From IMG/VR virus record IMGVR_UViG_3300020193_000005, positions 1 to 64,000 of that record: a DNA stretch of 64,000 nt, one strand, 5' to 3'. The translations under genes were made by a program, and so were the position numbers. Source of the DNA: a virus. Position 1 is the stretch's first letter. Every line of letters begins with the position of its first letter. The notes beneath the pieces were generated by a model. It worked only from the letters and a program-made list of their open reading frames with translations. It had not been told where the DNA came from and did not search any database. Below, piece after piece: positions 1 to 64,000 of this stretch.

Positions 1-81
1 CGCCACGACCCAGGCTCCCAGCCAGGCCTGCACGAATGTCTTGACCGCTCTTTCTGCGGATTGCTTGAGGTGATTTGTCAT
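1..81 (-). CDS. Probable r1t-type holin, N-terminal fragment
   Basis: Only the first 27 codons are in the window; the gene continues past the left edge. Translating back from the ATG at 81 gives a start followed by ERAVKTFVQAWLGAWVVA. The pattern of a charged ERA-(V/I)-K/R-TF-(V/A)-Q-A segment running into a hydrophobic stretch is what small r1t-family phage holins look like. Such holins accumulate in the cytoplasmic membrane and open it for the endolysin. A purine-rich GGGGAGG lies about 10 bases upstream of the ATG. It follows the baseplate genes, a normal place for lysis genes. The call rests on 27 residues, so another small membrane protein is possible. Confidence 0.55.
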   Translation of the reverse strand, partial: MTNHLKQSAERAVKTFVQAWLGAWVVA

Positions 82-86
82 AGGGT

Positions 87-338
87 TTATACCTCCCCTT
101 CTTCACCATTATCCCGGATTTGCCACTTCCCGCGGGTAATCATGTTCGCCGCGGCGCGCAGGAGCCCGTCCGCCAACCATGGCGTCATTCCGTCCGAGAA
201 CGATATGGCTATGTCTGAGGATTTTCCGTCGACGACCTCGGCGACTACGACGAAGTTGGTGACTATCGCGCTTTCGCCGACGTTGCGCGTCATCTCCTCG
301 AACGACTTGCGCACGAAGGCGTCGAACTCCTCGTTCAT
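87..338 (-). CDS. Hypothetical 83-residue protein between baseplate and lysis genes
   Basis: The frame is open further upstream, but I start it at the ATG at 338, six bases after the preceding gene stops, because codons upstream of it lie antiparallel to the gpI-like gene and look like noise. The protein begins MNEEFDAFVRKSFEEMTR and ends in an acidic NGEEGEV tail. It has an amphipathic N-terminal helix and a short strand-rich middle (SAIVTNFVVVAEVVDG). I do not recognise a family. Position and size would suit a small tail-tip accessory or lysis-associated protein, but this is context only. Confidence 0.6.
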   Translation of the reverse strand: MNEEFDAFVRKSFEEMTRNVGESAIVTNFVVVAEVVDGKSSDIAISFSDGMTPWLADGLLRAAANMITRGKWQIRDNGEEGEV

Positions 339-343
339 CCCGG

Positions 344-1597
344 TCAAGTCAGCTCGTGCGTTATCTTCACGCCGATCGGCCTTGCTCTTTCTATTGCCTC
401 CAGCACGACGGGGGAGGCTTCCCCGACGTCGTCCTCGCTCGCTCCGTACGTCTGTTCCCACGGCGTCCGGACGAGAACCGTGAAGGGACCGTCGTGTTGA
501 AGATCGATCGTGACCTCGCTCGGCTCCATCATCACGCGCTTGACGGAATCCCTCACCGCGGCGACGCTTCCCGCGTTCATCCCGTAGTAGCCGTACTCGG
601 CCTGCCACCTCAGGAAGTCCCTCGTCACCTCCAGCGTTCCCAGCGGCGGATCGTTGACGCCGGTGGTGGAGAATCTTAGGGTGTCCGTCCCGTTGAGGAC
701 GCTTGCGTCCAGGACGAACGGATCGGAGGGATCGAGCGTGGAACTCAGCTTGGCCACCGGTTCGGTCCCCGTGAATTGGGTTAGCCACTTGGCCTCGTTG
801 ATTTCCGTGTTCGACGGCCACACCAGACGACTTAGGGTTTCCGGATCGTTTTCGTTCCTGAACTCCAGCTTCGTTCTGAACCTGTAGGCGAGGAGAGTCT
901 TTATGGCTTTGTCCAAGCCCGTGAAACATACGTCGATGAATCGAGTGAGCGACTCCGTCGGATTGGTTTCGGAATAATCTTCATCCATGACGTGATCGGG
1001 CATGGATACGGACATCTGCAGAGCGGATTGCGAATACCTGAAGTGATCGACGTACCCGTAGATGGCGGGTCCGGCGAAATAAACCGCCGCTCCGGCGATG
1101 TTGGGTTTGAAATTTATTTGCGCCGTCAATCTCGGGGACGACAAGCTTCCTTTGACGACTTTCAAAGGATCGGCTCTGTAGGCCCTCCACGAGGGATTGG
1201 CGAGACCGTTCGCTTCCGGGGCGTCCACGACATCGCGGACGTTGAAAGTCGTTTCCTGTTCGGACGTCCCGGCGGCGACGGTATCGGTGATTTTGACTTC
1301 TATCGTTCCGCCGCCGTCTATTCTGGCGTAAAAAACCAATTCCATGAATTTTTCATGGTCGAAAGTCTCCAGGATGAGTTCGTCGAAAGAAATGGATATA
1401 CCGTTCGGGGTGGCGGGGACTCCGCTAATTTTTATTTGCTTTTTGTCCGGATCGGACGAGAATTCCGAGTCGAAAAACTCCACCGATCCGTATTGTCCGC
1501 TCAGCGCGGAGATGGACCATTTGCCGGTGGATCCGACCGAGTCGAGGTTCGCCCCGGAACCTACGAGTCTATTTACGACGGCTTTTTGCGTCGTCAC
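344..1597 (-). CDS. Baseplate protein, P2 gpI-like (tail protein I family)
   Basis: A 417-residue protein encoded directly after the gpJ-like gene, with its GTG start overlapping the gpJ TGA (GTGA junction). In contractile-tail phages the gene after gpJ is normally gpI, a wedge component joining the baseplate to the fibres. The C-terminal third fits that family: FLRWQAEYGYYGMNAGSVAA followed by a helix (RDSVKRVM) and an alternating strand segment ending VGVKITHELT-like (residues about 320-417). The N-terminal half is strand-rich with no match I know and makes the protein about twice the length of P2 gpI, so it may carry a fused fibre-attachment or carbohydrate-binding domain. Confident as baseplate; less so on exact homology. 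Confidence 0.65.
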   Translation of the reverse strand: MTTQKAVVNRLVGSGANLDSVGSTGKWSISALSGQYGSVEFFDSEFSSDPDKKQIKISGVPATPNGISISFDELILETFDHEKFMELVFYARIDGGGTIEVKITDTVAAGTSEQETTFNVRDVVDAPEANGLANPSWRAYRADPLKVVKGSLSSPRLTAQINFKPNIAGAAVYFAGPAIYGYVDHFRYSQSALQMSVSMPDHVMDEDYSETNPTESLTRFIDVCFTGLDKAIKTLLAYRFRTKLEFRNENDPETLSRLVWPSNTEINEAKWLTQFTGTEPVAKLSSTLDPSDPFVLDASVLNGTDTLRFSTTGVNDPPLGTLEVTRDFLRWQAEYGYYGMNAGSVAAVRDSVKRVMMEPSEVTIDLQHDGPFTVLVRTPWEQTYGASEDDVGEASPVVLEAIERARPIGVKITHELT

Positions 1598-3096
1598 AAG
1601 GTGACCACTTCCACGGTTGCCCTAGGCAGGGTGCCGACGTAAAGCGACGAATACCCGGTTATTTGGGTTCCCACGACGTCCTCGTGTACCAACTTTTGAT
1701 TGCCGAAATTCGCGTCGGGGTACTCCGGTATCTCGGACTCTATGGAGGAAACGAAATTTACGCCGTTGACGTTGGACGCCGCCGCGACTATTTCGTAGAC
1801 GCGTACCTTATCGTTGAAATTCGGCCATTCGTTGGGCGAGACTAGGGTTTCTATTTCGTCTTTCACCTTTTCGCCGACGCTCGAGGCGTTGAAGCCCGGA
1901 GAAACACCGACGGTGATCGTGAAGGACAAATCGTACGTCCACGCGTCCAAAACCTTGAATTTCAAACCGGCCGGAACTTTTTCCGCGAGATCCTCCTCTA
2001 TCTCGGTTCTGACGCTTCGCCCCACGGGTTTCCCGTCTTCGCCGCACACGAACACCGCGAAGAATCCCGGTTCCTGGTTTTGGGAGACGTAGGAAGCGAG
2101 CAACGAATCCAACAACACGACGTCCACTTTCGGTCCGGCCGAAGCGGTATTGGTGACGCCGTCGGTGTAGGTTATCGATCCGGATGGGTTTATCGTCAAC
2201 GAATCGTCGCCCGTGGTGAAGGTTCCGGAGAGAAAGGTGTTCGCGAACGCCGCGTCGCCGTAGAATTGCGGCGTGATGATTCTGTACACGGTTCCCGGAT
2301 ACGCGTTGGCCGAGGCGTAAAAAGCCGACGAAGTGGTTACGTTCGCGGTGGTTCCCGAGTGGGAGCTATTCGAAGAGGCGGAAACCCTGAATTCCGTGGC
2401 GTCCACCAAATCGTAGGCTTTGCATCTCGTGACGTCCGAATAATTCAGCAACACGTAGTTCTCCACCTGGGTGGCGGTGTTGAGCGTCGCGCTCAGCGAT
2501 TGAAGGTAGGTCACGGCTCTGTTGAGAAACTCTTCGTCCGTTTCGCCGTTGACGCCCTGCGTCAATTCGGCGCTGGTTTGTACGGAGAAGACGATCGACG
2601 ACGGTTCGCTGGGAATCAATTGGGTTCCGACCGGCAGGGACGGAAGCGCACCCGATTGCAGGGATTTGAGGTTGGCGGACACCGTCGTGACCCCGGACGA
2701 CGCGGTTACTTCGTTCTCCAAACGAAATACGTAATTTATCGTCTCGATTCCGTCGAAATACGGGTACGAGTACGTGGTGTCGCCGCTTACCGTATCGCCC
2801 GCCGAGAAAAGGGTGAACTGCGCGTTCACGGATCCGAAGGTCGGCTCGTCCCTGACCACGCCCATCACCCTCAAAATTCCCTCCATGAGTCCGTCGGGCA
2901 ACCTGTTGACCGAACCCATCGTTCCCGCTCCGACGTACGCTCCGGCTTGCATGATGGCGTCTTCCAAGGTTCCGGGGCGAGGATCGAATTCGGGGATGGA
3001 CGTTCGCGCGTACTCGAGAGCGTCGCGATAAAGATCGCCCGGTTGAACGTCGAAGTCGGTTAGATCCACGTATTGACTGAAATCGGGGGACGGCAT
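1594..3096 (-). CDS. Baseplate wedge protein, gpJ-like (Baseplate_J family)
   Basis: A 500-residue protein with features of the P2 gpJ / Mu gp47 / T4 gp6 family that forms the ring of the baseplate wedge. The N-terminus (YRDALEYARTSIPEFDPRPGTLEDAIMQAGAYV) is the usual helical start with P.F..R.GT; the diagnostic segment is GVNGETDEEFLNRAVTYLQS near residue 180, followed by a helix and an ARCKAYDL-type strand. It lies between the gp25-like gene (1-base gap) and the gpI-like gene (4-base overlap), the standard W-J-I order. The start is the ATG at 3096. No truncation is apparent. Confidence 0.9.
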   Translation of the reverse strand: MPSPDFSQYVDLTDFDVQPGDLYRDALEYARTSIPEFDPRPGTLEDAIMQAGAYVGAGTMGSVNRLPDGLMEGILRVMGVVRDEPTFGSVNAQFTLFSAGDTVSGDTTYSYPYFDGIETINYVFRLENEVTASSGVTTVSANLKSLQSGALPSLPVGTQLIPSEPSSIVFSVQTSAELTQGVNGETDEEFLNRAVTYLQSLSATLNTATQVENYVLLNYSDVTRCKAYDLVDATEFRVSASSNSSHSGTTANVTTSSAFYASANAYPGTVYRIITPQFYGDAAFANTFLSGTFTTGDDSLTINPSGSITYTDGVTNTASAGPKVDVVLLDSLLASYVSQNQEPGFFAVFVCGEDGKPVGRSVRTEIEEDLAEKVPAGLKFKVLDAWTYDLSFTITVGVSPGFNASSVGEKVKDEIETLVSPNEWPNFNDKVRVYEIVAAASNVNGVNFVSSIESEIPEYPDANFGNQKLVHEDVVGTQITGYSSLYVGTLPRATVEVVTL

Positions 3097-3097
3097 G

Positions 3098-3394
3098 TTA
3101 CACCTCGTACTGCACGTTTATTTTTTTGATTCCTTCTGCCGTCGCTTCGCCCTCGACTATCTCGCCGACGACTATTTCGGGCCAGAAGGATCCGATCGTG
3201 ACCCTAAGACCGGATTGTTTGTTGGATTCGAAAACCGGGTTGGAACAACCGAAGGTCGGTTCCAGCGGTAATTCTCCGTTCTCCGTTCTGATGGCGAAAA
3301 AAATTACTTGATCGTAGAACTCTCTCGTGCCTTCAAAAACTGCGTCGGCCCTTCCGGAGTCTCCGAAGTTGAGGGGTGTCTTTAGGTACGGCAC
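3098..3394 (-). CDS. Baseplate wedge protein, gp25/gpW-like
   Basis: A 98-residue protein matching the small T4 gp25 / P2 gpW fold: an N-terminal PLNFGDSGRADAVFEGTREFYDQVIFFAIRTENGELPLEPTFGC segment in which the first helix is followed by the 'G-E-x-P-L-x-P-x-F-G' turn typical of the family, then a second half with strands (GLRVTIGSFWPEIVVGEIVEG). This protein anchors the wedge that triggers sheath contraction. It starts at GTG 3394 and is followed one base after its stop by gpJ. The length is normal for the family. Confidence 0.85.
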   Translation of the reverse strand: MPYLKTPLNFGDSGRADAVFEGTREFYDQVIFFAIRTENGELPLEPTFGCSNPVFESNKQSGLRVTIGSFWPEIVVGEIVEGEATAEGIKKINVQYEV

Positions 3395-3412
3395 GGTTCA
3401 ATTATCCCATCG

Positions 3413-3859
3413 TTAGTGACTGTGACCGGAAGACGCGTATTGATCGTGTGCGTGGGTCGGCGGGGCGTAGGAGAGCACGTAGCCCGCCGATTTCGCCAGC
3501 AATTTGGCGAGAAGATCGTCGATTTTGTCGTCGACGTACTTCTTGGTGGCCGCGTCCTGCGGGTCGATCGGGTCGTCCAATTGGACGATTCTGTGGTTTA
3601 GGTGGGCGGTTCCGATCACGGACAAACTGGCGGTTCTTCCCTCGACGAATCCAACCATCACCAAATCCCCGACTCTCGGTCTTTTGGTGAACACTTGACA
3701 CGGTCCGAAGTTTTGGTTGGGCGCGAGGGTCGGAACGTTGACGAAAATGCCACCGCTCGCCCTGACGACTTTCCCTATGTGTATTTGATTGGCGCCGAGT
3801 TGCGTCGACGAAGCCTTCGCCGGATTTCTCAGAGCGTATTTGGGTCTTGTCGGCTTCAT
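3413..3859 (-). CDS. Baseplate spike / OB-fold protein (gpV-like) with His-rich tip
   Basis: A 148-residue protein with a small strand-rich domain (residues about 20-85: IHIGKVVRASGGIFVNVPTL, then GPCQVFTKRPRVGDLVMVGFVEG) that reads as the OB-fold of gpV/gp5-type spikes, where VGDxVMVGF is characteristic. It continues with HRIVQLDDPIDPQDAATKKYVDDKI, a trimerisation segment common at fibre and spike ends, and finishes with two H-x-H motifs (HAH, HSH), reminiscent of the metal-binding tip of P2 gpV. The ATG at 3859 has a strong GGAGGAA site. It sits between hub and gp25, as expected. It would be the membrane-piercing needle of the tail. Confidence 0.7.
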   Translation of the reverse strand: MKPTRPKYALRNPAKASSTQLGANQIHIGKVVRASGGIFVNVPTLAPNQNFGPCQVFTKRPRVGDLVMVGFVEGRTASLSVIGTAHLNHRIVQLDDPIDPQDAATKKYVDDKIDDLLAKLLAKSAGYVLSYAPPTHAHDQYASSGHSH

Positions 3860-3860
3860 T

Positions 3861-5405
3861 TTATTCCTCCGGTTTTTGTTGACTTTTCGGTTTTTGCGGC
3901 GTCACGAAACTTACGGTAGCCGGTTCCGAGCCGAACTCGTCGAACGATACGTCGCTGACGAGATATCCGCCGCGGAAATGATCCGGCAGGGAGCTAAGAA
4001 ACACCGTGTGTCCCGGTCTTATCAATTTACCATTCGGGGACATCACGTCGCACGAACCCTCGCCCTCGAGTCCGTCGTTCTCCGACATGCGCACCCGCGG
4101 CCACGTCGTCAACTCGAAAACGCCGTTGTCGGGTATCGTCTCGTACGGGTCGTCGACGCTCGGTACCGGCAGACCGGTCGCCACGTCCAGATCGACGTAG
4201 GCGAACTCCTTTTTGAGAACCCTTTGTTGAGTACGCGCTCCGTTGTTCTCCTGATTCGGATCGTAGCGAAGCTCCAGGTACTTCTGGGTGACTTTGGGAT
4301 CTTTGGGACTAGCCCTCGAGGTCAATCCGAATTTCCAGAGCATCCAGGTCATGCTTCCCCACACCAGGACTCCGTCGACCTCGAAAAACGACACCTGGGT
4401 GTCGCCGGAACTCCTACCGAGCAGGGACCACACGGACTCGTCGGTGGACGAGCCGGAACTTTTGAAAACCGCCTGTTGTTTATTGGATTTTTCCCCGACG
4501 AAGGCGAGACCCTTGGATAGCGCGACCCTTCTGGCGTACTCGTAACCGCTGGTTCCCCCGATGGATTCGGGTTTTTTGTCCCTTCTCAGCTCCTGCACGA
4601 CCTGCGGCTGAAACTGCACGTCCACCTGCGGCGATCCCCCGGAACCGGGTCCGGTCTGTACGCCGCTCACCTCGAAATTCCTACCCCTGTAGGAGAATAC
4701 TCTTCGTAAATCGAAGAACCCGGCGGACGTCAGGGAATAACCGTCGTCCAAAAAGACGGCCGACAGTTCGGTCGATTGATTCATGGAATAGCTAACCGAG
4801 AGCGTGCCCATTCTTTCGTTGATCGAACGTTTGGTTTCCGCGTCGACGCCGACCAGGGAAAAAATGGACGTCACGAATCCCACGTCGGAGGTGTTTGCTC
4901 CCCGGAATTCGTACCTCGAGGAGTCCCGGGCTTCCTCGGTGGCCAGCCTTTCCCTGTCTATCGCCAGTCTCTTGCGCTCGAGTTCGCTGAGTTTTTCGGC
5001 GTAGACGTCGGCCAGATACTTCCTGACGGCGGGAGTGGTCGTCTCCGTCGCGGTTCTGGTTATGTTCCTTTGGGTCGTGAATATCCCGAGGTGGCGACCG
5101 TCCTTGACGTATTGTTGCTCCGCCTCGGCTCCGGTCAGTATTCTCGTTCCGTCGTCGGATACGGTCGGAACCAGAATCATGCATTTTTGCCCGTGGGCAT
5201 CCACCTGGCGCGGACCTATCGTCACCGACAAAAGGGTCGCCCATTCGTAAGTACCCTCCTTGGCGGAGGGATCCAATTTGAACGTTCCCTTCGGCTTCTC
5301 CACCACCTTCACCGCTCGTCTGGCGAGAACGTTTATGTTTCCGTATTCGAGTGGCTCCGGGGCGTCTGGCGGAGTCGGGTAGCCCGAAAAAATTGGAGCA
5401 GGCAC
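3861..5405 (-). CDS. Baseplate hub protein (gpD-like)
   Basis: A 514-residue protein upstream of the spike, starting at GTG 5405. The region from about residue 180 to 400 contains a hub-like layout: strand-rich stretches (FEVSGVQTGPGSGGSPQVDVQFQPQVVQELRRDK) followed by YEYARRVALSKGLAFVGEKSNKQ and a repeat of TDESVWSLLGRSS, which is the helix found in gpD / gp27 hub proteins that bind the tail tube. A charged helix near residues 130-165 (KLSELERKRLAIDRERLATEEAR) is an insertion. Function is assigned from these features plus position between the tape measure side and the spike. I cannot place catalytic residues; no lysozyme domain is evident. Confidence 0.65.
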   Translation of the reverse strand: MPAPIFSGYPTPPDAPEPLEYGNINVLARRAVKVVEKPKGTFKLDPSAKEGTYEWATLLSVTIGPRQVDAHGQKCMILVPTVSDDGTRILTGAEAEQQYVKDGRHLGIFTTQRNITRTATETTTPAVRKYLADVYAEKLSELERKRLAIDRERLATEEARDSSRYEFRGANTSDVGFVTSIFSLVGVDAETKRSINERMGTLSVSYSMNQSTELSAVFLDDGYSLTSAGFFDLRRVFSYRGRNFEVSGVQTGPGSGGSPQVDVQFQPQVVQELRRDKKPESIGGTSGYEYARRVALSKGLAFVGEKSNKQQAVFKSSGSSTDESVWSLLGRSSGDTQVSFFEVDGVLVWGSMTWMLWKFGLTSRASPKDPKVTQKYLELRYDPNQENNGARTQQRVLKKEFAYVDLDVATGLPVPSVDDPYETIPDNGVFELTTWPRVRMSENDGLEGEGSCDVMSPNGKLIRPGHTVFLSSLPDHFRGGYLVSDVSFDEFGSEPATVSFVTPQKPKSQQKPEE

Positions 5406-5417
5406 GATTGTGGTCTA

Positions 5418-6287
5418 CTAATCTGTTTTCCTGATTACGAAGTTTATGACGAAATCCACGAACTCTGACTTGGTAGGGTTTTTTGTGTAAAACTCAGATT
5501 GCTCATACCTAAAGGCCGCACTATAGCCGGAGGGTCCTGAGTTTTTAACGAGTGCGACGGCTCGCGCATCGTCTAAGTCTTGTTTCCTGACGGCGTCGGA
5601 AATTCGCTTTTGATCATCAAGCGAAAGCTCCCACTCCGCCGATAGGGCTAACATTTGATTCTTCAACACAGCTATCGTTCGTGACGCAAATTCGTCGTCT
5701 CCACCTTCTTTACCAGTGGATGAACCGTTCTTTCCCTTGGGCGTTGTGTACGAGAATTTCGGCAGTTTCAGGAATCTCTTGTTTGACGGAAACGAAGCTT
5801 CGACGAGCTGAATACCGCAGTTCGCTTGCGTCGCCTGCATGGACTCGTTGACCTTCGCTATTTCGAAAGAAAACGACTGGATCTGCCACGTGGTTTCCAT
5901 GAGCGCCTTGTGCGCGTCGGAAAATCCCACGATGTCGTCCGACGACGCGAAATCCTGCAACAGGGATATCTGGTCGTCGACCGATGCGATCAGCGAGTCG
6001 TTCGGTACTACGATCATGAACGAAAAATCGAGCTTGTGCAGGGTCGGCGCTACCGAATCGACCAAAGGCATGCTTCTGGGTCGATTCACCTCGCTGTATT
6101 CGACGACCGCGGAATCGTGATTTATGCCGGTTATTCCCATTGGGAAAACGTACGAAAGCGGCTGAGCGTAGCTCGTCGACACCTGGAACATTTTCGGCGT
6201 CTTCAATCTCGTCGAGGCGACCGTATTCGGTCTTCCGTTTATCTCGAACTGCGAGGAAAATCTCTTGGATCTACCTAATTGCGGCAT
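5418..6287 (-). CDS. Tail/baseplate protein next to the tape measure, family unknown
   Basis: A 289-residue protein whose ATG at 6287 lies one base from the tape measure stop, so the two are tightly coupled. It has a strand-rich N-terminal half (STSYAQPLSYVFPMGITGIN..., SFMIVVPNDSLIASVDDQIS) and a region rich in charged linkers (KGKNGSSTGKEGGDDEF). In contractile-tail phages the gene between tape measure and hub usually encodes the LysM-like hub adapter (P2 gpX / T4 gp53). I see no clear LysM motif, so the role is inferred from position only. It could also be a distal tail or tube-initiator protein. Confidence 0.6.
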   Translation of the reverse strand: MPQLGRSKRFSSQFEINGRPNTVASTRLKTPKMFQVSTSYAQPLSYVFPMGITGINHDSAVVEYSEVNRPRSMPLVDSVAPTLHKLDFSFMIVVPNDSLIASVDDQISLLQDFASSDDIVGFSDAHKALMETTWQIQSFSFEIAKVNESMQATQANCGIQLVEASFPSNKRFLKLPKFSYTTPKGKNGSSTGKEGGDDEFASRTIAVLKNQMLALSAEWELSLDDQKRISDAVRKQDLDDARAVALVKNSGPSGYSAAFRYEQSEFYTKNPTKSEFVDFVINFVIRKTD

Positions 6288-6288
6288 G

Positions 6289-9200
6289 TCAATTTCTCTC
6301 TCTCGCGCGTCGCTCGCGCTCCTCTATGGCCGCTACGACATGTCTGGCTATCGCCTTTTCCGACTGTCCCGGCGCCCCGTACACGTTGACGGTCACGGAC
6401 TGATTCACTCCGTTCTGGGCGGACGAGGAAGTGACCGACATCTTCCCCGCCCTGGATCCGTATACGTCCCCGATCGGCGGGACTACGTGCAAATGGCGGG
6501 ACGAAGCCACGCCGTGGAACTCGGCGAACCCTCCCGCCTTGTCGATCATTCGCTGGTATTGCCCGAGATTTTGTCCCGTTAGGTCGTACGCCCTTCCGGC
6601 GGCGTGATCCGAACTCGGCGAGCCGAGATTGTCGAACCTCAGGGAACTGGTTATTTGCCTCTTTCCGGTGAGCATGGAGTTGAAGTAGCTGTGCGCCCTC
6701 ATCGTTCCCGACAGAGCCCTGCTCGTCGGGGTGTCGCCGACCGCCCCCCTTCTCGGGGTCGTCGTGTCCGGGGTTCGAGGATTCATTTGCAATTTGTCGT
6801 CGACGAGCTGCCACTCGTGACCCAGCATCTGCGTCCACCACTCCGGAGCCGTTTCCCAGAACTCGGGTTTGTCTATGCCCAGCATGAATGACCGACCCAT
6901 CTCCTGAGCGAGTTTGTTGAACACATCTGCGTCCGCGCCCTGAATGTTGACCTGCATGACGTCCGTAGACTTCAGCGTGAAGTCGTCTTGATTTAGTAGT
7001 TTCACGAAGGCTGCTCCGGCCCCCTCGAGGTTTTCTATTTTTTTGAAGTTGATTTTACCCGTTGCCGGATCGAGCAACTGCGTGCTCAAAACGTTTAGTA
7101 GGTTATTTTTTGATTCGGACGAATATTGGTCGCTCTTGAATATGTCGGTTAGACCCTTCCGGAACTTCTCGTCGGCGGCGGTGTCTGCGAACAGGAAACC
7201 CGCGTTTACGAGGTTACCCATGACTTGTTGCGTCCCGAGTCGCGCGTACCCGGCGGCGGTTTCGTCCACGACTTGCGTGAGTTTCGCTCCGGCTCCGCTG
7301 GTTACGAGCCCGCTCTGCACGTCCGCGCCGAAGCCGGTTCCTTTCGAAAGTCCCGACAAATAATTCAGATACATGAACGGATTGTTCGGATCGGTGATCG
7401 CGAACAAGGCTTGAGCGGTTCGCGCCACGTCGACGAATTGATCGTAAGTTGCGCCTTTACCGGCATTCCTCATGGCGTTCTCCGAGGACGTGAACGCCGC
7501 GCCGGCTTCCCTGAGGGCGATCGGTTCGTCCAGTAACTTCAATGCGGCGATTTGAACGTCTATCACGGCGGCCCGCATTTCTTCGGCGGTTTTCGTGGTC
7601 GCCTTGCCGAGATCTCGTATCACGTCCGTCAAATCGGCGAAAGGATCCATTATGTTGACTTGTTTTTGCGCGGCGAGAGCCAGAACCTCTTCTCGGGCCA
7701 TGCCGAACAACGTCATTATGTTTTGTACGTTGGTTTGGGCTCTCCCCACTATGGCCGCCTCCGCAAATACGGAATCTGCTATTTCCGTAGTACCCGGTCT
7801 CAACCCGGTCGCGATCGGTTTATTCTTAAGGACCTCTTGTAACTGGGCGGGGGTTGGAACGCCGATGAAATCCACTCCGAGTTGCGCGGGAGTAAAACCC
7901 ATTTCCTCCAATTGCTTGAATCCGGTAATTCGCCCCCGCTTATCCGTCTTGAACATTCTCTGCGCATTTTTGAAAAGATTCTTTGCTCCGACGAGGTCGA
8001 TTAGGTTTCTCTTTTCATCGCCTTTTCCCGTCGTGGCTGGCATACCGGTCGACGGGTCGTAAATTATATTCCCGTTTATATCTGTTTTGTACCCACTACT
8101 GCCAACCATGAAGCTCCCGCCGAGCTGTGTCGTTATGCCCTCGAAATAGCCTTTGAAGGCATTCACGTCGTTCCTCGTATTTTTGTCGAGCCCGGGTATT
8201 CCGCTACTGGGTAACGCACCGGTGGCTATCAGTTTTTTCTCCATTGCCCGTGCGTCGGCGAGCGTCTTTATGGAGCTGACGCCCTGCGGGCCGAATAGAG
8301 GGCTCATTTTGTCCAGCTGTTTCGCCTTGAGACTGGCGTAATTCATGATGTTCGCTTTGCCCGTCTTGGTGAAAACGTTGATCATTTTTCCGGTTTTGAG
8401 GTCGAATTTTTGTGACTTCGTAAACCCCATCATGTCCAGCGCCAATTCCCCCATTTGGGCGTTGACGAAATCCTTCGCCGCGTTCGCCGCTTGTTTTCTT
8501 CTGTTTTCGCCGGCTTTTATCGCTCCGTAAACGGCGCCGCCGATCAACGCGACTCCCTGGATTATGGTGCCTATTACGGCGCCCTTGGGACCGAGAACTC
8601 CCTCGAGCACTTGTTTGATGGGTTTCGCGGCGCTATAACCGGCCAGGGCGCCGCCGAGACTGGCTTTCGTGGTGCTGGTGGAACCCATCAGGCTGATTCC
8701 GGCCATAATCCCCATTCCCGTAGTTCCGAACATGGATCCGATTCCGAGCGCTCTCTCCGCCGCCATCCTGGTGTCAGCGTCGCGTATTTTCGAGGTCACG
8801 CCGCTCGCGAGAATCATGCCTCCCATCATCCCCATCATCGGACTGAAAGATCTTCTTCCGACCGCCTGCGAAGCCTCGCCGAAGCCGCTGGCGCTCGCTC
8901 TTACTCTTTGTCCGCGCACGTGTCTCGCGAACGCCTTATACGAGGCGTCGGATCCTTCCGTATATTTCCCCCTGAGAGCCTTGTCCCTGGCCATGAAGTC
9001 TTTGTAGGCGGTCACCGTCTGTTGTTCCTTGACTGAAAGGTTCTGCTGACCTGCGTTGGATCTGGCCAGAGCTTGTCTTCCCCCGAGCATATTCTTGACG
9101 TCCTGGTAACCCTTGAAGGCCCTATTGCCGCCCATACCCACGCCGTAAACGGCTGCGTTCATTTGCGAATAGGCCGTTTTGTAATTCGAGTCTAGTTCCG

Positions 9201-11619
9201 CTAGCGCTACTTTTCTGTCGGTCGCCGACAAATTCGGATTATTGTAAATCTGTTGAGCTGCTCTGGCGTAGTGGGCGTCTATGGTTGATCCTGACACATT
9301 CGCATGCTGAACTCTGTAGGCCATTACTCCGGACGGATCCATGAAGTTTTTATTGGTGTACGGGTTTATCGCGAACTGATGGGCGTCGAACGCCCTGTTC
9401 TCTTGCTGTCTCCCGGTCGCCATGGCGTGATACGCCGCGGCTTCTCGCGCGGCCATCGTTCCGCTCGAGAAACGTCCTTTGGTCATGTAATTATTGGCGA
9501 AAGTTTGTGGGAAAGTTCTGACGGCCGAAATAGCCGACCCGAATACGCCCTGCCCGGGCACGCCACCCTGGCCGGCTCTCGCTTGCGCGTAGGCGCCCCT
9601 GAAGCCCCCAATCGTCGTCCCGAGTCCGGAGATGACCGGCAAGGGATTCAATCCCCCGCCCATCCCCGCAATTTTCGAGCCGAATCCGTATATTCCCCCC
9701 AATCCGTATCCCGCCCTCGCGGCGCTAGCCCCGGCTTGCGAGGCGTATCCGGGACTGCCGGTACCCATTCTGTAGTACCGATCTCGATAGGCGTATCTTC
9801 TTCCTTTGTAGAGCGACGCCAAAAGCGCCAGAGTCACGAGACCGCCGACGCCCGGTCCCATACCGCCGTCGACCATCCCGCTTTTTCCGCCGCCGGTGCC
9901 TACCACTCCTCCGCCGCCCAGGAAGCCCGGGAGACCGAGCTTGAGCGTTCCGACCATCCTTATGACGTAGCTCAATCCGTCTATGACAGTGGCTATGCCG
10001 TTGACGACCGCGGTAAGAACCGGTAGCGCTTCGGTAAAGGCGACTTTCAAAGCGCTGAACAGATCGCCTATGGAAAATATCAGTCTCTCCAGGGCCGAAC
10101 CCCATTTCAGATAGGCCTCTTCGTTATCCTCGGCCATGTAGGCGAGTTGCTCGGCGTTCCTACCGAATATTCTGAATATCGCCAGAAGCGGTTCGCCGAA
10201 CATGTCGACGATGATGTCGGAGCCTTTTCTGAACTTTTCCAAGGAATTGACGAAGGCGTTGAACGATTTCCCTATGTCGCGAAAGGTCTTCCTTAGCCAA
10301 TCCGCTCCGCCGGCTATCTTGGGTAGATATTCCCTGATTAGCTTTACGGAGAAATTTTCCATCCAGTTACCGAAAGTTATCAAACCCGGGGTAAGGGTTC
10401 CGTCGGCGAATCTAAAAACTTCGAGCCTCACCCTTCCGAAATAGTCCCTCATGTTTTCGTAGAACGACTTCAGGATCTTCTTGGCGTTGTTCATGAGTAA
10501 GTCGCCGAAGTCGGACAAATCCCTCGCCATGAACGTCACGTAGCGCTTGAATATCGCCACCAGAGTTTGCGTAACGTTTTGGAATCTTCCCTCGATGCCG
10601 GCGTCGGCGACCAGTTGTCCGGAAGCCATTTTGGAGAGTATCGCGCCGGCGCTTTTGTCCTTTTGTTTGCCTATCTCCTTGGCGAATTCCTTGCTAACCC
10701 CTTGAGCCGCGGCCGTGACCTCGGACGTGACTTTTTTGTTCTTGGAAAGCAGACCGACGAAGTTCGCCATCGCCTGGAAGGATTTGTTGACGTCCTCGGT
10801 TCCCATCAGGAAATCCATGGATCCGGAGAGAGCCCTCTGCTGATTGGCCGTAACCTTCGCGGATCTGGCCATCACGTTGTACGCCTGCGTCAGCTGAACG
10901 ACGCCCATCGTGGCGAGATTCGTATCGACGGTCATTCCCCTCATCGCCGAAGCGGACTGGTTGATCGAGTCGCCGTAGACGCTCTTTTGGTTGTACTGAA
11001 ACGCGGTCAGCGCGGCGTTGTACTCCTTGAACGTCGCCAGGGCGACGGCCGCGCCCGCCGTCAGAGAGGCGAGCGTCGCCCCGACCAAACCGAGCGTGGC
11101 GTTGTAGGTTTTTAGGGTCAAATTACCCAATTTGAAAGCCGCCGTCACGCTCGCGAGGGTTAGGGCGGTTATCACGAATTCGGCGACGAGGGCGATGACC
11201 ACGAAGAACAGGAACCTGAACGCTTTTCGCAGCTTCAGGGAGGCTCTCTGGAGAATGGTGAAATCCCTGTCGTTATTTTTGAGCGCCTTGGACATGGCTC
11301 CGGAATTTTGGGTCATGGTACGCATCGCCCCGGAGTTGCTGTTGAGCGAAACGACATTTCTGTTGACCGTTTTGTTCAGTCTCTGCGTTCTGTCGTCGAC
11401 GTCGGTCACGGATTTGCCGTGGGAGTTCAGTTTTTTGGAGTTTGTATCCAGGACTTGCCCGAAGTTTTCGTTCGAGTCGACCAGGTCGTCGAATGAACCG
11501 GCATTATCGTCGGCGGCCGCCTTGAGCGCCTCGATCTGCGCCAGGACCTTGCTCATGTCCTTTTTGTTTGACTTAAAGTCTACGCGTATCGTGACTATTT
11601 CGTCTGCGTTTACTGCCAC
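6289..11619 (-). CDS. Tail tape measure protein with C-terminal M15-like peptidase domain
   Basis: A 1776-residue protein downstream of the tail assembly chaperones, the usual tape-measure position; its length sets tail length. The N-terminus (residues 1-130) is coiled-coil rich (VLAQIEALKAAADDN...). Hydrophobic segments follow at about 137-200 (FLFFVVIALVAEFVITALTL) and again in the Gly/Ala-rich middle (AVIGTIIQGVALIGGAVYGAI), as expected for a protein that helps DNA cross the membrane. Near the C-terminus are SSDHAAGRAYDL and, about 35 residues later, RHLHV: the S-x-H-x(3)-G-x-A-x-D and H-x-H zinc ligands of M15 (VanY/LD-carboxypeptidase-like) peptidases, so the tip probably cuts peptidoglycan during entry. 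Start is GTG 11619 with a GGGAG site upstream. Confidence 0.9.
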   Translation of the reverse strand: MAVNADEIVTIRVDFKSNKKDMSKVLAQIEALKAAADDNAGSFDDLVDSNENFGQVLDTNSKKLNSHGKSVTDVDDRTQRLNKTVNRNVVSLNSNSGAMRTMTQNSGAMSKALKNNDRDFTILQRASLKLRKAFRFLFFVVIALVAEFVITALTLASVTAAFKLGNLTLKTYNATLGLVGATLASLTAGAAVALATFKEYNAALTAFQYNQKSVYGDSINQSASAMRGMTVDTNLATMGVVQLTQAYNVMARSAKVTANQQRALSGSMDFLMGTEDVNKSFQAMANFVGLLSKNKKVTSEVTAAAQGVSKEFAKEIGKQKDKSAGAILSKMASGQLVADAGIEGRFQNVTQTLVAIFKRYVTFMARDLSDFGDLLMNNAKKILKSFYENMRDYFGRVRLEVFRFADGTLTPGLITFGNWMENFSVKLIREYLPKIAGGADWLRKTFRDIGKSFNAFVNSLEKFRKGSDIIVDMFGEPLLAIFRIFGRNAEQLAYMAEDNEEAYLKWGSALERLIFSIGDLFSALKVAFTEALPVLTAVVNGIATVIDGLSYVIRMVGTLKLGLPGFLGGGGVVGTGGGKSGMVDGGMGPGVGGLVTLALLASLYKGRRYAYRDRYYRMGTGSPGYASQAGASAARAGYGLGGIYGFGSKIAGMGGGLNPLPVISGLGTTIGGFRGAYAQARAGQGGVPGQGVFGSAISAVRTFPQTFANNYMTKGRFSSGTMAAREAAAYHAMATGRQQENRAFDAHQFAINPYTNKNFMDPSGVMAYRVQHANVSGSTIDAHYARAAQQIYNNPNLSATDRKVALAELDSNYKTAYSQMNAAVYGVGMGGNRAFKGYQDVKNMLGGRQALARSNAGQQNLSVKEQQTVTAYKDFMARDKALRGKYTEGSDASYKAFARHVRGQRVRASASGFGEASQAVGRRSFSPMMGMMGGMILASGVTSKIRDADTRMAAERALGIGSMFGTTGMGIMAGISLMGSTSTTKASLGGALAGYSAAKPIKQVLEGVLGPKGAVIGTIIQGVALIGGAVYGAIKAGENRRKQAANAAKDFVNAQMGELALDMMGFTKSQKFDLKTGKMINVFTKTGKANIMNYASLKAKQLDKMSPLFGPQGVSSIKTLADARAMEKKLIATGALPSSGIPGLDKNTRNDVNAFKGYFEGITTQLGGSFMVGSSGYKTDINGNIIYDPSTGMPATTGKGDEKRNLIDLVGAKNLFKNAQRMFKTDKRGRITGFKQLEEMGFTPAQLGVDFIGVPTPAQLQEVLKNKPIATGLRPGTTEIADSVFAEAAIVGRAQTNVQNIMTLFGMAREEVLALAAQKQVNIMDPFADLTDVIRDLGKATTKTAEEMRAAVIDVQIAALKLLDEPIALREAGAAFTSSENAMRNAGKGATYDQFVDVARTAQALFAITDPNNPFMYLNYLSGLSKGTGFGADVQSGLVTSGAGAKLTQVVDETAAGYARLGTQQVMGNLVNAGFLFADTAADEKFRKGLTDIFKSDQYSSESKNNLLNVLSTQLLDPATGKINFKKIENLEGAGAAFVKLLNQDDFTLKSTDVMQVNIQGADADVFNKLAQEMGRSFMLGIDKPEFWETAPEWWTQMLGHEWQLVDDKLQMNPRTPDTTTPRRGAVGDTPTSRALSGTMRAHSYFNSMLTGKRQITSSLRFDNLGSPSSDHAAGRAYDLTGQNLGQYQRMIDKAGGFAEFHGVASSRHLHVVPPIGDVYGSRAGKMSVTSSSAQNGVNQSVTVNVYGAPGQSEKAIARHVVAAIEERERRARERN

Positions 11620-11645
11620 AAAAACTCCCGAGGATAATTAGGCGT

Positions 11646-12298
11646 TTAGCGGGTGCCTCGTTCGGACTCTTCGCGCTTGCGATCCGCTTCTATAACTTTA
11701 GCACAGGCGTAGCGGATGACCCATTCCTCGGTGCCGCTGTCCAGTAATCGAATCGGATCGGTTCCCCAAAGTTCGCCGAGTCTCGCCGCGGCTATGACCC
11801 TGTTGTCCTCGGACAACTCGTCGATTACTGATTCGTAGGGTTTTCGGAAGACTCCGCCTGGATGGTGTCGCCGAATCCGCAAGCGTCGATGATCGCAAGA
11901 GCCGCGGCCTCGACGTGGGCGTCGAGTCCGAAGAACTTCTGCACGCAGTCGGGGACCGCCCTCTCGGCGCCGGTCATTTCGAGCATCGGCTTGGACGCGA
12001 ACGTCAACGGCCATTGGCCGTCCTCGAGGACTTCCTCCCCGTTCATGTACACGCCCTTGGACGTCTGTCCGACCACGGTGCAGGCGAACTTGGTGGCGTC
12101 GAGACCCTTCGGCGAGTCTCCTCCGCACTGTTTCTGCCACACCCTCACCTGTTGCTGGGTGATGTTCGGGCTGATCAACAACTTTACTCCCGGTCTATTC
12201 GGAACTTCGATGAAGACGTTCTTACGTTCGACCTTCTTCGACACGACTTCCTTGAGCTGGTTGAGCAACGATTCTGGATTTTCTGTTTTTTCTGCCAT
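11646..12298 (-). CDS. Tail assembly chaperone, long form by -1 frameshift (gpGT-like)
   Basis: Slipping back one base at the heptamer A-AAC-CCT (11837-11843 on the complement) joins the short chaperone to a second open frame that continues YESVIDELSEDNRVIAAARL...GTDPIRLLDSGTEEWVIRYACAKVIEADRKREESERGTR and stops at 11646. The extension is about 63 residues and looks like real protein, whereas the same frame upstream of the heptamer is Arg-rich noise. Programmed -1 shifting at this place is a hallmark of tailed phages; the fused product recruits tube subunits to the tape measure. The exact shift point is deduced from the heptamer and would need peptide evidence. Confidence 0.75.
11825..12298 (-). 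CDS. Tail assembly chaperone, short form (gpG-like)
   Basis: A 157-residue protein starting at ATG 12298, between tail tube and tape measure. It opens MAEKTENPESLLNQLKEVVSKK, contains a compact domain (residues 25-140) with KLLISPNITQQQVRVWQKQCG, and stops soon after GFGDTIQAESSENP. Position, size and the frameshift site near its end make it the zero-frame product of the pair (lambda gpG analogue) that coats the tape measure before tube assembly. It is not part of the finished virion in known systems. Sequence similarity alone would not identify it. Confidence 0.75.
   Translation of the reverse strand: MAEKTENPESLLNQLKEVVSKKVERKNVFIEVPNRPGVKLLISPNITQQQVRVWQKQCGGDSPKGLDATKFACTVVGQTSKGVYMNGEEVLEDGQWPLTFASKPMLEMTGAERAVPDCVQKFFGLDAHVEAAALAIIDACGFGDTIQAESSENPTNQ
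11837..11843 (-). other. Programmed -1 frameshift slippery heptamer
   Basis: On the coding (minus) strand the bases read A-AAC-CCT in the zero frame, a perfect X-XXY-YYZ heptamer; after slippage the tRNAs re-pair with AAA and CCC. The zero frame stops four codons later while the -1 frame stays open for about 190 bases. I did not identify a convincing downstream pseudoknot by eye. Confidence 0.75.
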
Positions 12299-12352
12299 GG
12301 AGGTAAACCTAGCGCGTGGCCGGACGAACCGGCGGAACTATTGAAAATCTCT

Positions 12353-12376
12353 CGTTCTCCGAACGATCGGAGAATG
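12353..12376 (-). terminator. Hairpin between tail tube and chaperone genes (possible weak terminator)
   Basis: The 94-base gap between tail tube and chaperone holds a perfect 7-base stem TTCTCCG / CGGAGAA with a 6-base loop, extended by a G-T and a C-G pair. On the transcribed minus strand it is followed after a few bases by GATTTTC. The U-run is short, so it would be a partial terminator or an mRNA-stabilising 3' end that lets the abundant sheath and tube be made in excess of the chaperones and tape measure. Confidence 0.4.
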
Positions 12377-12392
12377 CCGTCTATCGATGACG

Positions 12393-12866
12393 TCAGTCGG
12401 CCGGTAGATCCGACGGCCTGCCGTTGATCGAGAAGGTCAGGGCGAAGGTCGCCGGAGCCCCGGACGACGAGTCTCCGTCCGGCTCGGAAATTCCCACGAG
12501 AAGGGCTTCGTTGTACTGCCTGTCCGGCTTGCCGTTGGCGACGTCGCAATCCAGGTAGTAAATGGTGATGTTGTAGAAGGCGCGACCGGTCCACGATCCG
12601 GTCCTAAGTGTGTTGAGTACGTCCCTCATTGCGTCGTCGTAGTGGGCGGTGATCGTCACGTCGCCCACCTCGGAAGGAGCGCACAGCAACTCCGGGAACT
12701 TCGCTCCGCCGACGTAGATCTTCTCCACCGCCGCCGTGATTTCTCCGCCCGACACTTGTGCGAAATAAAACAGATTCGGAAACGCCGGGGCGGTGGCGGC
12801 GGGGGAGGCCGCCTGTTTGGGCACGACCCTGGCGAGAAGCTGTCTTTGTGCGTACTTGGTTGCCAT
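12393..12866 (-). CDS. Tail tube protein
   Basis: A 157-residue protein encoded directly after the tail sheath with an AAGGAG site ahead of its ATG at 12866. After a flexible basic N-terminus (MATKYAQRQLLARVVPKQAAS) it shows alternating strands (GEITAAVEKIYVGGAKFPELLCAPSEVGDVTITAHYD), a helix (AMRDVLNTLRTGSW) and a final strand pair (ATFALTFSINGRP), the plan of contractile-tail tube proteins (T4 gp19 / P2 FII type). It forms the inner tube through which DNA passes. The size and the sheath-tube order agree. Confidence 0.8.
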   Translation of the reverse strand: MATKYAQRQLLARVVPKQAASPAATAPAFPNLFYFAQVSGGEITAAVEKIYVGGAKFPELLCAPSEVGDVTITAHYDDAMRDVLNTLRTGSWTGRAFYNITIYYLDCDVANGKPDRQYNEALLVGISEPDGDSSSGAPATFALTFSINGRPSDLPAD

Positions 12867-12883
12867 TGTCTTTTACTCCTTCG

Positions 12884-14335
12884 TCAGGCCAACGAGGCCG
12901 TCAGATTTGATTTGCTTATTTCCACCTCGATGGTTTCGCCGATCGAAGAGACCCTCAGGCCGACCCTGGCTTTTATGGTGCCGGAAGCGAGTTGCGTAAC
13001 CGGGTTGAGAGCTTCGTTGACCGTGACCCTGTAACCGCTGTCTACCAGCTTGCCGGCCGAGTTGTATAGCGGGTACAGACCGCCGGCTTGCGCCAACGGA
13101 GCGACCACCGACGTTAGAGCGGCCGTAACGGCTCCGAACAAACCGCCTCTTCCGTCTATCACGCTGAAAACCAGATCTTCGAGAACGCTCTCCGATTCCG
13201 ATACGACGTAGTTGACGACTTCCCTGGAGGTGACGAATCTGTAGTTGTCGGTGTCCGACGAAGCGGATCTCGCTCCGTATATTCTGACGTCGCCGGCCAC
13301 GACGCGAATCGGGTTGACTCCGCCGTCGTTCAGGGAGTCGGCCTGAGCCGAGGTGACCGTAGCGTACGTACCGGTGACGAATTCGGAGTTCGTCCTGACG
13401 CCGGCGTACGGGTTCCACGGTCCGATCTCGTTGTGGGTCTTGGCTCTCTTCGCCGCCACGTAACCTTCGCACGGAATCGTGCTCGCGACCCCGTCTCTTA
13501 CGATTCTCACCCACGGGTAATACCAAGCGGAGTACTCGGCTCCATCGCTGGAGGCAAGCGCCGCGGCGTCCGAAATCGCTCCCGCGACCGTGTCCTCCTT
13601 ATCGAAACCGAGAAGGGCGATTCTGTTGTTCGCCTTCGCGTGACCCATGAGGGCCGTCCAGACGGTGTTTCCGGTCGAGCCCGGAATGCACACGGCACCG
13701 GTGCCGAGAGTCTTGACGAAGGAGCCGAGGGCCGCCGTGTAATCGGCGTCGACCAGGGTTGATCCGTTCGTTCCGCCCGAGAACGCGTAGGTTCCGGCGG
13801 CGGGAAGTCCGGTACCGGCACCGATAACGGCGTCGTATACGTAGGCTCTCGCCAAGTCGCTGGAAGTAAGCTCTTCTATCGCTTCCGCCGTGGTCGTAAC
13901 GACCGGCGTCGAGTAAACGATGTCGTCGTCGAGAAGAATTCTGATTCTGAAACCGCCCGTGGTCGAGGCGACCGTGGCCTCGAGCGAGGCGTTCGCCCAC
14001 GTTCCTTCGCCGCCGGCGATTATCGTCAACGCCGTACCCGAGGTGGCCGCGGTAATGGTCGCCGAAGCGGCGACGGCCGCGCTCTGGTCGATGACCCTGG
14101 AAACGTAGACCCTGGAACCACCCTCCTCGAAGAACGTTTGCACCGTCTGGTGAACGTACCCGGTGGAGACGTAGCCGCCGAAAATGTCCTGATAGTCGGA
14201 GAGACTCTGACATAGGAAAGCTTCTCCCTCGGGACCGCGTTCGGTTACGCCGGCGACGAAAAGGGTGGACGTCGGCGAGATGGTGAGGGTCGTCGGTCCC
14301 GTTACCACGGACGTCGTTAGAACTACTCCGGCCAT
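12884..14335 (-). CDS. Tail sheath protein
   Basis: A 483-residue contractile sheath subunit. The N-terminus has the family signature TSTLFVAGVTERGPEGEAFLCQSLSDYQDIFGGYVSTGYVHQTVQTFFEEGGSRVYVSRVI: a strand, the G-P loop, a 'F-G' helix and the G-G-x-x-x-Y-V-x-R motif. The C-terminal domain (residues about 330-483) contains YRFVTSREVVNYVVSESESVLEDLVFSVIDGRG and ends in strands, as in P2 FI and T4 gp18. The ATG at 14335 has a GGAGGAA site. Its presence makes this a contractile-tail (myovirus-type) phage. Confidence 0.95.
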   Translation of the reverse strand: MAGVVLTTSVVTGPTTLTISPTSTLFVAGVTERGPEGEAFLCQSLSDYQDIFGGYVSTGYVHQTVQTFFEEGGSRVYVSRVIDQSAAVAASATITAATSGTALTIIAGGEGTWANASLEATVASTTGGFRIRILLDDDIVYSTPVVTTTAEAIEELTSSDLARAYVYDAVIGAGTGLPAAGTYAFSGGTNGSTLVDADYTAALGSFVKTLGTGAVCIPGSTGNTVWTALMGHAKANNRIALLGFDKEDTVAGAISDAAALASSDGAEYSAWYYPWVRIVRDGVASTIPCEGYVAAKRAKTHNEIGPWNPYAGVRTNSEFVTGTYATVTSAQADSLNDGGVNPIRVVAGDVRIYGARSASSDTDNYRFVTSREVVNYVVSESESVLEDLVFSVIDGRGGLFGAVTAALTSVVAPLAQAGGLYPLYNSAGKLVDSGYRVTVNEALNPVTQLASGTIKARVGLRVSSIGETIEVEISKSNLTASLA

Positions 14336-14420
14336 TTAGATTTCCTCCAAGTGTCGTTTCCGACGTGGATACTTACCGTAAAGATAATAGCATCAACAGT
14401 ACTTATTAAGTGAATACGAC
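14336..14420 (-). promoter_or_regulatory. AT-rich gap upstream of the tail sheath, possible promoter
   Basis: This 85-base gap is clearly richer in A+T than its surroundings. On the minus strand it contains TTAATAAG, TTGATG and TATTAT/TATCTT elements ahead of the strong sheath ribosome site. A promoter placed here would let the sheath and tube be transcribed at high level. No pair of hexamers with good spacing stands out, so this is a weak suggestion. Confidence 0.25.
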
Positions 14421-14720
14421 TCATATGGCTTCTTTTTCATCTTGGGCAACACGCCCTGATTTGCGTTTTGGGACTTTTGGGTCCTTCTTCAACCTCTCTC
14501 CCCCACGGGACACACCGTTTTCGCCGATTATTTGAGACACGGCGCCCTTTTCGATCGATCCCTTCAGGACGGGGTCGTCGTCGGATACGCACGCCGTTTG
14601 ACCGGAATTCAGGCGATGACCCTCCGAAGTGACCCTGACGGGTGCCAATCCGCCGTTCATCACCTTCGCGCATCCGTTCGGGCACGGGTCGCCGGGACTA
14701 CCCAAAAGCGAGAAAATCAC
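14421..14720 (-). CDS. Small Cys-containing protein before the tail sheath, function unknown
   Basis: A 99-residue protein starting at GTG 14720, overlapping the stop of the gene before it (GTGA). It begins MIFSLLGSPGDPCPNGCAKV, carries a third Cys in TACVSDDDPVLKG, and ends in a basic, Lys-rich tail (KKDPKVPKRKSGR). The N-terminal half resembles the short turns of PAAR-like tips (G..P..V...GH.L..G), but the match is too vague to name it. Codon choice matches neighbouring genes and the tight overlaps support it being real. Confidence 0.6.
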   Translation of the reverse strand: MIFSLLGSPGDPCPNGCAKVMNGGLAPVRVTSEGHRLNSGQTACVSDDDPVLKGSIEKGAVSQIIGENGVSRGGERLKKDPKVPKRKSGRVAQDEKEAI

Positions 14721-15328
14721 GTCAAATTCTCTCCGATCTTGACGTTTTGATGCAGCACCTCGATTTTATCCAAATCCGCGATTTTCTCCCTGACGACGGC
14801 TTCCTCTATCTTTAGGTCGTACCCGATGTACCCTCCGCCGAGAAATCTGTCGCCTTTCAGGACGGTCAACTCGGAATATTGCTCGTTGAGCGACGACTCG
14901 TCGAGTACGGCCGTTCTTTCCACGTTGAATCTCTTGAAACACGGATGATCCATCAGCGCCGATCTGACGACGACTATGTACCTGTCCCTCATGACCGTAG
15001 TTTCTTCCGGACCCTCGGTTCTCGCCCAGACGTAGGTTCTCATCTGATAAGTGATGCTGTACTCGGGATCGCCGAGCGAAGTGTAGGAGATTCTTTCGAA
15101 TCTTTGGGCGGAGATCGAGACCGTTATGATCGCCGGCCACCTGTCCAGGGCCATCGGTTCGTATCCGATAATCTGCTCCGGATCGGGTATGTCGGCGTTG
15201 GAGATGCCCCAGTAATTTCTGTATTTGATCAGGCGTTTGGGAATATCCTCGGTCAGGTAATCCGTAACGTACTTTTTAGCGTACTGAGGACCGTACATCC
15301 CCTCGAATTCGCCGTCGCCGATCGCCAT
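14717..15328 (-). CDS. Probable tail terminator / tail completion protein
   Basis: A 203-residue protein between the gpG-like virion morphogenesis gene and the sheath region. It has the composition of tail terminators: an N-terminal helix (QYAKKYVTDYLTEDIPKRLIKYRN), then alternating strands (RWPAIITVSISAQRFERISY, YSITYQMRTYVWARTEG), a helix with TTVMRDRYIVVVRSALMDHP, and late strands (LGGGYIGYDLKIEEAVV). Tail terminators (lambda gpU / T4 gp15 analogues) cap the tail tube and join it to the head. The assignment is based on this fold-like pattern and on gene order. Confidence 0.55.
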   Translation of the reverse strand: MAIGDGEFEGMYGPQYAKKYVTDYLTEDIPKRLIKYRNYWGISNADIPDPEQIIGYEPMALDRWPAIITVSISAQRFERISYTSLGDPEYSITYQMRTYVWARTEGPEETTVMRDRYIVVVRSALMDHPCFKRFNVERTAVLDESSLNEQYSELTVLKGDRFLGGGYIGYDLKIEEAVVREKIADLDKIEVLHQNVKIGENLT

Positions 15329-15332
15329 GACT

Positions 15333-16298
15333 TTATACGATATCCCAGTTCTCGATTTTGTTTGTGGCTATCCATTTTCCGATCATGCCCCCGAAAAAAT
15401 CCGCGGCGCCCTCGGGCTCGAATACTATTTTTCTCGCCGGCATTTCCCTGGTTCCGTACTGGTGGAACTTCGCGTACTCGACCCTGGTTCCGAACGATAC
15501 GCTGTTGCTGCTCACGTTGTCCACGAGTAGTCCGCCGGTGAGGCTGAATTTCAGTTTTCCCGTTCTCACCAGGGTGGTTGCCGGACCCCGAAACGCCCCG
15601 TACGTCGCGTCGTGGGGAGCCCATCCGCCGACCGGCAAACCCGAAGAATCGAAGTTGGCTTCGTTCATTGACGAGACGTACGCCCTCCACATCGGCCACA
15701 ACGGCGGGACTACGTACTTTGCCCGCACGCCCATTTGGTTCATTTTTTGGTATACCCCTTTGAAATGCTTGGCTTTATACCTGTCCCAAGTGTCGCCCTT
15801 GCCGGCCATGTTGAAATTTAATTTACTTTCAAAAGTAATGGCGTGAATCGCGCGTTCAAACGCCTCAATTTCAAGGTTGGTTCTGCTCCACGAAGCCGCG
15901 TTGAAATCGACCTCAACCGATAGGCTTATCAAATCCCCGGTCACATCCGGTTGATCGAGATCAACGTCACTGAGGTCGTTGGCATTAACGGAGCGACGGG
16001 AATATCCGCGCAAGGAGTCCACCTCGTAGGTGATCTCGCCCGTCTCTTTATTGATGACTCTTTTGCCAGTCGTCGGGGGTTTGTTCGGGTTTCTGTTTCT
16101 TCCCGCCTCGCGCATGCGTCGCAATATAGGGGCATCTTCCCAAGCCGTTGGTCTTTTAAACTCGTCGGGTTCCGCCGATCTGACTTCGCCCGTCCCTTGA
16201 TTGACTACCTTTTTGGAACGTTTTTTCGCATTCTCTTGGTTGATGCGATCCTGAATCCTTCTTATTCTTTCTTCCGGGGTTTCTCCGTTTCGGGCCAT
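15333..16298 (-). CDS. Phage virion morphogenesis protein (gpG-like, tail completion)
   Basis: A 321-residue protein whose ATG at 16298 overlaps the previous stop (ATGA). The C-terminal 180 residues contain the signature of the phage virion morphogenesis / Mu gpG-like family: TLVRTGKLKFSLTGG, SVSFGTRVEYAKFHQYGTREMPARKIVFEP. The L-R-x-S(T)-G-x-L block, the 'Y-A-x-x-H-Q-x-G' strand and the P-A-R-x-x-F turn are all present. The N-terminal 130 residues are basic and low in complexity (QENAKKRSKKVVNQGTG..., twice with G-E-(V/I)-(R/T)) and are extra to the family. It likely acts at the head-tail interface. Confidence 0.8.
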   Translation of the reverse strand: MARNGETPEERIRRIQDRINQENAKKRSKKVVNQGTGEVRSAEPDEFKRPTAWEDAPILRRMREAGRNRNPNKPPTTGKRVINKETGEITYEVDSLRGYSRRSVNANDLSDVDLDQPDVTGDLISLSVEVDFNAASWSRTNLEIEAFERAIHAITFESKLNFNMAGKGDTWDRYKAKHFKGVYQKMNQMGVRAKYVVPPLWPMWRAYVSSMNEANFDSSGLPVGGWAPHDATYGAFRGPATTLVRTGKLKFSLTGGLLVDNVSSNSVSFGTRVEYAKFHQYGTREMPARKIVFEPEGAADFFGGMIGKWIATNKIENWDIV

Positions 16299-17152
16299 CA
16301 GGTTATTCTCCTGCGCTTGAAATTGTTGAGAGCGAACAATTCCCTATCGCTCAACCCGACGTCCATGACCGAAACGCCGCGCGGATTCAGATCCTTGACT
16401 CCGACGACGTCGTCGTGCATGTTCTGCATTTCCCTCGTGGCCGCCCTGAGTATCGTCAGTTTGATGACGCTCGACTTCGATCCGTCCAGACCTCCCTCGT
16501 AAATTACCTCCACCGTGTCGTTGGGGAAACCGCGATACATCTCTATTCCGTAACGGTGAACCACGTAGTCGCTTCCGGTCGCGGTCGCCGATCCGCCCGA
16601 GACGTAGGTACCCGAGGCGGAGGAGTTTTTGACGGTAAATCCCGTCGCCGTAGCGGACGCCACCTGACCCGACGGCGTATTGAGCGTCGTCGGACTGATT
16701 CCGGTCACGTGCACGTGTTGCCCGACGGTGAAATCGTTGGTGGCCACGTAAGCGACGTTCTGTCCGGATACGGTCGCCCCGGTCACGGTCGCCGATCTGC
16801 GAAGCGCCTGCGCCAAATCGACGGGCGCCTGAGCCTGATTTCTTATGCTAACTTTTTTCACCTTCGTCACCGGACTATTGCGCAAAGAAATAATTTGAGA
16901 CGGCTGAATGTAGCCGACGCCCTGACCGGTCGAGTCCAAACCGTGATCGTAAAAGAAAGAATCGGCGGGAACTCCCTGAAAGTAGGTCGGAATCACGTGT
17001 TCCTCGGTGAACTCTTGGACTTCCACCGGTCTTCCGAGATACTGCTCTATTTCGTTTTGCAACCCCCGCAGAATAATCTCGGCGGCGTCGTGCTGACGGT
17101 TCGTCAGACTTATGTCCATGTAGCTTTTGAGTTCGCTTACGGTTACCAACAT
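16298..17152 (-). CDS. Head-tail connector protein (gp6-like)
   Basis: A 284-residue protein starting at ATG 17152. The N-terminus LVTVSELKSYMDISLTNRQHDAAEIILRGLQNEIEQYLGRPVEVQ is the usual helical start of HK97 gp6 / SPP1 gp15-type connectors, which stack under the portal. The middle (residues about 120-190) has an inserted repeat-rich region (SATVTGATVSGQNVAYVAT..., ASATATGFTVKNSSASGTYVSGGSATATG), probably a small Ig-like or strand domain. The end resumes with IKLTILRAATREMQNMHDDVVGVKDL. Position before the other completion proteins supports the role. Confidence 0.7.
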   Translation of the reverse strand: MLVTVSELKSYMDISLTNRQHDAAEIILRGLQNEIEQYLGRPVEVQEFTEEHVIPTYFQGVPADSFFYDHGLDSTGQGVGYIQPSQIISLRNSPVTKVKKVSIRNQAQAPVDLAQALRRSATVTGATVSGQNVAYVATNDFTVGQHVHVTGISPTTLNTPSGQVASATATGFTVKNSSASGTYVSGGSATATGSDYVVHRYGIEMYRGFPNDTVEVIYEGGLDGSKSSVIKLTILRAATREMQNMHDDVVGVKDLNPRGVSVMDVGLSDRELFALNNFKRRRIT

Positions 17153-17164
17153 ACGGGACGATTC

Positions 17165-17545
17165 CTATCGATCCGTTTGCCCTGGTACCCCACCCGTTCC
17201 CCGTCGTCTGATTATCCTGTTGAGTACGTCTCTCGCCTGATCGGGAGATGGGGTGGAGCCGCCCTCGACTCTCTCGGCGAGTTTGTCCACGGCGTAGCCA
17301 GCGGCCTCCCGTGCCAAAGCGCTCTGGGTCGGATTGAGTGACGGCGGTCTTTCGGCGGCGGATCTTAAGAGACCTCCGACGGGAACTCCGACGCCGAGCG
17401 CTCTCTGAGCACCAATCGGTATAACGTCGGGAAGCGTGCTCGGCCTATTTCTTCTGTTCCTGAAACGATTGGCCAGAAGTCGACCAAGAATTCTCGCTGG
17501 TCTCGTGGCGTTGAGCCAGTCCGACATCAAAACTATCGGATTCAT
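17165..17545 (-). CDS. Hypothetical basic protein at the head-tail gene boundary
   Basis: A 126-residue Arg-rich protein (MNPIVLMSDWLNATRPARILGRLLANRFRNRRNRPS...) with an Ala-rich helix near the end (SALAREAAGYAVDKLAERVEGG) and a disordered C-terminus. I recognise no family. It lies between the small ParB-like gene and the connector gene, and is separated from its neighbours by 55 and 12 bases. It may be a head-associated or DNA-binding minor protein; that is inference from charge and location only. Confidence 0.55.
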   Translation of the reverse strand: MNPIVLMSDWLNATRPARILGRLLANRFRNRRNRPSTLPDVIPIGAQRALGVGVPVGGLLRSAAERPPSLNPTQSALAREAAGYAVDKLAERVEGGSTPSPDQARDVLNRIIRRRGTGGVPGQTDR

Positions 17546-17600
17546 AATCCTCCCGACTAAAACAAGATTTTACACCACGGGCGACTTTTGGGGGGAAAGT

Positions 17601-18134
17601 TCAGCCCTCGGGGTTCGGCGGACGCTCGGTGACTGGGGTTTCGTCCCGATCCGACTCGATGGGAACCCACGCCCTGGAGTAAGTATGTTGGGGTATCTTC
17701 CTCGATTTAAGCAACGATCCGTCGATTAGCACCGCGAACTCCGACGCGCCCATTCCCAGTCTCGCCGCCAACTCTTCCTGGTCGTATTTGCGCGAAAAAT
17801 GGACGTGTCGCAACAGTTTGGAAAGACGAGTGGCGACGACCTCGCCCCTTCCCCTGTTCAGCGCGACGTGCATTATCAGCGCGTCTATGTCGTCCACGTC
17901 CACCATTTTGACGGGGACGCCCCCGTCCATCAGTAGCTCCCTATTCGTAGCCGCCAAGGAGACCCTCTCGTGACCGTCGATGATCGTCATGTTTTTGGAT
18001 CTAACGACGACCGGACTAATCCAGCCGTAGGCGAATAGCGAGGTGGCGAGAACCGATAGATCCGGTTTCACCACGTAGGTGGATCTCATCGGAAGCGCCC
18101 GCAGGTCGTGGGGGTTTACGATTTCTATCTTCAT
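17601..18134 (-). CDS. ParB-like nuclease domain protein (short)
   Basis: A 177-residue protein with a single ParB/Sulfiredoxin-type domain: LSVLATSLFAYGWISPVVVRSKNMTIIDGHERVSLAATNREL, where the G-x-x-x-P-V-V-V strand and the D-G-H-E-R motif align with ParB box I/II. The C-terminal half (ALIMHVALNRGRGEVVATRLSKLLRHVHFSRKYDQEELAARLGMGASEFAVLIDG) has an HTH-like helix pair. Its ATG overlaps the stop of the PAPS-reductase gene (ATGA), so they are co-translated. Known relatives paired with PAPS-reductase-like enzymes act as regulators or modification partners, but the biochemical role is unresolved. Confidence 0.75.
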   Translation of the reverse strand: MKIEIVNPHDLRALPMRSTYVVKPDLSVLATSLFAYGWISPVVVRSKNMTIIDGHERVSLAATNRELLMDGGVPVKMVDVDDIDALIMHVALNRGRGEVVATRLSKLLRHVHFSRKYDQEELAARLGMGASEFAVLIDGSLLKSRKIPQHTYSRAWVPIESDRDETPVTERPPNPEG

Positions 18135-19261
18135 TTGTCTTCCTCGGTCGTCGCGCTTGATTCGATACTAGCCGTGGAAGTCCGCGGCCCAGCCGGCGTC
18201 GGAGTGGTTGCCGAAAAGTCGAGAAGCAACAAATTTCTTATGAGCCAGTGAATCGGGTACGAGGAGGGATCGTTGGCCCGTTTCGCCCTGAACTTCGCCG
18301 AATACGCCATCGCCGTCTGGTAGTTGTGCGCCGACATCATGTGGTCGTCTATGAACGTCCTCACCCCGTCCCACCCCTTCGAGGCGTAATTCATTATGAG
18401 TTTCTCCGTGTCGTAATCTCTCCACAGCCTTCTTTGAGCGTCTATCTGCGGGTACGCGTCGTACAGGGCGTCGTAAAACTCGGGCTCGGTGGCGACGACG
18501 TCGCCCAGCCTGCGCGAAGCCACGGCGTGCAGGGGAACGCCGACCCTGGTGTTGCTTCCGGTCATCGCCGCGGCGTCGTAGTACTCGCAGTATTCGGCTC
18601 CGTGTTCCTCCGATATGAACTTGAGCACGTCGTCGGTCGTCCAGTCGTATATGACCTTCGCGAATCTGAGCGGTATGTTTCTTTTCGCTTTGTACGGGAT
18701 GACTATGTAGTTTTCGTGCAATTTTTGAACGAGCGATCTGTACCTCATGATCGACTCGTTGGCTCTGACACCGGTGATGAACGCGACCTTCCCCTTCTTG
18801 CCCTGCATGGTGTAGTAGTCGATGGAGCTCGGCAGAGGGACGTCCCTGCTCAGTCCGAAGGATTCCGCCGTTATGGCCCACTCCGGCAAGGGTCTCATCA
18901 GTCTCCCTTCGTCCTCGCGTTTTTTGGACCACAACATCTCGGCCCATCGCAAGCCGAGCGAATAAACCTCGTTTCCGTACGGCATGCAGTACCACTCCAT
19001 GTCGACCCAATCGTAGTTTCTGACTTTTTCCACGAAATTGAGCGTCATGGGACTGACCAGCTCCTCGTCCCGAAAAATTACCCTTACTTTTCCGAGATTT
19101 CTTTCGTCGTGTACTTCCTTGGCGAGATAAAGAATCGCCGTCGAATCCTTACCGCCCGAAAATTGGACGCAGACAGTATCGAAGGTGTCGTAGACGTGTC
19201 GCATTCTCTCGCGCGCCGCGTCGACGCAACTCATGTTCAGGTAAAGTTTTTTCCTCGGCAT
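18131..19261 (-). CDS. PAPS-reductase-family PP-loop protein (IbrA/DndC-like)
   Basis: A 376-residue adenine-nucleotide alpha hydrolase-type protein. The PP-loop SGGKDST is at residues 35-41 inside CVQFSGGKDSTAILYLAKEV; a second conserved block is KVAFITGVRANESIMRYRS, and a W-T-T-x-D-V-L-K-F-I segment follows, as in PAPS reductases and in DndC/IbrA. It lacks an obvious C-terminal ECGLH motif of true assimilatory reductases, which argues against simple sulfate reduction. It is sandwiched by two ParB-like genes with ATGA overlaps on both sides, the arrangement of IbrA-IbrB pairs. Possible roles are nucleotide or tRNA thiolation, DNA modification, or regulation. Confidence 0.8.
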   Translation of the reverse strand: MPRKKLYLNMSCVDAARERMRHVYDTFDTVCVQFSGGKDSTAILYLAKEVHDERNLGKVRVIFRDEELVSPMTLNFVEKVRNYDWVDMEWYCMPYGNEVYSLGLRWAEMLWSKKREDEGRLMRPLPEWAITAESFGLSRDVPLPSSIDYYTMQGKKGKVAFITGVRANESIMRYRSLVQKLHENYIVIPYKAKRNIPLRFAKVIYDWTTDDVLKFISEEHGAEYCEYYDAAAMTGSNTRVGVPLHAVASRRLGDVVATEPEFYDALYDAYPQIDAQRRLWRDYDTEKLIMNYASKGWDGVRTFIDDHMMSAHNYQTAMAYSAKFRAKRANDPSSYPIHWLIRNLLLLDFSATTPTPAGPRTSTASIESSATTEEDK

Positions 19262-20049
19262 CAGAAGTCCGCGTGGAAATTTACGAAATCTATCAATTTC
19301 GCCGCCGTGGTTTCGCCGACGTACTTATGGTCGTTACGAACGTATCTTATGAAGTCGTACCATCTTTTCTGCTGATCGGCGCTGTCGAACACCAGTGTGT
19401 ATTGAACGACCGCTTTTTCCCCGCCCTTGACCCCTATGGCTACGCTACCCCTGGTTGCCGCGTCGCCGGAATCCACGTTGCCTCCGGCGACGATTATCTC
19501 CTCGTCCTCGTCGTCGAGTTCGGTTATTATTTCGGGATCCTCGCGTTGTTGAGCGGCGAAAGGATTGACGATGACCGGGGCGACGTACCCAGCGCGGTTG
19601 TCGCTGGCTTCGTTCATGGCGATGTCGGTGGATATTGACGCGATTTCGAAATCGTCCCAGCCGAGACCCAGCAATAGATCCTGGTACTCGGAGGAAACGT
19701 CCTGCAGTAGCTCCAGAACTAACTGCTGATCGGTGTTCCCCAACTCCGTGGTTCGATTGTCGGCTAGGGCGAATGCGTTGGCGCGCGTTTCGTCCACGTC
19801 GTAAACCACGACGGCGACTTGATCCCATCCGAGTTTTTTGGCGGCCGTCAGTTGATGGTTTCCGGCGACGACGGTGTATGTCCCGTTTCCGTTTGGTCTA
19901 ACCACGATTGGTTTTATCTGACCGAACTCGGCGTAGGAGGATACGATTGCGTCGACGTTGCCGATTCTGGGATTTTTTTCAAGCGGCACCAGGCAGTTGA
20001 CGTCGACGGCCAGGTGTTTGATCGATTCGTGAATGTTTTCCTTACTCAC
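19261..20049 (-). CDS. ParB-like nuclease domain protein (IbrB-like, long)
   Basis: A 262-residue protein with an N-terminal ParB domain (residues about 10-110): CLVPLEKNPRIGNVDAIVSSYAEFGQIKPIVVRPNGNGTYTVVAGNHQLTAAKKLGWDQVAVVVYD, then ANAFALADNRTTELG, a typical phage ParB ending. The usual G-E-R-R box is replaced by GNHQL. The C-terminal 120 residues include an acidic linker (TELDDEDEEI) and a domain ending KRWYDFIRYVRNDHKYVGETTAAKLIDFVNFH, which I do not recognise. It overlaps both neighbours by four bases and precedes the PAPS-reductase-like gene, matching an ibrB-ibrA style pair. Confidence 0.8.
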   Translation of the reverse strand: MSKENIHESIKHLAVDVNCLVPLEKNPRIGNVDAIVSSYAEFGQIKPIVVRPNGNGTYTVVAGNHQLTAAKKLGWDQVAVVVYDVDETRANAFALADNRTTELGNTDQQLVLELLQDVSSEYQDLLLGLGWDDFEIASISTDIAMNEASDNRAGYVAPVIVNPFAAQQREDPEIITELDDEDEEIIVAGGNVDSGDAATRGSVAIGVKGGEKAVVQYTLVFDSADQQKRWYDFIRYVRNDHKYVGETTAAKLIDFVNFHADF

Positions 20050-20387
20050 GAGACGAGGGCCCTCACGTTGGCGTTGAGCGTCCTGAGAGCGTCTATCGAG
20101 GTGCGCAAGGAAAGCAGTTTTTCTCTTTTCGCCTTGACCAATCCTTCGGAAATTTTATAGTCGTAGTTCTCGTCGTTCATTTGATAGTCGGCCCAGGCTT
20201 CGCGCTCCTTGATGGAACCCTTGGCGGCGAGGTACGACTTCGCCCAGTTCGCCTTGTACATGGCTTCCTTTTTGGCGGCGTCCAACGAGAGCGTTTCGAA
20301 TGCCTCGGTCTCGTTCTCGAGCAACCCGAGCAGTCTCATCATTTCCTCTTCGACTTCTACCTGGCTAATCGGAGTATTTCGAGTCAC
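20046..20387 (-). CDS. Small helical protein of the recombination block, unknown function
   Basis: A 113-residue, highly charged, mostly helical protein (VEVEEEMMRLLGLLENETEAFETLSLDAAKKEAMYKANWAKSYLAAKG...KISEGLVKAKREKLLSLRTSIDALRTLNANVRAL). Proteins of this size and pattern are common near RuvC and annealing proteins in phages but have no agreed function. GTG 20387 is chosen because a good GAAGGAAGG site lies ahead of it and overlaps the end of the RuvC-like gene by 23 bases. Its stop overlaps the ParB start (ATGA). Confidence 0.7.
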   Translation of the reverse strand: MTRNTPISQVEVEEEMMRLLGLLENETEAFETLSLDAAKKEAMYKANWAKSYLAAKGSIKEREAWADYQMNDENYDYKISEGLVKAKREKLLSLRTSIDALRTLNANVRALVS

Positions 20388-20925
20388 TGCACCTTCCTTC
20401 GTAGTTTTCCAACGAGGACCAGTCGACGCCGTTCGCCACGGTACGACTTGCCTCGGGCCAATCGTACCTCGGCTCCGACCATCTCATCAAGGCCATTTCC
20501 TCCAATATCCATGCGTCGCACATGTCGTCGGCACCGGGTCCCGACCATACGATTCCGGTTCTAGCGGAAACGGCCGAAACGACCTCGCTCTTGGAGGAAT
20601 TGCCTTTACCGGTGGCGAATTTCGCCCGGGTCGTGGGAGCGATCTCGGTGAATGGAATGTTACGGGTGCAAAGGCAGTATCTAACGACTCCGCCCAATTC
20701 CCCGATGGAAAAAGCCTGCCCGGATCGGGCGGCGTACGCGTAGCCCTCGACGACGACGGCTTCTACCTTGTGAAACCGAACGAGATCCATGACGCTCCTG
20801 GATATGTCGATCAGCCTTTGAGTGCCGCTGGTTTTCGGAGTTATTACGCCCCTTGCGTCGCCGACCGACCAGCCCGTGGACGATAGGGACAAATCCAACC
20901 CCATGAAGATTTTTGTTTTTTCCAC
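20365..20925 (-). CDS. RuvC-like Holliday junction resolvase
   Basis: A 186-residue RNase H-fold nuclease with the RuvC pattern: FMGLDLSLSSTGWSV (first catalytic Asp), EAVVVEGYAYA (Glu on the second strand), KSEVVSAVSARTG and GADDMCDAWILEEMA (last Asp pair). It should cleave branched DNA during recombination or before packaging. The longest frame starts at GTG 20925; an ATG seven codons in (20904) is an equally good start, and neither has a clear ribosome site. It follows the 179-base structured gap. Confidence 0.85.
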   Translation of the reverse strand: MEKTKIFMGLDLSLSSTGWSVGDARGVITPKTSGTQRLIDISRSVMDLVRFHKVEAVVVEGYAYAARSGQAFSIGELGGVVRYCLCTRNIPFTEIAPTTRAKFATGKGNSSKSEVVSAVSARTGIVWSGPGADDMCDAWILEEMALMRWSEPRYDWPEASRTVANGVDWSSLENYEGRCSDSKYSD

Positions 20926-20945
20926 GGATTGAAACTACCGCGCTT

Positions 20946-21008
20946 GACGGGTTGCCCCCGGGGCCTGCACTCCCCGGGGGCGCGGCGCCCGATTGGGGCC
21001 GAACCCGT
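20946..21008 (-). other. Structured, GC-rich element in the gap upstream of the RuvC gene
   Basis: The gap 20926-21104 is the longest non-coding stretch on this strand. It holds a perfect 10-base inverted repeat, GCCCCCGGGG (20954-20963) and CCCCGGGGGC (20972-20981) with an 8-base loop, nested inside a second pairing ACGGGTT (20946-20952) with AACCCGT (21002-21008). A third smaller stem is possible between (CGGCGCCC / GGGGCCG). No U-run follows on either strand, so it is not a standard terminator. It could be a small structured RNA, an mRNA leader element or a protein-binding site. No tRNA cloverleaf fits. Confidence 0.4.
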
Positions 21009-21104
21009 TGCGGAATTAACCGCCAGACCGGATCACCCCCCTCCCTTGTCGAGTTACCTGCCCCGATTGTATCCTCGTAGCCAATACAGAAATAGGTAAT
21101 AGTT

Positions 21105-21515
21105 TTACGACTTGTCTCTTTTCCAGCCTTCCTTGGCGAGACCGAGATCAAAAGAAATTTTCGGGTATTTTCCTATTCTTTCGTGACAGGCGCGACACAC
21201 GGCCATGAGATTTTGTTCGTCGAGTATCGAACCGCCCTGCGATCTTCGCACGATTTCGTGAACGTCCTGGGAGCGTTTTCTGAGGTAGGTTACGCGTCCG
21301 TCGTATTTTGCGAATACCGGACAAGCCTCGCACCAAGCCCTATTCGAAAGAATCCTCTCTACTATCCCCCTACGTTCTACGTAAATTTTTTCGGTTTTCT
21401 CCGATCTTTTCCTCATCGGAGATTTCTTCTTCCGGTTTTTTGATTTCGTCGAACGTCCAGATTCCGTCGAGCGCAAGGTAGAGCGCCTCATCGGCCGGCG
21501 TCGTCTCAATGTCAT
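21105..21515 (-). CDS. HNH endonuclease
   Basis: A 136-residue protein with an HNH domain: CEACPVFAKYDGRVTYL...(Q)DVHEIVRRSQGGSILDEQNLMAVCRACHERIGKYP. Both Cys pairs (CEAC, CRAC), the DVHE catalytic His and the N-L (second N) and CH (final H) positions are present. The N-terminal 45 residues are very basic (RRRRPMRRSTLRST...). In many phages an HNH of this type helps the terminase cut DNA; it could also be a homing enzyme. Its first 146 bases overlap, in another frame, the end of the preceding gene; the Arg/Lys-rich start is typical of the family, so I keep the ATG at 21515 (next ATG 21491). Confidence 0.85.
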   Translation of the reverse strand: MTLRRRRPMRRSTLRSTESGRSTKSKNRKKKSPMRKRSEKTEKIYVERRGIVERILSNRAWCEACPVFAKYDGRVTYLRKRSQDVHEIVRRSQGGSILDEQNLMAVCRACHERIGKYPKISFDLGLAKEGWKRDKS

Positions 21516-21942
21516 ACTTCAAAAGATACATCTTGTGAGCGAGTATGGCGTCGCGGCAAATTAAAACCTTTTTCTCCTGATCCACCGATCCGACTTCGGA
21601 TTTCGCCTTGATTCCTTGGACCTCGGAGATTTTTCTCAGGACGTAGAAGCGAAACTTCTTGATCTTGGATATTTTTTGTTCGTAGTAATGCCTTGCCTCC
21701 GCCGCCAAACCGAGACCGTCCTCGCCCATGCCTTCGTATCTGCGGAGATCGCTCTCCATGTCCAGCTCGCACGATTCGATTTGTTCGTTCAGGTGCGCGC
21801 AAAGAGCGTCGAGGGCCCTCAGCCACCTTCCGATGTTCTGCGACTCCGCCAGGAACTGTCGCTCTTCCGCGGAGGCCTTGTTCTTCACCTCCTGCGAAAC
21901 CATGTGGGCAAATGCGTCGTCGCTGATTACGTGCGATCTCAT
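21370..21942 (-). CDS. Hypothetical helical protein of the recombination block
   Basis: A 190-residue protein starting at ATG 21942, whose ATGA overlaps the nuclease stop; a longer TTG start would run deep into the nuclease gene and is less likely. It is mostly helical (NIGRWLRALDALCAHLNEQIESCELDMESDLRRYEGM..., ARHYYEQKISKIKKFRFYVLRKISEVQG) with an acidic C-terminus (DEIKKPEEEISDEEKIGENRKN). The helical pairs suggest a coiled-coil partner protein. No family recognised. Genes on each side are recombination enzymes, so an accessory role there is plausible. Confidence 0.65.
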   Translation of the reverse strand: MRSHVISDDAFAHMVSQEVKNKASAEERQFLAESQNIGRWLRALDALCAHLNEQIESCELDMESDLRRYEGMGEDGLGLAAEARHYYEQKISKIKKFRFYVLRKISEVQGIKAKSEVGSVDQEKKVLICRDAILAHKMYLLKYDIETTPADEALYLALDGIWTFDEIKKPEEEISDEEKIGENRKNLRRT

Positions 21943-22730
21943 TGCGGTTTTCCTTTCCAATATTCGCATATATTCGTTTTGTAGTGGCACCAGTAGCAAA
22001 GTTGGGTCGGATGCGCCGGCCAGGAGTTGTCGGAGAACGACTCCAGTATTCGGGAATAGGTCCCGCTCACCTCGTTCAGGACGGAGATCCTGGCGTCGTC
22101 GTCGAATTTCCTCGAGAATCTGGCCCCGTCCCTGAGATAAAGCAGTTCCACCAGGTTCACCTTGTTGGAATCGTCGTTTTCCAGTACGGCGGCGTATACG
22201 AACAACTGGACGAACTTATCCCCGACGTACCGCTCTTTCGGCGTTTTGCCGGTCTTGTAGTCGGATATTTTTATGACGCCGTCCTCGACGACCCACCTAT
22301 CGATGAATCCGCGAACTGGGACTTCGCCCACTTTTCCGTTCAACTCGGTCTCGACGCCGCCCGACGATACATTCACGTTGCTCGGTTTCTCGACGGAGAA
22401 GATGTTCTCGAGGCACCACCAGGCGTTCCAGCGAAAATCGTTTTTCTCCGACTGCGGAACTATTCCCGATATTTTTTGATCCCAGTCCCCCGACGCCCAC
22501 GTTGAGGTGCTGAGCGAGCGGAGCGAAAGAGCCGTTCTCTCTTCCGGTGCCAGTTGACCGTAAAAGCTCTCCAGTACGTCGTGGACGAAATTGCCCAAAA
22601 GGGTGGCCTTCGTCGGCGGTTCGGCTATTTTGTTGACCCTCGAATATTTGTATTTAAGCGGGCACTGCGAGTAGGTGGCAAGGGAGCTCGGCGAAACGTA
22701 TTCGGGAAGCTCGTACGGAAGATCGGTCAC
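21939..22730 (-). CDS. PD-(D/E)XK nuclease with likely Fe-S cluster (Cas4/RecB/AddB-like)
   Basis: A 263-residue exonuclease of the PDDEXK_1 type. Core motifs: YSQCPLKYKYSRV near the start, LGNFVHDVLESFYG (catalytic His region), PVRGFIDRWVV (Asp), IKISDYKTGKTPK (D-x-K) and FVQLFVYAAVLE (Q-Y helix). The early Cys plus CYWCHYKTNIC near the end give the four-cysteine arrangement that holds a 4Fe-4S cluster in Cas4 and AddB nucleases. It starts at GTG 22730, just after the Rad52-like gene, so it probably resects ends for the annealing protein, like lambda Exo with Beta. Confidence 0.85.
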   Translation of the reverse strand: MTDLPYELPEYVSPSSLATYSQCPLKYKYSRVNKIAEPPTKATLLGNFVHDVLESFYGQLAPEERTALSLRSLSTSTWASGDWDQKISGIVPQSEKNDFRWNAWWCLENIFSVEKPSNVNVSSGGVETELNGKVGEVPVRGFIDRWVVEDGVIKISDYKTGKTPKERYVGDKFVQLFVYAAVLENDDSNKVNLVELLYLRDGARFSRKFDDDARISVLNEVSGTYSRILESFSDNSWPAHPTQLCYWCHYKTNICEYWKGKPQ

Positions 22731-22736
22731 CTCGGA

Positions 22737-23375
22737 TCATTGTCCGGATTTGATTTTTTTGATTTCCGAAACTATGAATTCGAGGTCGTCCGTCGACACC
22801 GAATCCATCGACTGGGGCACCGGGGCTCCGTTCGTTCTCGCGTTCCATTTTTCTCGCATCGAGTTTTTCTGCTCGCCGTCGAGACTCTTGGCGAGCGTGA
22901 CGAAGGAACTCCACATTGACGACTTGATTTCGTGCTCCGATCCGGCGTCAAGATACTGCTCCGCCTCGATGGCGTCCTCGCTTCTAGCGAGATACAACCC
23001 GACGCCGAGCGTTTGCGCGGCTTTCTTCAGGGCGTCCGATATGGCGCCCTTGAACTCGTCACCGAGGTCGAGTATCTGGCCCTGCTTGGTTCGCTTGATC
23101 TTCTGCCCGCCGAAACCGTCGCGGGCGATCGGCTGGAAGTCCGTGACGAAGTACTCGATACGCACGTGGGCGACGACGAAGTCGGGGTCAATGGAGTCCC
23201 TCTCGCAACGAATTATCGTGAACGACCACTTGTCGACGCCGAGCACCTTGTTGAGACGATTGGTCACTTCGCTCACGGGTATGTACGTGAGGGCGGTTCC
23301 GCCCTTGTTGACGGTTCTTTCCATCCCGTCCGGGAAGTTCTCGGCGAGCTGTTGATAAAGGTTGTTGATGCTCAT
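22737..23375 (-). CDS. Rad52-family single-strand annealing protein
   Basis: A 212-residue protein with the Rad52/22 pattern: GGTALTYIPVSEVTNRLNKVLGVDKWSFTIIRCE, then VVAHVRIEYFVTDFQPIARDGFGGQKIKRTKQG and DEFKGAISDALKKAAQTLGVGLYLARSED, the last being the diagnostic A-x-S-D-A-L-K-K-A-A-x-x-L-G-x-G-x-Y segment. It would bind single-stranded DNA and promote annealing in phage replication or recombination. Its ATG at 23375 overlaps the previous stop and a PD-(D/E)XK exonuclease follows, forming a complete annealing module. The C-terminal 60 residues are likely disordered or ssDNA-binding-protein contacting. Confidence 0.85.
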   Translation of the reverse strand: MSINNLYQQLAENFPDGMERTVNKGGTALTYIPVSEVTNRLNKVLGVDKWSFTIIRCERDSIDPDFVVAHVRIEYFVTDFQPIARDGFGGQKIKRTKQGQILDLGDEFKGAISDALKKAAQTLGVGLYLARSEDAIEAEQYLDAGSEHEIKSSMWSSFVTLAKSLDGEQKNSMREKWNARTNGAPVPQSMDSVSTDDLEFIVSEIKKIKSGQ

Positions 23376-23881
23376 TCTTTGGGTCTCCTTACGATGACGT
23401 TGGTTTTGGCTTCGCTTACCTCGCAGAACGAATCGGCGGAAACGCCTATTTTCGAGAGTTCCTTGACCCTCCAGTACGAGACCGCGGCGAAGTCGAGCAT
23501 TTTGATCATCATGTCTTGCGACGACATTATTACCTCGCCGGTGCTCAAGTCAACGGCCATGTCGTTGATTCGGCTCGCCACGTTCCTGGCCAAACCATCG
23601 TGATCCCACTTCTTGCGGTCGGAGCCGCTCTTTTTTTCGATCTTCGTGCCGTCCGCCAGGGTTATCTCGGGAACGTCGGCCATGGCGTCGGCTACGGCGG
23701 CGACGGCGGAATCGTAAACGACGGACATTTCCCCTTTGGCCCTGTGTAATTCGGCCAGCGAAAAACACCCGTCTTCGGCGGAAATCTTGGCGGAACGCTT
23801 GATTTCCTCGTCTATCGCGACGAGAAGAACGACCAATTGATCGACGAGCAAGGATATCTTGGTTTTTTCCTTGGTTTCCAT
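23372..23881 (-). CDS. Conserved phage-type protein upstream of the annealing protein
   Basis: A 169-residue protein starting at ATG 23881 and overlapping the Rad52-like gene by four bases. It is mixed alpha/beta: helical N-terminus (LLVDQLVVLLVAIDEEIKRSAKI), a middle with a conserved-looking KIEKKSGSDRKKWDHDGLARNVASRI, and an end with MMIKMLDFAAVSYWRVKELSKIG. Similar proteins with a S-x-x-R-K-x-W-(D/E)-H segment occur next to recombination genes of actinophages as far as I know, without known activity. I infer a recombination or replication accessory role. Confidence 0.65.
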   Translation of the reverse strand: METKEKTKISLLVDQLVVLLVAIDEEIKRSAKISAEDGCFSLAELHRAKGEMSVVYDSAVAAVADAMADVPEITLADGTKIEKKSGSDRKKWDHDGLARNVASRINDMAVDLSTGEVIMSSQDMMIKMLDFAAVSYWRVKELSKIGVSADSFCEVSEAKTNVIVRRPKE

Positions 23882-23905
23882 TAGCTACCTCTTTTCTAGG
23901 ATTAC

Positions 23906-25219
23906 CTAGGCGATGATAGCGGCTTTCCTTCGGAAAGGCAACCCCAATCCCGCCAGAAACGAGAAGGCTCCGACGGCGGAGTCGACCTGGTCGTCATGGT
24001 TGGCGGCTTCCGGAAAAGAGGAAAATTCGTCCAACCAGTCGCCCATCCACGGGGATCTGACTATTCGGACGTTTCCGTTCGCCACGGCGGCGGCGAATGG
24101 TCTCGCCCTGGTCACCTTGTCCCCGGTGGATCTAATCCCGATGAAATCGTAACCCGGCAGAACGTACCTGGAATACTGATCGATGAGCGCTTTACCCGAG
24201 GATCCTGGCTCCTGCTCCATTCTTATCGCCACCACCGGACCGTCCTCCGCCGCCGTCTGGGCGATCAGTTGTTCCACCTTGTCCCCCTTGACCCTGGCCC
24301 TTTTCACGTCGAGCACGTAGGAGACCCCGTTCTCGTAGACCACGAGCGTCCCCACCGTCCAGTCCGGATCGGGGTTGGATTGATTCGCCTCGGTCGCGGC
24401 CAAATCCCAAAACCTGCACGCCTTGGCGTTGGGACCGAGTTTGGGGACCTCGTGATCGTCGATGATGACGAAGGCCGTTCTGTCGAAAAGAGAGCCGAGC
24501 GTGGTCGCCCACCAATCTCCCTCCTCCAGCCTTTTTCTTTCTATGGGATCCAGCGCCGCCAACGCGAGACGATACGAATCGGCGTCTATGCCCGGATTGT
24601 CGGTCAGCTTCGAGGGCACGAAAACCCTCCCGTGCGTGACCCCTTCGACGATGAACCTTTGTCTCACCCAGTTGGGGGCGGGGTTCGACGCGGCTCTCAT
24701 CCTCAGCGGAACGGACGAGAGCGGTCCCGATGCCGGACGTCGCAACCGTGAGAATAGGTACCTGTAGTCGTTCTCCCTTATTTCCGTGACCTCGTCCATG
24801 CCTATGAATTGAAATTCCGAGCCTTTGTAGCGAAGGTAGTCGTTTTGGTTGTTGAGGTAACCGAACGAAATTCTCGCCCCCGAAGGAAAGGTGGCGACGT
24901 AGGTGTTGTTGTTCCAGTGAACCTGGTCGTGAATTGATATCCAGCCACGAAATCTGTCCATAAGAGCCCCGGGCAAGGAAAGATCGGCGAAAGTGCGCCT
25001 AAACAGGATCGCCGAATATCCGGGAACGTCCAAGTACTGCATCGCCGACATGAGTAGTGCCGAGGATTTGCCTCCTCCGGCCGCGCCTCCGAAGAGGGCC
25101 TCCAGCTGATTCGTTCTCAGGAACACCTTCTGCGTTATGGACGGACTCTCCGGGCAGAACAAAGAGTCCTTCGGGCGGAGAAACTCCAATACCTTGTCCC
25201 AGTCGGTTTGATCATTCAT
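23906..25219 (-). CDS. terL: Terminase large subunit
   Basis: A 437-residue packaging motor and nuclease. ATPase domain: Walker A GGAAGGGKSS with Lys51, arginine region FRRTFADL, Walker B FQFIGMDEVTE. Nuclease domain: RFWDLAATE (first Asp), RMEQEPGSSGK, and NHDDQVDSAVGAFSFL near the end, the classic terminal D-D-x-x-D motif. No separate small terminase was recognised. The ATG at 25219 has no clear ribosome site, but TATATA lies just upstream, so the mRNA may be leaderless; alternatively it is coupled to a short overlapping minus-strand frame upstream. It is the first recognised gene of the minus-strand cluster. Confidence 0.95.
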   Translation of the reverse strand: MNDQTDWDKVLEFLRPKDSLFCPESPSITQKVFLRTNQLEALFGGAAGGGKSSALLMSAMQYLDVPGYSAILFRRTFADLSLPGALMDRFRGWISIHDQVHWNNNTYVATFPSGARISFGYLNNQNDYLRYKGSEFQFIGMDEVTEIRENDYRYLFSRLRRPASGPLSSVPLRMRAASNPAPNWVRQRFIVEGVTHGRVFVPSKLTDNPGIDADSYRLALAALDPIERKRLEEGDWWATTLGSLFDRTAFVIIDDHEVPKLGPNAKACRFWDLAATEANQSNPDPDWTVGTLVVYENGVSYVLDVKRARVKGDKVEQLIAQTAAEDGPVVAIRMEQEPGSSGKALIDQYSRYVLPGYDFIGIRSTGDKVTRARPFAAAVANGNVRIVRSPWMGDWLDEFSSFPEAANHDDQVDSAVGAFSFLAGLGLPFRRKAAIIA

Positions 25220-25323
25220 GCTATATATAAATTAGCCTGCGCGCTAGATTGTGGCGGTCAGTAGTTCCGGAGGTCTCCTTGGGTTCCGAATTTTTGAGAA
25301 TTTTGTCGGCGGTCTGGTCAAAT
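25220..25323. promoter_or_regulatory. Divergent intergenic region between terminase and portal modules
   Basis: The two transcription units point away from each other here, so promoters for both should lie in or near this stretch. An AT-rich TATATATAAATT at 25222-25233 is placed 4-10 bases from the terminase ATG, which fits a -10 box for a leaderless minus-strand transcript. On the plus side TTGAGA (about 25293) and AAATATGA (about 25319) are possible elements with poor spacing. The assignment is from layout more than from motif quality. Confidence 0.35.
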
Positions 25324-25473
25324 ATGACCTCCAGGTCGACCATCGCTAATACGTTGATGGCTTCATTTATACTGTTTACTGGAATAGGTACGTTTTTGAT
25401 TAATCCGATCGTCGGCTTCATAACCCTTGGAGTCGTCTGCGGAGCCGTCGGATACCTGCTCGGAATGGAGTAA
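25324..25473 (+). CDS. Small two-helix membrane protein upstream of portal
   Basis: From ATG 25324 this encodes 49 residues, TIANTLMASFILFTGIGTFL then INPIVGFITLGVVCGAVGYL and LGME: two glycine-rich membrane helices with a short turn. The frame is open back to a TTG at 25249, which would add 25 residues. It ends eight bases before the portal ATG, and its last codons contain the portal's GGAG site. Small membrane proteins of this type are often found beside portal genes in phages of Gram-positive bacteria; their role is unknown. A competing antisense frame covers the same bases, so confidence is moderate. Confidence 0.6.
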   Translation: MTSRSTIANTLMASFILFTGIGTFLINPIVGFITLGVVCGAVGYLLGME

Positions 25474-25480
25474 ACCCTCA

Positions 25481-27715
25481 ATGGCCTGGAACACGACGTC
25501 GAATAAGAGCGCTGGCACGAGTGGCGTGAAAGCCCTGAACCCCGGGGCTCCCGTCGCATACAACCCGTCGCAGGTCGGCAAGCCGTACCGAGACGCCTGG
25601 GACATAGAGCGCGCCTACAGAGAGGGGTTTCAGAAAGTCACGTGGGTGAATAGATGCATAGACGCCATCGCCGGAAACCAGTCGCGTCTCCCGGTCGTAC
25701 TAAGAGAGAACAACGATCCCGCGGGAAGAATCGTAAGACAGTCGGACAGAAAAATCCTGGACATACTCAACACCAAATCGAACATGGGCGAGAACTCGTT
25801 CGTTTTCAGGTACCGGCTCTCATCGCAATTGCTGATGTCGTCGCGCGGGGCGTTCATCGAGAAGATTCGCGGTAGGGACGGCGAATTGATCGCCCTACAG
25901 CTACTTCCTCCGCAACACACCTCCCCGATACCGGATCCAAGGAGGTTCGTATCCGGTTTCGAGGTCGACATGAGGAACGGCACGAAGGTCGTTTTAAAGC
26001 CGCAGGACGTCGTGTGGATCAGGAAACCGCATCCCCTGGATCCGTATTTGTCGTTGACCCCGATGGAGGCCGCCGGAATCGCAATAGAAATAGAGAATTT
26101 GTCCAAGCTTTACAACAGGAATTTCCTTCTCAACGACGGAAGACCCGGCGGGTTGCTGGTCGTGCGCAGCGAAATAGACGACGACGACAAGGACGAACTG
26201 AGAAATCGTTTCAGGGGAAACGTCAGTAGGGCGGGAGCCGTCACCGTGATATCCGCCGACGAGGGAATAGATTTCGTGGACACCGGGCAGAGCCCCAGGG
26301 ACGCCAATTACGTACAAATGAGGCAAATTCAGAAAGAAGAGATACTCGCCGCTTTCGGGGTTCCGGAGTCCGTAATCGGGAACGCCGCCGGAAGAACTTT
26401 TTCCAACGCGGCGGAGGAGCACAAGGTTTTCTGGAACGAAACCATGCTTCCGCACCTCGAGACGATCGCCCGAGGACTCGACGAAGTCGACGACGATTAC
26501 TACATAGATTTCGACGTCACCGACGTTCCGGTTCTCGTGCTTTACAAACAGGAGCGAGATAGGTATCTGATGAACGAGTATCAAACCGGTCTCATCAGCG
26601 GCAACGAATACAGGGAGGGTGCGGGAAGAAAGAAAATAGATTCCGAATTGATGGACGCGATGTTGACGAACCCCAATCTCACGCCGATCGGATACACGAA
26701 TAAGAAGTTCGAACCGCAGGCGGCGATGGCCATGCCAGGGGGTTCCGTGCCCCCGGCTGGAGCCCCGGGCGGACCGATGATACCCGGTACGCAACCGGCT
26801 CTACCCATGGAACCGTCGATGGCCGCTCCCCAGGAGGGGATGACGGCGGCTCTCGCGGCCGAGGGAGAGGTGCCGATGCAGGTCAAGTCGGTCGAGATCG
26901 ACGAACTCTCGGAGACCGAGAATTTGATGAAGAGCGCCGTCGTCGACGACGAACAGATCCAAACCAAACTCCTCAACGACGAATGGAGCTACAAGGTGGA
27001 GGAGTCGCTGACCAGGTGGAGCGAAATCCTCGAGTCGTCGCTCGAGCGTTTCGTAGAAAGACAGCAACGCGTGGTGCTCGAGAAGGCGACCGGCTCCAAA
27101 TCCAGAAAATCGCTCGAGGCGAAATCCCTGGATTCCGAGACGATATTCGACCAAGCGGTATGGGACAAACAATTGAACGAGGATTTGCGTCCGATAATCA
27201 ACGGAATAATGAACGACGCCAGCATGTCGGTTACTCAGGATTTCGGCATGCAGGCGGAACCCGACGAGGAAGAAATCAAGACGCAGCTTGATTTACAAAT
27301 CGAGAGAATTCAAAAGATAAACGAAACCACGGCCAAGGAGGTTTCGGCCGCCGTTCTTATCGCGGTTTCCATGGAGGACGGCGAGGACAAACTCGGAATG
27401 CTCAAAGCCGCCCTCATAGCGGTCTTCGCCAACATGCTCGCCAAAAGAAAGAAGGTCATAGCGGAGAACGAGGCTTGGACGGCCTACAACACCGGATCCT
27501 TCTTGGCCGCTAAATCGGTCGGCGCATTCAAGAAAACTTGGATTTCCGAGAGGGATAAGAACGTGAGACCCGAGCACGCGGCGTTGGACGGACAAACCGT
27601 TCCGATAGGGGAACCGTTCGCGGTGATGGGGGAGAGCATCAAATACCCAGGAGATCCCTCGGCACCGCTGCATCTTACGATAAATTGTCGTTGCAAAGTT
27701 CGTTTTGCAATTTAG
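25481..27715 (+). CDS. Portal protein fused to MuF (SPP1 gp7-like) domain
   Basis: A 744-residue protein starting at ATG 25481 with GGAG 10 bases upstream; an earlier in-frame ATG overlaps the membrane gene and is rejected. Residues about 30-420 are an HK97-type portal: YREGFQKVTWVNRCIDAIAGNQS, NTKSNMGENSFVFRYRLSSQLLMSSRGAFIEK, LTPMEAAGIAIEIENLSKLYNRNFL, then PESVIGNAAGRTFSNAAEEHKVFWNETMLP. A Pro/Gly/Met-rich linker follows. Residues about 500-744 are a MuF domain, ending KTWISERDKNVRPEHAALDGQTVPIGEPF...YPGDPSAPLHLTINCRCKV, with the D-x-x-V-R-x-x-H and I-N-C-R-C signatures. MuF proteins enter the virion; here one is carried on each portal subunit. Confidence 0.93.
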   Translation: MAWNTTSNKSAGTSGVKALNPGAPVAYNPSQVGKPYRDAWDIERAYREGFQKVTWVNRCIDAIAGNQSRLPVVLRENNDPAGRIVRQSDRKILDILNTKSNMGENSFVFRYRLSSQLLMSSRGAFIEKIRGRDGELIALQLLPPQHTSPIPDPRRFVSGFEVDMRNGTKVVLKPQDVVWIRKPHPLDPYLSLTPMEAAGIAIEIENLSKLYNRNFLLNDGRPGGLLVVRSEIDDDDKDELRNRFRGNVSRAGAVTVISADEGIDFVDTGQSPRDANYVQMRQIQKEEILAAFGVPESVIGNAAGRTFSNAAEEHKVFWNETMLPHLETIARGLDEVDDDYYIDFDVTDVPVLVLYKQERDRYLMNEYQTGLISGNEYREGAGRKKIDSELMDAMLTNPNLTPIGYTNKKFEPQAAMAMPGGSVPPAGAPGGPMIPGTQPALPMEPSMAAPQEGMTAALAAEGEVPMQVKSVEIDELSETENLMKSAVVDDEQIQTKLLNDEWSYKVEESLTRWSEILESSLERFVERQQRVVLEKATGSKSRKSLEAKSLDSETIFDQAVWDKQLNEDLRPIINGIMNDASMSVTQDFGMQAEPDEEEIKTQLDLQIERIQKINETTAKEVSAAVLIAVSMEDGEDKLGMLKAALIAVFANMLAKRKKVIAENEAWTAYNTGSFLAAKSVGAFKKTWISERDKNVRPEHAALDGQTVPIGEPFAVMGESIKYPGDPSAPLHLTINCRCKVRFAI

Positions 27716-27760
27716 TTTCAGTAAATTCAGCTAGTTTCTTCAAACCGTTTCAAAAACTTC

Positions 27761-27785
27761 CCGCGGATAACGATTCCGTGGTTTA
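27761..27785 (+). terminator. Short hairpin followed by TTTAT between portal and polyprotein 1
   Basis: CCGCGGA and TCCGTGG can form a 7-base stem (one G-T pair) with a 7-base loop, followed by TTTAT. It lies in the 88-base gap 27716-27803. The U-run is short, so at best it attenuates transcription from portal into the very long next gene. Confidence 0.3.
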
Positions 27786-27803
27786 TGATTGACGAAGGCA
27801 CTG

Positions 27804-28373
27804 ATGAAAAACACGCAAATCACAGAAGACTCTTCGTACTTGTACAAGTCCCTAAACGGACAGATCAACATAGACGAAGCCAAGGGCGTGGTGGAGGCGT
27901 TCGTCGCCGGAATCGGTAACAAGGATTCTGTAAACGACATATGTTTACCCGGTTGCTTCACCAATTCCCTCGCCAGACGAAAACCCAGAGTCGTGTGGGG
28001 TCACGACTGGAATTCCCCCATCGGCAAAGTTTTGGAGATATACGAAGTAGGACCGAACGATCCGCGACTGCCGGCGAGAATGAGAAAAGCCGGCGTCGGC
28101 GGTTTGTACGTCAAGGTTCAATTCAACCTGAAGGCGGAGAAGGGTAGGGAGGCTTTCGCCAACGTTTCGTTTTTCGACATGGAGCAGGAATGGTCGATCG
28201 GGTACAAGACCCTCGACGCGGTATTCGATCCGGTGCAAAACGCGAATCTCCTCAAGGAGGTGGAGCTGTACGAAGTCTCTCCCGTGTTGCACGGCGCCAA
28301 TCAACTCACCGGAACCATATCCATCAAAGCCGACGGGACCGAAACGCAGATCAAGGACGGGCAGGGTCCTTGC
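27804..28373 (+). other. Module: S78 (HK97-type) prohead protease domain
   Basis: Residues 1-190 of polyprotein 1. VVEAFVAGIGNKDSVNDICLPGCF gives the strand and N-K-D/D turn; RRKPRVVWGHDWNSPIGKVL holds the catalytic His; FDMEQEWSIGYKTLDA holds the catalytic Ser in the S-I-G-Y motif; LYEVSPVLHGANQLTGT is the family's closing strand. The protease matures capsid precursors in HK97-type phages. Being at the N-terminus of a polyprotein full of repeated motifs makes it the obvious candidate to cut them. Confidence 0.9.
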
Positions 28374-31300
28374 TGGCCCGGATACAAACAGGTCGGCACG
28401 AAGAAGGGCAAGGGCGGGAAGATGGTTCCCAACTGCGTGCCAGTCGACGGCAAATCGCTCGAGGACGAGTGTTGCCCTGACGAAAAAGCGGCCGATAAAC
28501 CGGTCCTACGCGATCCCAAGGGTGGATTGACGGCCGCCGGGAGGGCCCATTTCAAGAGAACCGAGGGCGCGAATCTGAAACCGGGCGTGAAGGGCGCGGC
28601 CGACACGCCGGAGAAAATGCGCAGGAAGGGTTCCTTCCTCACGCGCTTCTTCACCAATCCCAGCGGTCCGATGAAGAAACCGAACGGCAAGCCCACCAGG
28701 CTCGCCCTCTCCGCCGCCGCCTGGGGGGAGCCGGTACCCCAGGACGCGTCCGATGCCGCGAAATTGGCGGCAAAGGGTAGAAGATTGCTGGAGAGATACG
28801 AAAAGACCAAGAAGAAAAAGAAAGACGATTCCGATTCGACGCAAAACAAAAATCACGTAGAGGCGATTTATTCCGCCTACAATTCGCAAAGCAACGAAAG
28901 CTTCGGCAGAGCCTCCATGTTGACCAGGTCCCTGGCGAAACATTTCGGCGGAGCGGTAAGACTCGTGAAAGCCGACAATGACATAGCGATTTTCGAAATG
29001 GGTGCCGGTACCGGGACGGAAATGCTGAGAGTCGCCTACCACTACGACGGCGACGAGTTCATGTTCGGGACTGCGCAAAAAGTAAAGCCCGAAACCGTGT
29101 TCATCCCGATCGGTAGCGAGGGCGCTCCTACGGGCGGGATCGTCACCTCGCCGTCCGCCACGACTCCGCAGACCCCGATGCTCGCCGCGGGCGTTCCCTC
29201 GGCATCGTGTTGCGATTCGTGCGCCGCCGGGAAGAACGTTTGCGCAAGTCCGAAATCTTTGGCGACTTGGGAAGAATTCACGGAAAAAAACGACGGTAAT
29301 CATTCGTTGTTCGTTCTCGAAAGAGGGGACGACCCGACGGAGATTTTTGACGCGTTGTCCGCCGTAGGCGAATATCACGGATTTTCTGTCAAGACCCTCA
29401 ACGACGGATTCCTCATCGAGGACTACGACTCCCTTTCGGACGAAGCCGTGGAGGCGGTGGGGACGCTGGGTCGCGCGATGGAGCAAAAAGCTTTACGCAG
29501 ACTGAGGGGGCGAGGCTCACGAGGGAACATGGATCCGCGAACGGCCATAGACGCCGATCTGGACAGACTCGTGCTCGAGGGAATACCGATGATCAACCTC
29601 GGTCGCGGCGTACCGGATCCCACGCCTTTCGGGAATGTTCCCGATGTGGGAGGGGGTCGTGCCGAGAGGCTTGCGCGAACTCTTTCTCCGAGGGTGCGAC
29701 GTAACCAGCAGAGGACGATGGGACAACTTGAAGGTGCAATAGAGCCTTCGCTCATGGATAGGGCCACGGAGAGGGTCGCTAGGGGAATGGACGCCGCCGA
29801 GACCAGAATCAGCGATCAAATGGGTCGTTTCGTTGGCGATTTAAGGGAGGAGCGAGACGCGAGAAAGGCGAGAAGGTTCGAAAAGGCGAAGAAGAGGGCT
29901 CAAAAGAGGGGTTGGTTGCCCACCGAAGAACAACTCGCCCGAAAGAGGTCGGCGGAAGAAGCGCTTTTCGACTTGGATGATCAGGAGGACATGCTTCTCG
30001 CGATGGAGCAAACGAGACGATCCCGGATGGGTCTTCCGGCGATGTCGCGAGAAGAGTCGGCAAGAATGCTCGACAGGAACATTCCCGATCGCCACGAAAA
30101 ACGCAAGAAACTTTACGACGAGCTTTACGGCGACAGCGGAGCGATGCGAAGCGAAATGCCGGCCGTACCCTACCCGCAACGACAACCAGAGAAAGTTCCC
30201 GAGCGCGTCCCCGAGAAAGTTCCAGAGAAAGTTCCCGAGAAAGTTCCCGAGAAAGTTCCCGAGAAAGTTCCCGAGAAAGTTCCCGAGAAAGTTCCCGAGA
30301 AAGTTCCCGTAAAACCGACGCGCGTCCCCGAGAAAGTTCCCACGAAGCCGCAACGCGTCCCCGAGAAAGTTCCCACGAAGCCGCAACGCGTCCCCGCCAA
30401 GCCGCAACGCGTCCCCGAGAAGGTTCCAGTGAAACCAGCGCGGGTCCCCAGGAAGGTTCCAGCACGCACCTCCGCCGACTCCGGGGCGATGTCGAAGGAG
30501 CCCGAGAAAGGCGATCAAATTAGATTTTACGGAAGCTCGGATCCTTACACGAAACTACAGCCCGGAACGATGGGCAGGGTGACGAGAGTCGCTCCGGACG
30601 GAACGATTTCGGTGGAGTGGGAAGACGGAAGTTCTTTGAAGATGATTCCCGGCGAGGACGTCTTCCAAATCATGCCGCCGGCTAAAACCTACGCAGACTT
30701 GAATCAACTCATAGAAAGCCCTTGGCGCTTTGACGAAAACATAAGTCTTCACCTGGATCCGAAAACCGGAGTTATTTATGAAGCCGACGCCTACGGTCAA
30801 TTGGTCGAACGACTCGGAGACGGGGCGAAGCTGACCCAATTGAACGAGTTCAACATCGATGATACCGACTCCGTCGGCTACGACGACGCAGGCAATCTGG
30901 TCAATCGCGGACCGGACGGGGACGAAATAATCTTCACGGCGGAGCAGCTCGGCGATTCGGGTGCGATGACTCGTCCGTTGCCGGGAATGTCCGAAGAAGA
31001 ATACGAGGCATGGCTCGCGGAACATCGCGCAAAGAGCAAGTGGAAGGGGCGGAGGGGCACCGGGATCTTCGTGGACCCCGACACGGGCAAGCCGGCGAGT
31101 CCGAAAGACAAAGAAGTCCTCGACAAAGTGATGGAACAAATGCTGGCTGCCATAGAAAGCGACGATCCCGACTCAATTCACTCCATGGAAGATCTTACGA
31201 ACGCTACAAGGAATCCGGACGGAAGCTGGTCCTTTGACTCTCCCGAGGCCGTCATAGAAATAATAGAGGGAGAGGCGGCCGGGGATACGCCAGAAGAAAT

Positions 31301-34300
31301 TCTGGACAGAATTCGCCGCGCCAACGGCGAAGTGGACGACGAAGCGGAAGGCGATTCGGGTGAAATGACCGTGAATCGCGGGGTTCCGGACGACGTGCGT
31401 AGGGTCGTACAGGGAACGGACAGAAGCAATTTGGTCGGCGGGCGTGCCGAGCCGATGAGGAGAGCCAACGAAGCCCTCGTTTCCGCGGCCAACCGCACGA
31501 TTCGTCCGGAATCGAGCGGAGACACCACGGATCCCGCATCTCGGGCGGCCAGCGACATCATTAAAACTTTTGATCAGTTCAAGCTTTCTCAGGCGGAAGT
31601 GGACGATCACATCGAGAGAATCAAGGCGTCCATGGGTCGGATGGTCGGCGAGGTCGGTAATTCCGAGTCGAGAGAAAAAATCATCGACACCTTCAATAGG
31701 GTGCTCGGAAAACTCACTCCGGAACAGATCGCCTTCGAGCGATCGAGGATAAGGGAGAGAATAAAGAACGCCGGGTTCGACGAAATGCGCCGTATGTTCG
31801 GATTGGACGACGAATCCAATTCCGGAGCCATGGCGAAAAGAGCCGCCAAAACCCCGGAAAAACTGGAACGATTCGAAAGGGAAGATCTCGGAAGGCGCAT
31901 ATGGCTGGAGCGAACCTACGACGGCAAGACGCTCGACGACGTAGCCAGAAAACACAGAATGAGTCGGGAAGCCGCGCGTCAACTGGAGATTATGCACGCC
32001 AGAAAACTGAACGGAATGGATCCCTCATCGGACAACAGGGTAGGTAGATCGACCATAGAAAGAGTCGTGTCGAGATCCGCAATCGGGCTCTCTGATCAGG
32101 AAGCCGACCTCCTACGCAGAAGATTCGACGGAGAACTCCTTGAAGAGTCGGCCAGGAGAATGAGGATGGACAAAAACGCCGTTCGGAGAATGGAACAGCT
32201 CGCTCTCAGAAAGATGCGGGATTTCATCGTGGCGGCGGAAAAATTCGAAAACGAAGCGGATTCCGGCGCGATGCGTCGCGGATCTGGAGGCACGGCGGCA
32301 GACGCCGACCGCCCAAAAGGTCGTAGGTTTCCGGGGCGTAGAGCCCGGAAGACACCAGGTTTCACGATTCCCGAAATGGTGGAGTCGCTAAGCGACAGTT
32401 ACGGCAGCGACATGTCCAGATCCGACATCATCGCCGCCGCCGTACTGATGCGCATAAGAAGATCGATGACCGACAAAATAGACTATCTACTGGCGAAGGG
32501 AGCGAGAAGTAGGAGATTCTCCGCCCTGGCCGACGAAATAACCAAAGCCGACGCCGTCTACAAAGACGGCTCGACCACCGGATCCGCTTTCGTCAAGACC
32601 GTTTTCGGCTCCAGCGCTGAATTGAAAAAACTGATCCAGAGAAGAGCGAACAGAATCGACGAGGTAAAAGACGTTGACGGAATAGTGAACGCAAGAACCG
32701 CCGTAACCCTCGAGGAGGTCGGCGGCGACGTGAGGGAAGCCGCGCAAAAATTGGGCATTGATCCCAAGGTCGTGGAGAGACGGGCTATCGCTCACTCGAT
32801 CATCGCCCAAGCGATAGCGACTCCGGAAACGCTGAAAATAGCGTCGCAGATAGATTCGCAATTCGCTTACGGGATCCTGTCGCCGAAACAAAAAACGCTT
32901 ATCAAATTATGGTTGGCCGGTTTCAGCCCCGAGGAAATAGCCGAGACGCTAAACATGACGAGAGCCGACGCATGGAGGGATCTCGGAAGAGCGGTAAGAC
33001 GAATGTCCATGGGCAACCCCGAATGGGTGAGCGAAAAAAACAGAAGAACCATCGCTTCCGTTGATTTGGCCAGCGACGAAGCCGGAGTTTTCTCGGAGTT
33101 GACGCTTTCCGACGGATCGAAACACAGGAACTACCTATCAAAGAGCCCCATCGGTAGCGGAGCAAGCGGAGCAATGGCCAGGGCCGAGGTGGTGAGCGTC
33201 GCCACGGACGCCGGCGAGGAAAGTTACGTGATGGTTCCGGCGAGAGGGGACAGGAATCCTTCATCCTTCTCGCTCTTCCCGTTGAGAACCAGGAACGAGG
33301 ATTTGATTTACGAAGCCGTCGCGGCGGAGGCGAGCGGGATGCTCAATTCCGGTTTGTTCGCGAGAATAGTCACGGACGAATCCGGTGATCAGAAATTGTT
33401 CGCCGGATCCCTCGGAAAGAATTCGATAAAAACGCTATCGGAGATCGGAACCGTCAACGAGAGAACTCCGTTCGTGACGTCTCTCGCTTCGGACGAAAGG
33501 TACGGAAAAGCCCTTCTAGCGAAGTACGACGATCTAAGGAACGTCCTATCCGATACTCCGTTCTCGGAGAATCTGGGCGTGGACGACCGTCGTCTTTCCA
33601 GACTGTCGGAAATCTCGGAAAAAATAAGGAACTCGGCCGCCGTAACGCCGGAAGAAATAGTCGTCATGGATTCCATATTGTCCGAAATCGACGACTCGAG
33701 GCGATCGGCCATACGTCGCCTACCCCACGATTTCGACGAGGAGACGACCGATTCCTTCGTCAACGCCGCCGACGATAGGAGATTTTCGTACGCAGAAAAC
33801 GACGGCGGAAAAACTGTTCCGTACGCCAAAAGAATGCTCGGGTTGGGTTCGCCGAACGCGAGAGAATTTTACCTACGCGTCGGCAAAGACGGAAAACTTT
33901 ACAAGTGGAATCATCCGAACAATCTCGAAAACGACATAGGATCCTGGGCGGATTCCGCGGTCGGGGAGGAATTCATTCCGTCGAGAGACGACGTCAGGGC
34001 GATTGCTTACGACTCGACCGGCGTTACGAGATCCCTCGTTGGCGACGGAGATTCCGGGGCGATGAGTCTTCCCGGAGAGGGAACCGAGTACCGAGAGGAC
34101 GACAACGAAGTCGTCATAATTTCTGACGGTATTTCGGAAGCATCCATCGGCGGGGCGGCGTATTTGGCCATCGGTCAGAATAAACCCCTGTCTTTTGCGT
34201 ACTACAAGAAGGGATCGGGATGGGAAAAAAGATCGGTCGTTCCGAGGGATCTGGTCAGAGGGGTGTACAAAGCCGTGAAACGCGACGACGGATCAACCGT

Positions 34301-37300
34301 CTTCGTTTTCCATAAAGCCGACGCCCCGAAAGGATATTTGTTCCTTAGGGCTTTCGATCCGAATAGGAACGAGGCGAGAGAATTCAGGCTGGACAGAATC
34401 GGCGGAATCGGCAACCTGACGTCTCAACCCAAATCCACGAACGCCGCGCCGTCCGGAACTCCGCAGGGCAATACCCCGACGGGTTCGACGCCGCCGAAAC
34501 AAGTTTTCCCGAAACAAATTTTCACTCGTGCCGGCAAAGTCGGACAAGCGACCGTGTGGGTTGATCAACATCCGGTCAGACCGAGCGCCAGACAATCCGC
34601 GTACGAAAAGACGATCGTGGTCGCCGATGCCCCGGTGGCCGGCTATCTCGACGAAGCCTTGAAAGAAATCGGGGAAGGGAGTTTCTTGGAGGGTTATCAG
34701 GGCGACGCTTCGGTGGTGCTTTCGGTCCTGATGGACGCGCTCGGCGACGAAAAACATCCGTTGCACGACAGAGCCAACAAATACATGCTCGCCATGGAAT
34801 CGAAAAAATTAGGCAAACTCCTCGGTAGGACGGCATACAGAAAATCCGGCCTGCAAGGTCCTCCGCTCAGAAGAAGGGCCAAACCGTGGGGTGGCGACCG
34901 GGGAAATACCAAGTTGGCGGATTTCGAGTCGTGGACCGATCCGCAGCAGATGTACGACTGGGCGCGAACCGGGGACTATGTCCTTTTCGACGTGGAAACG
35001 ACCGGATCCCCGGGACTCGATGCATCCGCCGCCGAGATAGCGAGAAAAACCCCGCAGGGAAGGGTCGTTCAAATTGCCATGACCCCCGTAAAGAACGGAG
35101 TCCCGGGACAAACGAAAATTTGGTGGGTCAAACCATTGGACGACGACGGCAACGCAGTGGAGATGAGCGACTGGACGAAGGAAAACGTGCCCGGTCCCGA
35201 CGGTGCAAGAACGCTAACCGACCAGTTGGCGATGAACGATCCGAGATTCGTGGATCCCGCGGTCGCGTGGAGGGAGGTGTCCGATTGGCTCAAATCGGAA
35301 TTCGGGGATTCTCCGATTCTGGTCGGATACAATTCGGCCAACTTCGACATGCCGATCGCCGAAAGAATGATCGACGACCGAGATCTCAAAATTGGTTGGT
35401 TCGACGTCATGGTCCTCGCGGATCAGGTTCTGTACGCGGAAAGCCAGGCCTTCGACGACCTTAGCAAGATTTCCGTAGATAGAAGGAAATCCGGTCGGGT
35501 CGTACCCGGTTTCGCGGCGGGAACCGTGATTAGCATGGCCGGGTTTTCTAAGCGTCATAAAGCGAACCGAGGTTCCAGACTGATATTCGGACCCGCCAAC
35601 TTTCATCCGGTACTCGACGGCAGCGGGAAGCCCACGTTCAAGCCGGACGGCAAACCGAAGATGCAACCTAAGTTCAGGATAAACCTCGAGAGTCTCAAAG
35701 AGTGGGCCGGGGTGAAAACACGAAGAGCCGCCCACGCCGCCGACGTCGACAACGACGTCACGCACAGGGTGATGCTAGCCCTGACCGAACATCAAACGAA
35801 ACGCGGCAGGGCTCTTCACATGTTCGACAAAGACTTGCGAAATCAATTGGAAAGATACCTACGGGAAGAGTACGAATTCAGGGCGAGTACGCACGAAGCG
35901 AGGAAAAACCAGGGTTCTTTCTTCGGATTCAATTCGCCCAGAGCCGATAGCGGCGGCGCGAGACCGAATGAACCGGCCGACGTCGGGGACGCTACGACCG
36001 GTTACGCCGAATCGTACGGAAATGTCGTCGGCTCTCGGGAGACCGGGAGAAGAGTTGTGGGTAGACCGTCCGTAAGGGTAATCGGCGATTATCCGGGATT
36101 GCCGTTTTACGTCGTCTCCTCGAACGGGGAGGAAACAATCTTGATAGGACCGGAATTCTGGACGGACGGAATAGACCCGGACACGAGAGAACCGTTACTG
36201 CTTAGAAACCAGAAAGCTCTGATCCCGATGATCGGACAAGCCAGAAAATCCGGACGCGGTATTCAATTCGTCTACGGGAGGCGCGACGACGGATCACCGG
36301 TCAACTACGAAATATTCGCCCTCGAACTGGTGCCCGACGACGGCATGACGATGGAGGAGGCGAGAATAGCAACCGAACGAGATCGAAGAATCAGATTTAG
36401 TCTTGCCGGAACCCTAAGAAACGGAATGTCGTTTGAATTTTCTTTCAAGGACATAGGCAATCCCGACGCTCCACCGCCCAGAGCGAGCGAATACGTTCCA
36501 ATGACGGGCGAGGAAGTTTCGGGAGTCACGGACGCGATTCTCATGACTCCGGCCCAATACTCCGATCAGTTGATGAGAAAACGCGTCATTGCGTTGCGTA
36601 ATAGTCGTAGCGGGGGCTCCGGGTCGTCGACGTCGGGGACCGATTCCGGCGCGATGTCCGGTTTGACGAATCGCTACGGCGGTTCGGGGGGATTGGAAGC
36701 GTGGATACCCGACGAGAAATATAAGTCCTTCTCCTCCATGGACGAATCTCAGCTAAGAGCGATAGTCGAACGAACCAGGAGATCCGTGAACGATTTGATT
36801 CTCGCCGACAAGCTGAGAGGAGTCGCCGTCAACGAGGCGCTCGACAGGCTGAGAAACGCCGAGGCGGTTTTGGCACTTTCGCGCGGTCCGGTGATCGACG
36901 ACGCCGGTTTCTCCGTTTCGAGAGGACCCGACGGAACCGTTTCCGTTTCCGGATTCACGAATTTCTCTCCGTTCAAAGCGAGATCGTCCTACGCGTTGCC
37001 GACCGGAAGGAGTCGGCGAAAGGAGATGAACAAAAACGCGCAAATATCCCTGAAATTCGACAGGGAGATCGAGAACTCCCCCAAGGGAATGGCTCTCAGG
37101 ACTTTGGCGAGAAATTTGCGAATGGATCTTGACGAACTTGGATCTCGCCTCGAGTCCCACGATTTCGGCACGTATTCGGACGCCATCTATTCGTCAGAAA
37201 TGAGAAGGAACAAAAAGCTGTTCGATAACGGTTCTCTGACGCCGGAAAACTCTGGATTGTTCCTGCCGAGAGGTGCGAGTCGAATCGAAATGACCGCGAG

Positions 37301-39041
37301 AATGTCGAGCGCCGCTTCCTCCATCGGGTTGGGTTTCGGCGATTCCGGAGCGATGGCCATAGAAGGACCGTACACGAAAGACACCTCGAAATACGCGGGA
37401 ATGACCGACGACGAGCTGATCGACTCGTGGAACAAAACGCTTGCCGACCTGTTCGGCGTGACGGTGGAGGGAATTTCGCCGGAACGGATCGCAGAAACGA
37501 GCAGAGGTCGTTACGGCGACAGAAACTTCAACGCCAGGGCTCATTTGATCAAATCCCACCTGGAGGCGATAGCGAGCGAAATACGAAGAAGATTCTTCGC
37601 CAGCGAGGAAGGGAAAGCCGCGATAGATCAAATCCTCGAGGAAGGAAACGACTCCGGCGCCATGTCGTTGGATCCAGACAATAAACCGTTCTCGGGATCG
37701 TTGTGGCTGGATTCGAGACTACGGGAGATGTACGGAAGTCGCTGGCAAGAGATAGCCGCCGGGATAGGTAGACGATTTGCCAACTTCGGCGACAGGAATT
37801 GGAGCGACCCGACGGACGACGACGCGGTCGATCTTTATCACTACGCGGCCATGCTGCAACACGACGCTGTCGTGAGCGTGATGAAATCGGTCTCTGGCGC
37901 GGAAGATCGCTCCGAACTTGCGCGGAGGCTTACGAACAGCGCGGTGGGCGTAGTTGCTTTTATCTCGTTGCAAATACCGCTGACGACGGAGCAGATAGAG
38001 GATCAGATACAAAGAGGACGAATGATATCCAACATGCGAGAGCTCGCGGCGCTTGATCCGTACTCCAGGGTGGAGGCGATGATCGAAAAACGAAACGCGG
38101 AGATAGTGCAGAGAGTGATGGACGCAAAGAGGAGCACGCTGACCCCCGAGGAGTTTTCCGATTGGTACAAGGGAGTCATCGAAAGACTGGCCAGAAGCGA
38201 GACGACCTTGGCCGAATCTCCGGAGGGGTTATTCGGAGAGCCGGGGGATCAAGAAGCCCTGGATCAATTCATTGATTTCTACGAAAAAGACGCGGGAGTC
38301 TCCGGGAGGACTGGCGGAACCGACGACGGGGATTCCGGGAAAATGAGCAAGTCCTCGCGCCGTTCTTCGCCCAAAGCCGTTTACGATGCCAGGAGGATCT
38401 ACGGAGAGACTCCCGAAGAGATAGCCAAGCGACTCGGAATTGGAAAGGAAAAAGTACTGGAGCTGGAACAGCGATACGTCGACCAGGTCAACGCCAGAAT
38501 ATCCGCCGCGATTGATATCAAGAAAATGAAACTGAACCGCGAGAACTATTGGCCGGTGGAAGGAGTTCAAGAAGGCGCCATAAATCGAGTATACGATGAC
38601 GACACCTCCGTAGCTTTTTACACAATGTTTGACACGCTTCTGGGGCGAAGGAGCCGTGGCGGTCACTGGTGGTCTCCGCTCAACAAAGAAGGCGTGGCAA
38701 TTACCGAAAGAGAACTCAAGGGGTACCTCGCTTATCTTTCCCGGGTCGTCGACGTTTTGGATGATGAATACAAGGATCAGGAAGCCGCGAATTTGTTCAG
38801 GAGGAGCATAAAGATTCTTTCGGAAACTCTCAAAGACGGTTCGTACGGCGACGTCACTGGTGACTCCGGGGCTATGCGCAGGAACTTCGTAGAGCCCAGA
38901 TACGACATAAAACCACATCAGGGGGGGTGGGTCATCATAGACACGAAGAACAGAAACGCCATATCCAGCAGGGTTTTTAGCGACAGGCTCGAAGCGCTCA
39001 GGGGCGCGAAGCGAATGGACAGGGGGGAATCCGTCAATTAG
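27804..39041 (+). CDS. Giant polyprotein 1: prohead protease fused to about 13 modules
   Basis: The ATG at 27804 is preceded by GAAGG; a TTG five codons earlier is less likely. The 3745-residue product starts with an S78 prohead protease (residues 1-190). A Cys/Lys-rich linker with GPCWPGYKQVGTKKG and a DUF6321-like segment (GLTAAGRAHFKRTEGANLK) follow, then the 35-residue LGRG tag (residues 576-610). From residue 777 on, D-S-G-A-M or close variants recur at 777, 892, 1051, 1184 (E), 1339 (N-S-G-A-M), 1486, 1787 (A-S-G-A-M), 2083, 2947, 3180, 3283, 3510 (K) and 3687, dividing it into blocks of 22 to 860 residues. Recognisable blocks: DUF4314-like, sigma-70 region-4-like HTHs, WYL-like, DEDDh exonuclease; the rest are unknown. 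I infer a packaged, processed polyprotein. Confidence 0.9.
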   Translation: MKNTQITEDSSYLYKSLNGQINIDEAKGVVEAFVAGIGNKDSVNDICLPGCFTNSLARRKPRVVWGHDWNSPIGKVLEIYEVGPNDPRLPARMRKAGVGGLYVKVQFNLKAEKGREAFANVSFFDMEQEWSIGYKTLDAVFDPVQNANLLKEVELYEVSPVLHGANQLTGTISIKADGTETQIKDGQGPCWPGYKQVGTKKGKGGKMVPNCVPVDGKSLEDECCPDEKAADKPVLRDPKGGLTAAGRAHFKRTEGANLKPGVKGAADTPEKMRRKGSFLTRFFTNPSGPMKKPNGKPTRLALSAAAWGEPVPQDASDAAKLAAKGRRLLERYEKTKKKKKDDSDSTQNKNHVEAIYSAYNSQSNESFGRASMLTRSLAKHFGGAVRLVKADNDIAIFEMGAGTGTEMLRVAYHYDGDEFMFGTAQKVKPETVFIPIGSEGAPTGGIVTSPSATTPQTPMLAAGVPSASCCDSCAAGKNVCASPKSLATWEEFTEKNDGNHSLFVLERGDDPTEIFDALSAVGEYHGFSVKTLNDGFLIEDYDSLSDEAVEAVGTLGRAMEQKALRRLRGRGSRGNMDPRTAIDADLDRLVLEGIPMINLGRGVPDPTPFGNVPDVGGGRAERLARTLSPRVRRNQQRTMGQLEGAIEPSLMDRATERVARGMDAAETRISDQMGRFVGDLREERDARKARRFEKAKKRAQKRGWLPTEEQLARKRSAEEALFDLDDQEDMLLAMEQTRRSRMGLPAMSREESARMLDRNIPDRHEKRKKLYDELYGDSGAMRSEMPAVPYPQRQPEKVPERVPEKVPEKVPEKVPEKVPEKVPEKVPEKVPEKVPVKPTRVPEKVPTKPQRVPEKVPTKPQRVPAKPQRVPEKVPVKPARVPRKVPARTSADSGAMSKEPEKGDQIRFYGSSDPYTKLQPGTMGRVTRVAPDGTISVEWEDGSSLKMIPGEDVFQIMPPAKTYADLNQLIESPWRFDENISLHLDPKTGVIYEADAYGQLVERLGDGAKLTQLNEFNIDDTDSVGYDDAGNLVNRGPDGDEIIFTAEQLGDSGAMTRPLPGMSEEEYEAWLAEHRAKSKWKGRRGTGIFVDPDTGKPASPKDKEVLDKVMEQMLAAIESDDPDSIHSMEDLTNATRNPDGSWSFDSPEAVIEIIEGEAAGDTPEEILDRIRRANGEVDDEAEGDSGEMTVNRGVPDDVRRVVQGTDRSNLVGGRAEPMRRANEALVSAANRTIRPESSGDTTDPASRAASDIIKTFDQFKLSQAEVDDHIERIKASMGRMVGEVGNSESREKIIDTFNRVLGKLTPEQIAFERSRIRERIKNAGFDEMRRMFGLDDESNSGAMAKRAAKTPEKLERFEREDLGRRIWLERTYDGKTLDDVARKHRMSREAARQLEIMHARKLNGMDPSSDNRVGRSTIERVVSRSAIGLSDQEADLLRRRFDGELLEESARRMRMDKNAVRRMEQLALRKMRDFIVAAEKFENEADSGAMRRGSGGTAADADRPKGRRFPGRRARKTPGFTIPEMVESLSDSYGSDMSRSDIIAAAVLMRIRRSMTDKIDYLLAKGARSRRFSALADEITKADAVYKDGSTTGSAFVKTVFGSSAELKKLIQRRANRIDEVKDVDGIVNARTAVTLEEVGGDVREAAQKLGIDPKVVERRAIAHSIIAQAIATPETLKIASQIDSQFAYGILSPKQKTLIKLWLAGFSPEEIAETLNMTRADAWRDLGRAVRRMSMGNPEWVSEKNRRTIASVDLASDEAGVFSELTLSDGSKHRNYLSKSPIGSGASGAMARAEVVSVATDAGEESYVMVPARGDRNPSSFSLFPLRTRNEDLIYEAVAAEASGMLNSGLFARIVTDESGDQKLFAGSLGKNSIKTLSEIGTVNERTPFVTSLASDERYGKALLAKYDDLRNVLSDTPFSENLGVDDRRLSRLSEISEKIRNSAAVTPEEIVVMDSILSEIDDSRRSAIRRLPHDFDEETTDSFVNAADDRRFSYAENDGGKTVPYAKRMLGLGSPNAREFYLRVGKDGKLYKWNHPNNLENDIGSWADSAVGEEFIPSRDDVRAIAYDSTGVTRSLVGDGDSGAMSLPGEGTEYREDDNEVVIISDGISEASIGGAAYLAIGQNKPLSFAYYKKGSGWEKRSVVPRDLVRGVYKAVKRDDGSTVFVFHKADAPKGYLFLRAFDPNRNEAREFRLDRIGGIGNLTSQPKSTNAAPSGTPQGNTPTGSTPPKQVFPKQIFTRAGKVGQATVWVDQHPVRPSARQSAYEKTIVVADAPVAGYLDEALKEIGEGSFLEGYQGDASVVLSVLMDALGDEKHPLHDRANKYMLAMESKKLGKLLGRTAYRKSGLQGPPLRRRAKPWGGDRGNTKLADFESWTDPQQMYDWARTGDYVLFDVETTGSPGLDASAAEIARKTPQGRVVQIAMTPVKNGVPGQTKIWWVKPLDDDGNAVEMSDWTKENVPGPDGARTLTDQLAMNDPRFVDPAVAWREVSDWLKSEFGDSPILVGYNSANFDMPIAERMIDDRDLKIGWFDVMVLADQVLYAESQAFDDLSKISVDRRKSGRVVPGFAAGTVISMAGFSKRHKANRGSRLIFGPANFHPVLDGSGKPTFKPDGKPKMQPKFRINLESLKEWAGVKTRRAAHAADVDNDVTHRVMLALTEHQTKRGRALHMFDKDLRNQLERYLREEYEFRASTHEARKNQGSFFGFNSPRADSGGARPNEPADVGDATTGYAESYGNVVGSRETGRRVVGRPSVRVIGDYPGLPFYVVSSNGEETILIGPEFWTDGIDPDTREPLLLRNQKALIPMIGQARKSGRGIQFVYGRRDDGSPVNYEIFALELVPDDGMTMEEARIATERDRRIRFSLAGTLRNGMSFEFSFKDIGNPDAPPPRASEYVPMTGEEVSGVTDAILMTPAQYSDQLMRKRVIALRNSRSGGSGSSTSGTDSGAMSGLTNRYGGSGGLEAWIPDEKYKSFSSMDESQLRAIVERTRRSVNDLILADKLRGVAVNEALDRLRNAEAVLALSRGPVIDDAGFSVSRGPDGTVSVSGFTNFSPFKARSSYALPTGRSRRKEMNKNAQISLKFDREIENSPKGMALRTLARNLRMDLDELGSRLESHDFGTYSDAIYSSEMRRNKKLFDNGSLTPENSGLFLPRGASRIEMTARMSSAASSIGLGFGDSGAMAIEGPYTKDTSKYAGMTDDELIDSWNKTLADLFGVTVEGISPERIAETSRGRYGDRNFNARAHLIKSHLEAIASEIRRRFFASEEGKAAIDQILEEGNDSGAMSLDPDNKPFSGSLWLDSRLREMYGSRWQEIAAGIGRRFANFGDRNWSDPTDDDAVDLYHYAAMLQHDAVVSVMKSVSGAEDRSELARRLTNSAVGVVAFISLQIPLTTEQIEDQIQRGRMISNMRELAALDPYSRVEAMIEKRNAEIVQRVMDAKRSTLTPEEFSDWYKGVIERLARSETTLAESPEGLFGEPGDQEALDQFIDFYEKDAGVSGRTGGTDDGDSGKMSKSSRRSSPKAVYDARRIYGETPEEIAKRLGIGKEKVLELEQRYVDQVNARISAAIDIKKMKLNRENYWPVEGVQEGAINRVYDDDTSVAFYTMFDTLLGRRSRGGHWWSPLNKEGVAITERELKGYLAYLSRVVDVLDDEYKDQEAANLFRRSIKILSETLKDGSYGDVTGDSGAMRRNFVEPRYDIKPHQGGWVIIDTKNRNAISSRVFSDRLEALRGAKRMDRGESVN
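29529..29633 (+). repeat. LGRG tag, copy 1 (in polyprotein 1)
   Basis: Thirty-five residues beginning MDPRTAIDADLDRLVLEGI and ending NLGRGVPDPTPFG. The same segment recurs in polyproteins 2, 4 and 5 with three to seven differences. Here it follows the protease and linker region and precedes an Arg-rich helical stretch. Confidence 0.9.
30186..30470 (+). repeat. VPEK repeat linker, 12-base tandem units
   Basis: Just after the first D-S-G-A-M site, the coding sequence runs through about nine units of GAGAAAGTTCCC (EKVP), then longer variants with KPQRVPEKVPT. The peptide is an extended Pro/Lys/Glu rod ending right before the second D-S-G-A-M. It would make a stiff spacer between cut sites. Copy number could vary by slippage. 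Confidence 0.9.
31833..33161 (+). other. Modules: three sigma-70 region-4-like HTH units
   Basis: Between the N-S-G-A-M at 31818 and the D-S-G-A-M at 32259 lie two units: RIWLERTYDGKTLDDVARKHRMSREAARQLEIMHARKL and LSDQEADLLRRRFDGELLEESARRMRMDKNAVRRMEQLALRKM. After 32259 a third appears: LSPKQKTLIKLWLAGFSPEEIAETLNMTRADAWRDLGRAVRRM. The L-(S/T)-x-x-(E/Q)-x-x-(L/I) helix, turn and A-x-x-x-x-x-(R/K)-x-(L/M) recognition helix follow sigma region 4.2. No region 2 is visible, so they may bind promoters or RNA polymerase without being full sigma factors. Confidence 0.7.
34065..34440 (+). other. Module: WYL-like ligand-binding domain
   Basis: After the D-S-G-A-M at 34050: ISEASIGGAAYLAIGQNKPLSFAYYKKGSGWEKRSVVPRDLVRGVYKAV...YLFLRAFDPNRNEAREFRLDRIGGI. 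The hydrophobic-x-F-x-Y strand, R-x-V-x-P turn, and R-x-F-R-L-D-R-I ending match the WYL pattern, although the W-Y-L triad itself is not exact. WYL domains sense ligands and often sit in transcription regulators. Confidence 0.6.
34900..35880 (+). other. Module: DEDDh 3'-5' exonuclease 1
   Basis: Exo I is VLFDVETTGSPG with Asp2396 and Glu2398 of polyprotein 1; Exo II is VGYNSANFDMPIAERM with Asp2515; Exo III is HAADVDND with His2644 and Asp2649 (H-x4-D). Between them is a hinge of about 100 residues. The full DnaQ/epsilon catalytic set is present, so the module should be an active exonuclease. It shares an uncut block with the WYL-like domain. Confidence 0.85.
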
Positions 39042-39089
39042 GTCTTACCGAACGAACCGCTATTTTTTGATAAGTTTCCTACAAATGAG

Positions 39090-39103
39090 CTAAGACGTCT
39101 TAG
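39090..39103 (+). promoter_or_regulatory. Perfect 14-base palindrome CTAAGACGTCTTAG upstream of the 39117 gene
   Basis: This exact dyad lies in the 75-base gap 39042-39116, three bases ahead of the AGGAG ribosome site, and after an AT-rich TTTTTTGATAAG. Its place suggests an operator for a regulator of the following genes, or an RNA hairpin that masks the ribosome site. A -10 box is not evident. Confidence 0.4.
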
Positions 39104-39116
39104 AATAGGAGTTGCG

Positions 39117-39488
39117 ATGAAGCAAATTTTCTCATACGAAACCAAGTCGGCCAGCGGGCGCCTCTTCCTCGATATGCAGGAAAGCGGGGAGCTTTTCGGG
39201 GAGGATCCAGAAGAGGAGGATTCCTACGAATACGACGAACCCGAGGACGAGGACGAGGATTACGCGTCGGGTATCACCTTGCCCGCCAAGGTGGAGGATA
39301 TGTTTCGCGTAAAGTCGGCCATCGATCCGGTGTTGGAAAAGTACGGATTTGAGAGTTTCGCCGACGTCACCGGGATACACATTCCGAGAGCCAAAATGAT
39401 GGGACCGATACTGGTTGGGGAAATCAACGCCGCCCTGGATCGGGTTTACGCAAACCAGCCCAAAACCCCGAACGACGATTCCGTCTAG
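39117..39488 (+). CDS. Acidic small protein between polyprotein 1 and the repeat protein
   Basis: A 123-residue protein with AGGAG five bases before ATG 39117. Residues about 25-50 are almost purely acidic (GEDPEEEDSYEYDEPEDEDEDY). The C-terminal half looks folded: PAKVEDMFRVKSAIDPVLEKYGFESFADVTGIHIPRAKMMGPILVGEINAALDRVY. No family recognised. An acidic helper beside packaged basic proteins could be a scaffold or chaperone, but this is speculation. Confidence 0.7.
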   Translation: MKQIFSYETKSASGRLFLDMQESGELFGEDPEEEDSYEYDEPEDEDEDYASGITLPAKVEDMFRVKSAIDPVLEKYGFESFADVTGIHIPRAKMMGPILVGEINAALDRVYANQPKTPNDDSV

Positions 39489-39505
39489 TCAAAGGTTGTA
39501 AGAAC

Positions 39506-39691
39506 GTGGCCCGCAACCAGAGGTATTCCCGTAAAAAGCCAGTTATGAGTTATCCTAATTCTGCACAACAAAACGGTTTGAGAACGAAATATCAATGCAT
39601 GACGACTGGCGAAAAACGTCCGTCGCCGTGCGGCAGTTGCGTTAAACCAAAAAACTGTCTCTCGACCGCAATGCAATACAAGGAGCGTTAA
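39506..39691 (+). CDS. Small Cys-motif protein
   Basis: A 61-residue basic protein beginning at GTG 39506 (an ATG 13 codons in is an alternative) and ending one base before the next ATG. It has CMTTGEKRPSPCGSCVKPKNC, four cysteines in a pattern that could bind zinc. The neighbour downstream also has CxxC pairs, so they may share a structural role. Too short for a firm call. Confidence 0.55.
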   Translation: MARNQRYSRKKPVMSYPNSAQQNGLRTKYQCMTTGEKRPSPCGSCVKPKNCLSTAMQYKER

Positions 39692-39692
39692 A

Positions 39693-41717
39693 ATGGCGTC
39701 AGACAAACAGGCAACTTTGAAAATCGACGCCGACGGCAACGTCATGAGTTGCGCCAATGGTGCGATGACATCCGAATGCGGATACAAGGCTGGTTCTCTG
39801 GTTTGCGGTAAGTGCGGAGCGATGGCGGTGGAAGTCAAATACGGGATGATGCCGCAGGCCCAGGGATTCGAATGCAAGGCGAGCGGGAAGACGGTCATGG
39901 AGGCGTGCGAAGCTTGCCCGGGCGGTTGCGCCCCGATGGGGATGAAGCAAGAAGAAATGCCCGAAGAAGTTCTCGCCATGTTCAAAAAGAAAAAGCGGAA
40001 GAAAAAGATGGGTGCCGATGCCGAGGAAAAAGCCGCAGTACGGGCTTACGGCGACGTTTACGAAGACGACGAGGAAGAGGAAGAGGAAGAGGAAGAGGAA
40101 GAGATTGAGGACGGCGAAGAGGTCGAATACGAAGACGAGCCAACCCTTGCCGGTATGAGAGCTCCCGCTCCAGAGATGCAAGCCGAAGAGAGCGAGACTC
40201 CCGAGATGCAGGAGGAGGAGGGCGAGGACGAGGATCTCGTCGAGTCTCTCGCAATGGCCAGACCCCCCATGAGGAAGCGCAGAGCACCGATGATGCCTGC
40301 CCGCAGACCGATGAATGAGGAAGACTCGGAAATGATGCCTGCCCGCAGACCGATGAATGAGGAAGACTCGGAAATGATGCCTGCCCGCAGACCGATGGAT
40401 GAGGAAGACTCGGAAATGATGCCGGTCCGCAGACCGATGGATGAGGAAGACTCGGAAATGATGCCGGTCCGCAGACCGATGAATGAGGAAGACTCGGAAA
40501 TGATGCCAGCCGCCCGATCCATGCGGATGCCGGAAGAGGATGAAGAAGAAATGCCCGACAGATCCATGATGAGAAATCGTCGTCTTGCGACCATGGGATT
40601 CAAGGACGGCGAATTCGGAAATACCCCGTTCGTATGCTCAATCGAGCGCAAGGTTTATCCGGGAAACGCAAAAGTATGCGAGAACTGCCCGGGTGGATGC
40701 GTATCGGAGGGCGACATGCCGGCCCTTCTCGAGATCGAAGGAATCGCGGAGGACACTTTCGGGGGCAAGGTCCTGGATTCGGGATACTCCGACAGCGCGG
40801 ACGTCTTCGTGGTCGACATAGAACGCAAGGACGGCAAGCCGGTCGAGGCGTTTTTTGACGGCACCACAGGGGAATGTATGGGATGGCATCTTCTCAACGA
40901 AGAGGTCATGCAAGTCAAGTCCGCTTTTGAGGCTCCGCAAATGGTCAGTTTCTCGGACGCGGCGGAGATAGCCACCAAGAGCATCGCGGGGGACGTCGTC
41001 TCGATAGAAGCCGACCTGTTCGAGGGTTACGACGCCTATGCCGTGGAAATAGAGGGAGTGGACGGCAAGTCCTACGACGTGTTCGTGTCGCTTGACGGAG
41101 AAATACTCGGCTACGACACCTACACCCAGGAAGAGGCATCGGCGATCGAGTCGGAGGCGGCCGAACTCGCCCTCAAGAGGGCTCACGACGAGGTCGAGCG
41201 TAAGGAGATGGCGAGTAACGGAGAGGCCATGGACGACGGGGAAATGCCGATCAAAAACTCGGCGGATCTCAGGAACGCGATCATGTCCTGGCCGCGTTCG
41301 GCCAATAGGGACGCCGCCAAGCTTCATATCATGAGACGAGCGGCGGCGCTCGGTCTCGAGTCTTCGTTGCCGGCGGATTGGGTCGCTCAGGAGCTCGAGC
41401 AAGAGAAGTCCGACGCCAACTTCATGTCCTCTCTTCTTGAGTTCGAGATGATCGAAGCCGAATCCTCGGGAGACGATCCGGAGAGAATGGCCGAGATCTA
41501 TTTCAAGAAGATGTTCAGCGAGGAACGCAGGGGCGAACTCGCTAAGCGAGGAATGGCTCTCCCCGACGGTTCATATCCGATCGAGTCGGAAGAGGATCTA
41601 AAGAACGCGATTCAGGCGTACGGAAGAGCCAAGGACAAGGACAAAGCCAAGGCACATATTATGAAGAGGGCCAAGGCACTCGGCAAGGACGATCTAATTC
41701 CGGACAACTGGCGTTAG
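39693..41717 (+). CDS. Repeat-rich acidic protein with PepSY-like and DUF6582-like segments
   Basis: A 674-residue protein with AAGGAG ahead of ATG 39693. Order: Cys-rich start with LVCGKCGAM and EACEACPGGC (residues 1-80), Lys-rich KKKKRKKK, a polyglutamate tract of eleven, five 14-residue repeats MMPARRPMNEEDSE (about 200-269), another Cys pair VCENCPGGC, two related PepSY-like strands-and-helix units (EGIAEDTFGGKVLDSGYSDSADVFVVDIE; SIAGDVVSIEADLFEGYDAYAVEIE), and two C-terminal units DLRNAIMSWPRSANRDAAKLHIMRRAAALG and DLKNAIQAYGRAKDKDKAKAHIMKRAKALG of the phage DUF6582 type. Such domains occur in head proteins of other phages. Likely a virion or scaffold-like protein. Confidence 0.75.
   Translation: MASDKQATLKIDADGNVMSCANGAMTSECGYKAGSLVCGKCGAMAVEVKYGMMPQAQGFECKASGKTVMEACEACPGGCAPMGMKQEEMPEEVLAMFKKKKRKKKMGADAEEKAAVRAYGDVYEDDEEEEEEEEEEEIEDGEEVEYEDEPTLAGMRAPAPEMQAEESETPEMQEEEGEDEDLVESLAMARPPMRKRRAPMMPARRPMNEEDSEMMPARRPMNEEDSEMMPARRPMDEEDSEMMPVRRPMDEEDSEMMPVRRPMNEEDSEMMPAARSMRMPEEDEEEMPDRSMMRNRRLATMGFKDGEFGNTPFVCSIERKVYPGNAKVCENCPGGCVSEGDMPALLEIEGIAEDTFGGKVLDSGYSDSADVFVVDIERKDGKPVEAFFDGTTGECMGWHLLNEEVMQVKSAFEAPQMVSFSDAAEIATKSIAGDVVSIEADLFEGYDAYAVEIEGVDGKSYDVFVSLDGEILGYDTYTQEEASAIESEAAELALKRAHDEVERKEMASNGEAMDDGEMPIKNSADLRNAIMSWPRSANRDAAKLHIMRRAAALGLESSLPADWVAQELEQEKSDANFMSSLLEFEMIEAESSGDDPERMAEIYFKKMFSEERRGELAKRGMALPDGSYPIESEEDLKNAIQAYGRAKDKDKAKAHIMKRAKALGKDDLIPDNWR
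40290..40499 (+). repeat. Five 42-base tandem repeats inside the acidic repeat protein
   Basis: Five units, each coding 14 residues of the form MMPxRRPMxEEDSE, with substitutions N/D and A/V only; a degenerate sixth (MMPAARSM) follows. Near identity at DNA level points to recent duplication. There are no spacers, so it is not a CRISPR array. Confidence 0.95.
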
Positions 41718-41728
41718 GAGTAGCCGCC

Positions 41729-44700
41729 GTGATCGGCGAAGAAAATAACGACCGCAAGGAGAACCCGAGAAGCAGGGTGTACTTGCCGTTCGGATTCAGG
41801 AAAAAATCCATCCCGAATCCCTATACGGCACGCGACGCCGACCTGGACAGACTCGTCCTCGAAGGGATACCGACCGTCAATCTGGGTCGCGGAATTCCGG
41901 ATCCGACGCCGTTCGGCGCGGATTCGGGGCTGATGCGGAGCCAATCGCGCAGGCGCTTGGCCAGAACTATCGGAAGATTGATTCCGAAAAATCGATCCGA
42001 CTCCGGGGCGATGGCGGACGAAAAAAAGCCCACGACCCCCTCGAGGAACGAAACTCCCTACGGCGGAGATCAGACGATAATCGAGCAAGTGGTCAGCGAG
42101 GCTCGTTTTCAAAAAGATTTGGCCTCCAGGGGGGAATGGAAGGAAATTCACTACGACCACTACGACTGGTGGGCTTACCCGATCGATAGGGGAAGTGCCC
42201 AGTACGGTGATTTCTACAACGTCGCCGGCGAACCCGTAAAGAGATTAAGAAACAACATGGATTTCATAAAGGCGCTCACGGATACGATTTTGGTTCAAAC
42301 CAGGGCGCTCGGATACAACCTTTACGAAAAAACTTGGATGCAGGATCCCGAGTGGGAAAAGGGTCAGGACTGGGGTCTTGCCTATCCCACGAGAATATGG
42401 AAGATGACCAGATCCGCCCAAATTTTCGGTTTGGAGGAGGAATTTGAATCGCTGATAAACATGCAAAAGGTTTTGCAGGAGAGCGGAATCCGATTCAACC
42501 ATCGCAAGTATTGGGAAAGCCCCGGAACGGTGGACGATGTTCCGCCCATCGAGAGTTACGACGAGCCGAAAACATACTTCCGTGACTACTCGTTGGGCGC
42601 GAAACCGCGAACCCCATACGGAGAAGGAGGGGGTTCGTCCCCGTATTATCCGACGGAATACGATGAATGGGAGGCGGGAATAGACACGGAGCCCAGAGTC
42701 GGCGAATTGGAGCCCGACGACTTCGAGTCGGCGGTCGCCGGGGCTTTCGAGTTGGCGGATTTACTCAGGGAAAAATCCGAAATCGGCGACCTGGAATATC
42801 CGTACCACCACATCTCGCCGGATCGGAGGGAAGACATTGCCGATACGATAGATTTCGCGCTCACCCTGATCCCGATCGTCGACGGAGACGGATTCGACAC
42901 GGACAGAAAAGAGACGGCCGACGCCCTGGAAAAATTCGTAGTCGGCGACGATTTGTATCGAGATGACTCCGAGCTGTTGGACGAATTGATTTTACAGTTG
43001 AGAGATTCGACATACGACGGATTCTTTTCGTTCGACGAAGACAGCGGGAGGATGTCCGTTGAGCCGAAAATGAATAGGTTCAATGATCGGGTGACGACTT
43101 TGTACAACGAAGGCAAGACCCGCGAAGAGATCGCCAAGGAGCTCGACCTAAGCGTCCGTCAAGTTGATTACCTCCTAAACAAGCTCTTCGCCGGCGGGTT
43201 GGCGAAATCCCGCCACACACAGCGGGAAAAGACGGAGGAACTCATCGAACGGGTGGTGACCATGCACAACGAGGGGAAACGCACCACGGAAATCGCCGAG
43301 GAGTTGGGGCTCACCAACAACAGGGTGCAAAGATACCAATACATTGCGAGACGACGGGGATTGCTGACGACGCCCCGGAAACGCACTACGGCAGAAACGG
43401 ATGAGTTGATGAACGAGGCCGCGAGGTTGTACAACGAGGGGAAACCCCGGATGGACATAGCGAAGGAAATGAATCTTCCCGGGGAAAAAATTGGCACTCT
43501 TCTGCAACGAGCGAACGAGCGCAAGCTGATTCGCGACTACAACCCTCAAGGATTGGGAAAATTCGGGAAAACCACACTGACCCCCGAAAAAATCTCCGCC
43601 GCCGCCGACGGGTACAGGCAGGGAAAGACGTTCGCGCAGATCGCGGAAGAACTCGCGGTCACGGAAACCGCCGCCCGCAAACTCGTTGTGCAGGCGAGAC
43701 GCTTGGGGCTGGACACGGGCTCCCCTCGCAGGCGAACTCCGTCCCAGATGGAGGAATTGCTTTTGGAGGTGGCGGTCAGATACGAGGAAGGAAAGACATT
43801 CGCCGAAATCGGTCAAGAACTGGACGTTACTCCGTCGGCTATCAGGGATATGGTCGACAGGGCCGTCACGCTCGGTTTGATTCGGAGACGCGAGCGAACG
43901 CGCAGCGACACGGACGAGTTGATGAACCAGGTCATGGCCAAGCGCAAGGAGGGCAAGACCAGACGAGAAATCGCGCAGGAACTGAACGTCCCCGAAAATC
44001 GGGTCGCATACTTGGTCCAGAGGGCCAGGTTGATGAAAGCATCCGAATCGACTTCGACCGACGGATTCGACGGCGAGACGGGGAGAATGTCGAGAGAACC
44101 GGAGAGAGGCGATCTGGTCAGATTCGGTAGAAGCTCAAATAATCGGTACGTAGATGAACCCGGATCGCTCGGCAGGGTGGTGAAGGTCGCCCGTGACGGA
44201 ACCATCTCCGCGGATTTTGGAAATGGTCCGATAAAGCTGATCCCCGGCGAGGACGATTTCCTAGTGATCCCGAGACAAGTCGACGCGCTGTACGAGCTGA
44301 CGGACAACGACGGCAACGTGATGTACCTACCGGTCGAGGACGTGACGTACCCCAAGATCACCCGCGCCATGGAGGAAGCGATGAAAGCCGGGTACAGAGA
44401 AACAGGAATCATCCGAGGAAACATGCGAACATTTTTCGACGAAGCCACGGGAACCTTCAAGACATCCAGAATCGAGTCGAGGATTCTCAACGCGGAGAAC
44501 ATTGCGCCGGAAACGACGGCACCGGTTCCCCCTCAACCCGGATACCCCGAGTTCACTCGAATCGTCGGTACCGACCGAGCGCGAGGCGGGGGCGTCGACT
44601 CCGGCGCGATGGAACTGCCGGACGGAATAGACGAGGAACTTGAGGATTACGTTTACGACGATCCGCTGTTCGGTCCATCCATAAAGCATCCTCTCTTTTT

Positions 44701-47700
44701 TTGGATAGCCCCGATCACCCCGGAAGTGACCGACCTGATAAACGCGTCTTTCGCGCAAAAACGAGCGTCCGCGGATGAAGCTTTGGCAAAAAAGAATTGG
44801 GGCAAATACATATACCTGCACGAACGCCCCTACCGTATCGACGCCTTCGAGGACGTCATGGACGAGATGACGGATCAGGAGTACTGGAGCCGACTCTCGG
44901 ACATATGGGTGGACAGCGAGAACATCGGGGCGCAACCGAGTCGCTGGAGAGAGCTGCTACTAAGCGACCGCGGTTCGCGCGAGTCCTTCATGAACGAGAA
45001 CGAACGCGCGGAACTGGCGAAATTGCCGCAAAAGTTCACCGTATACCGCGGTTATTCGGAAAACGATCAGGAAGAATTCGGGATGTCGTGGAGCACCGAC
45101 GCGGAAGTGGCGGAATGGTTCGCCAGAAGATTCGCCAGAGACGACGAAAAGATCATCATGGAGAGCTTGGAGATCTCCAAGGACGAAGTCTTCGCTTACG
45201 TCACGCGACGTGGCGAGGACGAAATAATACTGGACATACGCAACGTCGTGGAGAGAACGGCGAAGAAACAACAGTTGCCACGGAAACCAAAGACGAGAAT
45301 ACCCTCCAAAAATAGGAACCTGACTCCCCCCGGCGACAGCGGAGCGATGAGTTCGCTAAGCAAGGAACAGATCGACGAAATGACGCAAAGATACAAAGAC
45401 GGAGATTCCGTTCTGGAGTTGGCTAACGATTACTCAGTAACCCAGGGCACCGTCTACTATCACCTGAGAAGAAAAGGCGTCGCCAGAAGGCCGGTCGGAA
45501 GGCGGAAAAAGCCCGGGGGATTTTCTGCCATAAAACGAAGATTGAAGGATTCCCTGGGACAAATCGGACTATTCGCCGCCTTCTCCAACGATCCGCAAAA
45601 AACTCTGAGATCTTCCAACCAAATGAAAACTTACTTGCTTTCCGAACCCGTCCGAACACCGGACGACCTACATCCGGACGAGTTCGCATTGCGTCCGAAT
45701 TTCGTTCGAGCCGCGATAGCCGCCGGATTGGGACTATTCAAGGCATTGAACCATAAAACCTTCAAAGTTCAGGGTCCGATAGCTAGGGAATTCACGGAAC
45801 TAATGGTCGGACCCAAGATGGTCAACGACGCCATCGGAACGACGTACCCGACGCTCCAGGAATTGGGGGAAATATTCGCGGCCAACGCAATCGTCAGGGC
45901 GCGAATCAGGTCTCTTTTCGGAATCAATGATCCGACCGCGCTCGCGTGGGCGATCCAATCGGGAGCTCCACTCCGCGAAGGCGGAGAGAGGATATTCGAC
46001 ATACCCGAATCGCCTCCGTACACAAGAAACCTGGTGGGGGGTGGCTATGTCTATTTCGAGGGAATCGACAATAGAAGACCGTTCGTTCTATCGGTCATGG
46101 CGAATATGCCCGAAGCGGTGAGGAGCAAGTTGTACTGGGATAGTGACAAGATTCCGTGGAGCAAGAGAGACGTGCCCATAACTGTGGAGAAGGGGGAACT
46201 ACCAGGCGGTAGGAAATACGAACGATCGCCCGTGGACGAAGTTTTACCGCTTTTTGTTCCCGGTCACGATACGAGTCGATTGGATTTAATCAAGACGAAT
46301 CACTCTTCGCCGGACGGAGCGAGGCTGGCCCAATACGTGGAAATGGCGAAGGAAGAAATACGACAGTGGGCGGCGGATCACGACGAATGGGCCAGGAGAT
46401 GGGCACAAAGCGTATATCGAATCATGAGCGAAGCTGGTCTGAGCGACGACGAAATAGCGGAAGTGATAAACAGGGACTGGTTGCAAAACATAACTTTCGG
46501 AATCGGAGATGCGGGAGACATATTGCAAAACGCCATGTTTATGGCACTCCTTATGACGAGATCCAAGTTCGCCCCGGTGGTGCATCTAGAAAACGGATTT
46601 GACGATCCGAATTTGGCTCTTCATGAGTTCTTTCACGTCCACCTCGGTCAAGGCTTCACGAGACACGGCGAGTACGTCGCCTTCAGGGGACCCGCGGAAG
46701 TTTACGACTCCTGGTATCCCCACACGCTATTCGCCTTAACCTTCAACAGCGCTTTTTGGCAAAACGTAGTGAAAGAGTCGGGAGGAACGGAAGAGCTCAG
46801 GAAAGAAATGCGAAAAGCCGTCGAAAAAATGCTCGCCCCGGAGTACGACTCGGACGTTCGTCTTCTTTTTGAGCTTTTCCCGGAATATCAGCGCGCCTCG
46901 GCGGAAATCAGAAAGAAACTCAACGAAATGATCATGGCGGAAATAATTGAGGACTTCGAAGACTCCACGGGATTCAGGAGGGTAGCGGGAATGCCCAGAG
47001 CAACCGAAATAATAAATGCTCCTGGTTTCAGGATTCCCAAAAGACTATGGCCGTGGGGTTCCAGCTACGGAGGCAAGGAAAGAATCGCCGACGTCCAGGG
47101 TAAAACATACGCGAAGTTCGAGGAGAGAATTTTCGGGGTTCCGGATCCGACGTCCGGCGACGGCGGGAATACGGGGAAAATGTCGCTGGAAAGAACTCCG
47201 AAATTCGACGGCGGTCACAGTAGTAGGGGAAGGGGAACTCCGTTGGGTGACGGAAAGGACGTCGCAATGAGGGAGGTCGCCGACAGCGCGATCGTCGAGC
47301 TGGTCGGCAACCGAGGAAGTAGCTCGCTCACGACCCTAAGATTTCTCGGACCCTATAGGGCTGGAAGCAGGGTCGTGATGCTTGCGAGGAACGGCGAGTT
47401 ACGTGGCGTGCCGTTGAAGAACGAAACCAGATCGGCGATAGCCAACGCCCAGAGGAACGGAGCGAGATTCGTCGTGGGGGACATGCCCGACGTGGATTCT
47501 CAGTTCGTGGACTTTTTGGAGGAGATCGGAGCCGACTACACGATTTATCACGCCGGAAACTCCCCGAGATTCCGTCCCGGATCGAAAATCCCCGGGACGA
47601 ACGCGGGAACATTGTCCGAGACGAGAGCCGGCGAATCGGATTCTCCGAGTAGGTTGGAGACGATCGGAAGAAACTTGGCCACGGCGGCCGCCGAAGTGGT

Positions 47701-48271
47701 CGCCGCCGGTTTCGAAGTCAAGGTGTACGGAGGGCGATCCGACTCCCAGTCTGGCTCGAATCCGATCGGCGGGATGCTCTCCGCCCTGAACAAAATGAGG
47801 GAAAACCCCGATGCTCCTACGGGAAGAAAATTGGCGGGGTTGACGATGATGATGAGCGCTATGGAAAAATACCTGACGGATTCAACGAACCAACGCCTAG
47901 TCGTCGTCTCGAGGGGAGATCGGGTCGTCGGGGCGTCGTTGATCAAATTCCCGGAAAAGGACTCCGTGGCCGAACTCAGATACGCCGGTTCGTTGTCTCC
48001 CGTGAGGGGGGTCGGTAGCGCCATGGTCGCCGAAATCATGAGGCTCGCGGCGGACTCGGGCAGATCCATAATCGGAACTTCGTCTCAAGATTCGGTATCC
48101 TTTTGGAGAGGGGTCGGCGGGAAAGACGCCGATTGGGACGGTCCATATCGCGGAAATACGATATTTGAAATCGACGACGTGAGAAAGGTCGTCGCCGCGA
48201 TAGACGCCCGTCGCAAGGAATTGAGAGCCCAAAAACTACTAGGCACGACCGACGGGGGGAACCCTAGATGA
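41729..48271 (+). CDS. Giant polyprotein 2: tag, HTH array, ADP-ribosyltransferase, zincin, GNAT
   Basis: A 2180-residue protein from GTG 41729 with TAGGAG just upstream. The LGRG tag is at residues 30-63 and is followed at once by D-S-G-L-M (65) and D-S-G-A-M (91). Further sites: D-S-G-R-M 438, E-T-G-R-M 783, D-S-G-A-M 957 and 1203, N-T-G-K-M 1814. Blocks: 92-437 unknown; 438-782 six HTH units; 783-956 DUF4314-like start plus unknown; 957-1202 probable ADP-ribosyltransferase; 1203-1813 an HTH then a region with HEFFH (1632-1636); 1814-2180 a Rossmann-like segment then a GNAT acetyltransferase. Ends in ATGA overlap with the next gene. There is no protease here, so any cutting would be in trans by the protease of polyprotein 1. 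Confidence 0.9.
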   Translation: MIGEENNDRKENPRSRVYLPFGFRKKSIPNPYTARDADLDRLVLEGIPTVNLGRGIPDPTPFGADSGLMRSQSRRRLARTIGRLIPKNRSDSGAMADEKKPTTPSRNETPYGGDQTIIEQVVSEARFQKDLASRGEWKEIHYDHYDWWAYPIDRGSAQYGDFYNVAGEPVKRLRNNMDFIKALTDTILVQTRALGYNLYEKTWMQDPEWEKGQDWGLAYPTRIWKMTRSAQIFGLEEEFESLINMQKVLQESGIRFNHRKYWESPGTVDDVPPIESYDEPKTYFRDYSLGAKPRTPYGEGGGSSPYYPTEYDEWEAGIDTEPRVGELEPDDFESAVAGAFELADLLREKSEIGDLEYPYHHISPDRREDIADTIDFALTLIPIVDGDGFDTDRKETADALEKFVVGDDLYRDDSELLDELILQLRDSTYDGFFSFDEDSGRMSVEPKMNRFNDRVTTLYNEGKTREEIAKELDLSVRQVDYLLNKLFAGGLAKSRHTQREKTEELIERVVTMHNEGKRTTEIAEELGLTNNRVQRYQYIARRRGLLTTPRKRTTAETDELMNEAARLYNEGKPRMDIAKEMNLPGEKIGTLLQRANERKLIRDYNPQGLGKFGKTTLTPEKISAAADGYRQGKTFAQIAEELAVTETAARKLVVQARRLGLDTGSPRRRTPSQMEELLLEVAVRYEEGKTFAEIGQELDVTPSAIRDMVDRAVTLGLIRRRERTRSDTDELMNQVMAKRKEGKTRREIAQELNVPENRVAYLVQRARLMKASESTSTDGFDGETGRMSREPERGDLVRFGRSSNNRYVDEPGSLGRVVKVARDGTISADFGNGPIKLIPGEDDFLVIPRQVDALYELTDNDGNVMYLPVEDVTYPKITRAMEEAMKAGYRETGIIRGNMRTFFDEATGTFKTSRIESRILNAENIAPETTAPVPPQPGYPEFTRIVGTDRARGGGVDSGAMELPDGIDEELEDYVYDDPLFGPSIKHPLFFWIAPITPEVTDLINASFAQKRASADEALAKKNWGKYIYLHERPYRIDAFEDVMDEMTDQEYWSRLSDIWVDSENIGAQPSRWRELLLSDRGSRESFMNENERAELAKLPQKFTVYRGYSENDQEEFGMSWSTDAEVAEWFARRFARDDEKIIMESLEISKDEVFAYVTRRGEDEIILDIRNVVERTAKKQQLPRKPKTRIPSKNRNLTPPGDSGAMSSLSKEQIDEMTQRYKDGDSVLELANDYSVTQGTVYYHLRRKGVARRPVGRRKKPGGFSAIKRRLKDSLGQIGLFAAFSNDPQKTLRSSNQMKTYLLSEPVRTPDDLHPDEFALRPNFVRAAIAAGLGLFKALNHKTFKVQGPIAREFTELMVGPKMVNDAIGTTYPTLQELGEIFAANAIVRARIRSLFGINDPTALAWAIQSGAPLREGGERIFDIPESPPYTRNLVGGGYVYFEGIDNRRPFVLSVMANMPEAVRSKLYWDSDKIPWSKRDVPITVEKGELPGGRKYERSPVDEVLPLFVPGHDTSRLDLIKTNHSSPDGARLAQYVEMAKEEIRQWAADHDEWARRWAQSVYRIMSEAGLSDDEIAEVINRDWLQNITFGIGDAGDILQNAMFMALLMTRSKFAPVVHLENGFDDPNLALHEFFHVHLGQGFTRHGEYVAFRGPAEVYDSWYPHTLFALTFNSAFWQNVVKESGGTEELRKEMRKAVEKMLAPEYDSDVRLLFELFPEYQRASAEIRKKLNEMIMAEIIEDFEDSTGFRRVAGMPRATEIINAPGFRIPKRLWPWGSSYGGKERIADVQGKTYAKFEERIFGVPDPTSGDGGNTGKMSLERTPKFDGGHSSRGRGTPLGDGKDVAMREVADSAIVELVGNRGSSSLTTLRFLGPYRAGSRVVMLARNGELRGVPLKNETRSAIANAQRNGARFVVGDMPDVDSQFVDFLEEIGADYTIYHAGNSPRFRPGSKIPGTNAGTLSETRAGESDSPSRLETIGRNLATAAAEVVAAGFEVKVYGGRSDSQSGSNPIGGMLSALNKMRENPDAPTGRKLAGLTMMMSAMEKYLTDSTNQRLVVVSRGDRVVGASLIKFPEKDSVAELRYAGSLSPVRGVGSAMVAEIMRLAADSGRSIIGTSSQDSVSFWRGVGGKDADWDGPYRGNTIFEIDDVRKVVAAIDARRKELRAQKLLGTTDGGNPR
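41816..41917 (+). repeat. LGRG tag, copy 2 (in polyprotein 2)
   Basis: Thirty-four residues beginning NPYTARDADLDRLVLEGI and ending NLGRGIPDPTPFG; the leading Met of the other copies is replaced by Pro. It is followed after one residue by D-S-G-L-M. This is the N-terminal placement expected of a sorting signal that is removed. Confidence 0.9.
43055..44074 (+). other. Module: array of six helix-turn-helix units
   Basis: Between sites 438 and 783 of polyprotein 2. Each unit is about 55 residues and contains the frame 'Y-x-E-G-K-(T/R)-x-x-(E/D)-I-A-x-E-L-x-(L/V)': e.g. LYNEGKTREEIAKELDLSVR, MHNEGKRTTEIAEELGLTNN, LYNEGKPRMDIAKEMNLPGE, GYRQGKTFAQIAEELAVTET, RYEEGKTFAEIGQELDVTPS and KRKEGKTRREIAQELNVPEN. 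Tandem duplication has built a long DNA-binding rod that could cover several turns of DNA. Confidence 0.8.
44612..45334 (+). other. Module: probable ADP-ribosyltransferase (R-S-E type)
   Basis: Bounded by D-S-G-A-M sites. FTVYRGYSEND provides the Arg (1107), MSWSTDAEVAEWFARRF the S-T (1122-1123), and RRGEDEIILDI the E-x-E (1163 and 1165). The order, the helix after S-T-x and the spacing fit arginine-directed ADP-ribosyltransferases such as T4 Alt/ModA. Alt is itself a head-packaged, injected enzyme that modifies host RNA polymerase, which makes the placement striking. Confidence 0.7.
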
Positions 48272-48516
48272 AATCAGACGACAAGAAAATTGGACAACTT
48301 CCGTCCCTGGAATGGTTGGACGAGGCGGCCGACGGAGCGGATGTTCCGATCGTGAAGGTAGTTCCGGATCCCAGGCACAGGGAGGCCGCCCTAAGGGAGG
48401 CTTATGCGTTGCTCGGCGAGATGAAACCCTACTTTGAGGCGGTTCGGGAGGATTTTTTGTCCGAGTCCAATGCCGTCGGCAAGATGATCAAAGATCGTAA
48501 ATATTCGGTTAGCTAA
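48268..48516 (+). CDS. Small protein coupled to polyprotein 2
   Basis: An 82-residue protein whose ATG overlaps the polyprotein 2 stop (ATGA). It reads SLEWLDEAADGADVPIVKVVPDPRHREAALREAYALLGEMKPYFEAVREDFLSES, a mostly helical protein with one short strand. Not recognised. Strong coupling suggests it is made in step with polyprotein 2; the small gene after polyprotein 4 occupies the same kind of position. Confidence 0.7.
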   Translation: MKSDDKKIGQLPSLEWLDEAADGADVPIVKVVPDPRHREAALREAYALLGEMKPYFEAVREDFLSESNAVGKMIKDRKYSVS

Positions 48517-48534
48517 GTTGATTATGTCTATAAT
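48505..48534 (+). promoter_or_regulatory. Probable promoter upstream of polyprotein 3
   Basis: A perfect -10 hexamer TATAAT lies at 48529-48534 in the 70-base gap 48517-48586. The -35 region at the right distance (TCGGTT) is weak. The leader would be about 45 bases to ATG 48587. A separate promoter here would split polyproteins 1-2 from 3-5. Confidence 0.45.
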
Positions 48535-48586
48535 TGTTGAAGTAGATCGCCAGAACCTCCCCCGCCAAGCAGAGGAACGACGCTAA

Positions 48587-51500
48587 ATGTCGCCGATATT
48601 CGAGAACATACCACCCAACTCAAAGGTGATAGCCAAGCACGGGTCGAAGGTCCTTTTCGGTCTTAGGAACGGGTCAACCGCCTTATACGATTCGAAAAGC
48701 GGATCCTTCAGGCGAGGGGACGACGCGGATTTGATGGCCATGGACGACTTTTCGTCGTCGCACAACGGCGAATGGGCGGACGACAGATTGAGGAGATTCG
48801 CCGCTTCTCGAAAAACCCTGAACCTGGGCTCCGATATTTCCTTCAAGGTGGTTCAAAAGCCTAGAAAAAGTTCCTCCCGAGACGACGTCGCACAACCACA
48901 AGACCTGGCCAACATGCTCCCCAGGGAGTTCGTCAACTGGGCCAGATCGTACGTTCCCGGGCAACGTTTACCGATCTCTCCCCCGGGTTACAGCGGAACC
49001 GATTCGTGTCTGGGTCAGAACGCCGGCGGTCGATCCTCCGCAAAAATGCCGAACGCCGACGAGTTGACTTCGATGATTCTGAGAACTTACGGTTTTCCGC
49101 AAACGGCGCCGGTCGACGCCACGAAGGAAATGCGCTCCGCTTACGAAAAGGGTCTCCTGGGCAGAACGATTAGGGAAATGGCGACCCCGAACATTCTCTC
49201 GATGGTCGCCGCGGCCAGGGGATTATGGGTTGACAGGTTGAACAAGATTCGCTGTTTGGGCGGACCCGCGGCGAACAGATTCACGAATATCTTCGGGGTC
49301 GGTTGCGACATTCCGTCGTCCCCGGCGGAATTGGCGCGCGACGCGGCTTCCGCGGCGAGAGAAGCGGCCGGAGACGCCTCTCGCGCCGTCGGCGAGGCAA
49401 TGGAGAGAGTCGGAGAAGCGCGAGCCGGAGTGGGAATAGCCAAAGAAAGAGTCGGCGAGACGATAGAAGCGACCGACGAGATTCCGGGCGATCTCTCCGT
49501 GACCAGAATGATCGGAGAGCTCCGACAGTCCGAACAAACGTTATTCGATACCGATACGGGACAAATGACCAGGCGCGCAGGGGGAAACCAACCGCTCCTC
49601 ATCAACTCGGCGAACGCGGTCGCCGATGAGACGAACAAGAAAGCCACGCGTCGCGTGCTTATTCACGAGGGCGCCCGCAGATGGATAAATTCCTGGGTCG
49701 AAAGACAAAAGGGCGAAGATCCGTCCAACCCCCTCGGCGTTATCAGATCGGCCATACGCAGACGCAGGAGTCGTCAACAGGCGACGACCACGGGAGCGCT
49801 GACGCCACAGCAGCTCAACGAGCAGGAAGTGAAGTTGTACGCACAGGGAGTGATTGAACTCATCAGACTAACGGATCCGGAGCTGGCGGACGAATTGAGC
49901 GAACCAAGCCATCTTTTGAACGACATCAACGATCCGGTCGCAGTGCGTAACGCAGGTAACCAAAATAGCAAAAACGTAATAGAAATGATGCTGACCGACG
50001 CCCTCGGCCCAGACGCCGGAAGGGACAGAGCGAAGCTACAGCGCTACGCGGCGAATTTATTCGCCATCTATCAGCCGTACATCGAAGATAGGCAAAATCA
50101 TCCCGAATTGAAACAAACTCCCGTCAACTTTGCGCCGCAGAAAAATTTGTGGGAAACATCGAACGTCGTAGCTTTCTTTACGGTTCCGGGTTTCGGCGGA
50201 GGCAGAAATCAGCCTCTTAGCAACTACGTCGCCCCAACGCCGACGAATCCAGGATATGCGGGTTCTGGGATGCTTGACCTTTTGGACAGGGGAGAGTTTC
50301 CCTTATTCGGAATGGGTTATCCGGGCAACAACGTCGTCGAGGCGGTAACGAGGAGCGGCGTAACCCCGCTGGACGGATACAAGCACACCACGGATTCGTT
50401 CTACAACAAAGTGGTCAAAAATATTGGATCAGGAAACGCTCCGTTTCACGGCGTGTACCTTTTTGACTCGAGACTCATAACCGAGCCCGAAAGTTTGATG
50501 CGACTATTCGATTCCCCGGACGGACATTTGCCCGTTTCGGGTTTGTCGCCGGCGGCGGTCCTCCAGCACACCTTGGAACACGAACCCAAACACTTGGTCG
50601 CGTTTTCGCAGAGGTTGAGATCGAATCTCGGATACACGGAAGCCGAATGGGCGGAAAGACTCGGAAGACAGTTCAAACTCGGGGGATCGGGATTGGAGGA
50701 CTCGAGGTTCGGCGATCCCATTCTGGGAGAGAATCCGGATCACGTTTACGGACCGATAGATCTTTTTAGGGACGCTAGGAGCGGGACTTTCATTCGTAGG
50801 CAGGTGGACGAACTGATGATAGCGCTACGACATCCGGACTACGAGGGGGTGGTTTTGCCCGACGGCCTGCGGGGGTGGAAAAGTACGGATCCGGTCCTCA
50901 ACGGAGCTCAAAAAATTGCGCTTCTATGGAAATTTTACGCCAACAACATATCCTGGGATCGCACTACGGCCCAAAACGTCCAGAACTTATACGCGTTGAA
51001 AGCCGGCAAGCAAGCGGCGGCGCAACTCGTTGCGGAAATAGACGAATCGCTCAAGAGACGCGGGTTCGACGACGGCGTTCGGCGAATACTCCAGCAAGCG
51101 ATCAGAGAAGATTTGATGTATTACGAAGACGGTCCCCTTGACCGAAGACGGATACTCGGTAGTTCCAGCGAAGACGCGTTGCATCAATCAATAAACGAAG
51201 CCGCCATCGACGCCGAGATAGCCCAACGAATCAGCGCGGGAACGCCCAATCCCGACAGAGATCAGGTAATAAACGATTTGATAGCGCAAGGAAGGGTGAT
51301 TCCGCTCGGCAGTCGACCGGATCCCGGTCGACCAGTAACGGGGCCACTGTCGCAACACAATCGACTTTCGGGACAGAACAGGTTGACGGAAAAGCAAATA
51401 GTGCTGGCGCAGAATTTCGTCGGCGACGCCTACGCCATGTCCTCGGCGATCGAGTTGGACGCCGAATTCAACACGGCCATTGCGCAACCCGATGCCCCGG

Positions 51501-54500
51501 AAAGAGTAAAACAATTTATCGCCGCTTACAGAGCAGTCGACCCGAACTTTACCGATAACGATTTTTACGACATCATAGAATTGATGGCCGGAAGAGAAGC
51601 CAGATACAGGTTGCAACATCCGAATCGGCCGAGTCCACCTCGGGCATCGGCCGCGCCGAATAGAAATTTGATCGGTGCGCCACCCGCTCAAGCGCGACAG
51701 GCATCCCCGCCCCAGGCACCCCCTGCGCTGGGCGGAGGATTGGGTCCGGGCGGAACTCCGCCGCCACCCGGTGGTGGTGGTGGTGGTGGTGGTGGTGGTG
51801 GTGGTGGTGTTACGCCGTCGCCTGGAGGAGGCACGCCGTCGCCTGGTACGCCGTCGCCTGGTACGCCGTCGCCCGGAGGAGGCACGCCGTCGCCTGGTAC
51901 GCCGTCGCCTGGGGGCGGTACGCCGTCGCCTGGTACGCCCGCCAAAAAACCTCGCAAAAAAAGAACGCCGAAACCCAAGCCGGGCGCGCAAACTCCCCCC
52001 GCTTCGCCGACACCTGGCGGGCAAACTCCCCCCGCTTCGCCGACACCTGGCGGGCAAACTCCCCCCGCTTCGCCGACACCTGGCGCTACGCCGGCGACCC
52101 CTAATCAGTCGCCGCTGCCTCAAGGCGGATCACCCGTTCCGAGACCCAGACCCACGACTCAACGCCCGCCGCAGGCGAAGAGAACCGGTCCGAAACCTTC
52201 CTCAAAGGCGGATACAACTACGGTGCAGAAAGCCGGAGCCTTGTCTGCCGATATAGTACAAACGATAGCGGTCGGCGACCCGAACGATTCGCAGTGGTTG
52301 CAGAAATCTCTCGACTCGTTGGACTCCGACGATCAAGCCGCCTCGGATCATAGGGCAAGGGCCGTTCAGAAAGTCGATCGAGCGTTGGACGATGTTGTCG
52401 CGTGGGCGAACGGTCGGCTGCTGCCGAAACCGGTCGGAATCCATCCCCATTACCCCATACAAATAGTTGCCGGTCCGGACGACAACCCGGCCGTGCGAGA
52501 GCTTAGACAGTCGACCGGTCCAAAAGACTTGTTGGACAGAATGGATCGACTCGGATACATCGTTCTCGATACCGAAACGGCGGGTCCCGACCTCGAGATT
52601 CACGGCGGAGCAATATTCCATTTCTACGCCAAAAAAAGAAATCCGGACGGCACCGTCGAGGAGCTTGATCTCTACATCAAACCGACCGTCACTCCGGCGA
52701 TGCCAGTCGATCGCTATCCGGACGCTTTCGAAACCCTTCCCGACGGAACGAGGATAGCGCGACTCTCCGAGGAGTTGACGAGCGGTCCCCAAAAAATGCT
52801 CGACAGAGCCGAATACGACAGAGCCGTAAGCCAGGGAATCGACAGAACCGAAGCGGCGGCGAGAATAGCCGCGTTTTTGAATCCCGATATGCCGGTCGTG
52901 ACGATGAACGGAAACAACTTCGATCTTCCGTTGCTGGACGAAATGCTCGACGAAGGCAGGGCGGCCGGAACCGTCGACAACGACTTCGGGCTTATCGATC
53001 TAGCCAGCGTCGACTTGTTGGCGATAGGTCACAACCTTCTTCGGGGTCGCCACGAACGTCACGATAGAAATCGCAAAGTTGCCGACTTGGCGAGACGTCT
53101 ATATAACGGGGATAAGATCCCGAGCGGACCAGAACTAATCGGTCCGTGGATGACTTCCAAAATAGGATCTCCAAAAGGAAGCGTGGAAGGTTACAATCCC
53201 GCGACTGCGGATATAAAAGAATTTTGGTCGGAAGACGGAGTCAAACACTTCGTAGAAACCCTTCCGGACGGGACGAAAATCAAGGGCGAGGCCATGACGA
53301 TGCTCAAGACGAACAACAAATTGGACGCTCTCGCCAACTACGCGGGAGTCCGCGCCCGCGCGACGCACGACGCCAAGGTGGACGTGGGCAAAACCGAAGA
53401 AACGATGAGAGCACTTCTCGAGCAAGGCGAAATACAAGGAATGAGCAAATACGCCTTCGATCACGAGGCGGCCGCCAAGGCCCAGGAGGCGCTCGGAATG
53501 GGCCCACCGCAGGGAGGAACCCTAGACAGGAAACGTCCGGGAGACGTAAGAAAAGCCAAGGGGACGGCGCAGAGACTCGCCGGTGGTCCGGGAACGAGAT
53601 CGTCCCGGACGGACACCGATCTCGACTTGGAACAAGACGAAAGAGTCGACGCGTTCGCTCCGTGGCCGGATGCCGCCTCGCGGACGGGAATGTCGGCTAA
53701 CCCCAATCTCCAGGTCATCGAACCGCAAGACGGAATGACCTCCGCGGAGAAAAATGAAATGACTACGTTGCTGGAAAAGCTCGAGGGATTGGATCAAATC
53801 AAGCAAGTAAGAAAAGCGACGAACCTCACCCCGGAGGAGAGACAACGACTAAAAATTCTCCTGACCAAAGCCGCGGACGCCTACAAAAAAGCGAAAACTC
53901 GCATCAGTGATTCGCAAGGAGATTTGACCGATGACGAAGGAATCCGAGCTTGGTTGGCCCAACTTGCGAAAATGGAAAAATTCATGAAGGAAAATCCGGA
54001 TTTGTACAGCGAGGAGGCGATACAGCTGATGGTCGACGGCGTCATCAACGGGGCGGGAAACCTAACCCCGGAATCGCTCGTGGCGATGGAAAGACGCGTG
54101 AACGATTTGATTACGAAGCTCGGATATCAGGGAGAATTTTTTCAAGATATGGTCGCGGCTCATTTGTCCGTCGCGCTCGACAGGGCCGTGCGGGAAATGC
54201 GTCGCCGAAACCCGTCGCTTAGCGCGAACGAAATCCGCGAACTTCTAGGCATGGATCCCGACGATACTCCGTTGGTTGTGGCCATACTCGGCGACTCTGG
54301 GGCGATGCGATCGGCGCGAAGAATCGCCGGAACACGCAGAATCGACGATATCGCTCCAGACTCGGGGGCGATGCGATCGACGCCGGTAGTCGCCAGAAAC
54401 CCCGACTCCTCCAGAAAGACGGCGGAAAAGACGGCGTCGATCCTGGGGAGAGCCGAATCCGTCGGGGTGGATATCGACAGACAAGAAAGAGAAGTAGTCC

Positions 54501-56170
54501 CCCGAATGGCTCAGAATAGAAAAAATGAGATTTTGAATCCTCAAATACTGGAAAGAAACAAACAAGACATCATCCAGGGACAAAATTTGCCGGATCACGT
54601 TGACAAATTCGTCGATCGTGCGGTCGGCGAGGGGAAAACCGATTTAGAAATACTCCAAGATCCTATTTTGAAAAGCGCAAATTCCAAGGATAGCTACGGC
54701 AAGCGTTTGGGGTTGGCTAGGCGAATAGCTATCGCCCGCGGCGACGAGAAACTCGTCGAACAAATAGACGAGTTCGTGGACGAGTTGCAGCGTTTCACGC
54801 CCGAACAGTACAACTCGGCGCTAGAGGAGGCCGTCGAAAAATTCAATAGCCCGTTCGACGAGCGACCGGTAGTCCTCGTACAAAGCCCGCTGGAAATAGT
54901 TTCCTCCGGCAGATATCGGACCGTTCACGACGGGATGTCTTCGCAGAACAACGAGAACCCCATGACCCGCGGAACGAACGTCCCGGAATTACGGAGGACA
55001 GCCGAGTCGATGACTTTGAACATTCCCTTCGAGGACGACGAACAAATCAGGTCGCTCAGACCCGCGTCGGCGATGGTGGCGCAAAGAACATCCAGCGAGG
55101 CCAGAAACGCGAAACTGCGCGAAATTTACGGCGACGACGTGGAGATCATGCACGACGGCCCCTCGATCGGGAAAGAAGCAAACTTGGAAATCACGGAGGG
55201 AACCAGCGCAGAACAAAAAGGGCAAGGGCGGCAGTACGGATTCAGCTCCATCATTCTCCGCCCCGAAACGGCGAACAGAACGCTCGCCGTCGACGGGGAC
55301 GTGATAAGCGATCAGGGCGAATCTGGCGGCAGAATCTCCGCCGCTGGCGCAAGACTGACGAATCTTTCCCGAAAAGGCGAAATCGCCTCGCTGTTCTTCG
55401 ATCCGCTGGCGCTACTGTTCGAGGAGAGAACCGGAAGAAGGGACACCGTCGCCAGCGTAAGAAACAGTCAAAACAAAAGATACGTAGAGGGTATGGTTCT
55501 TGGGTCTTTCGAGGTTTCCGACATCGAATCGGTGGTGGCTAATCCGTTATACCTTCGCGGATCCGGCAAAATTTGGGATTTCGATAAGAAAAAAACGAAC
55601 TTGGTCGGAGTTACTCCGCAGGCTAGTTTCACGAACCTAATCGCCGCCGCCAGACAGCGCGAAGACCTGGTTGACCGGTACGGAATAGACGTGGTGATCG
55701 ATTCGCCGTATCTGCCGTTGGACGAGGTCGAACCGTTCAACGCCCAAATGACCGAAACCTGGGTGGGCAGAAAAATCGCAAACGGGGATTGGACAGGGGT
55801 CACGAAGTCGGATCTCATAAAAAACAGACGAACCACCCCGTACGAAGCGTTGTTGAGATATCGAAAAGTGTTGGCGGAACGAGAGGGAACAATGGGGCTT
55901 CCGATTTTTGATCACCCCGACAACGACTTCAGGGACGAACCAGGACAAGTCAAAAATTTCGTCTCCATGATTGACGAAGAGTTGGCGAGAATCGGCGGGT
56001 TTGGCGGGGTTTCGGATTCGGGAGCGATGCGAAGCGCACGGGTAAAGATGCTCATTCAAAGAATAAAAATGGGACAAATGAGCGTAGGTGAAGCGGCCGA
56101 GCAACTGGGCGTATCGCCGTCGACCATTTACGCGTTGATGAGGAAGCCCGCCGAAGCGGTCGGGAGGTGA
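48587..56170 (+). CDS. Giant polyprotein 3: Pro/Gly linkers, exonuclease, DUF3626-like block
   Basis: A 2527-residue protein from ATG 48587 with GAGGAA upstream. No LGRG tag was found. Sites: D-T-G-Q-M 323, D-S-G-A-M 1903, 1925 and 2477. Residues 1-322 include an Ala/Arg/Glu helix (ARDAASAAREAAGDASRAVGEA...). 323-1902 is one uncut block: unknown globular region, then a Gly/Pro/Ser/Thr linker (about 1040-1205), then a DEDDh exonuclease (1320-1610) and helical tail. 1926-2476 includes YGFSSIILRPETANRTLAVDGD and VLGSFEVSDIESVV, loosely like the DUF3626 toxin-type fold. 2478-2527 is an HTH (MSVGEAAEQLGVSPSTIYALMR). Its TGA is four bases before the next ATG. Confidence 0.9.
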   Translation: MSPIFENIPPNSKVIAKHGSKVLFGLRNGSTALYDSKSGSFRRGDDADLMAMDDFSSSHNGEWADDRLRRFAASRKTLNLGSDISFKVVQKPRKSSSRDDVAQPQDLANMLPREFVNWARSYVPGQRLPISPPGYSGTDSCLGQNAGGRSSAKMPNADELTSMILRTYGFPQTAPVDATKEMRSAYEKGLLGRTIREMATPNILSMVAAARGLWVDRLNKIRCLGGPAANRFTNIFGVGCDIPSSPAELARDAASAAREAAGDASRAVGEAMERVGEARAGVGIAKERVGETIEATDEIPGDLSVTRMIGELRQSEQTLFDTDTGQMTRRAGGNQPLLINSANAVADETNKKATRRVLIHEGARRWINSWVERQKGEDPSNPLGVIRSAIRRRRSRQQATTTGALTPQQLNEQEVKLYAQGVIELIRLTDPELADELSEPSHLLNDINDPVAVRNAGNQNSKNVIEMMLTDALGPDAGRDRAKLQRYAANLFAIYQPYIEDRQNHPELKQTPVNFAPQKNLWETSNVVAFFTVPGFGGGRNQPLSNYVAPTPTNPGYAGSGMLDLLDRGEFPLFGMGYPGNNVVEAVTRSGVTPLDGYKHTTDSFYNKVVKNIGSGNAPFHGVYLFDSRLITEPESLMRLFDSPDGHLPVSGLSPAAVLQHTLEHEPKHLVAFSQRLRSNLGYTEAEWAERLGRQFKLGGSGLEDSRFGDPILGENPDHVYGPIDLFRDARSGTFIRRQVDELMIALRHPDYEGVVLPDGLRGWKSTDPVLNGAQKIALLWKFYANNISWDRTTAQNVQNLYALKAGKQAAAQLVAEIDESLKRRGFDDGVRRILQQAIREDLMYYEDGPLDRRRILGSSSEDALHQSINEAAIDAEIAQRISAGTPNPDRDQVINDLIAQGRVIPLGSRPDPGRPVTGPLSQHNRLSGQNRLTEKQIVLAQNFVGDAYAMSSAIELDAEFNTAIAQPDAPERVKQFIAAYRAVDPNFTDNDFYDIIELMAGREARYRLQHPNRPSPPRASAAPNRNLIGAPPAQARQASPPQAPPALGGGLGPGGTPPPPGGGGGGGGGGGGGVTPSPGGGTPSPGTPSPGTPSPGGGTPSPGTPSPGGGTPSPGTPAKKPRKKRTPKPKPGAQTPPASPTPGGQTPPASPTPGGQTPPASPTPGATPATPNQSPLPQGGSPVPRPRPTTQRPPQAKRTGPKPSSKADTTTVQKAGALSADIVQTIAVGDPNDSQWLQKSLDSLDSDDQAASDHRARAVQKVDRALDDVVAWANGRLLPKPVGIHPHYPIQIVAGPDDNPAVRELRQSTGPKDLLDRMDRLGYIVLDTETAGPDLEIHGGAIFHFYAKKRNPDGTVEELDLYIKPTVTPAMPVDRYPDAFETLPDGTRIARLSEELTSGPQKMLDRAEYDRAVSQGIDRTEAAARIAAFLNPDMPVVTMNGNNFDLPLLDEMLDEGRAAGTVDNDFGLIDLASVDLLAIGHNLLRGRHERHDRNRKVADLARRLYNGDKIPSGPELIGPWMTSKIGSPKGSVEGYNPATADIKEFWSEDGVKHFVETLPDGTKIKGEAMTMLKTNNKLDALANYAGVRARATHDAKVDVGKTEETMRALLEQGEIQGMSKYAFDHEAAAKAQEALGMGPPQGGTLDRKRPGDVRKAKGTAQRLAGGPGTRSSRTDTDLDLEQDERVDAFAPWPDAASRTGMSANPNLQVIEPQDGMTSAEKNEMTTLLEKLEGLDQIKQVRKATNLTPEERQRLKILLTKAADAYKKAKTRISDSQGDLTDDEGIRAWLAQLAKMEKFMKENPDLYSEEAIQLMVDGVINGAGNLTPESLVAMERRVNDLITKLGYQGEFFQDMVAAHLSVALDRAVREMRRRNPSLSANEIRELLGMDPDDTPLVVAILGDSGAMRSARRIAGTRRIDDIAPDSGAMRSTPVVARNPDSSRKTAEKTASILGRAESVGVDIDRQEREVVPRMAQNRKNEILNPQILERNKQDIIQGQNLPDHVDKFVDRAVGEGKTDLEILQDPILKSANSKDSYGKRLGLARRIAIARGDEKLVEQIDEFVDELQRFTPEQYNSALEEAVEKFNSPFDERPVVLVQSPLEIVSSGRYRTVHDGMSSQNNENPMTRGTNVPELRRTAESMTLNIPFEDDEQIRSLRPASAMVAQRTSSEARNAKLREIYGDDVEIMHDGPSIGKEANLEITEGTSAEQKGQGRQYGFSSIILRPETANRTLAVDGDVISDQGESGGRISAAGARLTNLSRKGEIASLFFDPLALLFEERTGRRDTVASVRNSQNKRYVEGMVLGSFEVSDIESVVANPLYLRGSGKIWDFDKKKTNLVGVTPQASFTNLIAAARQREDLVDRYGIDVVIDSPYLPLDEVEPFNAQMTETWVGRKIANGDWTGVTKSDLIKNRRTTPYEALLRYRKVLAEREGTMGLPIFDHPDNDFRDEPGQVKNFVSMIDEELARIGGFGGVSDSGAMRSARVKMLIQRIKMGQMSVGEAAEQLGVSPSTIYALMRKPAEAVGR
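51700..52205 (+). repeat. Low-complexity linker with three repeat types
   Basis: In polyprotein 3: thirteen GGT codons in a row (51770-51808) coding polyglycine, then repeated T-P-S-P-G (15-base units, 51812 to about 51940), then three 33-base units QTPPASPTPGG (51989-52087), then Pro-rich sequence. It separates the front half from the exonuclease. These tracts can slip during replication, so length may vary among relatives. Confidence 0.9.
52520..53440 (+). other. Module: DEDDh 3'-5' exonuclease 2
   Basis: Exo I is IVLDTETAGPD with Asp1328 and Glu1330 of polyprotein 3; Exo II is VTMNGNNFDLPLLDEM with Asp1446; Exo III is THDAKVDVGKT with His1594 and Asp1599 (H-x4-D). All catalytic residues are present. 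It resembles the exonuclease in polyprotein 1 in order and spacing, including a KTNNKLDALANYAGV / NLESLKEWAGV segment before Exo III, so the two look like paralogues. Confidence 0.85.
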
Positions 56171-56174
56171 CGAA

Positions 56175-59045
56175 ATGATTGAATCCGCCACGCAAAGATT
56201 CATTTCGGCGATGGGCGAAATCGACGCGACCAGAATGGAATCCAAGAAAAAGTCTCTCGGTCGGGACATGAATCCGTACACCGCCAGGGACGCCGATTTG
56301 GACAGATTGGTCCTCGAGGGAATAGCACGCGTAAACATGGGTAGGGGCATCCCCGATCCGACGCCGTTCGGAAACGTCGGAGCGATGACGCGGAATCAAC
56401 CCCCCCCGGCGAGACCCGAGAACAGATTGCGCAGGGCGGTCAGGCGTTCCATGCGCGACACCCCGAAGAGGGTCGCGAGGGGAACCAGCTCATTGCGACG
56501 ATACCTCGAGTCGAGCGACGGCGTCTCGGGGAGGATGGCCTCGGAAAGACCGATCGATCAAATTTTCCAGAATTTCAAAAGGGTGTCCATCGACGAGATA
56601 CGAAGCGGCGTAAATTCAGTCGTCGGGAAAGTCGATTCAGTCATGGGGCAACGACCGAGAACGATCGGCGAAATATTGAGAAATCTGAAAAGTTTGGAAA
56701 ATCTCATCAACGGAATGAATCCGGACGGATCGCCGACCCCGAACGGAGAGAATAGGAATTTTCGTTTGCTTCCCCTTTTTTTCATGGCGTCCACACAGAA
56801 TGCTCTTAGGGAAGCGATGGGAGATAGATTCGACGGAGAAAAAACGATTCCGTCGAAGCACGACATCGGCGTGTACTACGCGACGGCGTACTCGATGCTG
56901 GAGAATCCGGAGGCTTTTCGGGACGTCGATTTCATAATTCAGCCGATGTCCATGCCCGACATCTTCGGTCATCCGGGCGCAGAAGGATCAGTTTCGATGG
57001 TTCCGTCGTATTACTCCTTCCACGCGCGGCCGCCGAAAAGCAGCGTTAGGCGTGAAAGGGGCGGCGGGTTCGATACCTCCGGAGTAGCCGACACCTACGT
57101 GGCGTTCTCGCCGGTCAAGGACTATAGCGAAGGTCTAATGATAAACGTGACCCATAATCCAAGGATCGTCGGCGGTCGACTGCCGGTGCTCATGAGATTG
57201 GCGATGTACGGAGAAGAAGGGGACAAAGAAACGGTCGTCAAGGGTTTCATTGTGCCGAAGTCGCAAACCGGAAAACGATCCGTTACCGAGAAGTTTCAGG
57301 AGACGGAATTCGTGCACGAACGGCGGACCGGCGAAAGGGCGACGTTTCAGAGACTTTTGAAGGAAGCCAACGATTTCATGGATGCCTATTCGGAAGAAAT
57401 TTCTCCGTCGTTCGTTGTGGAGACGACGGGACTTGACATAGTGCTTTCGCTGATCGAAGAGGCTCAACGAATTTTCAAAAAAGCGAACGACGCGTTGGCC
57501 GAAGATCCATCCGTTTCGCCGTCAATGGTGGAAGCCATGCGCGACGAGGGCAAGCGGCTTATTGATCTGGCCGACATGACGGCCTCCATGGCTTTGGCTT
57601 TTCACGAATTCGGTCACTTTTTTGACAAAGTTGGCGACTACAAAAATAGTCCCGCCTACCCGGAGGCGTCCGATACGGGGGGTAGGGGTTTGAATACCGC
57701 GTACGAGTACAGAAGGGATCTGGCGATACTCGAATCGCTGAAAAAGGGAGAACCTTCGCCGTATCTTGAATCCGTCGCCGAAGAGCTTATGCACGGCAAA
57801 GTGAAGAACATTTTGAAAAACTTTTTGACCACGTACGTCGATATGACGGCCGCCCTAACGGCAATGGAGAGATTGTCGCTGGTCAGATCCTCCCTGAATC
57901 CGTTGATCGGCGACGTGGCGAAATTGGTAAACGACAACGACGGTTTAGCCGGCTGGGCCTGGGTGAAAATGGTAGTGACCGGACAAACCAAAACGGTCGA
58001 AGACGCGGTTTCTACGATCAAAATGGCGGGGCTCGTCAAAGTAAACCCGGATAATTCGCCCTCCAGGGTCGAAGCGGAGGCAAGGCGAATCATAGGGGAA
58101 TTGCGAAAAATATTCAGCTACGGGGCGGCCCGTGGCGTCGCTTGGGATATGCGCTCGCGCGCGTCGCGCCTGTTGACCCCCTCGGCTTTTGCCGCGCAAG
58201 CTATGGATAACGAAAATTTTAATTCCCTTTTGGCCAAGGCGGACGATCGGCAAAGAGCGATGATGCTCGCAGTGATGGCGGACGCCCTGGTTCGCGGCTA
58301 CGACAACCAACTAAAAACATCCATAGAAGCCACGAAAGAGCGAATCATCGAAAACGAAAGGTTGTTCAAGGGTGAAGGAGAGGTGCCCGATAAATACATG
58401 GGACTAAGAAGAAACGCGTGGCTTTCGGAGTGGCTGTCCGGGCAGTCGTTCAACGTCGACGGGTATGCGACGGGCTGGAGTAGTCTCATGTCCGAATTGA
58501 TTTCATCCAATCCCGACGTCGTCGTTGAGTTTCTGGAACTATTCGGCAGAAAGAACGCGATAGACGGTTGGTTTGACGCCGACGGCTCCTTCAGTAAAAA
58601 AGAATTCGTCAAAAGGGAAATAACAAGAAAACACGTAGACCAACCCAGTTCGTATAGTCCGATTCTTCACGCCATAAATAACGCCGTAAACGGCAGGGGT
58701 TATTCCGGATGGAAGGATCTGACCGACGACGAATCGGCGACTTTGGCCGCCGTGATCGGGAAAATAACTCAGTATGCGGATCAAACGGATTACGACATGG
58801 CGAATCCGAGACCCAAGCACGTTCAGGTCTCAAACGCCGAAACTTACGCGGAACTCAACGCCATCCTAAGCCTGAATATTCTTTCCTTCCTGAATGGGTT
58901 GACGCAAAGAGAGAGGGACATCGCCCTAAAATTGCGTTCGCAGATGATGTCAAGAGTAAACGAAATGCGAGGACGAATGTTGCGTAATTCCAGGCGATTG
59001 CGAACCCCCGAGGAACAAATGCGAACCCCCAAGGAGCAAAGATGA
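56175..59045 (+). CDS. Polyprotein 4: tag plus HExxH zincin-like protein
   Basis: A 956-residue protein from ATG 56175 with GGGAGG upstream. The LGRG tag is at residues 32-66 and is followed by N-V-G-A-M (67-71) and V-S-G-R-M (117-121), after which the remaining 835 residues have no site. That part contains MTASMALAFHEFGHFFDKVGDY, a consensus zincin H-E-F-G-H (477-481) in a hydrophobic helix; the glutamate-rich downstream region (ESVAEELMHGK) could supply the third ligand. Other segments are helical and unrecognised. The simple layout, signal then cut then one enzyme, is the clearest example of the proposed arrangement. Stops in an ATGA overlap with the next gene. Confidence 0.88.
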   Translation: MIESATQRFISAMGEIDATRMESKKKSLGRDMNPYTARDADLDRLVLEGIARVNMGRGIPDPTPFGNVGAMTRNQPPPARPENRLRRAVRRSMRDTPKRVARGTSSLRRYLESSDGVSGRMASERPIDQIFQNFKRVSIDEIRSGVNSVVGKVDSVMGQRPRTIGEILRNLKSLENLINGMNPDGSPTPNGENRNFRLLPLFFMASTQNALREAMGDRFDGEKTIPSKHDIGVYYATAYSMLENPEAFRDVDFIIQPMSMPDIFGHPGAEGSVSMVPSYYSFHARPPKSSVRRERGGGFDTSGVADTYVAFSPVKDYSEGLMINVTHNPRIVGGRLPVLMRLAMYGEEGDKETVVKGFIVPKSQTGKRSVTEKFQETEFVHERRTGERATFQRLLKEANDFMDAYSEEISPSFVVETTGLDIVLSLIEEAQRIFKKANDALAEDPSVSPSMVEAMRDEGKRLIDLADMTASMALAFHEFGHFFDKVGDYKNSPAYPEASDTGGRGLNTAYEYRRDLAILESLKKGEPSPYLESVAEELMHGKVKNILKNFLTTYVDMTAALTAMERLSLVRSSLNPLIGDVAKLVNDNDGLAGWAWVKMVVTGQTKTVEDAVSTIKMAGLVKVNPDNSPSRVEAEARRIIGELRKIFSYGAARGVAWDMRSRASRLLTPSAFAAQAMDNENFNSLLAKADDRQRAMMLAVMADALVRGYDNQLKTSIEATKERIIENERLFKGEGEVPDKYMGLRRNAWLSEWLSGQSFNVDGYATGWSSLMSELISSNPDVVVEFLELFGRKNAIDGWFDADGSFSKKEFVKREITRKHVDQPSSYSPILHAINNAVNGRGYSGWKDLTDDESATLAAVIGKITQYADQTDYDMANPRPKHVQVSNAETYAELNAILSLNILSFLNGLTQRERDIALKLRSQMMSRVNEMRGRMLRNSRRLRTPEEQMRTPKEQR
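56268..56372 (+). repeat. LGRG tag, copy 3 (in polyprotein 4)
   Basis: Begins MNPYTARDADLDRLVLEGI and ends NMGRGIPDPTPFG, directly followed by N-V-G-A-M. The only notable changes are I-A-R-V-N-M in the middle. Confidence 0.9.
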
Positions 59046-59344
59046 CCGAAACGAACGAAATGCCCCCGAAAGAAGAGATTGATCCGCTCAAGCAGAGGGA
59101 GATGGACGTCGCCGACGACATGTTCGGTTTTGGCAGAAAGAGCGCTAAAAAGGTTTTCCTTTCACTATTGACGGACAAAATGATGGAAAATGGAGTAAAG
59201 CCGGAATTAGCGAAGGACGTGGTGCTCTCGTTGTTGCCGGATTTGACCGAAATCGAAAAAGCCATCAGCGAAAATATAAGCTTTGCCGATCTGGCGAAAA
59301 GATACGAAAATTTCATGGATGGGGAATTGAGGGAAAATGAATGA
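59042..59344 (+). CDS. Small acidic helical protein after polyprotein 4
   Basis: A 100-residue protein whose ATG overlaps the polyprotein 4 stop. It is helical and acidic: DPLKQREMDVADDMFGFGRKSAKKVFLSLLTDKMMENGVKPELAKDVVLSLLPDLTEIEKAISENISFADLAKRYENFM. Not recognised. Genes of similar size follow polyprotein 2 and polyprotein 1, suggesting a repeated plan of big protein plus small partner. Confidence 0.75.
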   Translation: MTETNEMPPKEEIDPLKQREMDVADDMFGFGRKSAKKVFLSLLTDKMMENGVKPELAKDVVLSLLPDLTEIEKAISENISFADLAKRYENFMDGELRENE

Positions 59345-59906
59345 GTTCTTGAACTCAAAAGCCGATCCGCTCGGAGGTCTTTTGCCCCAGGAGGTCGTAA
59401 CCGGCGACGTCATGCGCGGATACGGTCCCAGAAGGGGAAATCTGGAGAGATTGCTTCGCTACTGGAGACCGATCATGAAGAAGCCCGGCGGATTCAGGAG
59501 GTGCAGGGTCATTCTCGCCGATCATCCCGAGCTGTATCCGCTCAACAACATATGCGCCTGGTTGCATCACGAAACGACCGGATTATGGCCGAACGAAGGC
59601 TGTCACCACCCGGGCATGAAAAACTGCAGAAGAAAACTGCGCGGCGTCGTCAACGGATCGATCTGGAGCGACTCGGATTTCAACGACAGGCTCAAGAAAA
59701 TTACGAGGAGAAGGGGAAAGAAGGATCTCAGATCCAGTGGCGGTATCGACGCGGCCCAGACCTACGATCCGTTCGTGCCGGTCATAACGGACGACGACTG
59801 GAATCACGCCTGGGTGGTTTTGGACGACTTCGTAAAGATGGAACCGACCTTCGTCGCGTACGTTTGCTCGGACGATAACTGGGAGATGTTCGATTCGGAT
59901 GTCTGA
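59337..59906 (+). CDS. Conserved phage-type protein with WLHHETTG motif
   Basis: A 189-residue protein starting at ATG 59337, overlapping both neighbours by eight bases. Its core NLERLLRYWRPIMKKPGGFRRCRVILADHPELYPLNNICAWLHHETTGLWPNEGCHHPGMKNCRRKLRGVV is compact, basic and rich in His/Cys/Trp, and I believe I have seen the same core in uncharacterised structural-region proteins of actinobacterial phages. The His and Cys residues could bind zinc. The C-terminal part (PVITDDDWNHAWVVLDDFVKMEPTFVAYV) is acidic. No function can be assigned. Confidence 0.7.
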   Translation: MNEFLNSKADPLGGLLPQEVVTGDVMRGYGPRRGNLERLLRYWRPIMKKPGGFRRCRVILADHPELYPLNNICAWLHHETTGLWPNEGCHHPGMKNCRRKLRGVVNGSIWSDSDFNDRLKKITRRRGKKDLRSSGGIDAAQTYDPFVPVITDDDWNHAWVVLDDFVKMEPTFVAYVCSDDNWEMFDSDV

Positions 59907-61992
59907 CGCTATGGGCAACGACGACTGTTGCGGGAGTAGAACTCTCGTCAAGAGGACAATTTCGCCGGCGCTCGCCGTCATGCGAACAAACGTATACGAC
60001 GTGCCGCTGTATTTTTTTCGCAATAGACAGAAAACCGTGGACTACAAGTGTCTGATGACGAAATCCATATCCGAGAGAAGGACGACGAGTCATCAAATCA
60101 GCGTCAAGTCGGGGATAATTTCGTCGGACGACCCGGTCTCCAGGGCGGTTCAAACCGTGGGCGGAATTTTGATTCCGGGGAATATGTCCAGGATCAGGAG
60201 GCCTTTCAGATCCACCATCGGTTCGGCCGTGGTTACGGGACCACGGGGTCTGATTCCGTCCACGGTTTCCAGACTTTCGCCGGGAATGATCCCGAAACCG
60301 GACAGGGGATTTAGGTGTCCGGAGGGTTTTCAATTCGGGGGACAATTCACGGACAAGTACTACTCGACGTGCGGGAAAAAACTCTTTCAGCTAGCCCTGA
60401 CCGTGGGAGCGAATTTCGACAGATACGTAAAGCTGTCCTCCGCGGGCGCCCTGAGAAAATTCAGGATAAACGGATTCGAATTGTCTCCCATCTCCAGGGA
60501 GAGACAAATATCGGCATCGGATCAAATCTCGACCATTCGGAATCCCCAAATTGATATACCCGAAGTCGGCTCGTATAGCGTGTCCAAATTCAGGGAAGCA
60601 TTGCAATCCGTCGTGAAGGATATGACGGACAGGGGAGAGTCCTTGTCCCGCCTGGTGAGAAGGGACGGGTTGGTCCTGGAACCGCTCGTATCCGCCAAAG
60701 TCCTGAGGACGGTTCCGGACAACAAAAGCATGGAGGAATCCGCCTACGTGACGTTCGCTAAAAATCCCGCATACATAGGCGGAGACGAAATGTGGATGTT
60801 CTCCAACAGCGGAGTGAATTCGCTCGTTTACGTACTCCCCAACGGCGGAACCCTGACACTAAGAAAGAAAAGGAATCTATCGAACGGGGAACGAAGGAAG
60901 CTCGGGAGAACGATATCCGACGCCAGGAAAATGACCCTGTCCGACAATCCAGCGATCAGGTTGGAACACGTTTCCTCGGAAATGGACGGACCGATAGCGT
61001 ACGAACAAAATTTTAGCGACATAGATTTTCCCAACGATATGGTGATCGTGTTCGACGCGAAGACCAAAAAACAACGCCAGGTTCGCAAATGGCACAGGGA
61101 CGCATATCTTCTGGATCCGAAAAAGAGAGTGATCTCCGAAAGGTCTACGCAGATAGAGGACGTCGCCGGGATGCAGGACGATCTCGGCGAGGCCGTTTCC
61201 ATGCTGAACGACGGAGGGCAAATCGGAAACATAAGTCCGGAAATACGGATACCGGCTATGGAAAGATCCGGGGTTTTTAGAGCCAGGCGCGCCGGCGACC
61301 GCGCCACGGAGTATTACAACGGTCGGCAAAAACTCGTCGCCATGAGTTCCAGGGTCGAATTCGAGCACATCGGAGCAATGACGACCGCAGAAATACAGTC
61401 GCAATTGGGGGCGGTCGCTCCGTACGTTTGGTTCGCCGGATCGGGGATAAGAAGACCCTACATATATTCGATGCCCGACGGCGACAAGAACGCAACCAGA
61501 ACCTCGAGGGTAAGCGACGAAAGTTTCGCAAACGCGGAAGATATGACTCGACTGATGATCGCCGACATCCTCACCGATTCTCTGTCGAGAAATCCTTCGC
61601 TGATATACACCTCGCAGTTCGACGGAAAAAACAGGACCTATTCGGCGCCTCTTTCGCTGTCGGCGATGTCGGGAATGAACAGGAAGGAAAAAGAGAAGAG
61701 AATATCCGAGACTTCCGCGGAGGTAATGCGCGATCTTCGGGTCTCCATATATTCGGATTACTTCCGTTCGTTGAGGGCAGCTCAAAGAAAAAGATCCCTG
61801 TCGTTGCTGGAGGAACTCCTAGAGAGAGCTAAAATGTTCTCGTTCGCCGATTTTGCGAGAAGAATGGCCATAGACGGAAAAATGTCGGAAGCCGAACGCA
61901 TTCATCTCGAATCGGTGAAAAGACTCTACGAAAATAGGGTTCAACATCTGTACTCGGGCATAAAGACGATCAGGGAGATAATCGGTGAATAA
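59899..61992 (+). CDS. Large unknown protein without cut motifs, likely virion-associated
   Basis: A 697-residue protein from ATG 59899 (overlap of eight bases with the previous gene). It has scattered Cys (DDCCGS, KCLMTK, FRCPEGFQFGGQFTDKYYSTCGKK), a strand-rich middle (VYVLPNGGTLTLRKKRNLSNGE, DMVIVFDAKTKKQRQVRKW), and a helical end (RSLSLLEELLERAKMFSFADFARRM). There is no D-S-G-x-M motif and no tag. The segment GFQFGGQFTDKYYSTCGKKLF looks like a conserved patch. It could be an injected or head protein, or a decoration/core protein. Function unknown. Confidence 0.75.
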   Translation: MSDAMGNDDCCGSRTLVKRTISPALAVMRTNVYDVPLYFFRNRQKTVDYKCLMTKSISERRTTSHQISVKSGIISSDDPVSRAVQTVGGILIPGNMSRIRRPFRSTIGSAVVTGPRGLIPSTVSRLSPGMIPKPDRGFRCPEGFQFGGQFTDKYYSTCGKKLFQLALTVGANFDRYVKLSSAGALRKFRINGFELSPISRERQISASDQISTIRNPQIDIPEVGSYSVSKFREALQSVVKDMTDRGESLSRLVRRDGLVLEPLVSAKVLRTVPDNKSMEESAYVTFAKNPAYIGGDEMWMFSNSGVNSLVYVLPNGGTLTLRKKRNLSNGERRKLGRTISDARKMTLSDNPAIRLEHVSSEMDGPIAYEQNFSDIDFPNDMVIVFDAKTKKQRQVRKWHRDAYLLDPKKRVISERSTQIEDVAGMQDDLGEAVSMLNDGGQIGNISPEIRIPAMERSGVFRARRAGDRATEYYNGRQKLVAMSSRVEFEHIGAMTTAEIQSQLGAVAPYVWFAGSGIRRPYIYSMPDGDKNATRTSRVSDESFANAEDMTRLMIADILTDSLSRNPSLIYTSQFDGKNRTYSAPLSLSAMSGMNRKEKEKRISETSAEVMRDLRVSIYSDYFRSLRAAQRKRSLSLLEELLERAKMFSFADFARRMAIDGKMSEAERIHLESVKRLYENRVQHLYSGIKTIREIIGE

Positions 61993-64000
61993 CGATCTCG
62001 TTTTCGCCCCGATTCGCGACGTCTATACGGATCTGATATTTTCCGTGCTGCTGAGCGACGGAATAAAGTGCAAGGCGATAGGAAACATGAACCAGGGCGA
62101 CGACTGGGCGCGTTGGGCGAACGGGTCGGGCCTGAGTAGTTCGCTAATACTGGATTCGCTCGACTACACGTTACGAGCCGACGAGTTCTCTCCCCTAACG
62201 GAGTCGTCCCTGATCTCCGTCAAGTCGATCCTCACGGCGGACGCATACGACGCGCTTTCCGTTTCGCTGGATGGCATTTCCATCAAGTCTCAACCCGACG
62301 ACGACGAATCGCAAGCCGACGAGGATCTCCCGGAGCCCGAACAGGAGCCCGTTTCCGCCATATCGGTGATCGAGGTGGGGATGTCGTTGTTCGACGCCCA
62401 ATTCAAGAAATTGGCGGTCGACTACAAGGCGAATTATCAGAATACGAAGATAGACGTGTCCTCCTTGGCGCTGAGCGTAAAAGCCACCAAGTCCGTGTGG
62501 GCAAATAAAGCGGACGGCGTCGCTTGGAAATCATTGGTCAGCAACTCCTACTCCGACGATCCTGGCAAATTGATTTACGGAAAGATGTACGGGCGCGGTC
62601 TATCGCGGCGTTTCGCCATGTCCGTAAAAGCGGTTTCCAACATGGATCCGCGAACGGCGAGGGACGCCGATTCGGACAGATTGGTCCTCGAGGGCATTCC
62701 CACAGTGAACTTGGGTAGGGGGGTTCCCGATCCGACCCCGTTCGGTGCAGCGAGGCTCGCCAGAAGAACCAGAAAAAACCGAGATTACGCCGTAGCCGAC
62801 GGTAAAAACAGAAAGCGAAGAATGGAGTCCCGTTTCTCCGCCGAAATCAGGACGGGCGGATTGGATTCAACAGCCGTCGGAGGGCGCGATTACTTAAAAG
62901 ACGACGAATCCGATTCCGGAAAAACGACGTTGAACAGAAGAATGAATCGCAGAACCGCGGGAAGCTCGACGAGCGCGACCGCGAGAGGAACGAGCGCTTC
63001 GTTCGATTCGGGCAATCCGGCCCAGTCGGCGACGCGCTCAACTAGAGGAAGGTTTCCGAAGACTTCCAGGATCATTCAAAAAATAAGGAACAATCCTCCG
63101 GTGAGGAGATTGTCGGAAAACGTTTTCGGGGATCGCAAGATTTCGGGAAAGAAGCCGAGACTCGACAAAAGGACGATGGCCAATCGATCGACCGGGTGGC
63201 TGAATAAACTTTCCGAGAGAATAGCCTCCGCCAGTCCCCCGAAAATGGACACCGGTTCGCCGATAAGGGAAAATAGAAGAAGAAAATCGCCCTTCGCCGG
63301 CGAGAGCGACACCGGTCGGATGAGGCGCGTCGTCTACAGCCAGACGACACCGATGAGGAGTTTGTTCGGATTGAGAAACTCAATGGACGACGATTCCGCC
63401 AACAGAAAGAATCTCTCCGAATATACGCCGACCGAAAGGGCGCTGATACTCGGAGAGGCGAAAAAGGTCAGAAGCGACCTTCTCTCGCAATGGAGATCGC
63501 GTTTGGGTCTATCCGAAGACGCCGACGTACTCGAAGACGGAATTTTGACCTATATCCAGGATCAGGAAGCACGTGGAAAAAACGTCTATCCGCTCCAGGT
63601 TCAGGCACATAATTTGCTGATCCTCGACGAAATGCTCTGGGATGCGGAAACGAAACCCGACAAGAACATGGACAACATGTGGTGGAACCTCAAGGAAAAC
63701 GCTAGAGCCAGAATAGTTTCCGATTCTGGCGTTCTCGTTCCTAGCGCCCAAAAACAGGGGGACAACGATCTTTCCAGGCCACCGGCTCGTCCGGTAAAAA
63801 CCCCGATAACCGCTCCTCCTCCGAAGAGCGCCGACGAAATCGTCAAAACTCAGGTCGCGGCAAACGACAATCCCTGGAAGATGGATAAAAATACGAGAGA
63901 TCAGGTCATGTCGGATCTGGGCGAATGGTTGAAAAACTCTCCGGAATTCCTAACGTTTAGCGATAGGTTCGGCGAAAACGAAACCGAGTGGGACGAATTC
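61985..64000 (+). CDS. Polyprotein 5, N-terminal part (runs off the window)
   Basis: An open frame of at least 672 codons from GTG 61985, overlapping the previous stop; it has no stop before the edge. The first 219 residues are an unknown acidic domain pair: two related units with SLDYTLRADEFSPLTESSLISVKSILTADAYDALSVSLDG and ALSVKATKSVWANKADGVAW. The LGRG tag is at residues 220-254. A basic region follows with D-S-G-K-T at 310 and D-T-G-R-M at 442. After it come Arg-rich and helical sequences (TERALILGEAKKVRSDLLSQW). It is the fourth tagged protein. The frame and codon choice match its neighbours, so it is real despite the missing end. Confidence 0.88.
   Translation, partial: MNNDLVFAPIRDVYTDLIFSVLLSDGIKCKAIGNMNQGDDWARWANGSGLSSSLILDSLDYTLRADEFSPLTESSLISVKSILTADAYDALSVSLDGISIKSQPDDDESQADEDLPEPEQEPVSAISVIEVGMSLFDAQFKKLAVDYKANYQNTKIDVSSLALSVKATKSVWANKADGVAWKSLVSNSYSDDPGKLIYGKMYGRGLSRRFAMSVKAVSNMDPRTARDADSDRLVLEGIPTVNLGRGVPDPTPFGAARLARRTRKNRDYAVADGKNRKRRMESRFSAEIRTGGLDSTAVGGRDYLKDDESDSGKTTLNRRMNRRTAGSSTSATARGTSASFDSGNPAQSATRSTRGRFPKTSRIIQKIRNNPPVRRLSENVFGDRKISGKKPRLDKRTMANRSTGWLNKLSERIASASPPKMDTGSPIRENRRRKSPFAGESDTGRMRRVVYSQTTPMRSLFGLRNSMDDDSANRKNLSEYTPTERALILGEAKKVRSDLLSQWRSRLGLSEDADVLEDGILTYIQDQEARGKNVYPLQVQAHNLLILDEMLWDAETKPDKNMDNMWWNLKENARARIVSDSGVLVPSAQKQGDNDLSRPPARPVKTPITAPPPKSADEIVKTQVAANDNPWKMDKNTRDQVMSDLGEWLKNSPEFLTFSDRFGENETEWDEF
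62642..62746 (+). repeat. LGRG tag, copy 4 (in polyprotein 5)
   Basis: Begins MDPRTARDADSDRLVLEGI and ends NLGRGVPDPTPFG. The MDPRTA start matches copy 1 while copies 2 and 3 share NPYTA, so two sub-types exist. Unlike copies 2 and 3 it is internal, after about 220 residues. Confidence 0.9.

What the first reader, a model, noticed from the sequence alone, without database searches (positions are those of the whole stretch)
27804..28373. Prohead protease fused to the polyprotein it could process
Polyprotein 1 begins with a complete S78 protease (catalytic His in VVWGHDW, Ser in EWSIGY) and continues for 3500 more residues. In HK97-type phages this enzyme is a small separate gene or a fusion to scaffold. 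Here the same chain would carry the protease and cargo into the head, giving self-release in cis and cutting of polyproteins 2-5 in trans.
Basis: partly seen in the sequence, partly recalled or inferred. Interest (0 to 1): 0.8.

Follow-up and report, generated by a model that had tools for sequence, protein, structure and literature searches.

The report
Phage protease heading a giant polyprotein
A tailed phage from a widespread, uncultured group makes its head-maturation protease as the front end of a 3,750-residue chain of probable cargo modules, joined by short repeated linkers that look like cut sites; this would be an animal-virus-like polyprotein strategy in a bacterial virus, although no cutting has been shown.

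Summary
One open frame (27,789 or 27,804 to 39,041) starts with an HK97-type (S78) prohead protease with His and Ser intact, and runs on for about 3,570 residues with no stop. It is the only S78 in the 109-kb record, and lies between a portal gene and the capsid gene about 60 kb downstream. The gap holds about 19,000 residues of giant multi-module proteins. The linker [G/S]-D-S-G-A-M-[S/R/T/A] is real: 34 sites against about 1 by chance. Three modelled sites lie in predicted disordered gaps, and one segment between two linkers (246 aa) matches a stand-alone 242-aa mycobacteriophage gene. The fusion is conserved: 12 of 19 related records have S78 frames of 2,105-5,469 aa. Seven have unfused frames of 785-989 aa, the size of the fragment that cutting at the first DSGAM would release. 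The linker is genome-specific (EAGM, GPVGxM, ISGRM, RFSSG) while protease and capsid site (NGxNM) hardly change, so DSGAM is not a strict S78 motif. Cutting in trans is likely, since unfused genomes have linkers too; cis release is possible. Whether S78 is the enzyme is untested. New variant of polyvalent, prohead-processed phage proteins.

The parts
25427..27715 (+). Portal protein with a C-terminal MuF-like domain, directly upstream
   Evidence: PF04860 E 5e-51 and PF04233 E 5e-9
27804..39041 (+). Polyprotein 1: S78 prohead protease plus about 3,570 residues in one frame (upstream in-frame TTG at 27789)
   Evidence: same arrangement in relatives
27882..28319 (+). S78 prohead protease domain (aa 32-177 counted from 27789)
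   Evidence: PF04586 E 4e-11, phrog_80 E 8e-28
28002..28004 (+). Catalytic His72 (VVWGHDW)
   Evidence: invariant in 20 sequences
28194..28196 (+). Catalytic Ser136 (EWSIGY)
   Evidence: invariant in 20 sequences
28509..28724 (+). DUF6321 (aa 241-312), kept behind S78 in fused and unfused relatives
   Evidence: PF19846 E 4e-28; also L034, L040, L020
29532..29636 (+). Element DPRTAxDADxDRLVLEGIPxxNLGRGVPDPTPFG, shared by five polyproteins; candidate targeting element
30132..30146 (+). First linker DSGAM (aa 782); a cut here would release a 786-aa protease fragment
   Evidence: unfused relatives have frames of 785-989 aa
30477..30491 (+). Linker DSGAM aa 897
30954..30968 (+). Linker DSGAM aa 1056 (AEAGM in L012)
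31353..31367 (+). Linker DSGEM aa 1189
31818..31832 (+). Linker NSGAM aa 1344
   Evidence: predicted disordered
32259..32273 (+). Linker DSGAM aa 1491 (SAGM, SGAM, TSSM or GPVGSM in relatives)
   Evidence: predicted disordered
34050..34064 (+). Linker DSGAM aa 2088
36642..36656 (+). Linker DSGAM aa 2952
37341..37355 (+). Linker DSGAM aa 3185
37650..37664 (+). Linker DSGAM aa 3288
38331..38345 (+). Linker DSGKM aa 3515
38862..38876 (+). Linker DSGAM aa 3692
39693..41717 (+). Acidic, repetitive protein whose C-terminal domains match the C-terminus of Gordonia phage DalanDe's protease ORF; possible scaffold or core protein
   Evidence: BLASTP E 2e-20 and 2e-16
41729..48271 (+). Polyprotein 2 (7 linkers: 41921, 41999, 43040, 44075, 44597, 45335, 47168); HTH array between linkers 438 and 783; phrog_4776 module between 957 and 1203; HEFFH
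44612..45349 (+). Module between two linkers (246 aa) matching the stand-alone 242-aa gp121 of Mycobacterium phage JoeDirt
   Evidence: 43% identity, E 3e-47
48587..56170 (+). Polyprotein 3 (4 linkers: 49553, 54293, 54359, 56015); DnaQ-like exonuclease
56175..59045 (+). Polyprotein 4 with HEFGH; no full linker match
61985..64000 (+). Polyprotein 5 (continues to 68107 of the record); linker DTGRM at 63308

Best explanation
Polyprotein 1 is a precursor that is packed into the prohead core together with the other giant polyproteins. Its N-terminal S78 domain is the phage's only recognised prohead protease. During head maturation it cuts the capsid-protein delta domain and also cuts the disordered, genome-specific linkers in the polyproteins. 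This turns about 19,000 residues of precursor into domain-sized modules (HTH and sigma-like factors, an ADP-ribosyltransferase-like domain, exonucleases, NUDIX, zeta-type kinase, metalloprotease-like domains) that can leave through the portal with the DNA. Cutting at the first linker (aa 782-786) frees a protease fragment the size of the unfused protease gene of sister lineages. Trans cutting is the general mode, since unfused lineages carry linkers too; fusion ties protease and cargo together and allows cutting in cis. Shown: the fusion, its conservation, linker enrichment, disorder around the three linkers modelled, the match between one module and a stand-alone gene, and a single S78 per record. 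Inferred: packaging, ejection, cutting at the linkers, and S78 as the enzyme.
For: S78 with intact His and Ser, the only one in the record, between portal and capsid genes. Linkers: 34 against 1.04 by shuffling, conserved over exactly seven positions with flanks at or near random level, so selected as a short recognised peptide; codons are mixed, so not recent DNA copies. Conserved at orthologous junctions with drift in sequence. Enriched in polyproteins and hardly in other ORFs of the same loci: 210 unique contexts against 32 shuffled, controls 24 against 17. All three linkers in the modelled stretch fall in its only three segments with pLDDT below 50. Only 1 of 33 sites overlaps an annotated domain, where 4.8 is expected, p about 0.03. 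One inter-linker segment (246 aa) equals a stand-alone 242-aa phage gene. Fragment 1-786 matches unfused protease frames of 785-989 aa. The capsid delta junction has invariant NGxNM in 63 relatives and [ST]G..M-like sequence in Gordonia phages and Cantare. Precedent: SPN3US protease gp245 cuts many head and ejected proteins after a short motif with Ser at P1' (PMC10052503).
Against: No cutting is shown. The linker changes between genomes while the protease changes little and the capsid site not at all, which is odd for one strict enzyme-motif pair. In the RFSSG and GFSSST lineages the linker no longer ends in Met. HEXXH motifs in polyproteins 2 and 4 offer another enzyme. The structure model of S78 was poor (pLDDT 58) and gave no significant match among solved structures. 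No virion proteome is known to me for this clade, so packaging is inferred from gene order and domain types.
Confidence: 0.55

Rival explanations
1. The linkers are cut, but by another enzyme: a metalloprotease-like (zincin) domain inside the polyproteins, before packaging or after ejection, or a host protease. S78 cuts only the capsid protein and itself.
For: HEXXH in polyproteins 2 and 4, and possibly 3; metalloprotease processing of polyvalent proteins is proposed in PMC5512222. The linker drifts while S78 and the capsid site do not, as expected if a different, variable factor reads it.
Against: S78 is in 19 of 20 related records, whereas the HEXXH modules are cargo whose presence across genomes was not shown. 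In the M-ending lineages the linkers resemble the capsid junction.
Confidence: 0.2
2. The linkers are not cut. They are short peptide tags that bind a capsid or core component (packaging tags), and the chains are ejected unfolded and whole, as reported for packaging of the phage N4 virion RNA polymerase.
For: N4 virion RNA polymerase is packaged unprocessed (cited in PMC5512222). A recognised short peptide repeated at domain spacing would look the same. Genome-specific drift fits co-evolution with a binding partner.
Against: Sites lie in disordered gaps at roughly domain spacing (median 205-327 aa in the better sampled genomes), and modules match stand-alone genes, which suits cut sites better than tags. 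Tags would not need to sit at nearly every module border.
Confidence: 0.17
3. The linkers are passive hinges left by module shuffling: cassettes recombine with a common short spacer that spread within each genome, with no recognition at all.
For: Within-genome uniformity and between-genome difference; some codon bias in the sites (GGG, GCG).
Against: Conservation stops sharply at seven residues, codons are mixed, and flanks are at or near random level; orthologous junctions keep a linker while its letters change.
Confidence: 0.08

Closest known systems
Polyvalent proteins of phages and conjugative elements (Iyer et al. 2017, PMC5512222)
   Same: Multi-domain proteins of 2-15 unlike domains (HTH, ART-like, kinase, exonuclease, metalloprotease) near head genes, thought to be packaged and injected; assemblin-like peptidases occur in some.
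   Different: There the assemblin-like peptidase is reported 'always' at the C-terminus; here the S78 protease is N-terminal with about 3,570 residues behind it. Genome-wide repeated linkers are not mentioned in the passages read.
HK97-family prohead proteases (S78, TIGR01543, phrog_80)
   Same: Sequence family, His and Ser, place between portal and major capsid genes.
   Different: Usually a small gene or a protease-scaffold fusion; here fused to multi-kilo-residue cargo, and the capsid gene is about 60 kb away (roughly 17-61 kb in relatives).
Gordonia phages Hanem, GMA6 and DalanDe (Bendigovirus), Brevibacterium phage Cantare, Streptomyces phage Gilgamesh
   Same: Nearest isolates by S78 (33-44% identity) and, for the Gordonia phages and Cantare, capsid (44-47%); cargo-like genes lie between portal and capsid. 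DalanDe fuses about 1,140 residues to the N-terminal side of its protease; Gilgamesh has a 4,624-aa gene after a portal-MuF fusion.
   Different: Protease directly before the capsid gene; no repeated linker found.
Proteolytic head maturation of giant phages (SPN3US gp245 and the related phiKZ type, PMC10052503)
   Same: One prohead protease cuts capsid, portal and ejected proteins at a short motif (A-X-E) with Ser favoured at P1'.
   Different: Mostly removes N-terminal propeptides; protease and substrates are separate genes; no chain of modules is divided.
Polyproteins of positive-strand RNA viruses (from general knowledge)
   Same: A protease embedded in a chain that would be cut at repeated short sites between modules.
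   Different: No homology; a DNA phage that has ordinary separate genes as well.

Membership tests
HK97-type prohead protease (S78) | Sequence similarity to the family profile | tested here: met
   PF04586 43.7 bits against cut-off 21; phrog_80 E 8e-28; TIGR01543 E 9e-16 but 58.3 bits against cut-off 59
HK97-type prohead protease (S78) | Catalytic His and Ser | tested here: met
   His72 and Ser136 invariant in 20 sequences
HK97-type prohead protease (S78) | Position between portal and major capsid genes | tested here: met
   Portal directly upstream; capsid at 89,204-90,637 of the record, about 60 kb downstream
HK97-type prohead protease (S78) | Assemblin-like fold | tested here: inconclusive
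   AlphaFold2 pLDDT 58; no PDB match with E below 0.001
HK97-type prohead protease (S78) | Cleaves the capsid delta domain | not testable with these tools
   Only an invariant candidate junction NGxNM was found
Polyvalent proteins | Several unlike enzymatic or binding domains in one chain | tested here: met
   S78, DUF6321, DUF4314, sigma-like HTH, DEDDh exonuclease in PP1; HTH array and phrog_4776 in PP2; NUDIX and zeta in PP6
Polyvalent proteins | Gene context with packaging and head genes | tested here: met
   Terminase, portal and capsid flank the block
Polyvalent proteins | Assemblin-like peptidase, where present, at the C-terminus (PMC5512222) | tested here: not met
   S78 is N-terminal
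Polyvalent proteins | Injected into the host | not testable with these tools
   Inferred from context only
Protease-processed viral polyprotein | Repeated recognisable sites between modules | tested here: met
Protease-processed viral polyprotein | Sites are cut by the embedded protease | not testable with these tools
   Needs an experiment

The most novel reading that the evidence does not exclude
A widespread group of tailed phages divides more than half of its coding capacity by picornavirus-like polyprotein processing: one prohead protease, often part of the polyprotein itself, cuts tens of linkers of a genome-specific short sequence inside the prohead, and protease specificity and linker sequence co-evolve lineage by lineage.
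Probability: 0.4. Interest if true: 0.9.

Novelty: new variant of a known kind. Interest (0 to 1): 0.75.

Why it matters
If right, tailed DNA phages use genome-scale polyproteins cut by a head protease to load many different effector modules into a capsid, and modules could be swapped freely between linkers. The linkers mark module borders, which makes about 19,000 residues of unannotated cargo readable as separate proteins. The set of lineages with different linkers and close proteases would be a natural experiment on how a viral protease and its sites change together, and a source of small proteases with short, distinct specificities.

Tried and rejected
Internal translation starts at the Met of the linker: rejected as a general explanation, because codons are mixed, the GGxGC before ATG is too close for a ribosome site, and the RFSSG and GFSSST lineages have no Met. 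Recent DNA duplication of spacers: not supported (mixed codons, random flanks). One strict S78 motif for capsid and linkers: not supported. A separate protease gene elsewhere: none of the S78, S77, S49 or ClpP families. S78 fold comparison: uninformative, low-confidence model. Gilgamesh's 4,624-aa gene as an independent case: no repeated linker found. Literature: no paper on phage polyproteins cut by a prohead protease was found in the open library searched; subscription papers and preprints are mostly missing there.

Full report
Check of the observation. The frame from 27,789 (TTG; the ATG at 27,804 is the likelier start, as in relative L014) to 39,041 has no stop for 3,750 residues. Residues 32-177 are an S78 prohead protease by three profile libraries (PF04586 E 4e-11; phrog_80 E 8e-28; TIGR01543 E 9e-16, 58.3 bits, just under its cut-off of 59). 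His72 and Ser136 are invariant in 20 aligned domains, from fused relatives to Gordonia, Brevibacterium and Streptomyces phages. It is the only S78 in the 109,136-bp record, and the ClpP, S77 and S49 families are absent.

Surroundings. Upstream lie the large terminase (minus strand) and a portal with a MuF-like C-terminus. The major capsid gene is at 89,204-90,637 of the record. Between them are seven large frames totalling 18,600 residues, the largest 6,466 aa at 69,475-88,875. Recognised modules include DUF6321, DUF4314, sigma-like HTH and a DEDDh exonuclease in polyprotein 1; an HTH array and an ART-like phrog_4776 module in polyprotein 2 (the ART reading is from sequence inspection only); a DnaQ-like exonuclease in 3; NUDIX and zeta-type kinase in the largest. 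HEXXH motifs are in polyproteins 2, 3 and 4.

The linkers. DSGAM occurs 21 times against 0.02 expected, and [DNE][ST]G.M 34 times against about 1. Information content is high only at seven positions, [GS]-D-S-G-A-M-[SRTA]; positions further out are at or near random level and codons are mixed, so the selected unit is a short peptide. Spacing has a median of 246 residues. In an AlphaFold2 model of residues 1330-1808 (mean pLDDT 72) the only three segments below 50 are exactly those holding the three linker sites (1344, 1491 and the variant ASGAM at 1792). Only 1 of 33 sites overlaps a profile match, where 4.8 is expected (p about 0.03). The 246-residue segment between the sites at 957 and 1203 of polyprotein 2 matches most of the stand-alone 242-aa gp121 of Mycobacterium phage JoeDirt (43% identity, E 3e-47).

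Relatives. A scan of viral contigs found 425 encoding a related S78 domain; the best 80 were kept. The twelve nearest loci (82% identity or more) are fused to more than 3,300 residues or run off the contig, the next group to 2,576-3,044 where the end is held, and the 72-80% group mostly to 444-877. Of 20 larger records, 19 have one S78 frame: 12 are 2,105-5,469 aa and 7 are 785-989 aa. On a tree of the domain the fused and unfused states cluster strongly and need two or three changes. A cut at the first DSGAM of the window protein would free residues 1-786, the size of the unfused frames.

Linker drift. At orthologous junctions relatives carry EAGM or SAGM, PT[GAS]SM, GPVG[SA]M or PSGSM. Over whole polyprotein blocks each genome has its own dominant form: EAGM (18), GPVGxM, ISGRM (13), ITGxM, R[FL]SSG (14-20), GFSSST (5), each far above shuffles and, in most genomes, spread over several frames. 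In records with an unfused protease (G005, G010) the separate polyproteins carry linkers and the protease frame does not. Across 160 loci the M-ending forms are enriched in polyproteins (210 unique contexts against 32 shuffled) and hardly in other ORFs (24 against 17).

Capsid junction. In 63 distinct capsid proteins an invariant N-G-x-N-M sits where the delta domain is expected to end, followed by variable sequence; Gordonia phages and Cantare have SGxxTM-like sequence there. It resembles the M-ending linkers, but it does not change when the linkers do, RFSSG genomes included. I count this as weak support for S78 cutting after Met and as evidence against one strict motif.

Mechanism. The most likely reading is prohead-stage processing of packaged polyproteins, mainly in trans, with fusion adding physical coupling and possible cis release (0.55). 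A different enzyme reading the linkers (0.20), uncut binding tags (0.17) and passive hinges (0.08) remain. Giant Salmonella phage SPN3US offers the nearest tested precedent: its protease cuts many head and ejected proteins after A-X-E with Ser favoured next (PMC10052503).

Comparison and novelty. The proteins meet the description of polyvalent proteins (PMC5512222), but that study found assemblin-like peptidases always C-terminal; here it is N-terminal. Among isolates, DalanDe has cargo fused to the N-terminal side of its protease and no repeated linkers. I found no report of phage polyproteins with repeated, genome-specific linkers in the library available, which lacks most subscription papers. 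I rate it a new variant of a known kind.

Noticed in passing
window 6289-11619 (minus strand), aa 95-109: The long minus-strand ORF of 1,776 aa, probably the tape measure protein, has two copies of the linker-like peptide close together (NSGAMRTMTQNSGAM).
   Followed up: no
window 29532-29636, 41816-41920, 56271-56375, 62645-62749, and near aa 135 of the 69475 frame of the record: A conserved element D/N-PxTAxDADxDRLVLEGIPxxNxGRGxPDPTPFG occurs once near the start of the cargo part of five polyproteins; in relatives it grades into a DxDGDGxxxEGTxxxRP form resembling a calcium-binding loop. Could be a packaging signal.
   Followed up: partly
window 39693-41717: Acidic protein with five near-identical MMPARRPMNEEDSE repeats and two C-terminal domains that match the end of Gordonia phage DalanDe's protease ORF; possibly the scaffold split off from the protease.
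   Followed up: partly
window about 30150-30480 (PP1 aa 790-895): A VPEKVP repeat tract (11 copies of VPEKVP) between the first two linkers; similar proline-rich tracts follow the same element in relatives.
   Followed up: no
window 18134-19261 (minus strand): A phosphoadenosine phosphosulfate reductase gene (phrog_2302, E 2e-74) among the tail genes.
   Followed up: no
L182 (record G011) frame at 147, 4,740 aa: In the RFSSG lineage the protease polyprotein carries a helicase-like module (GTGKTSTLVMIAERL ... DEAQDI) between linkers.
   Followed up: no
record positions 69475-88875 (L003/L004): A single frame of 6,466 aa with 10 linkers, outside the window, ending in NUDIX and zeta-type kinase modules.
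   Followed up: partly
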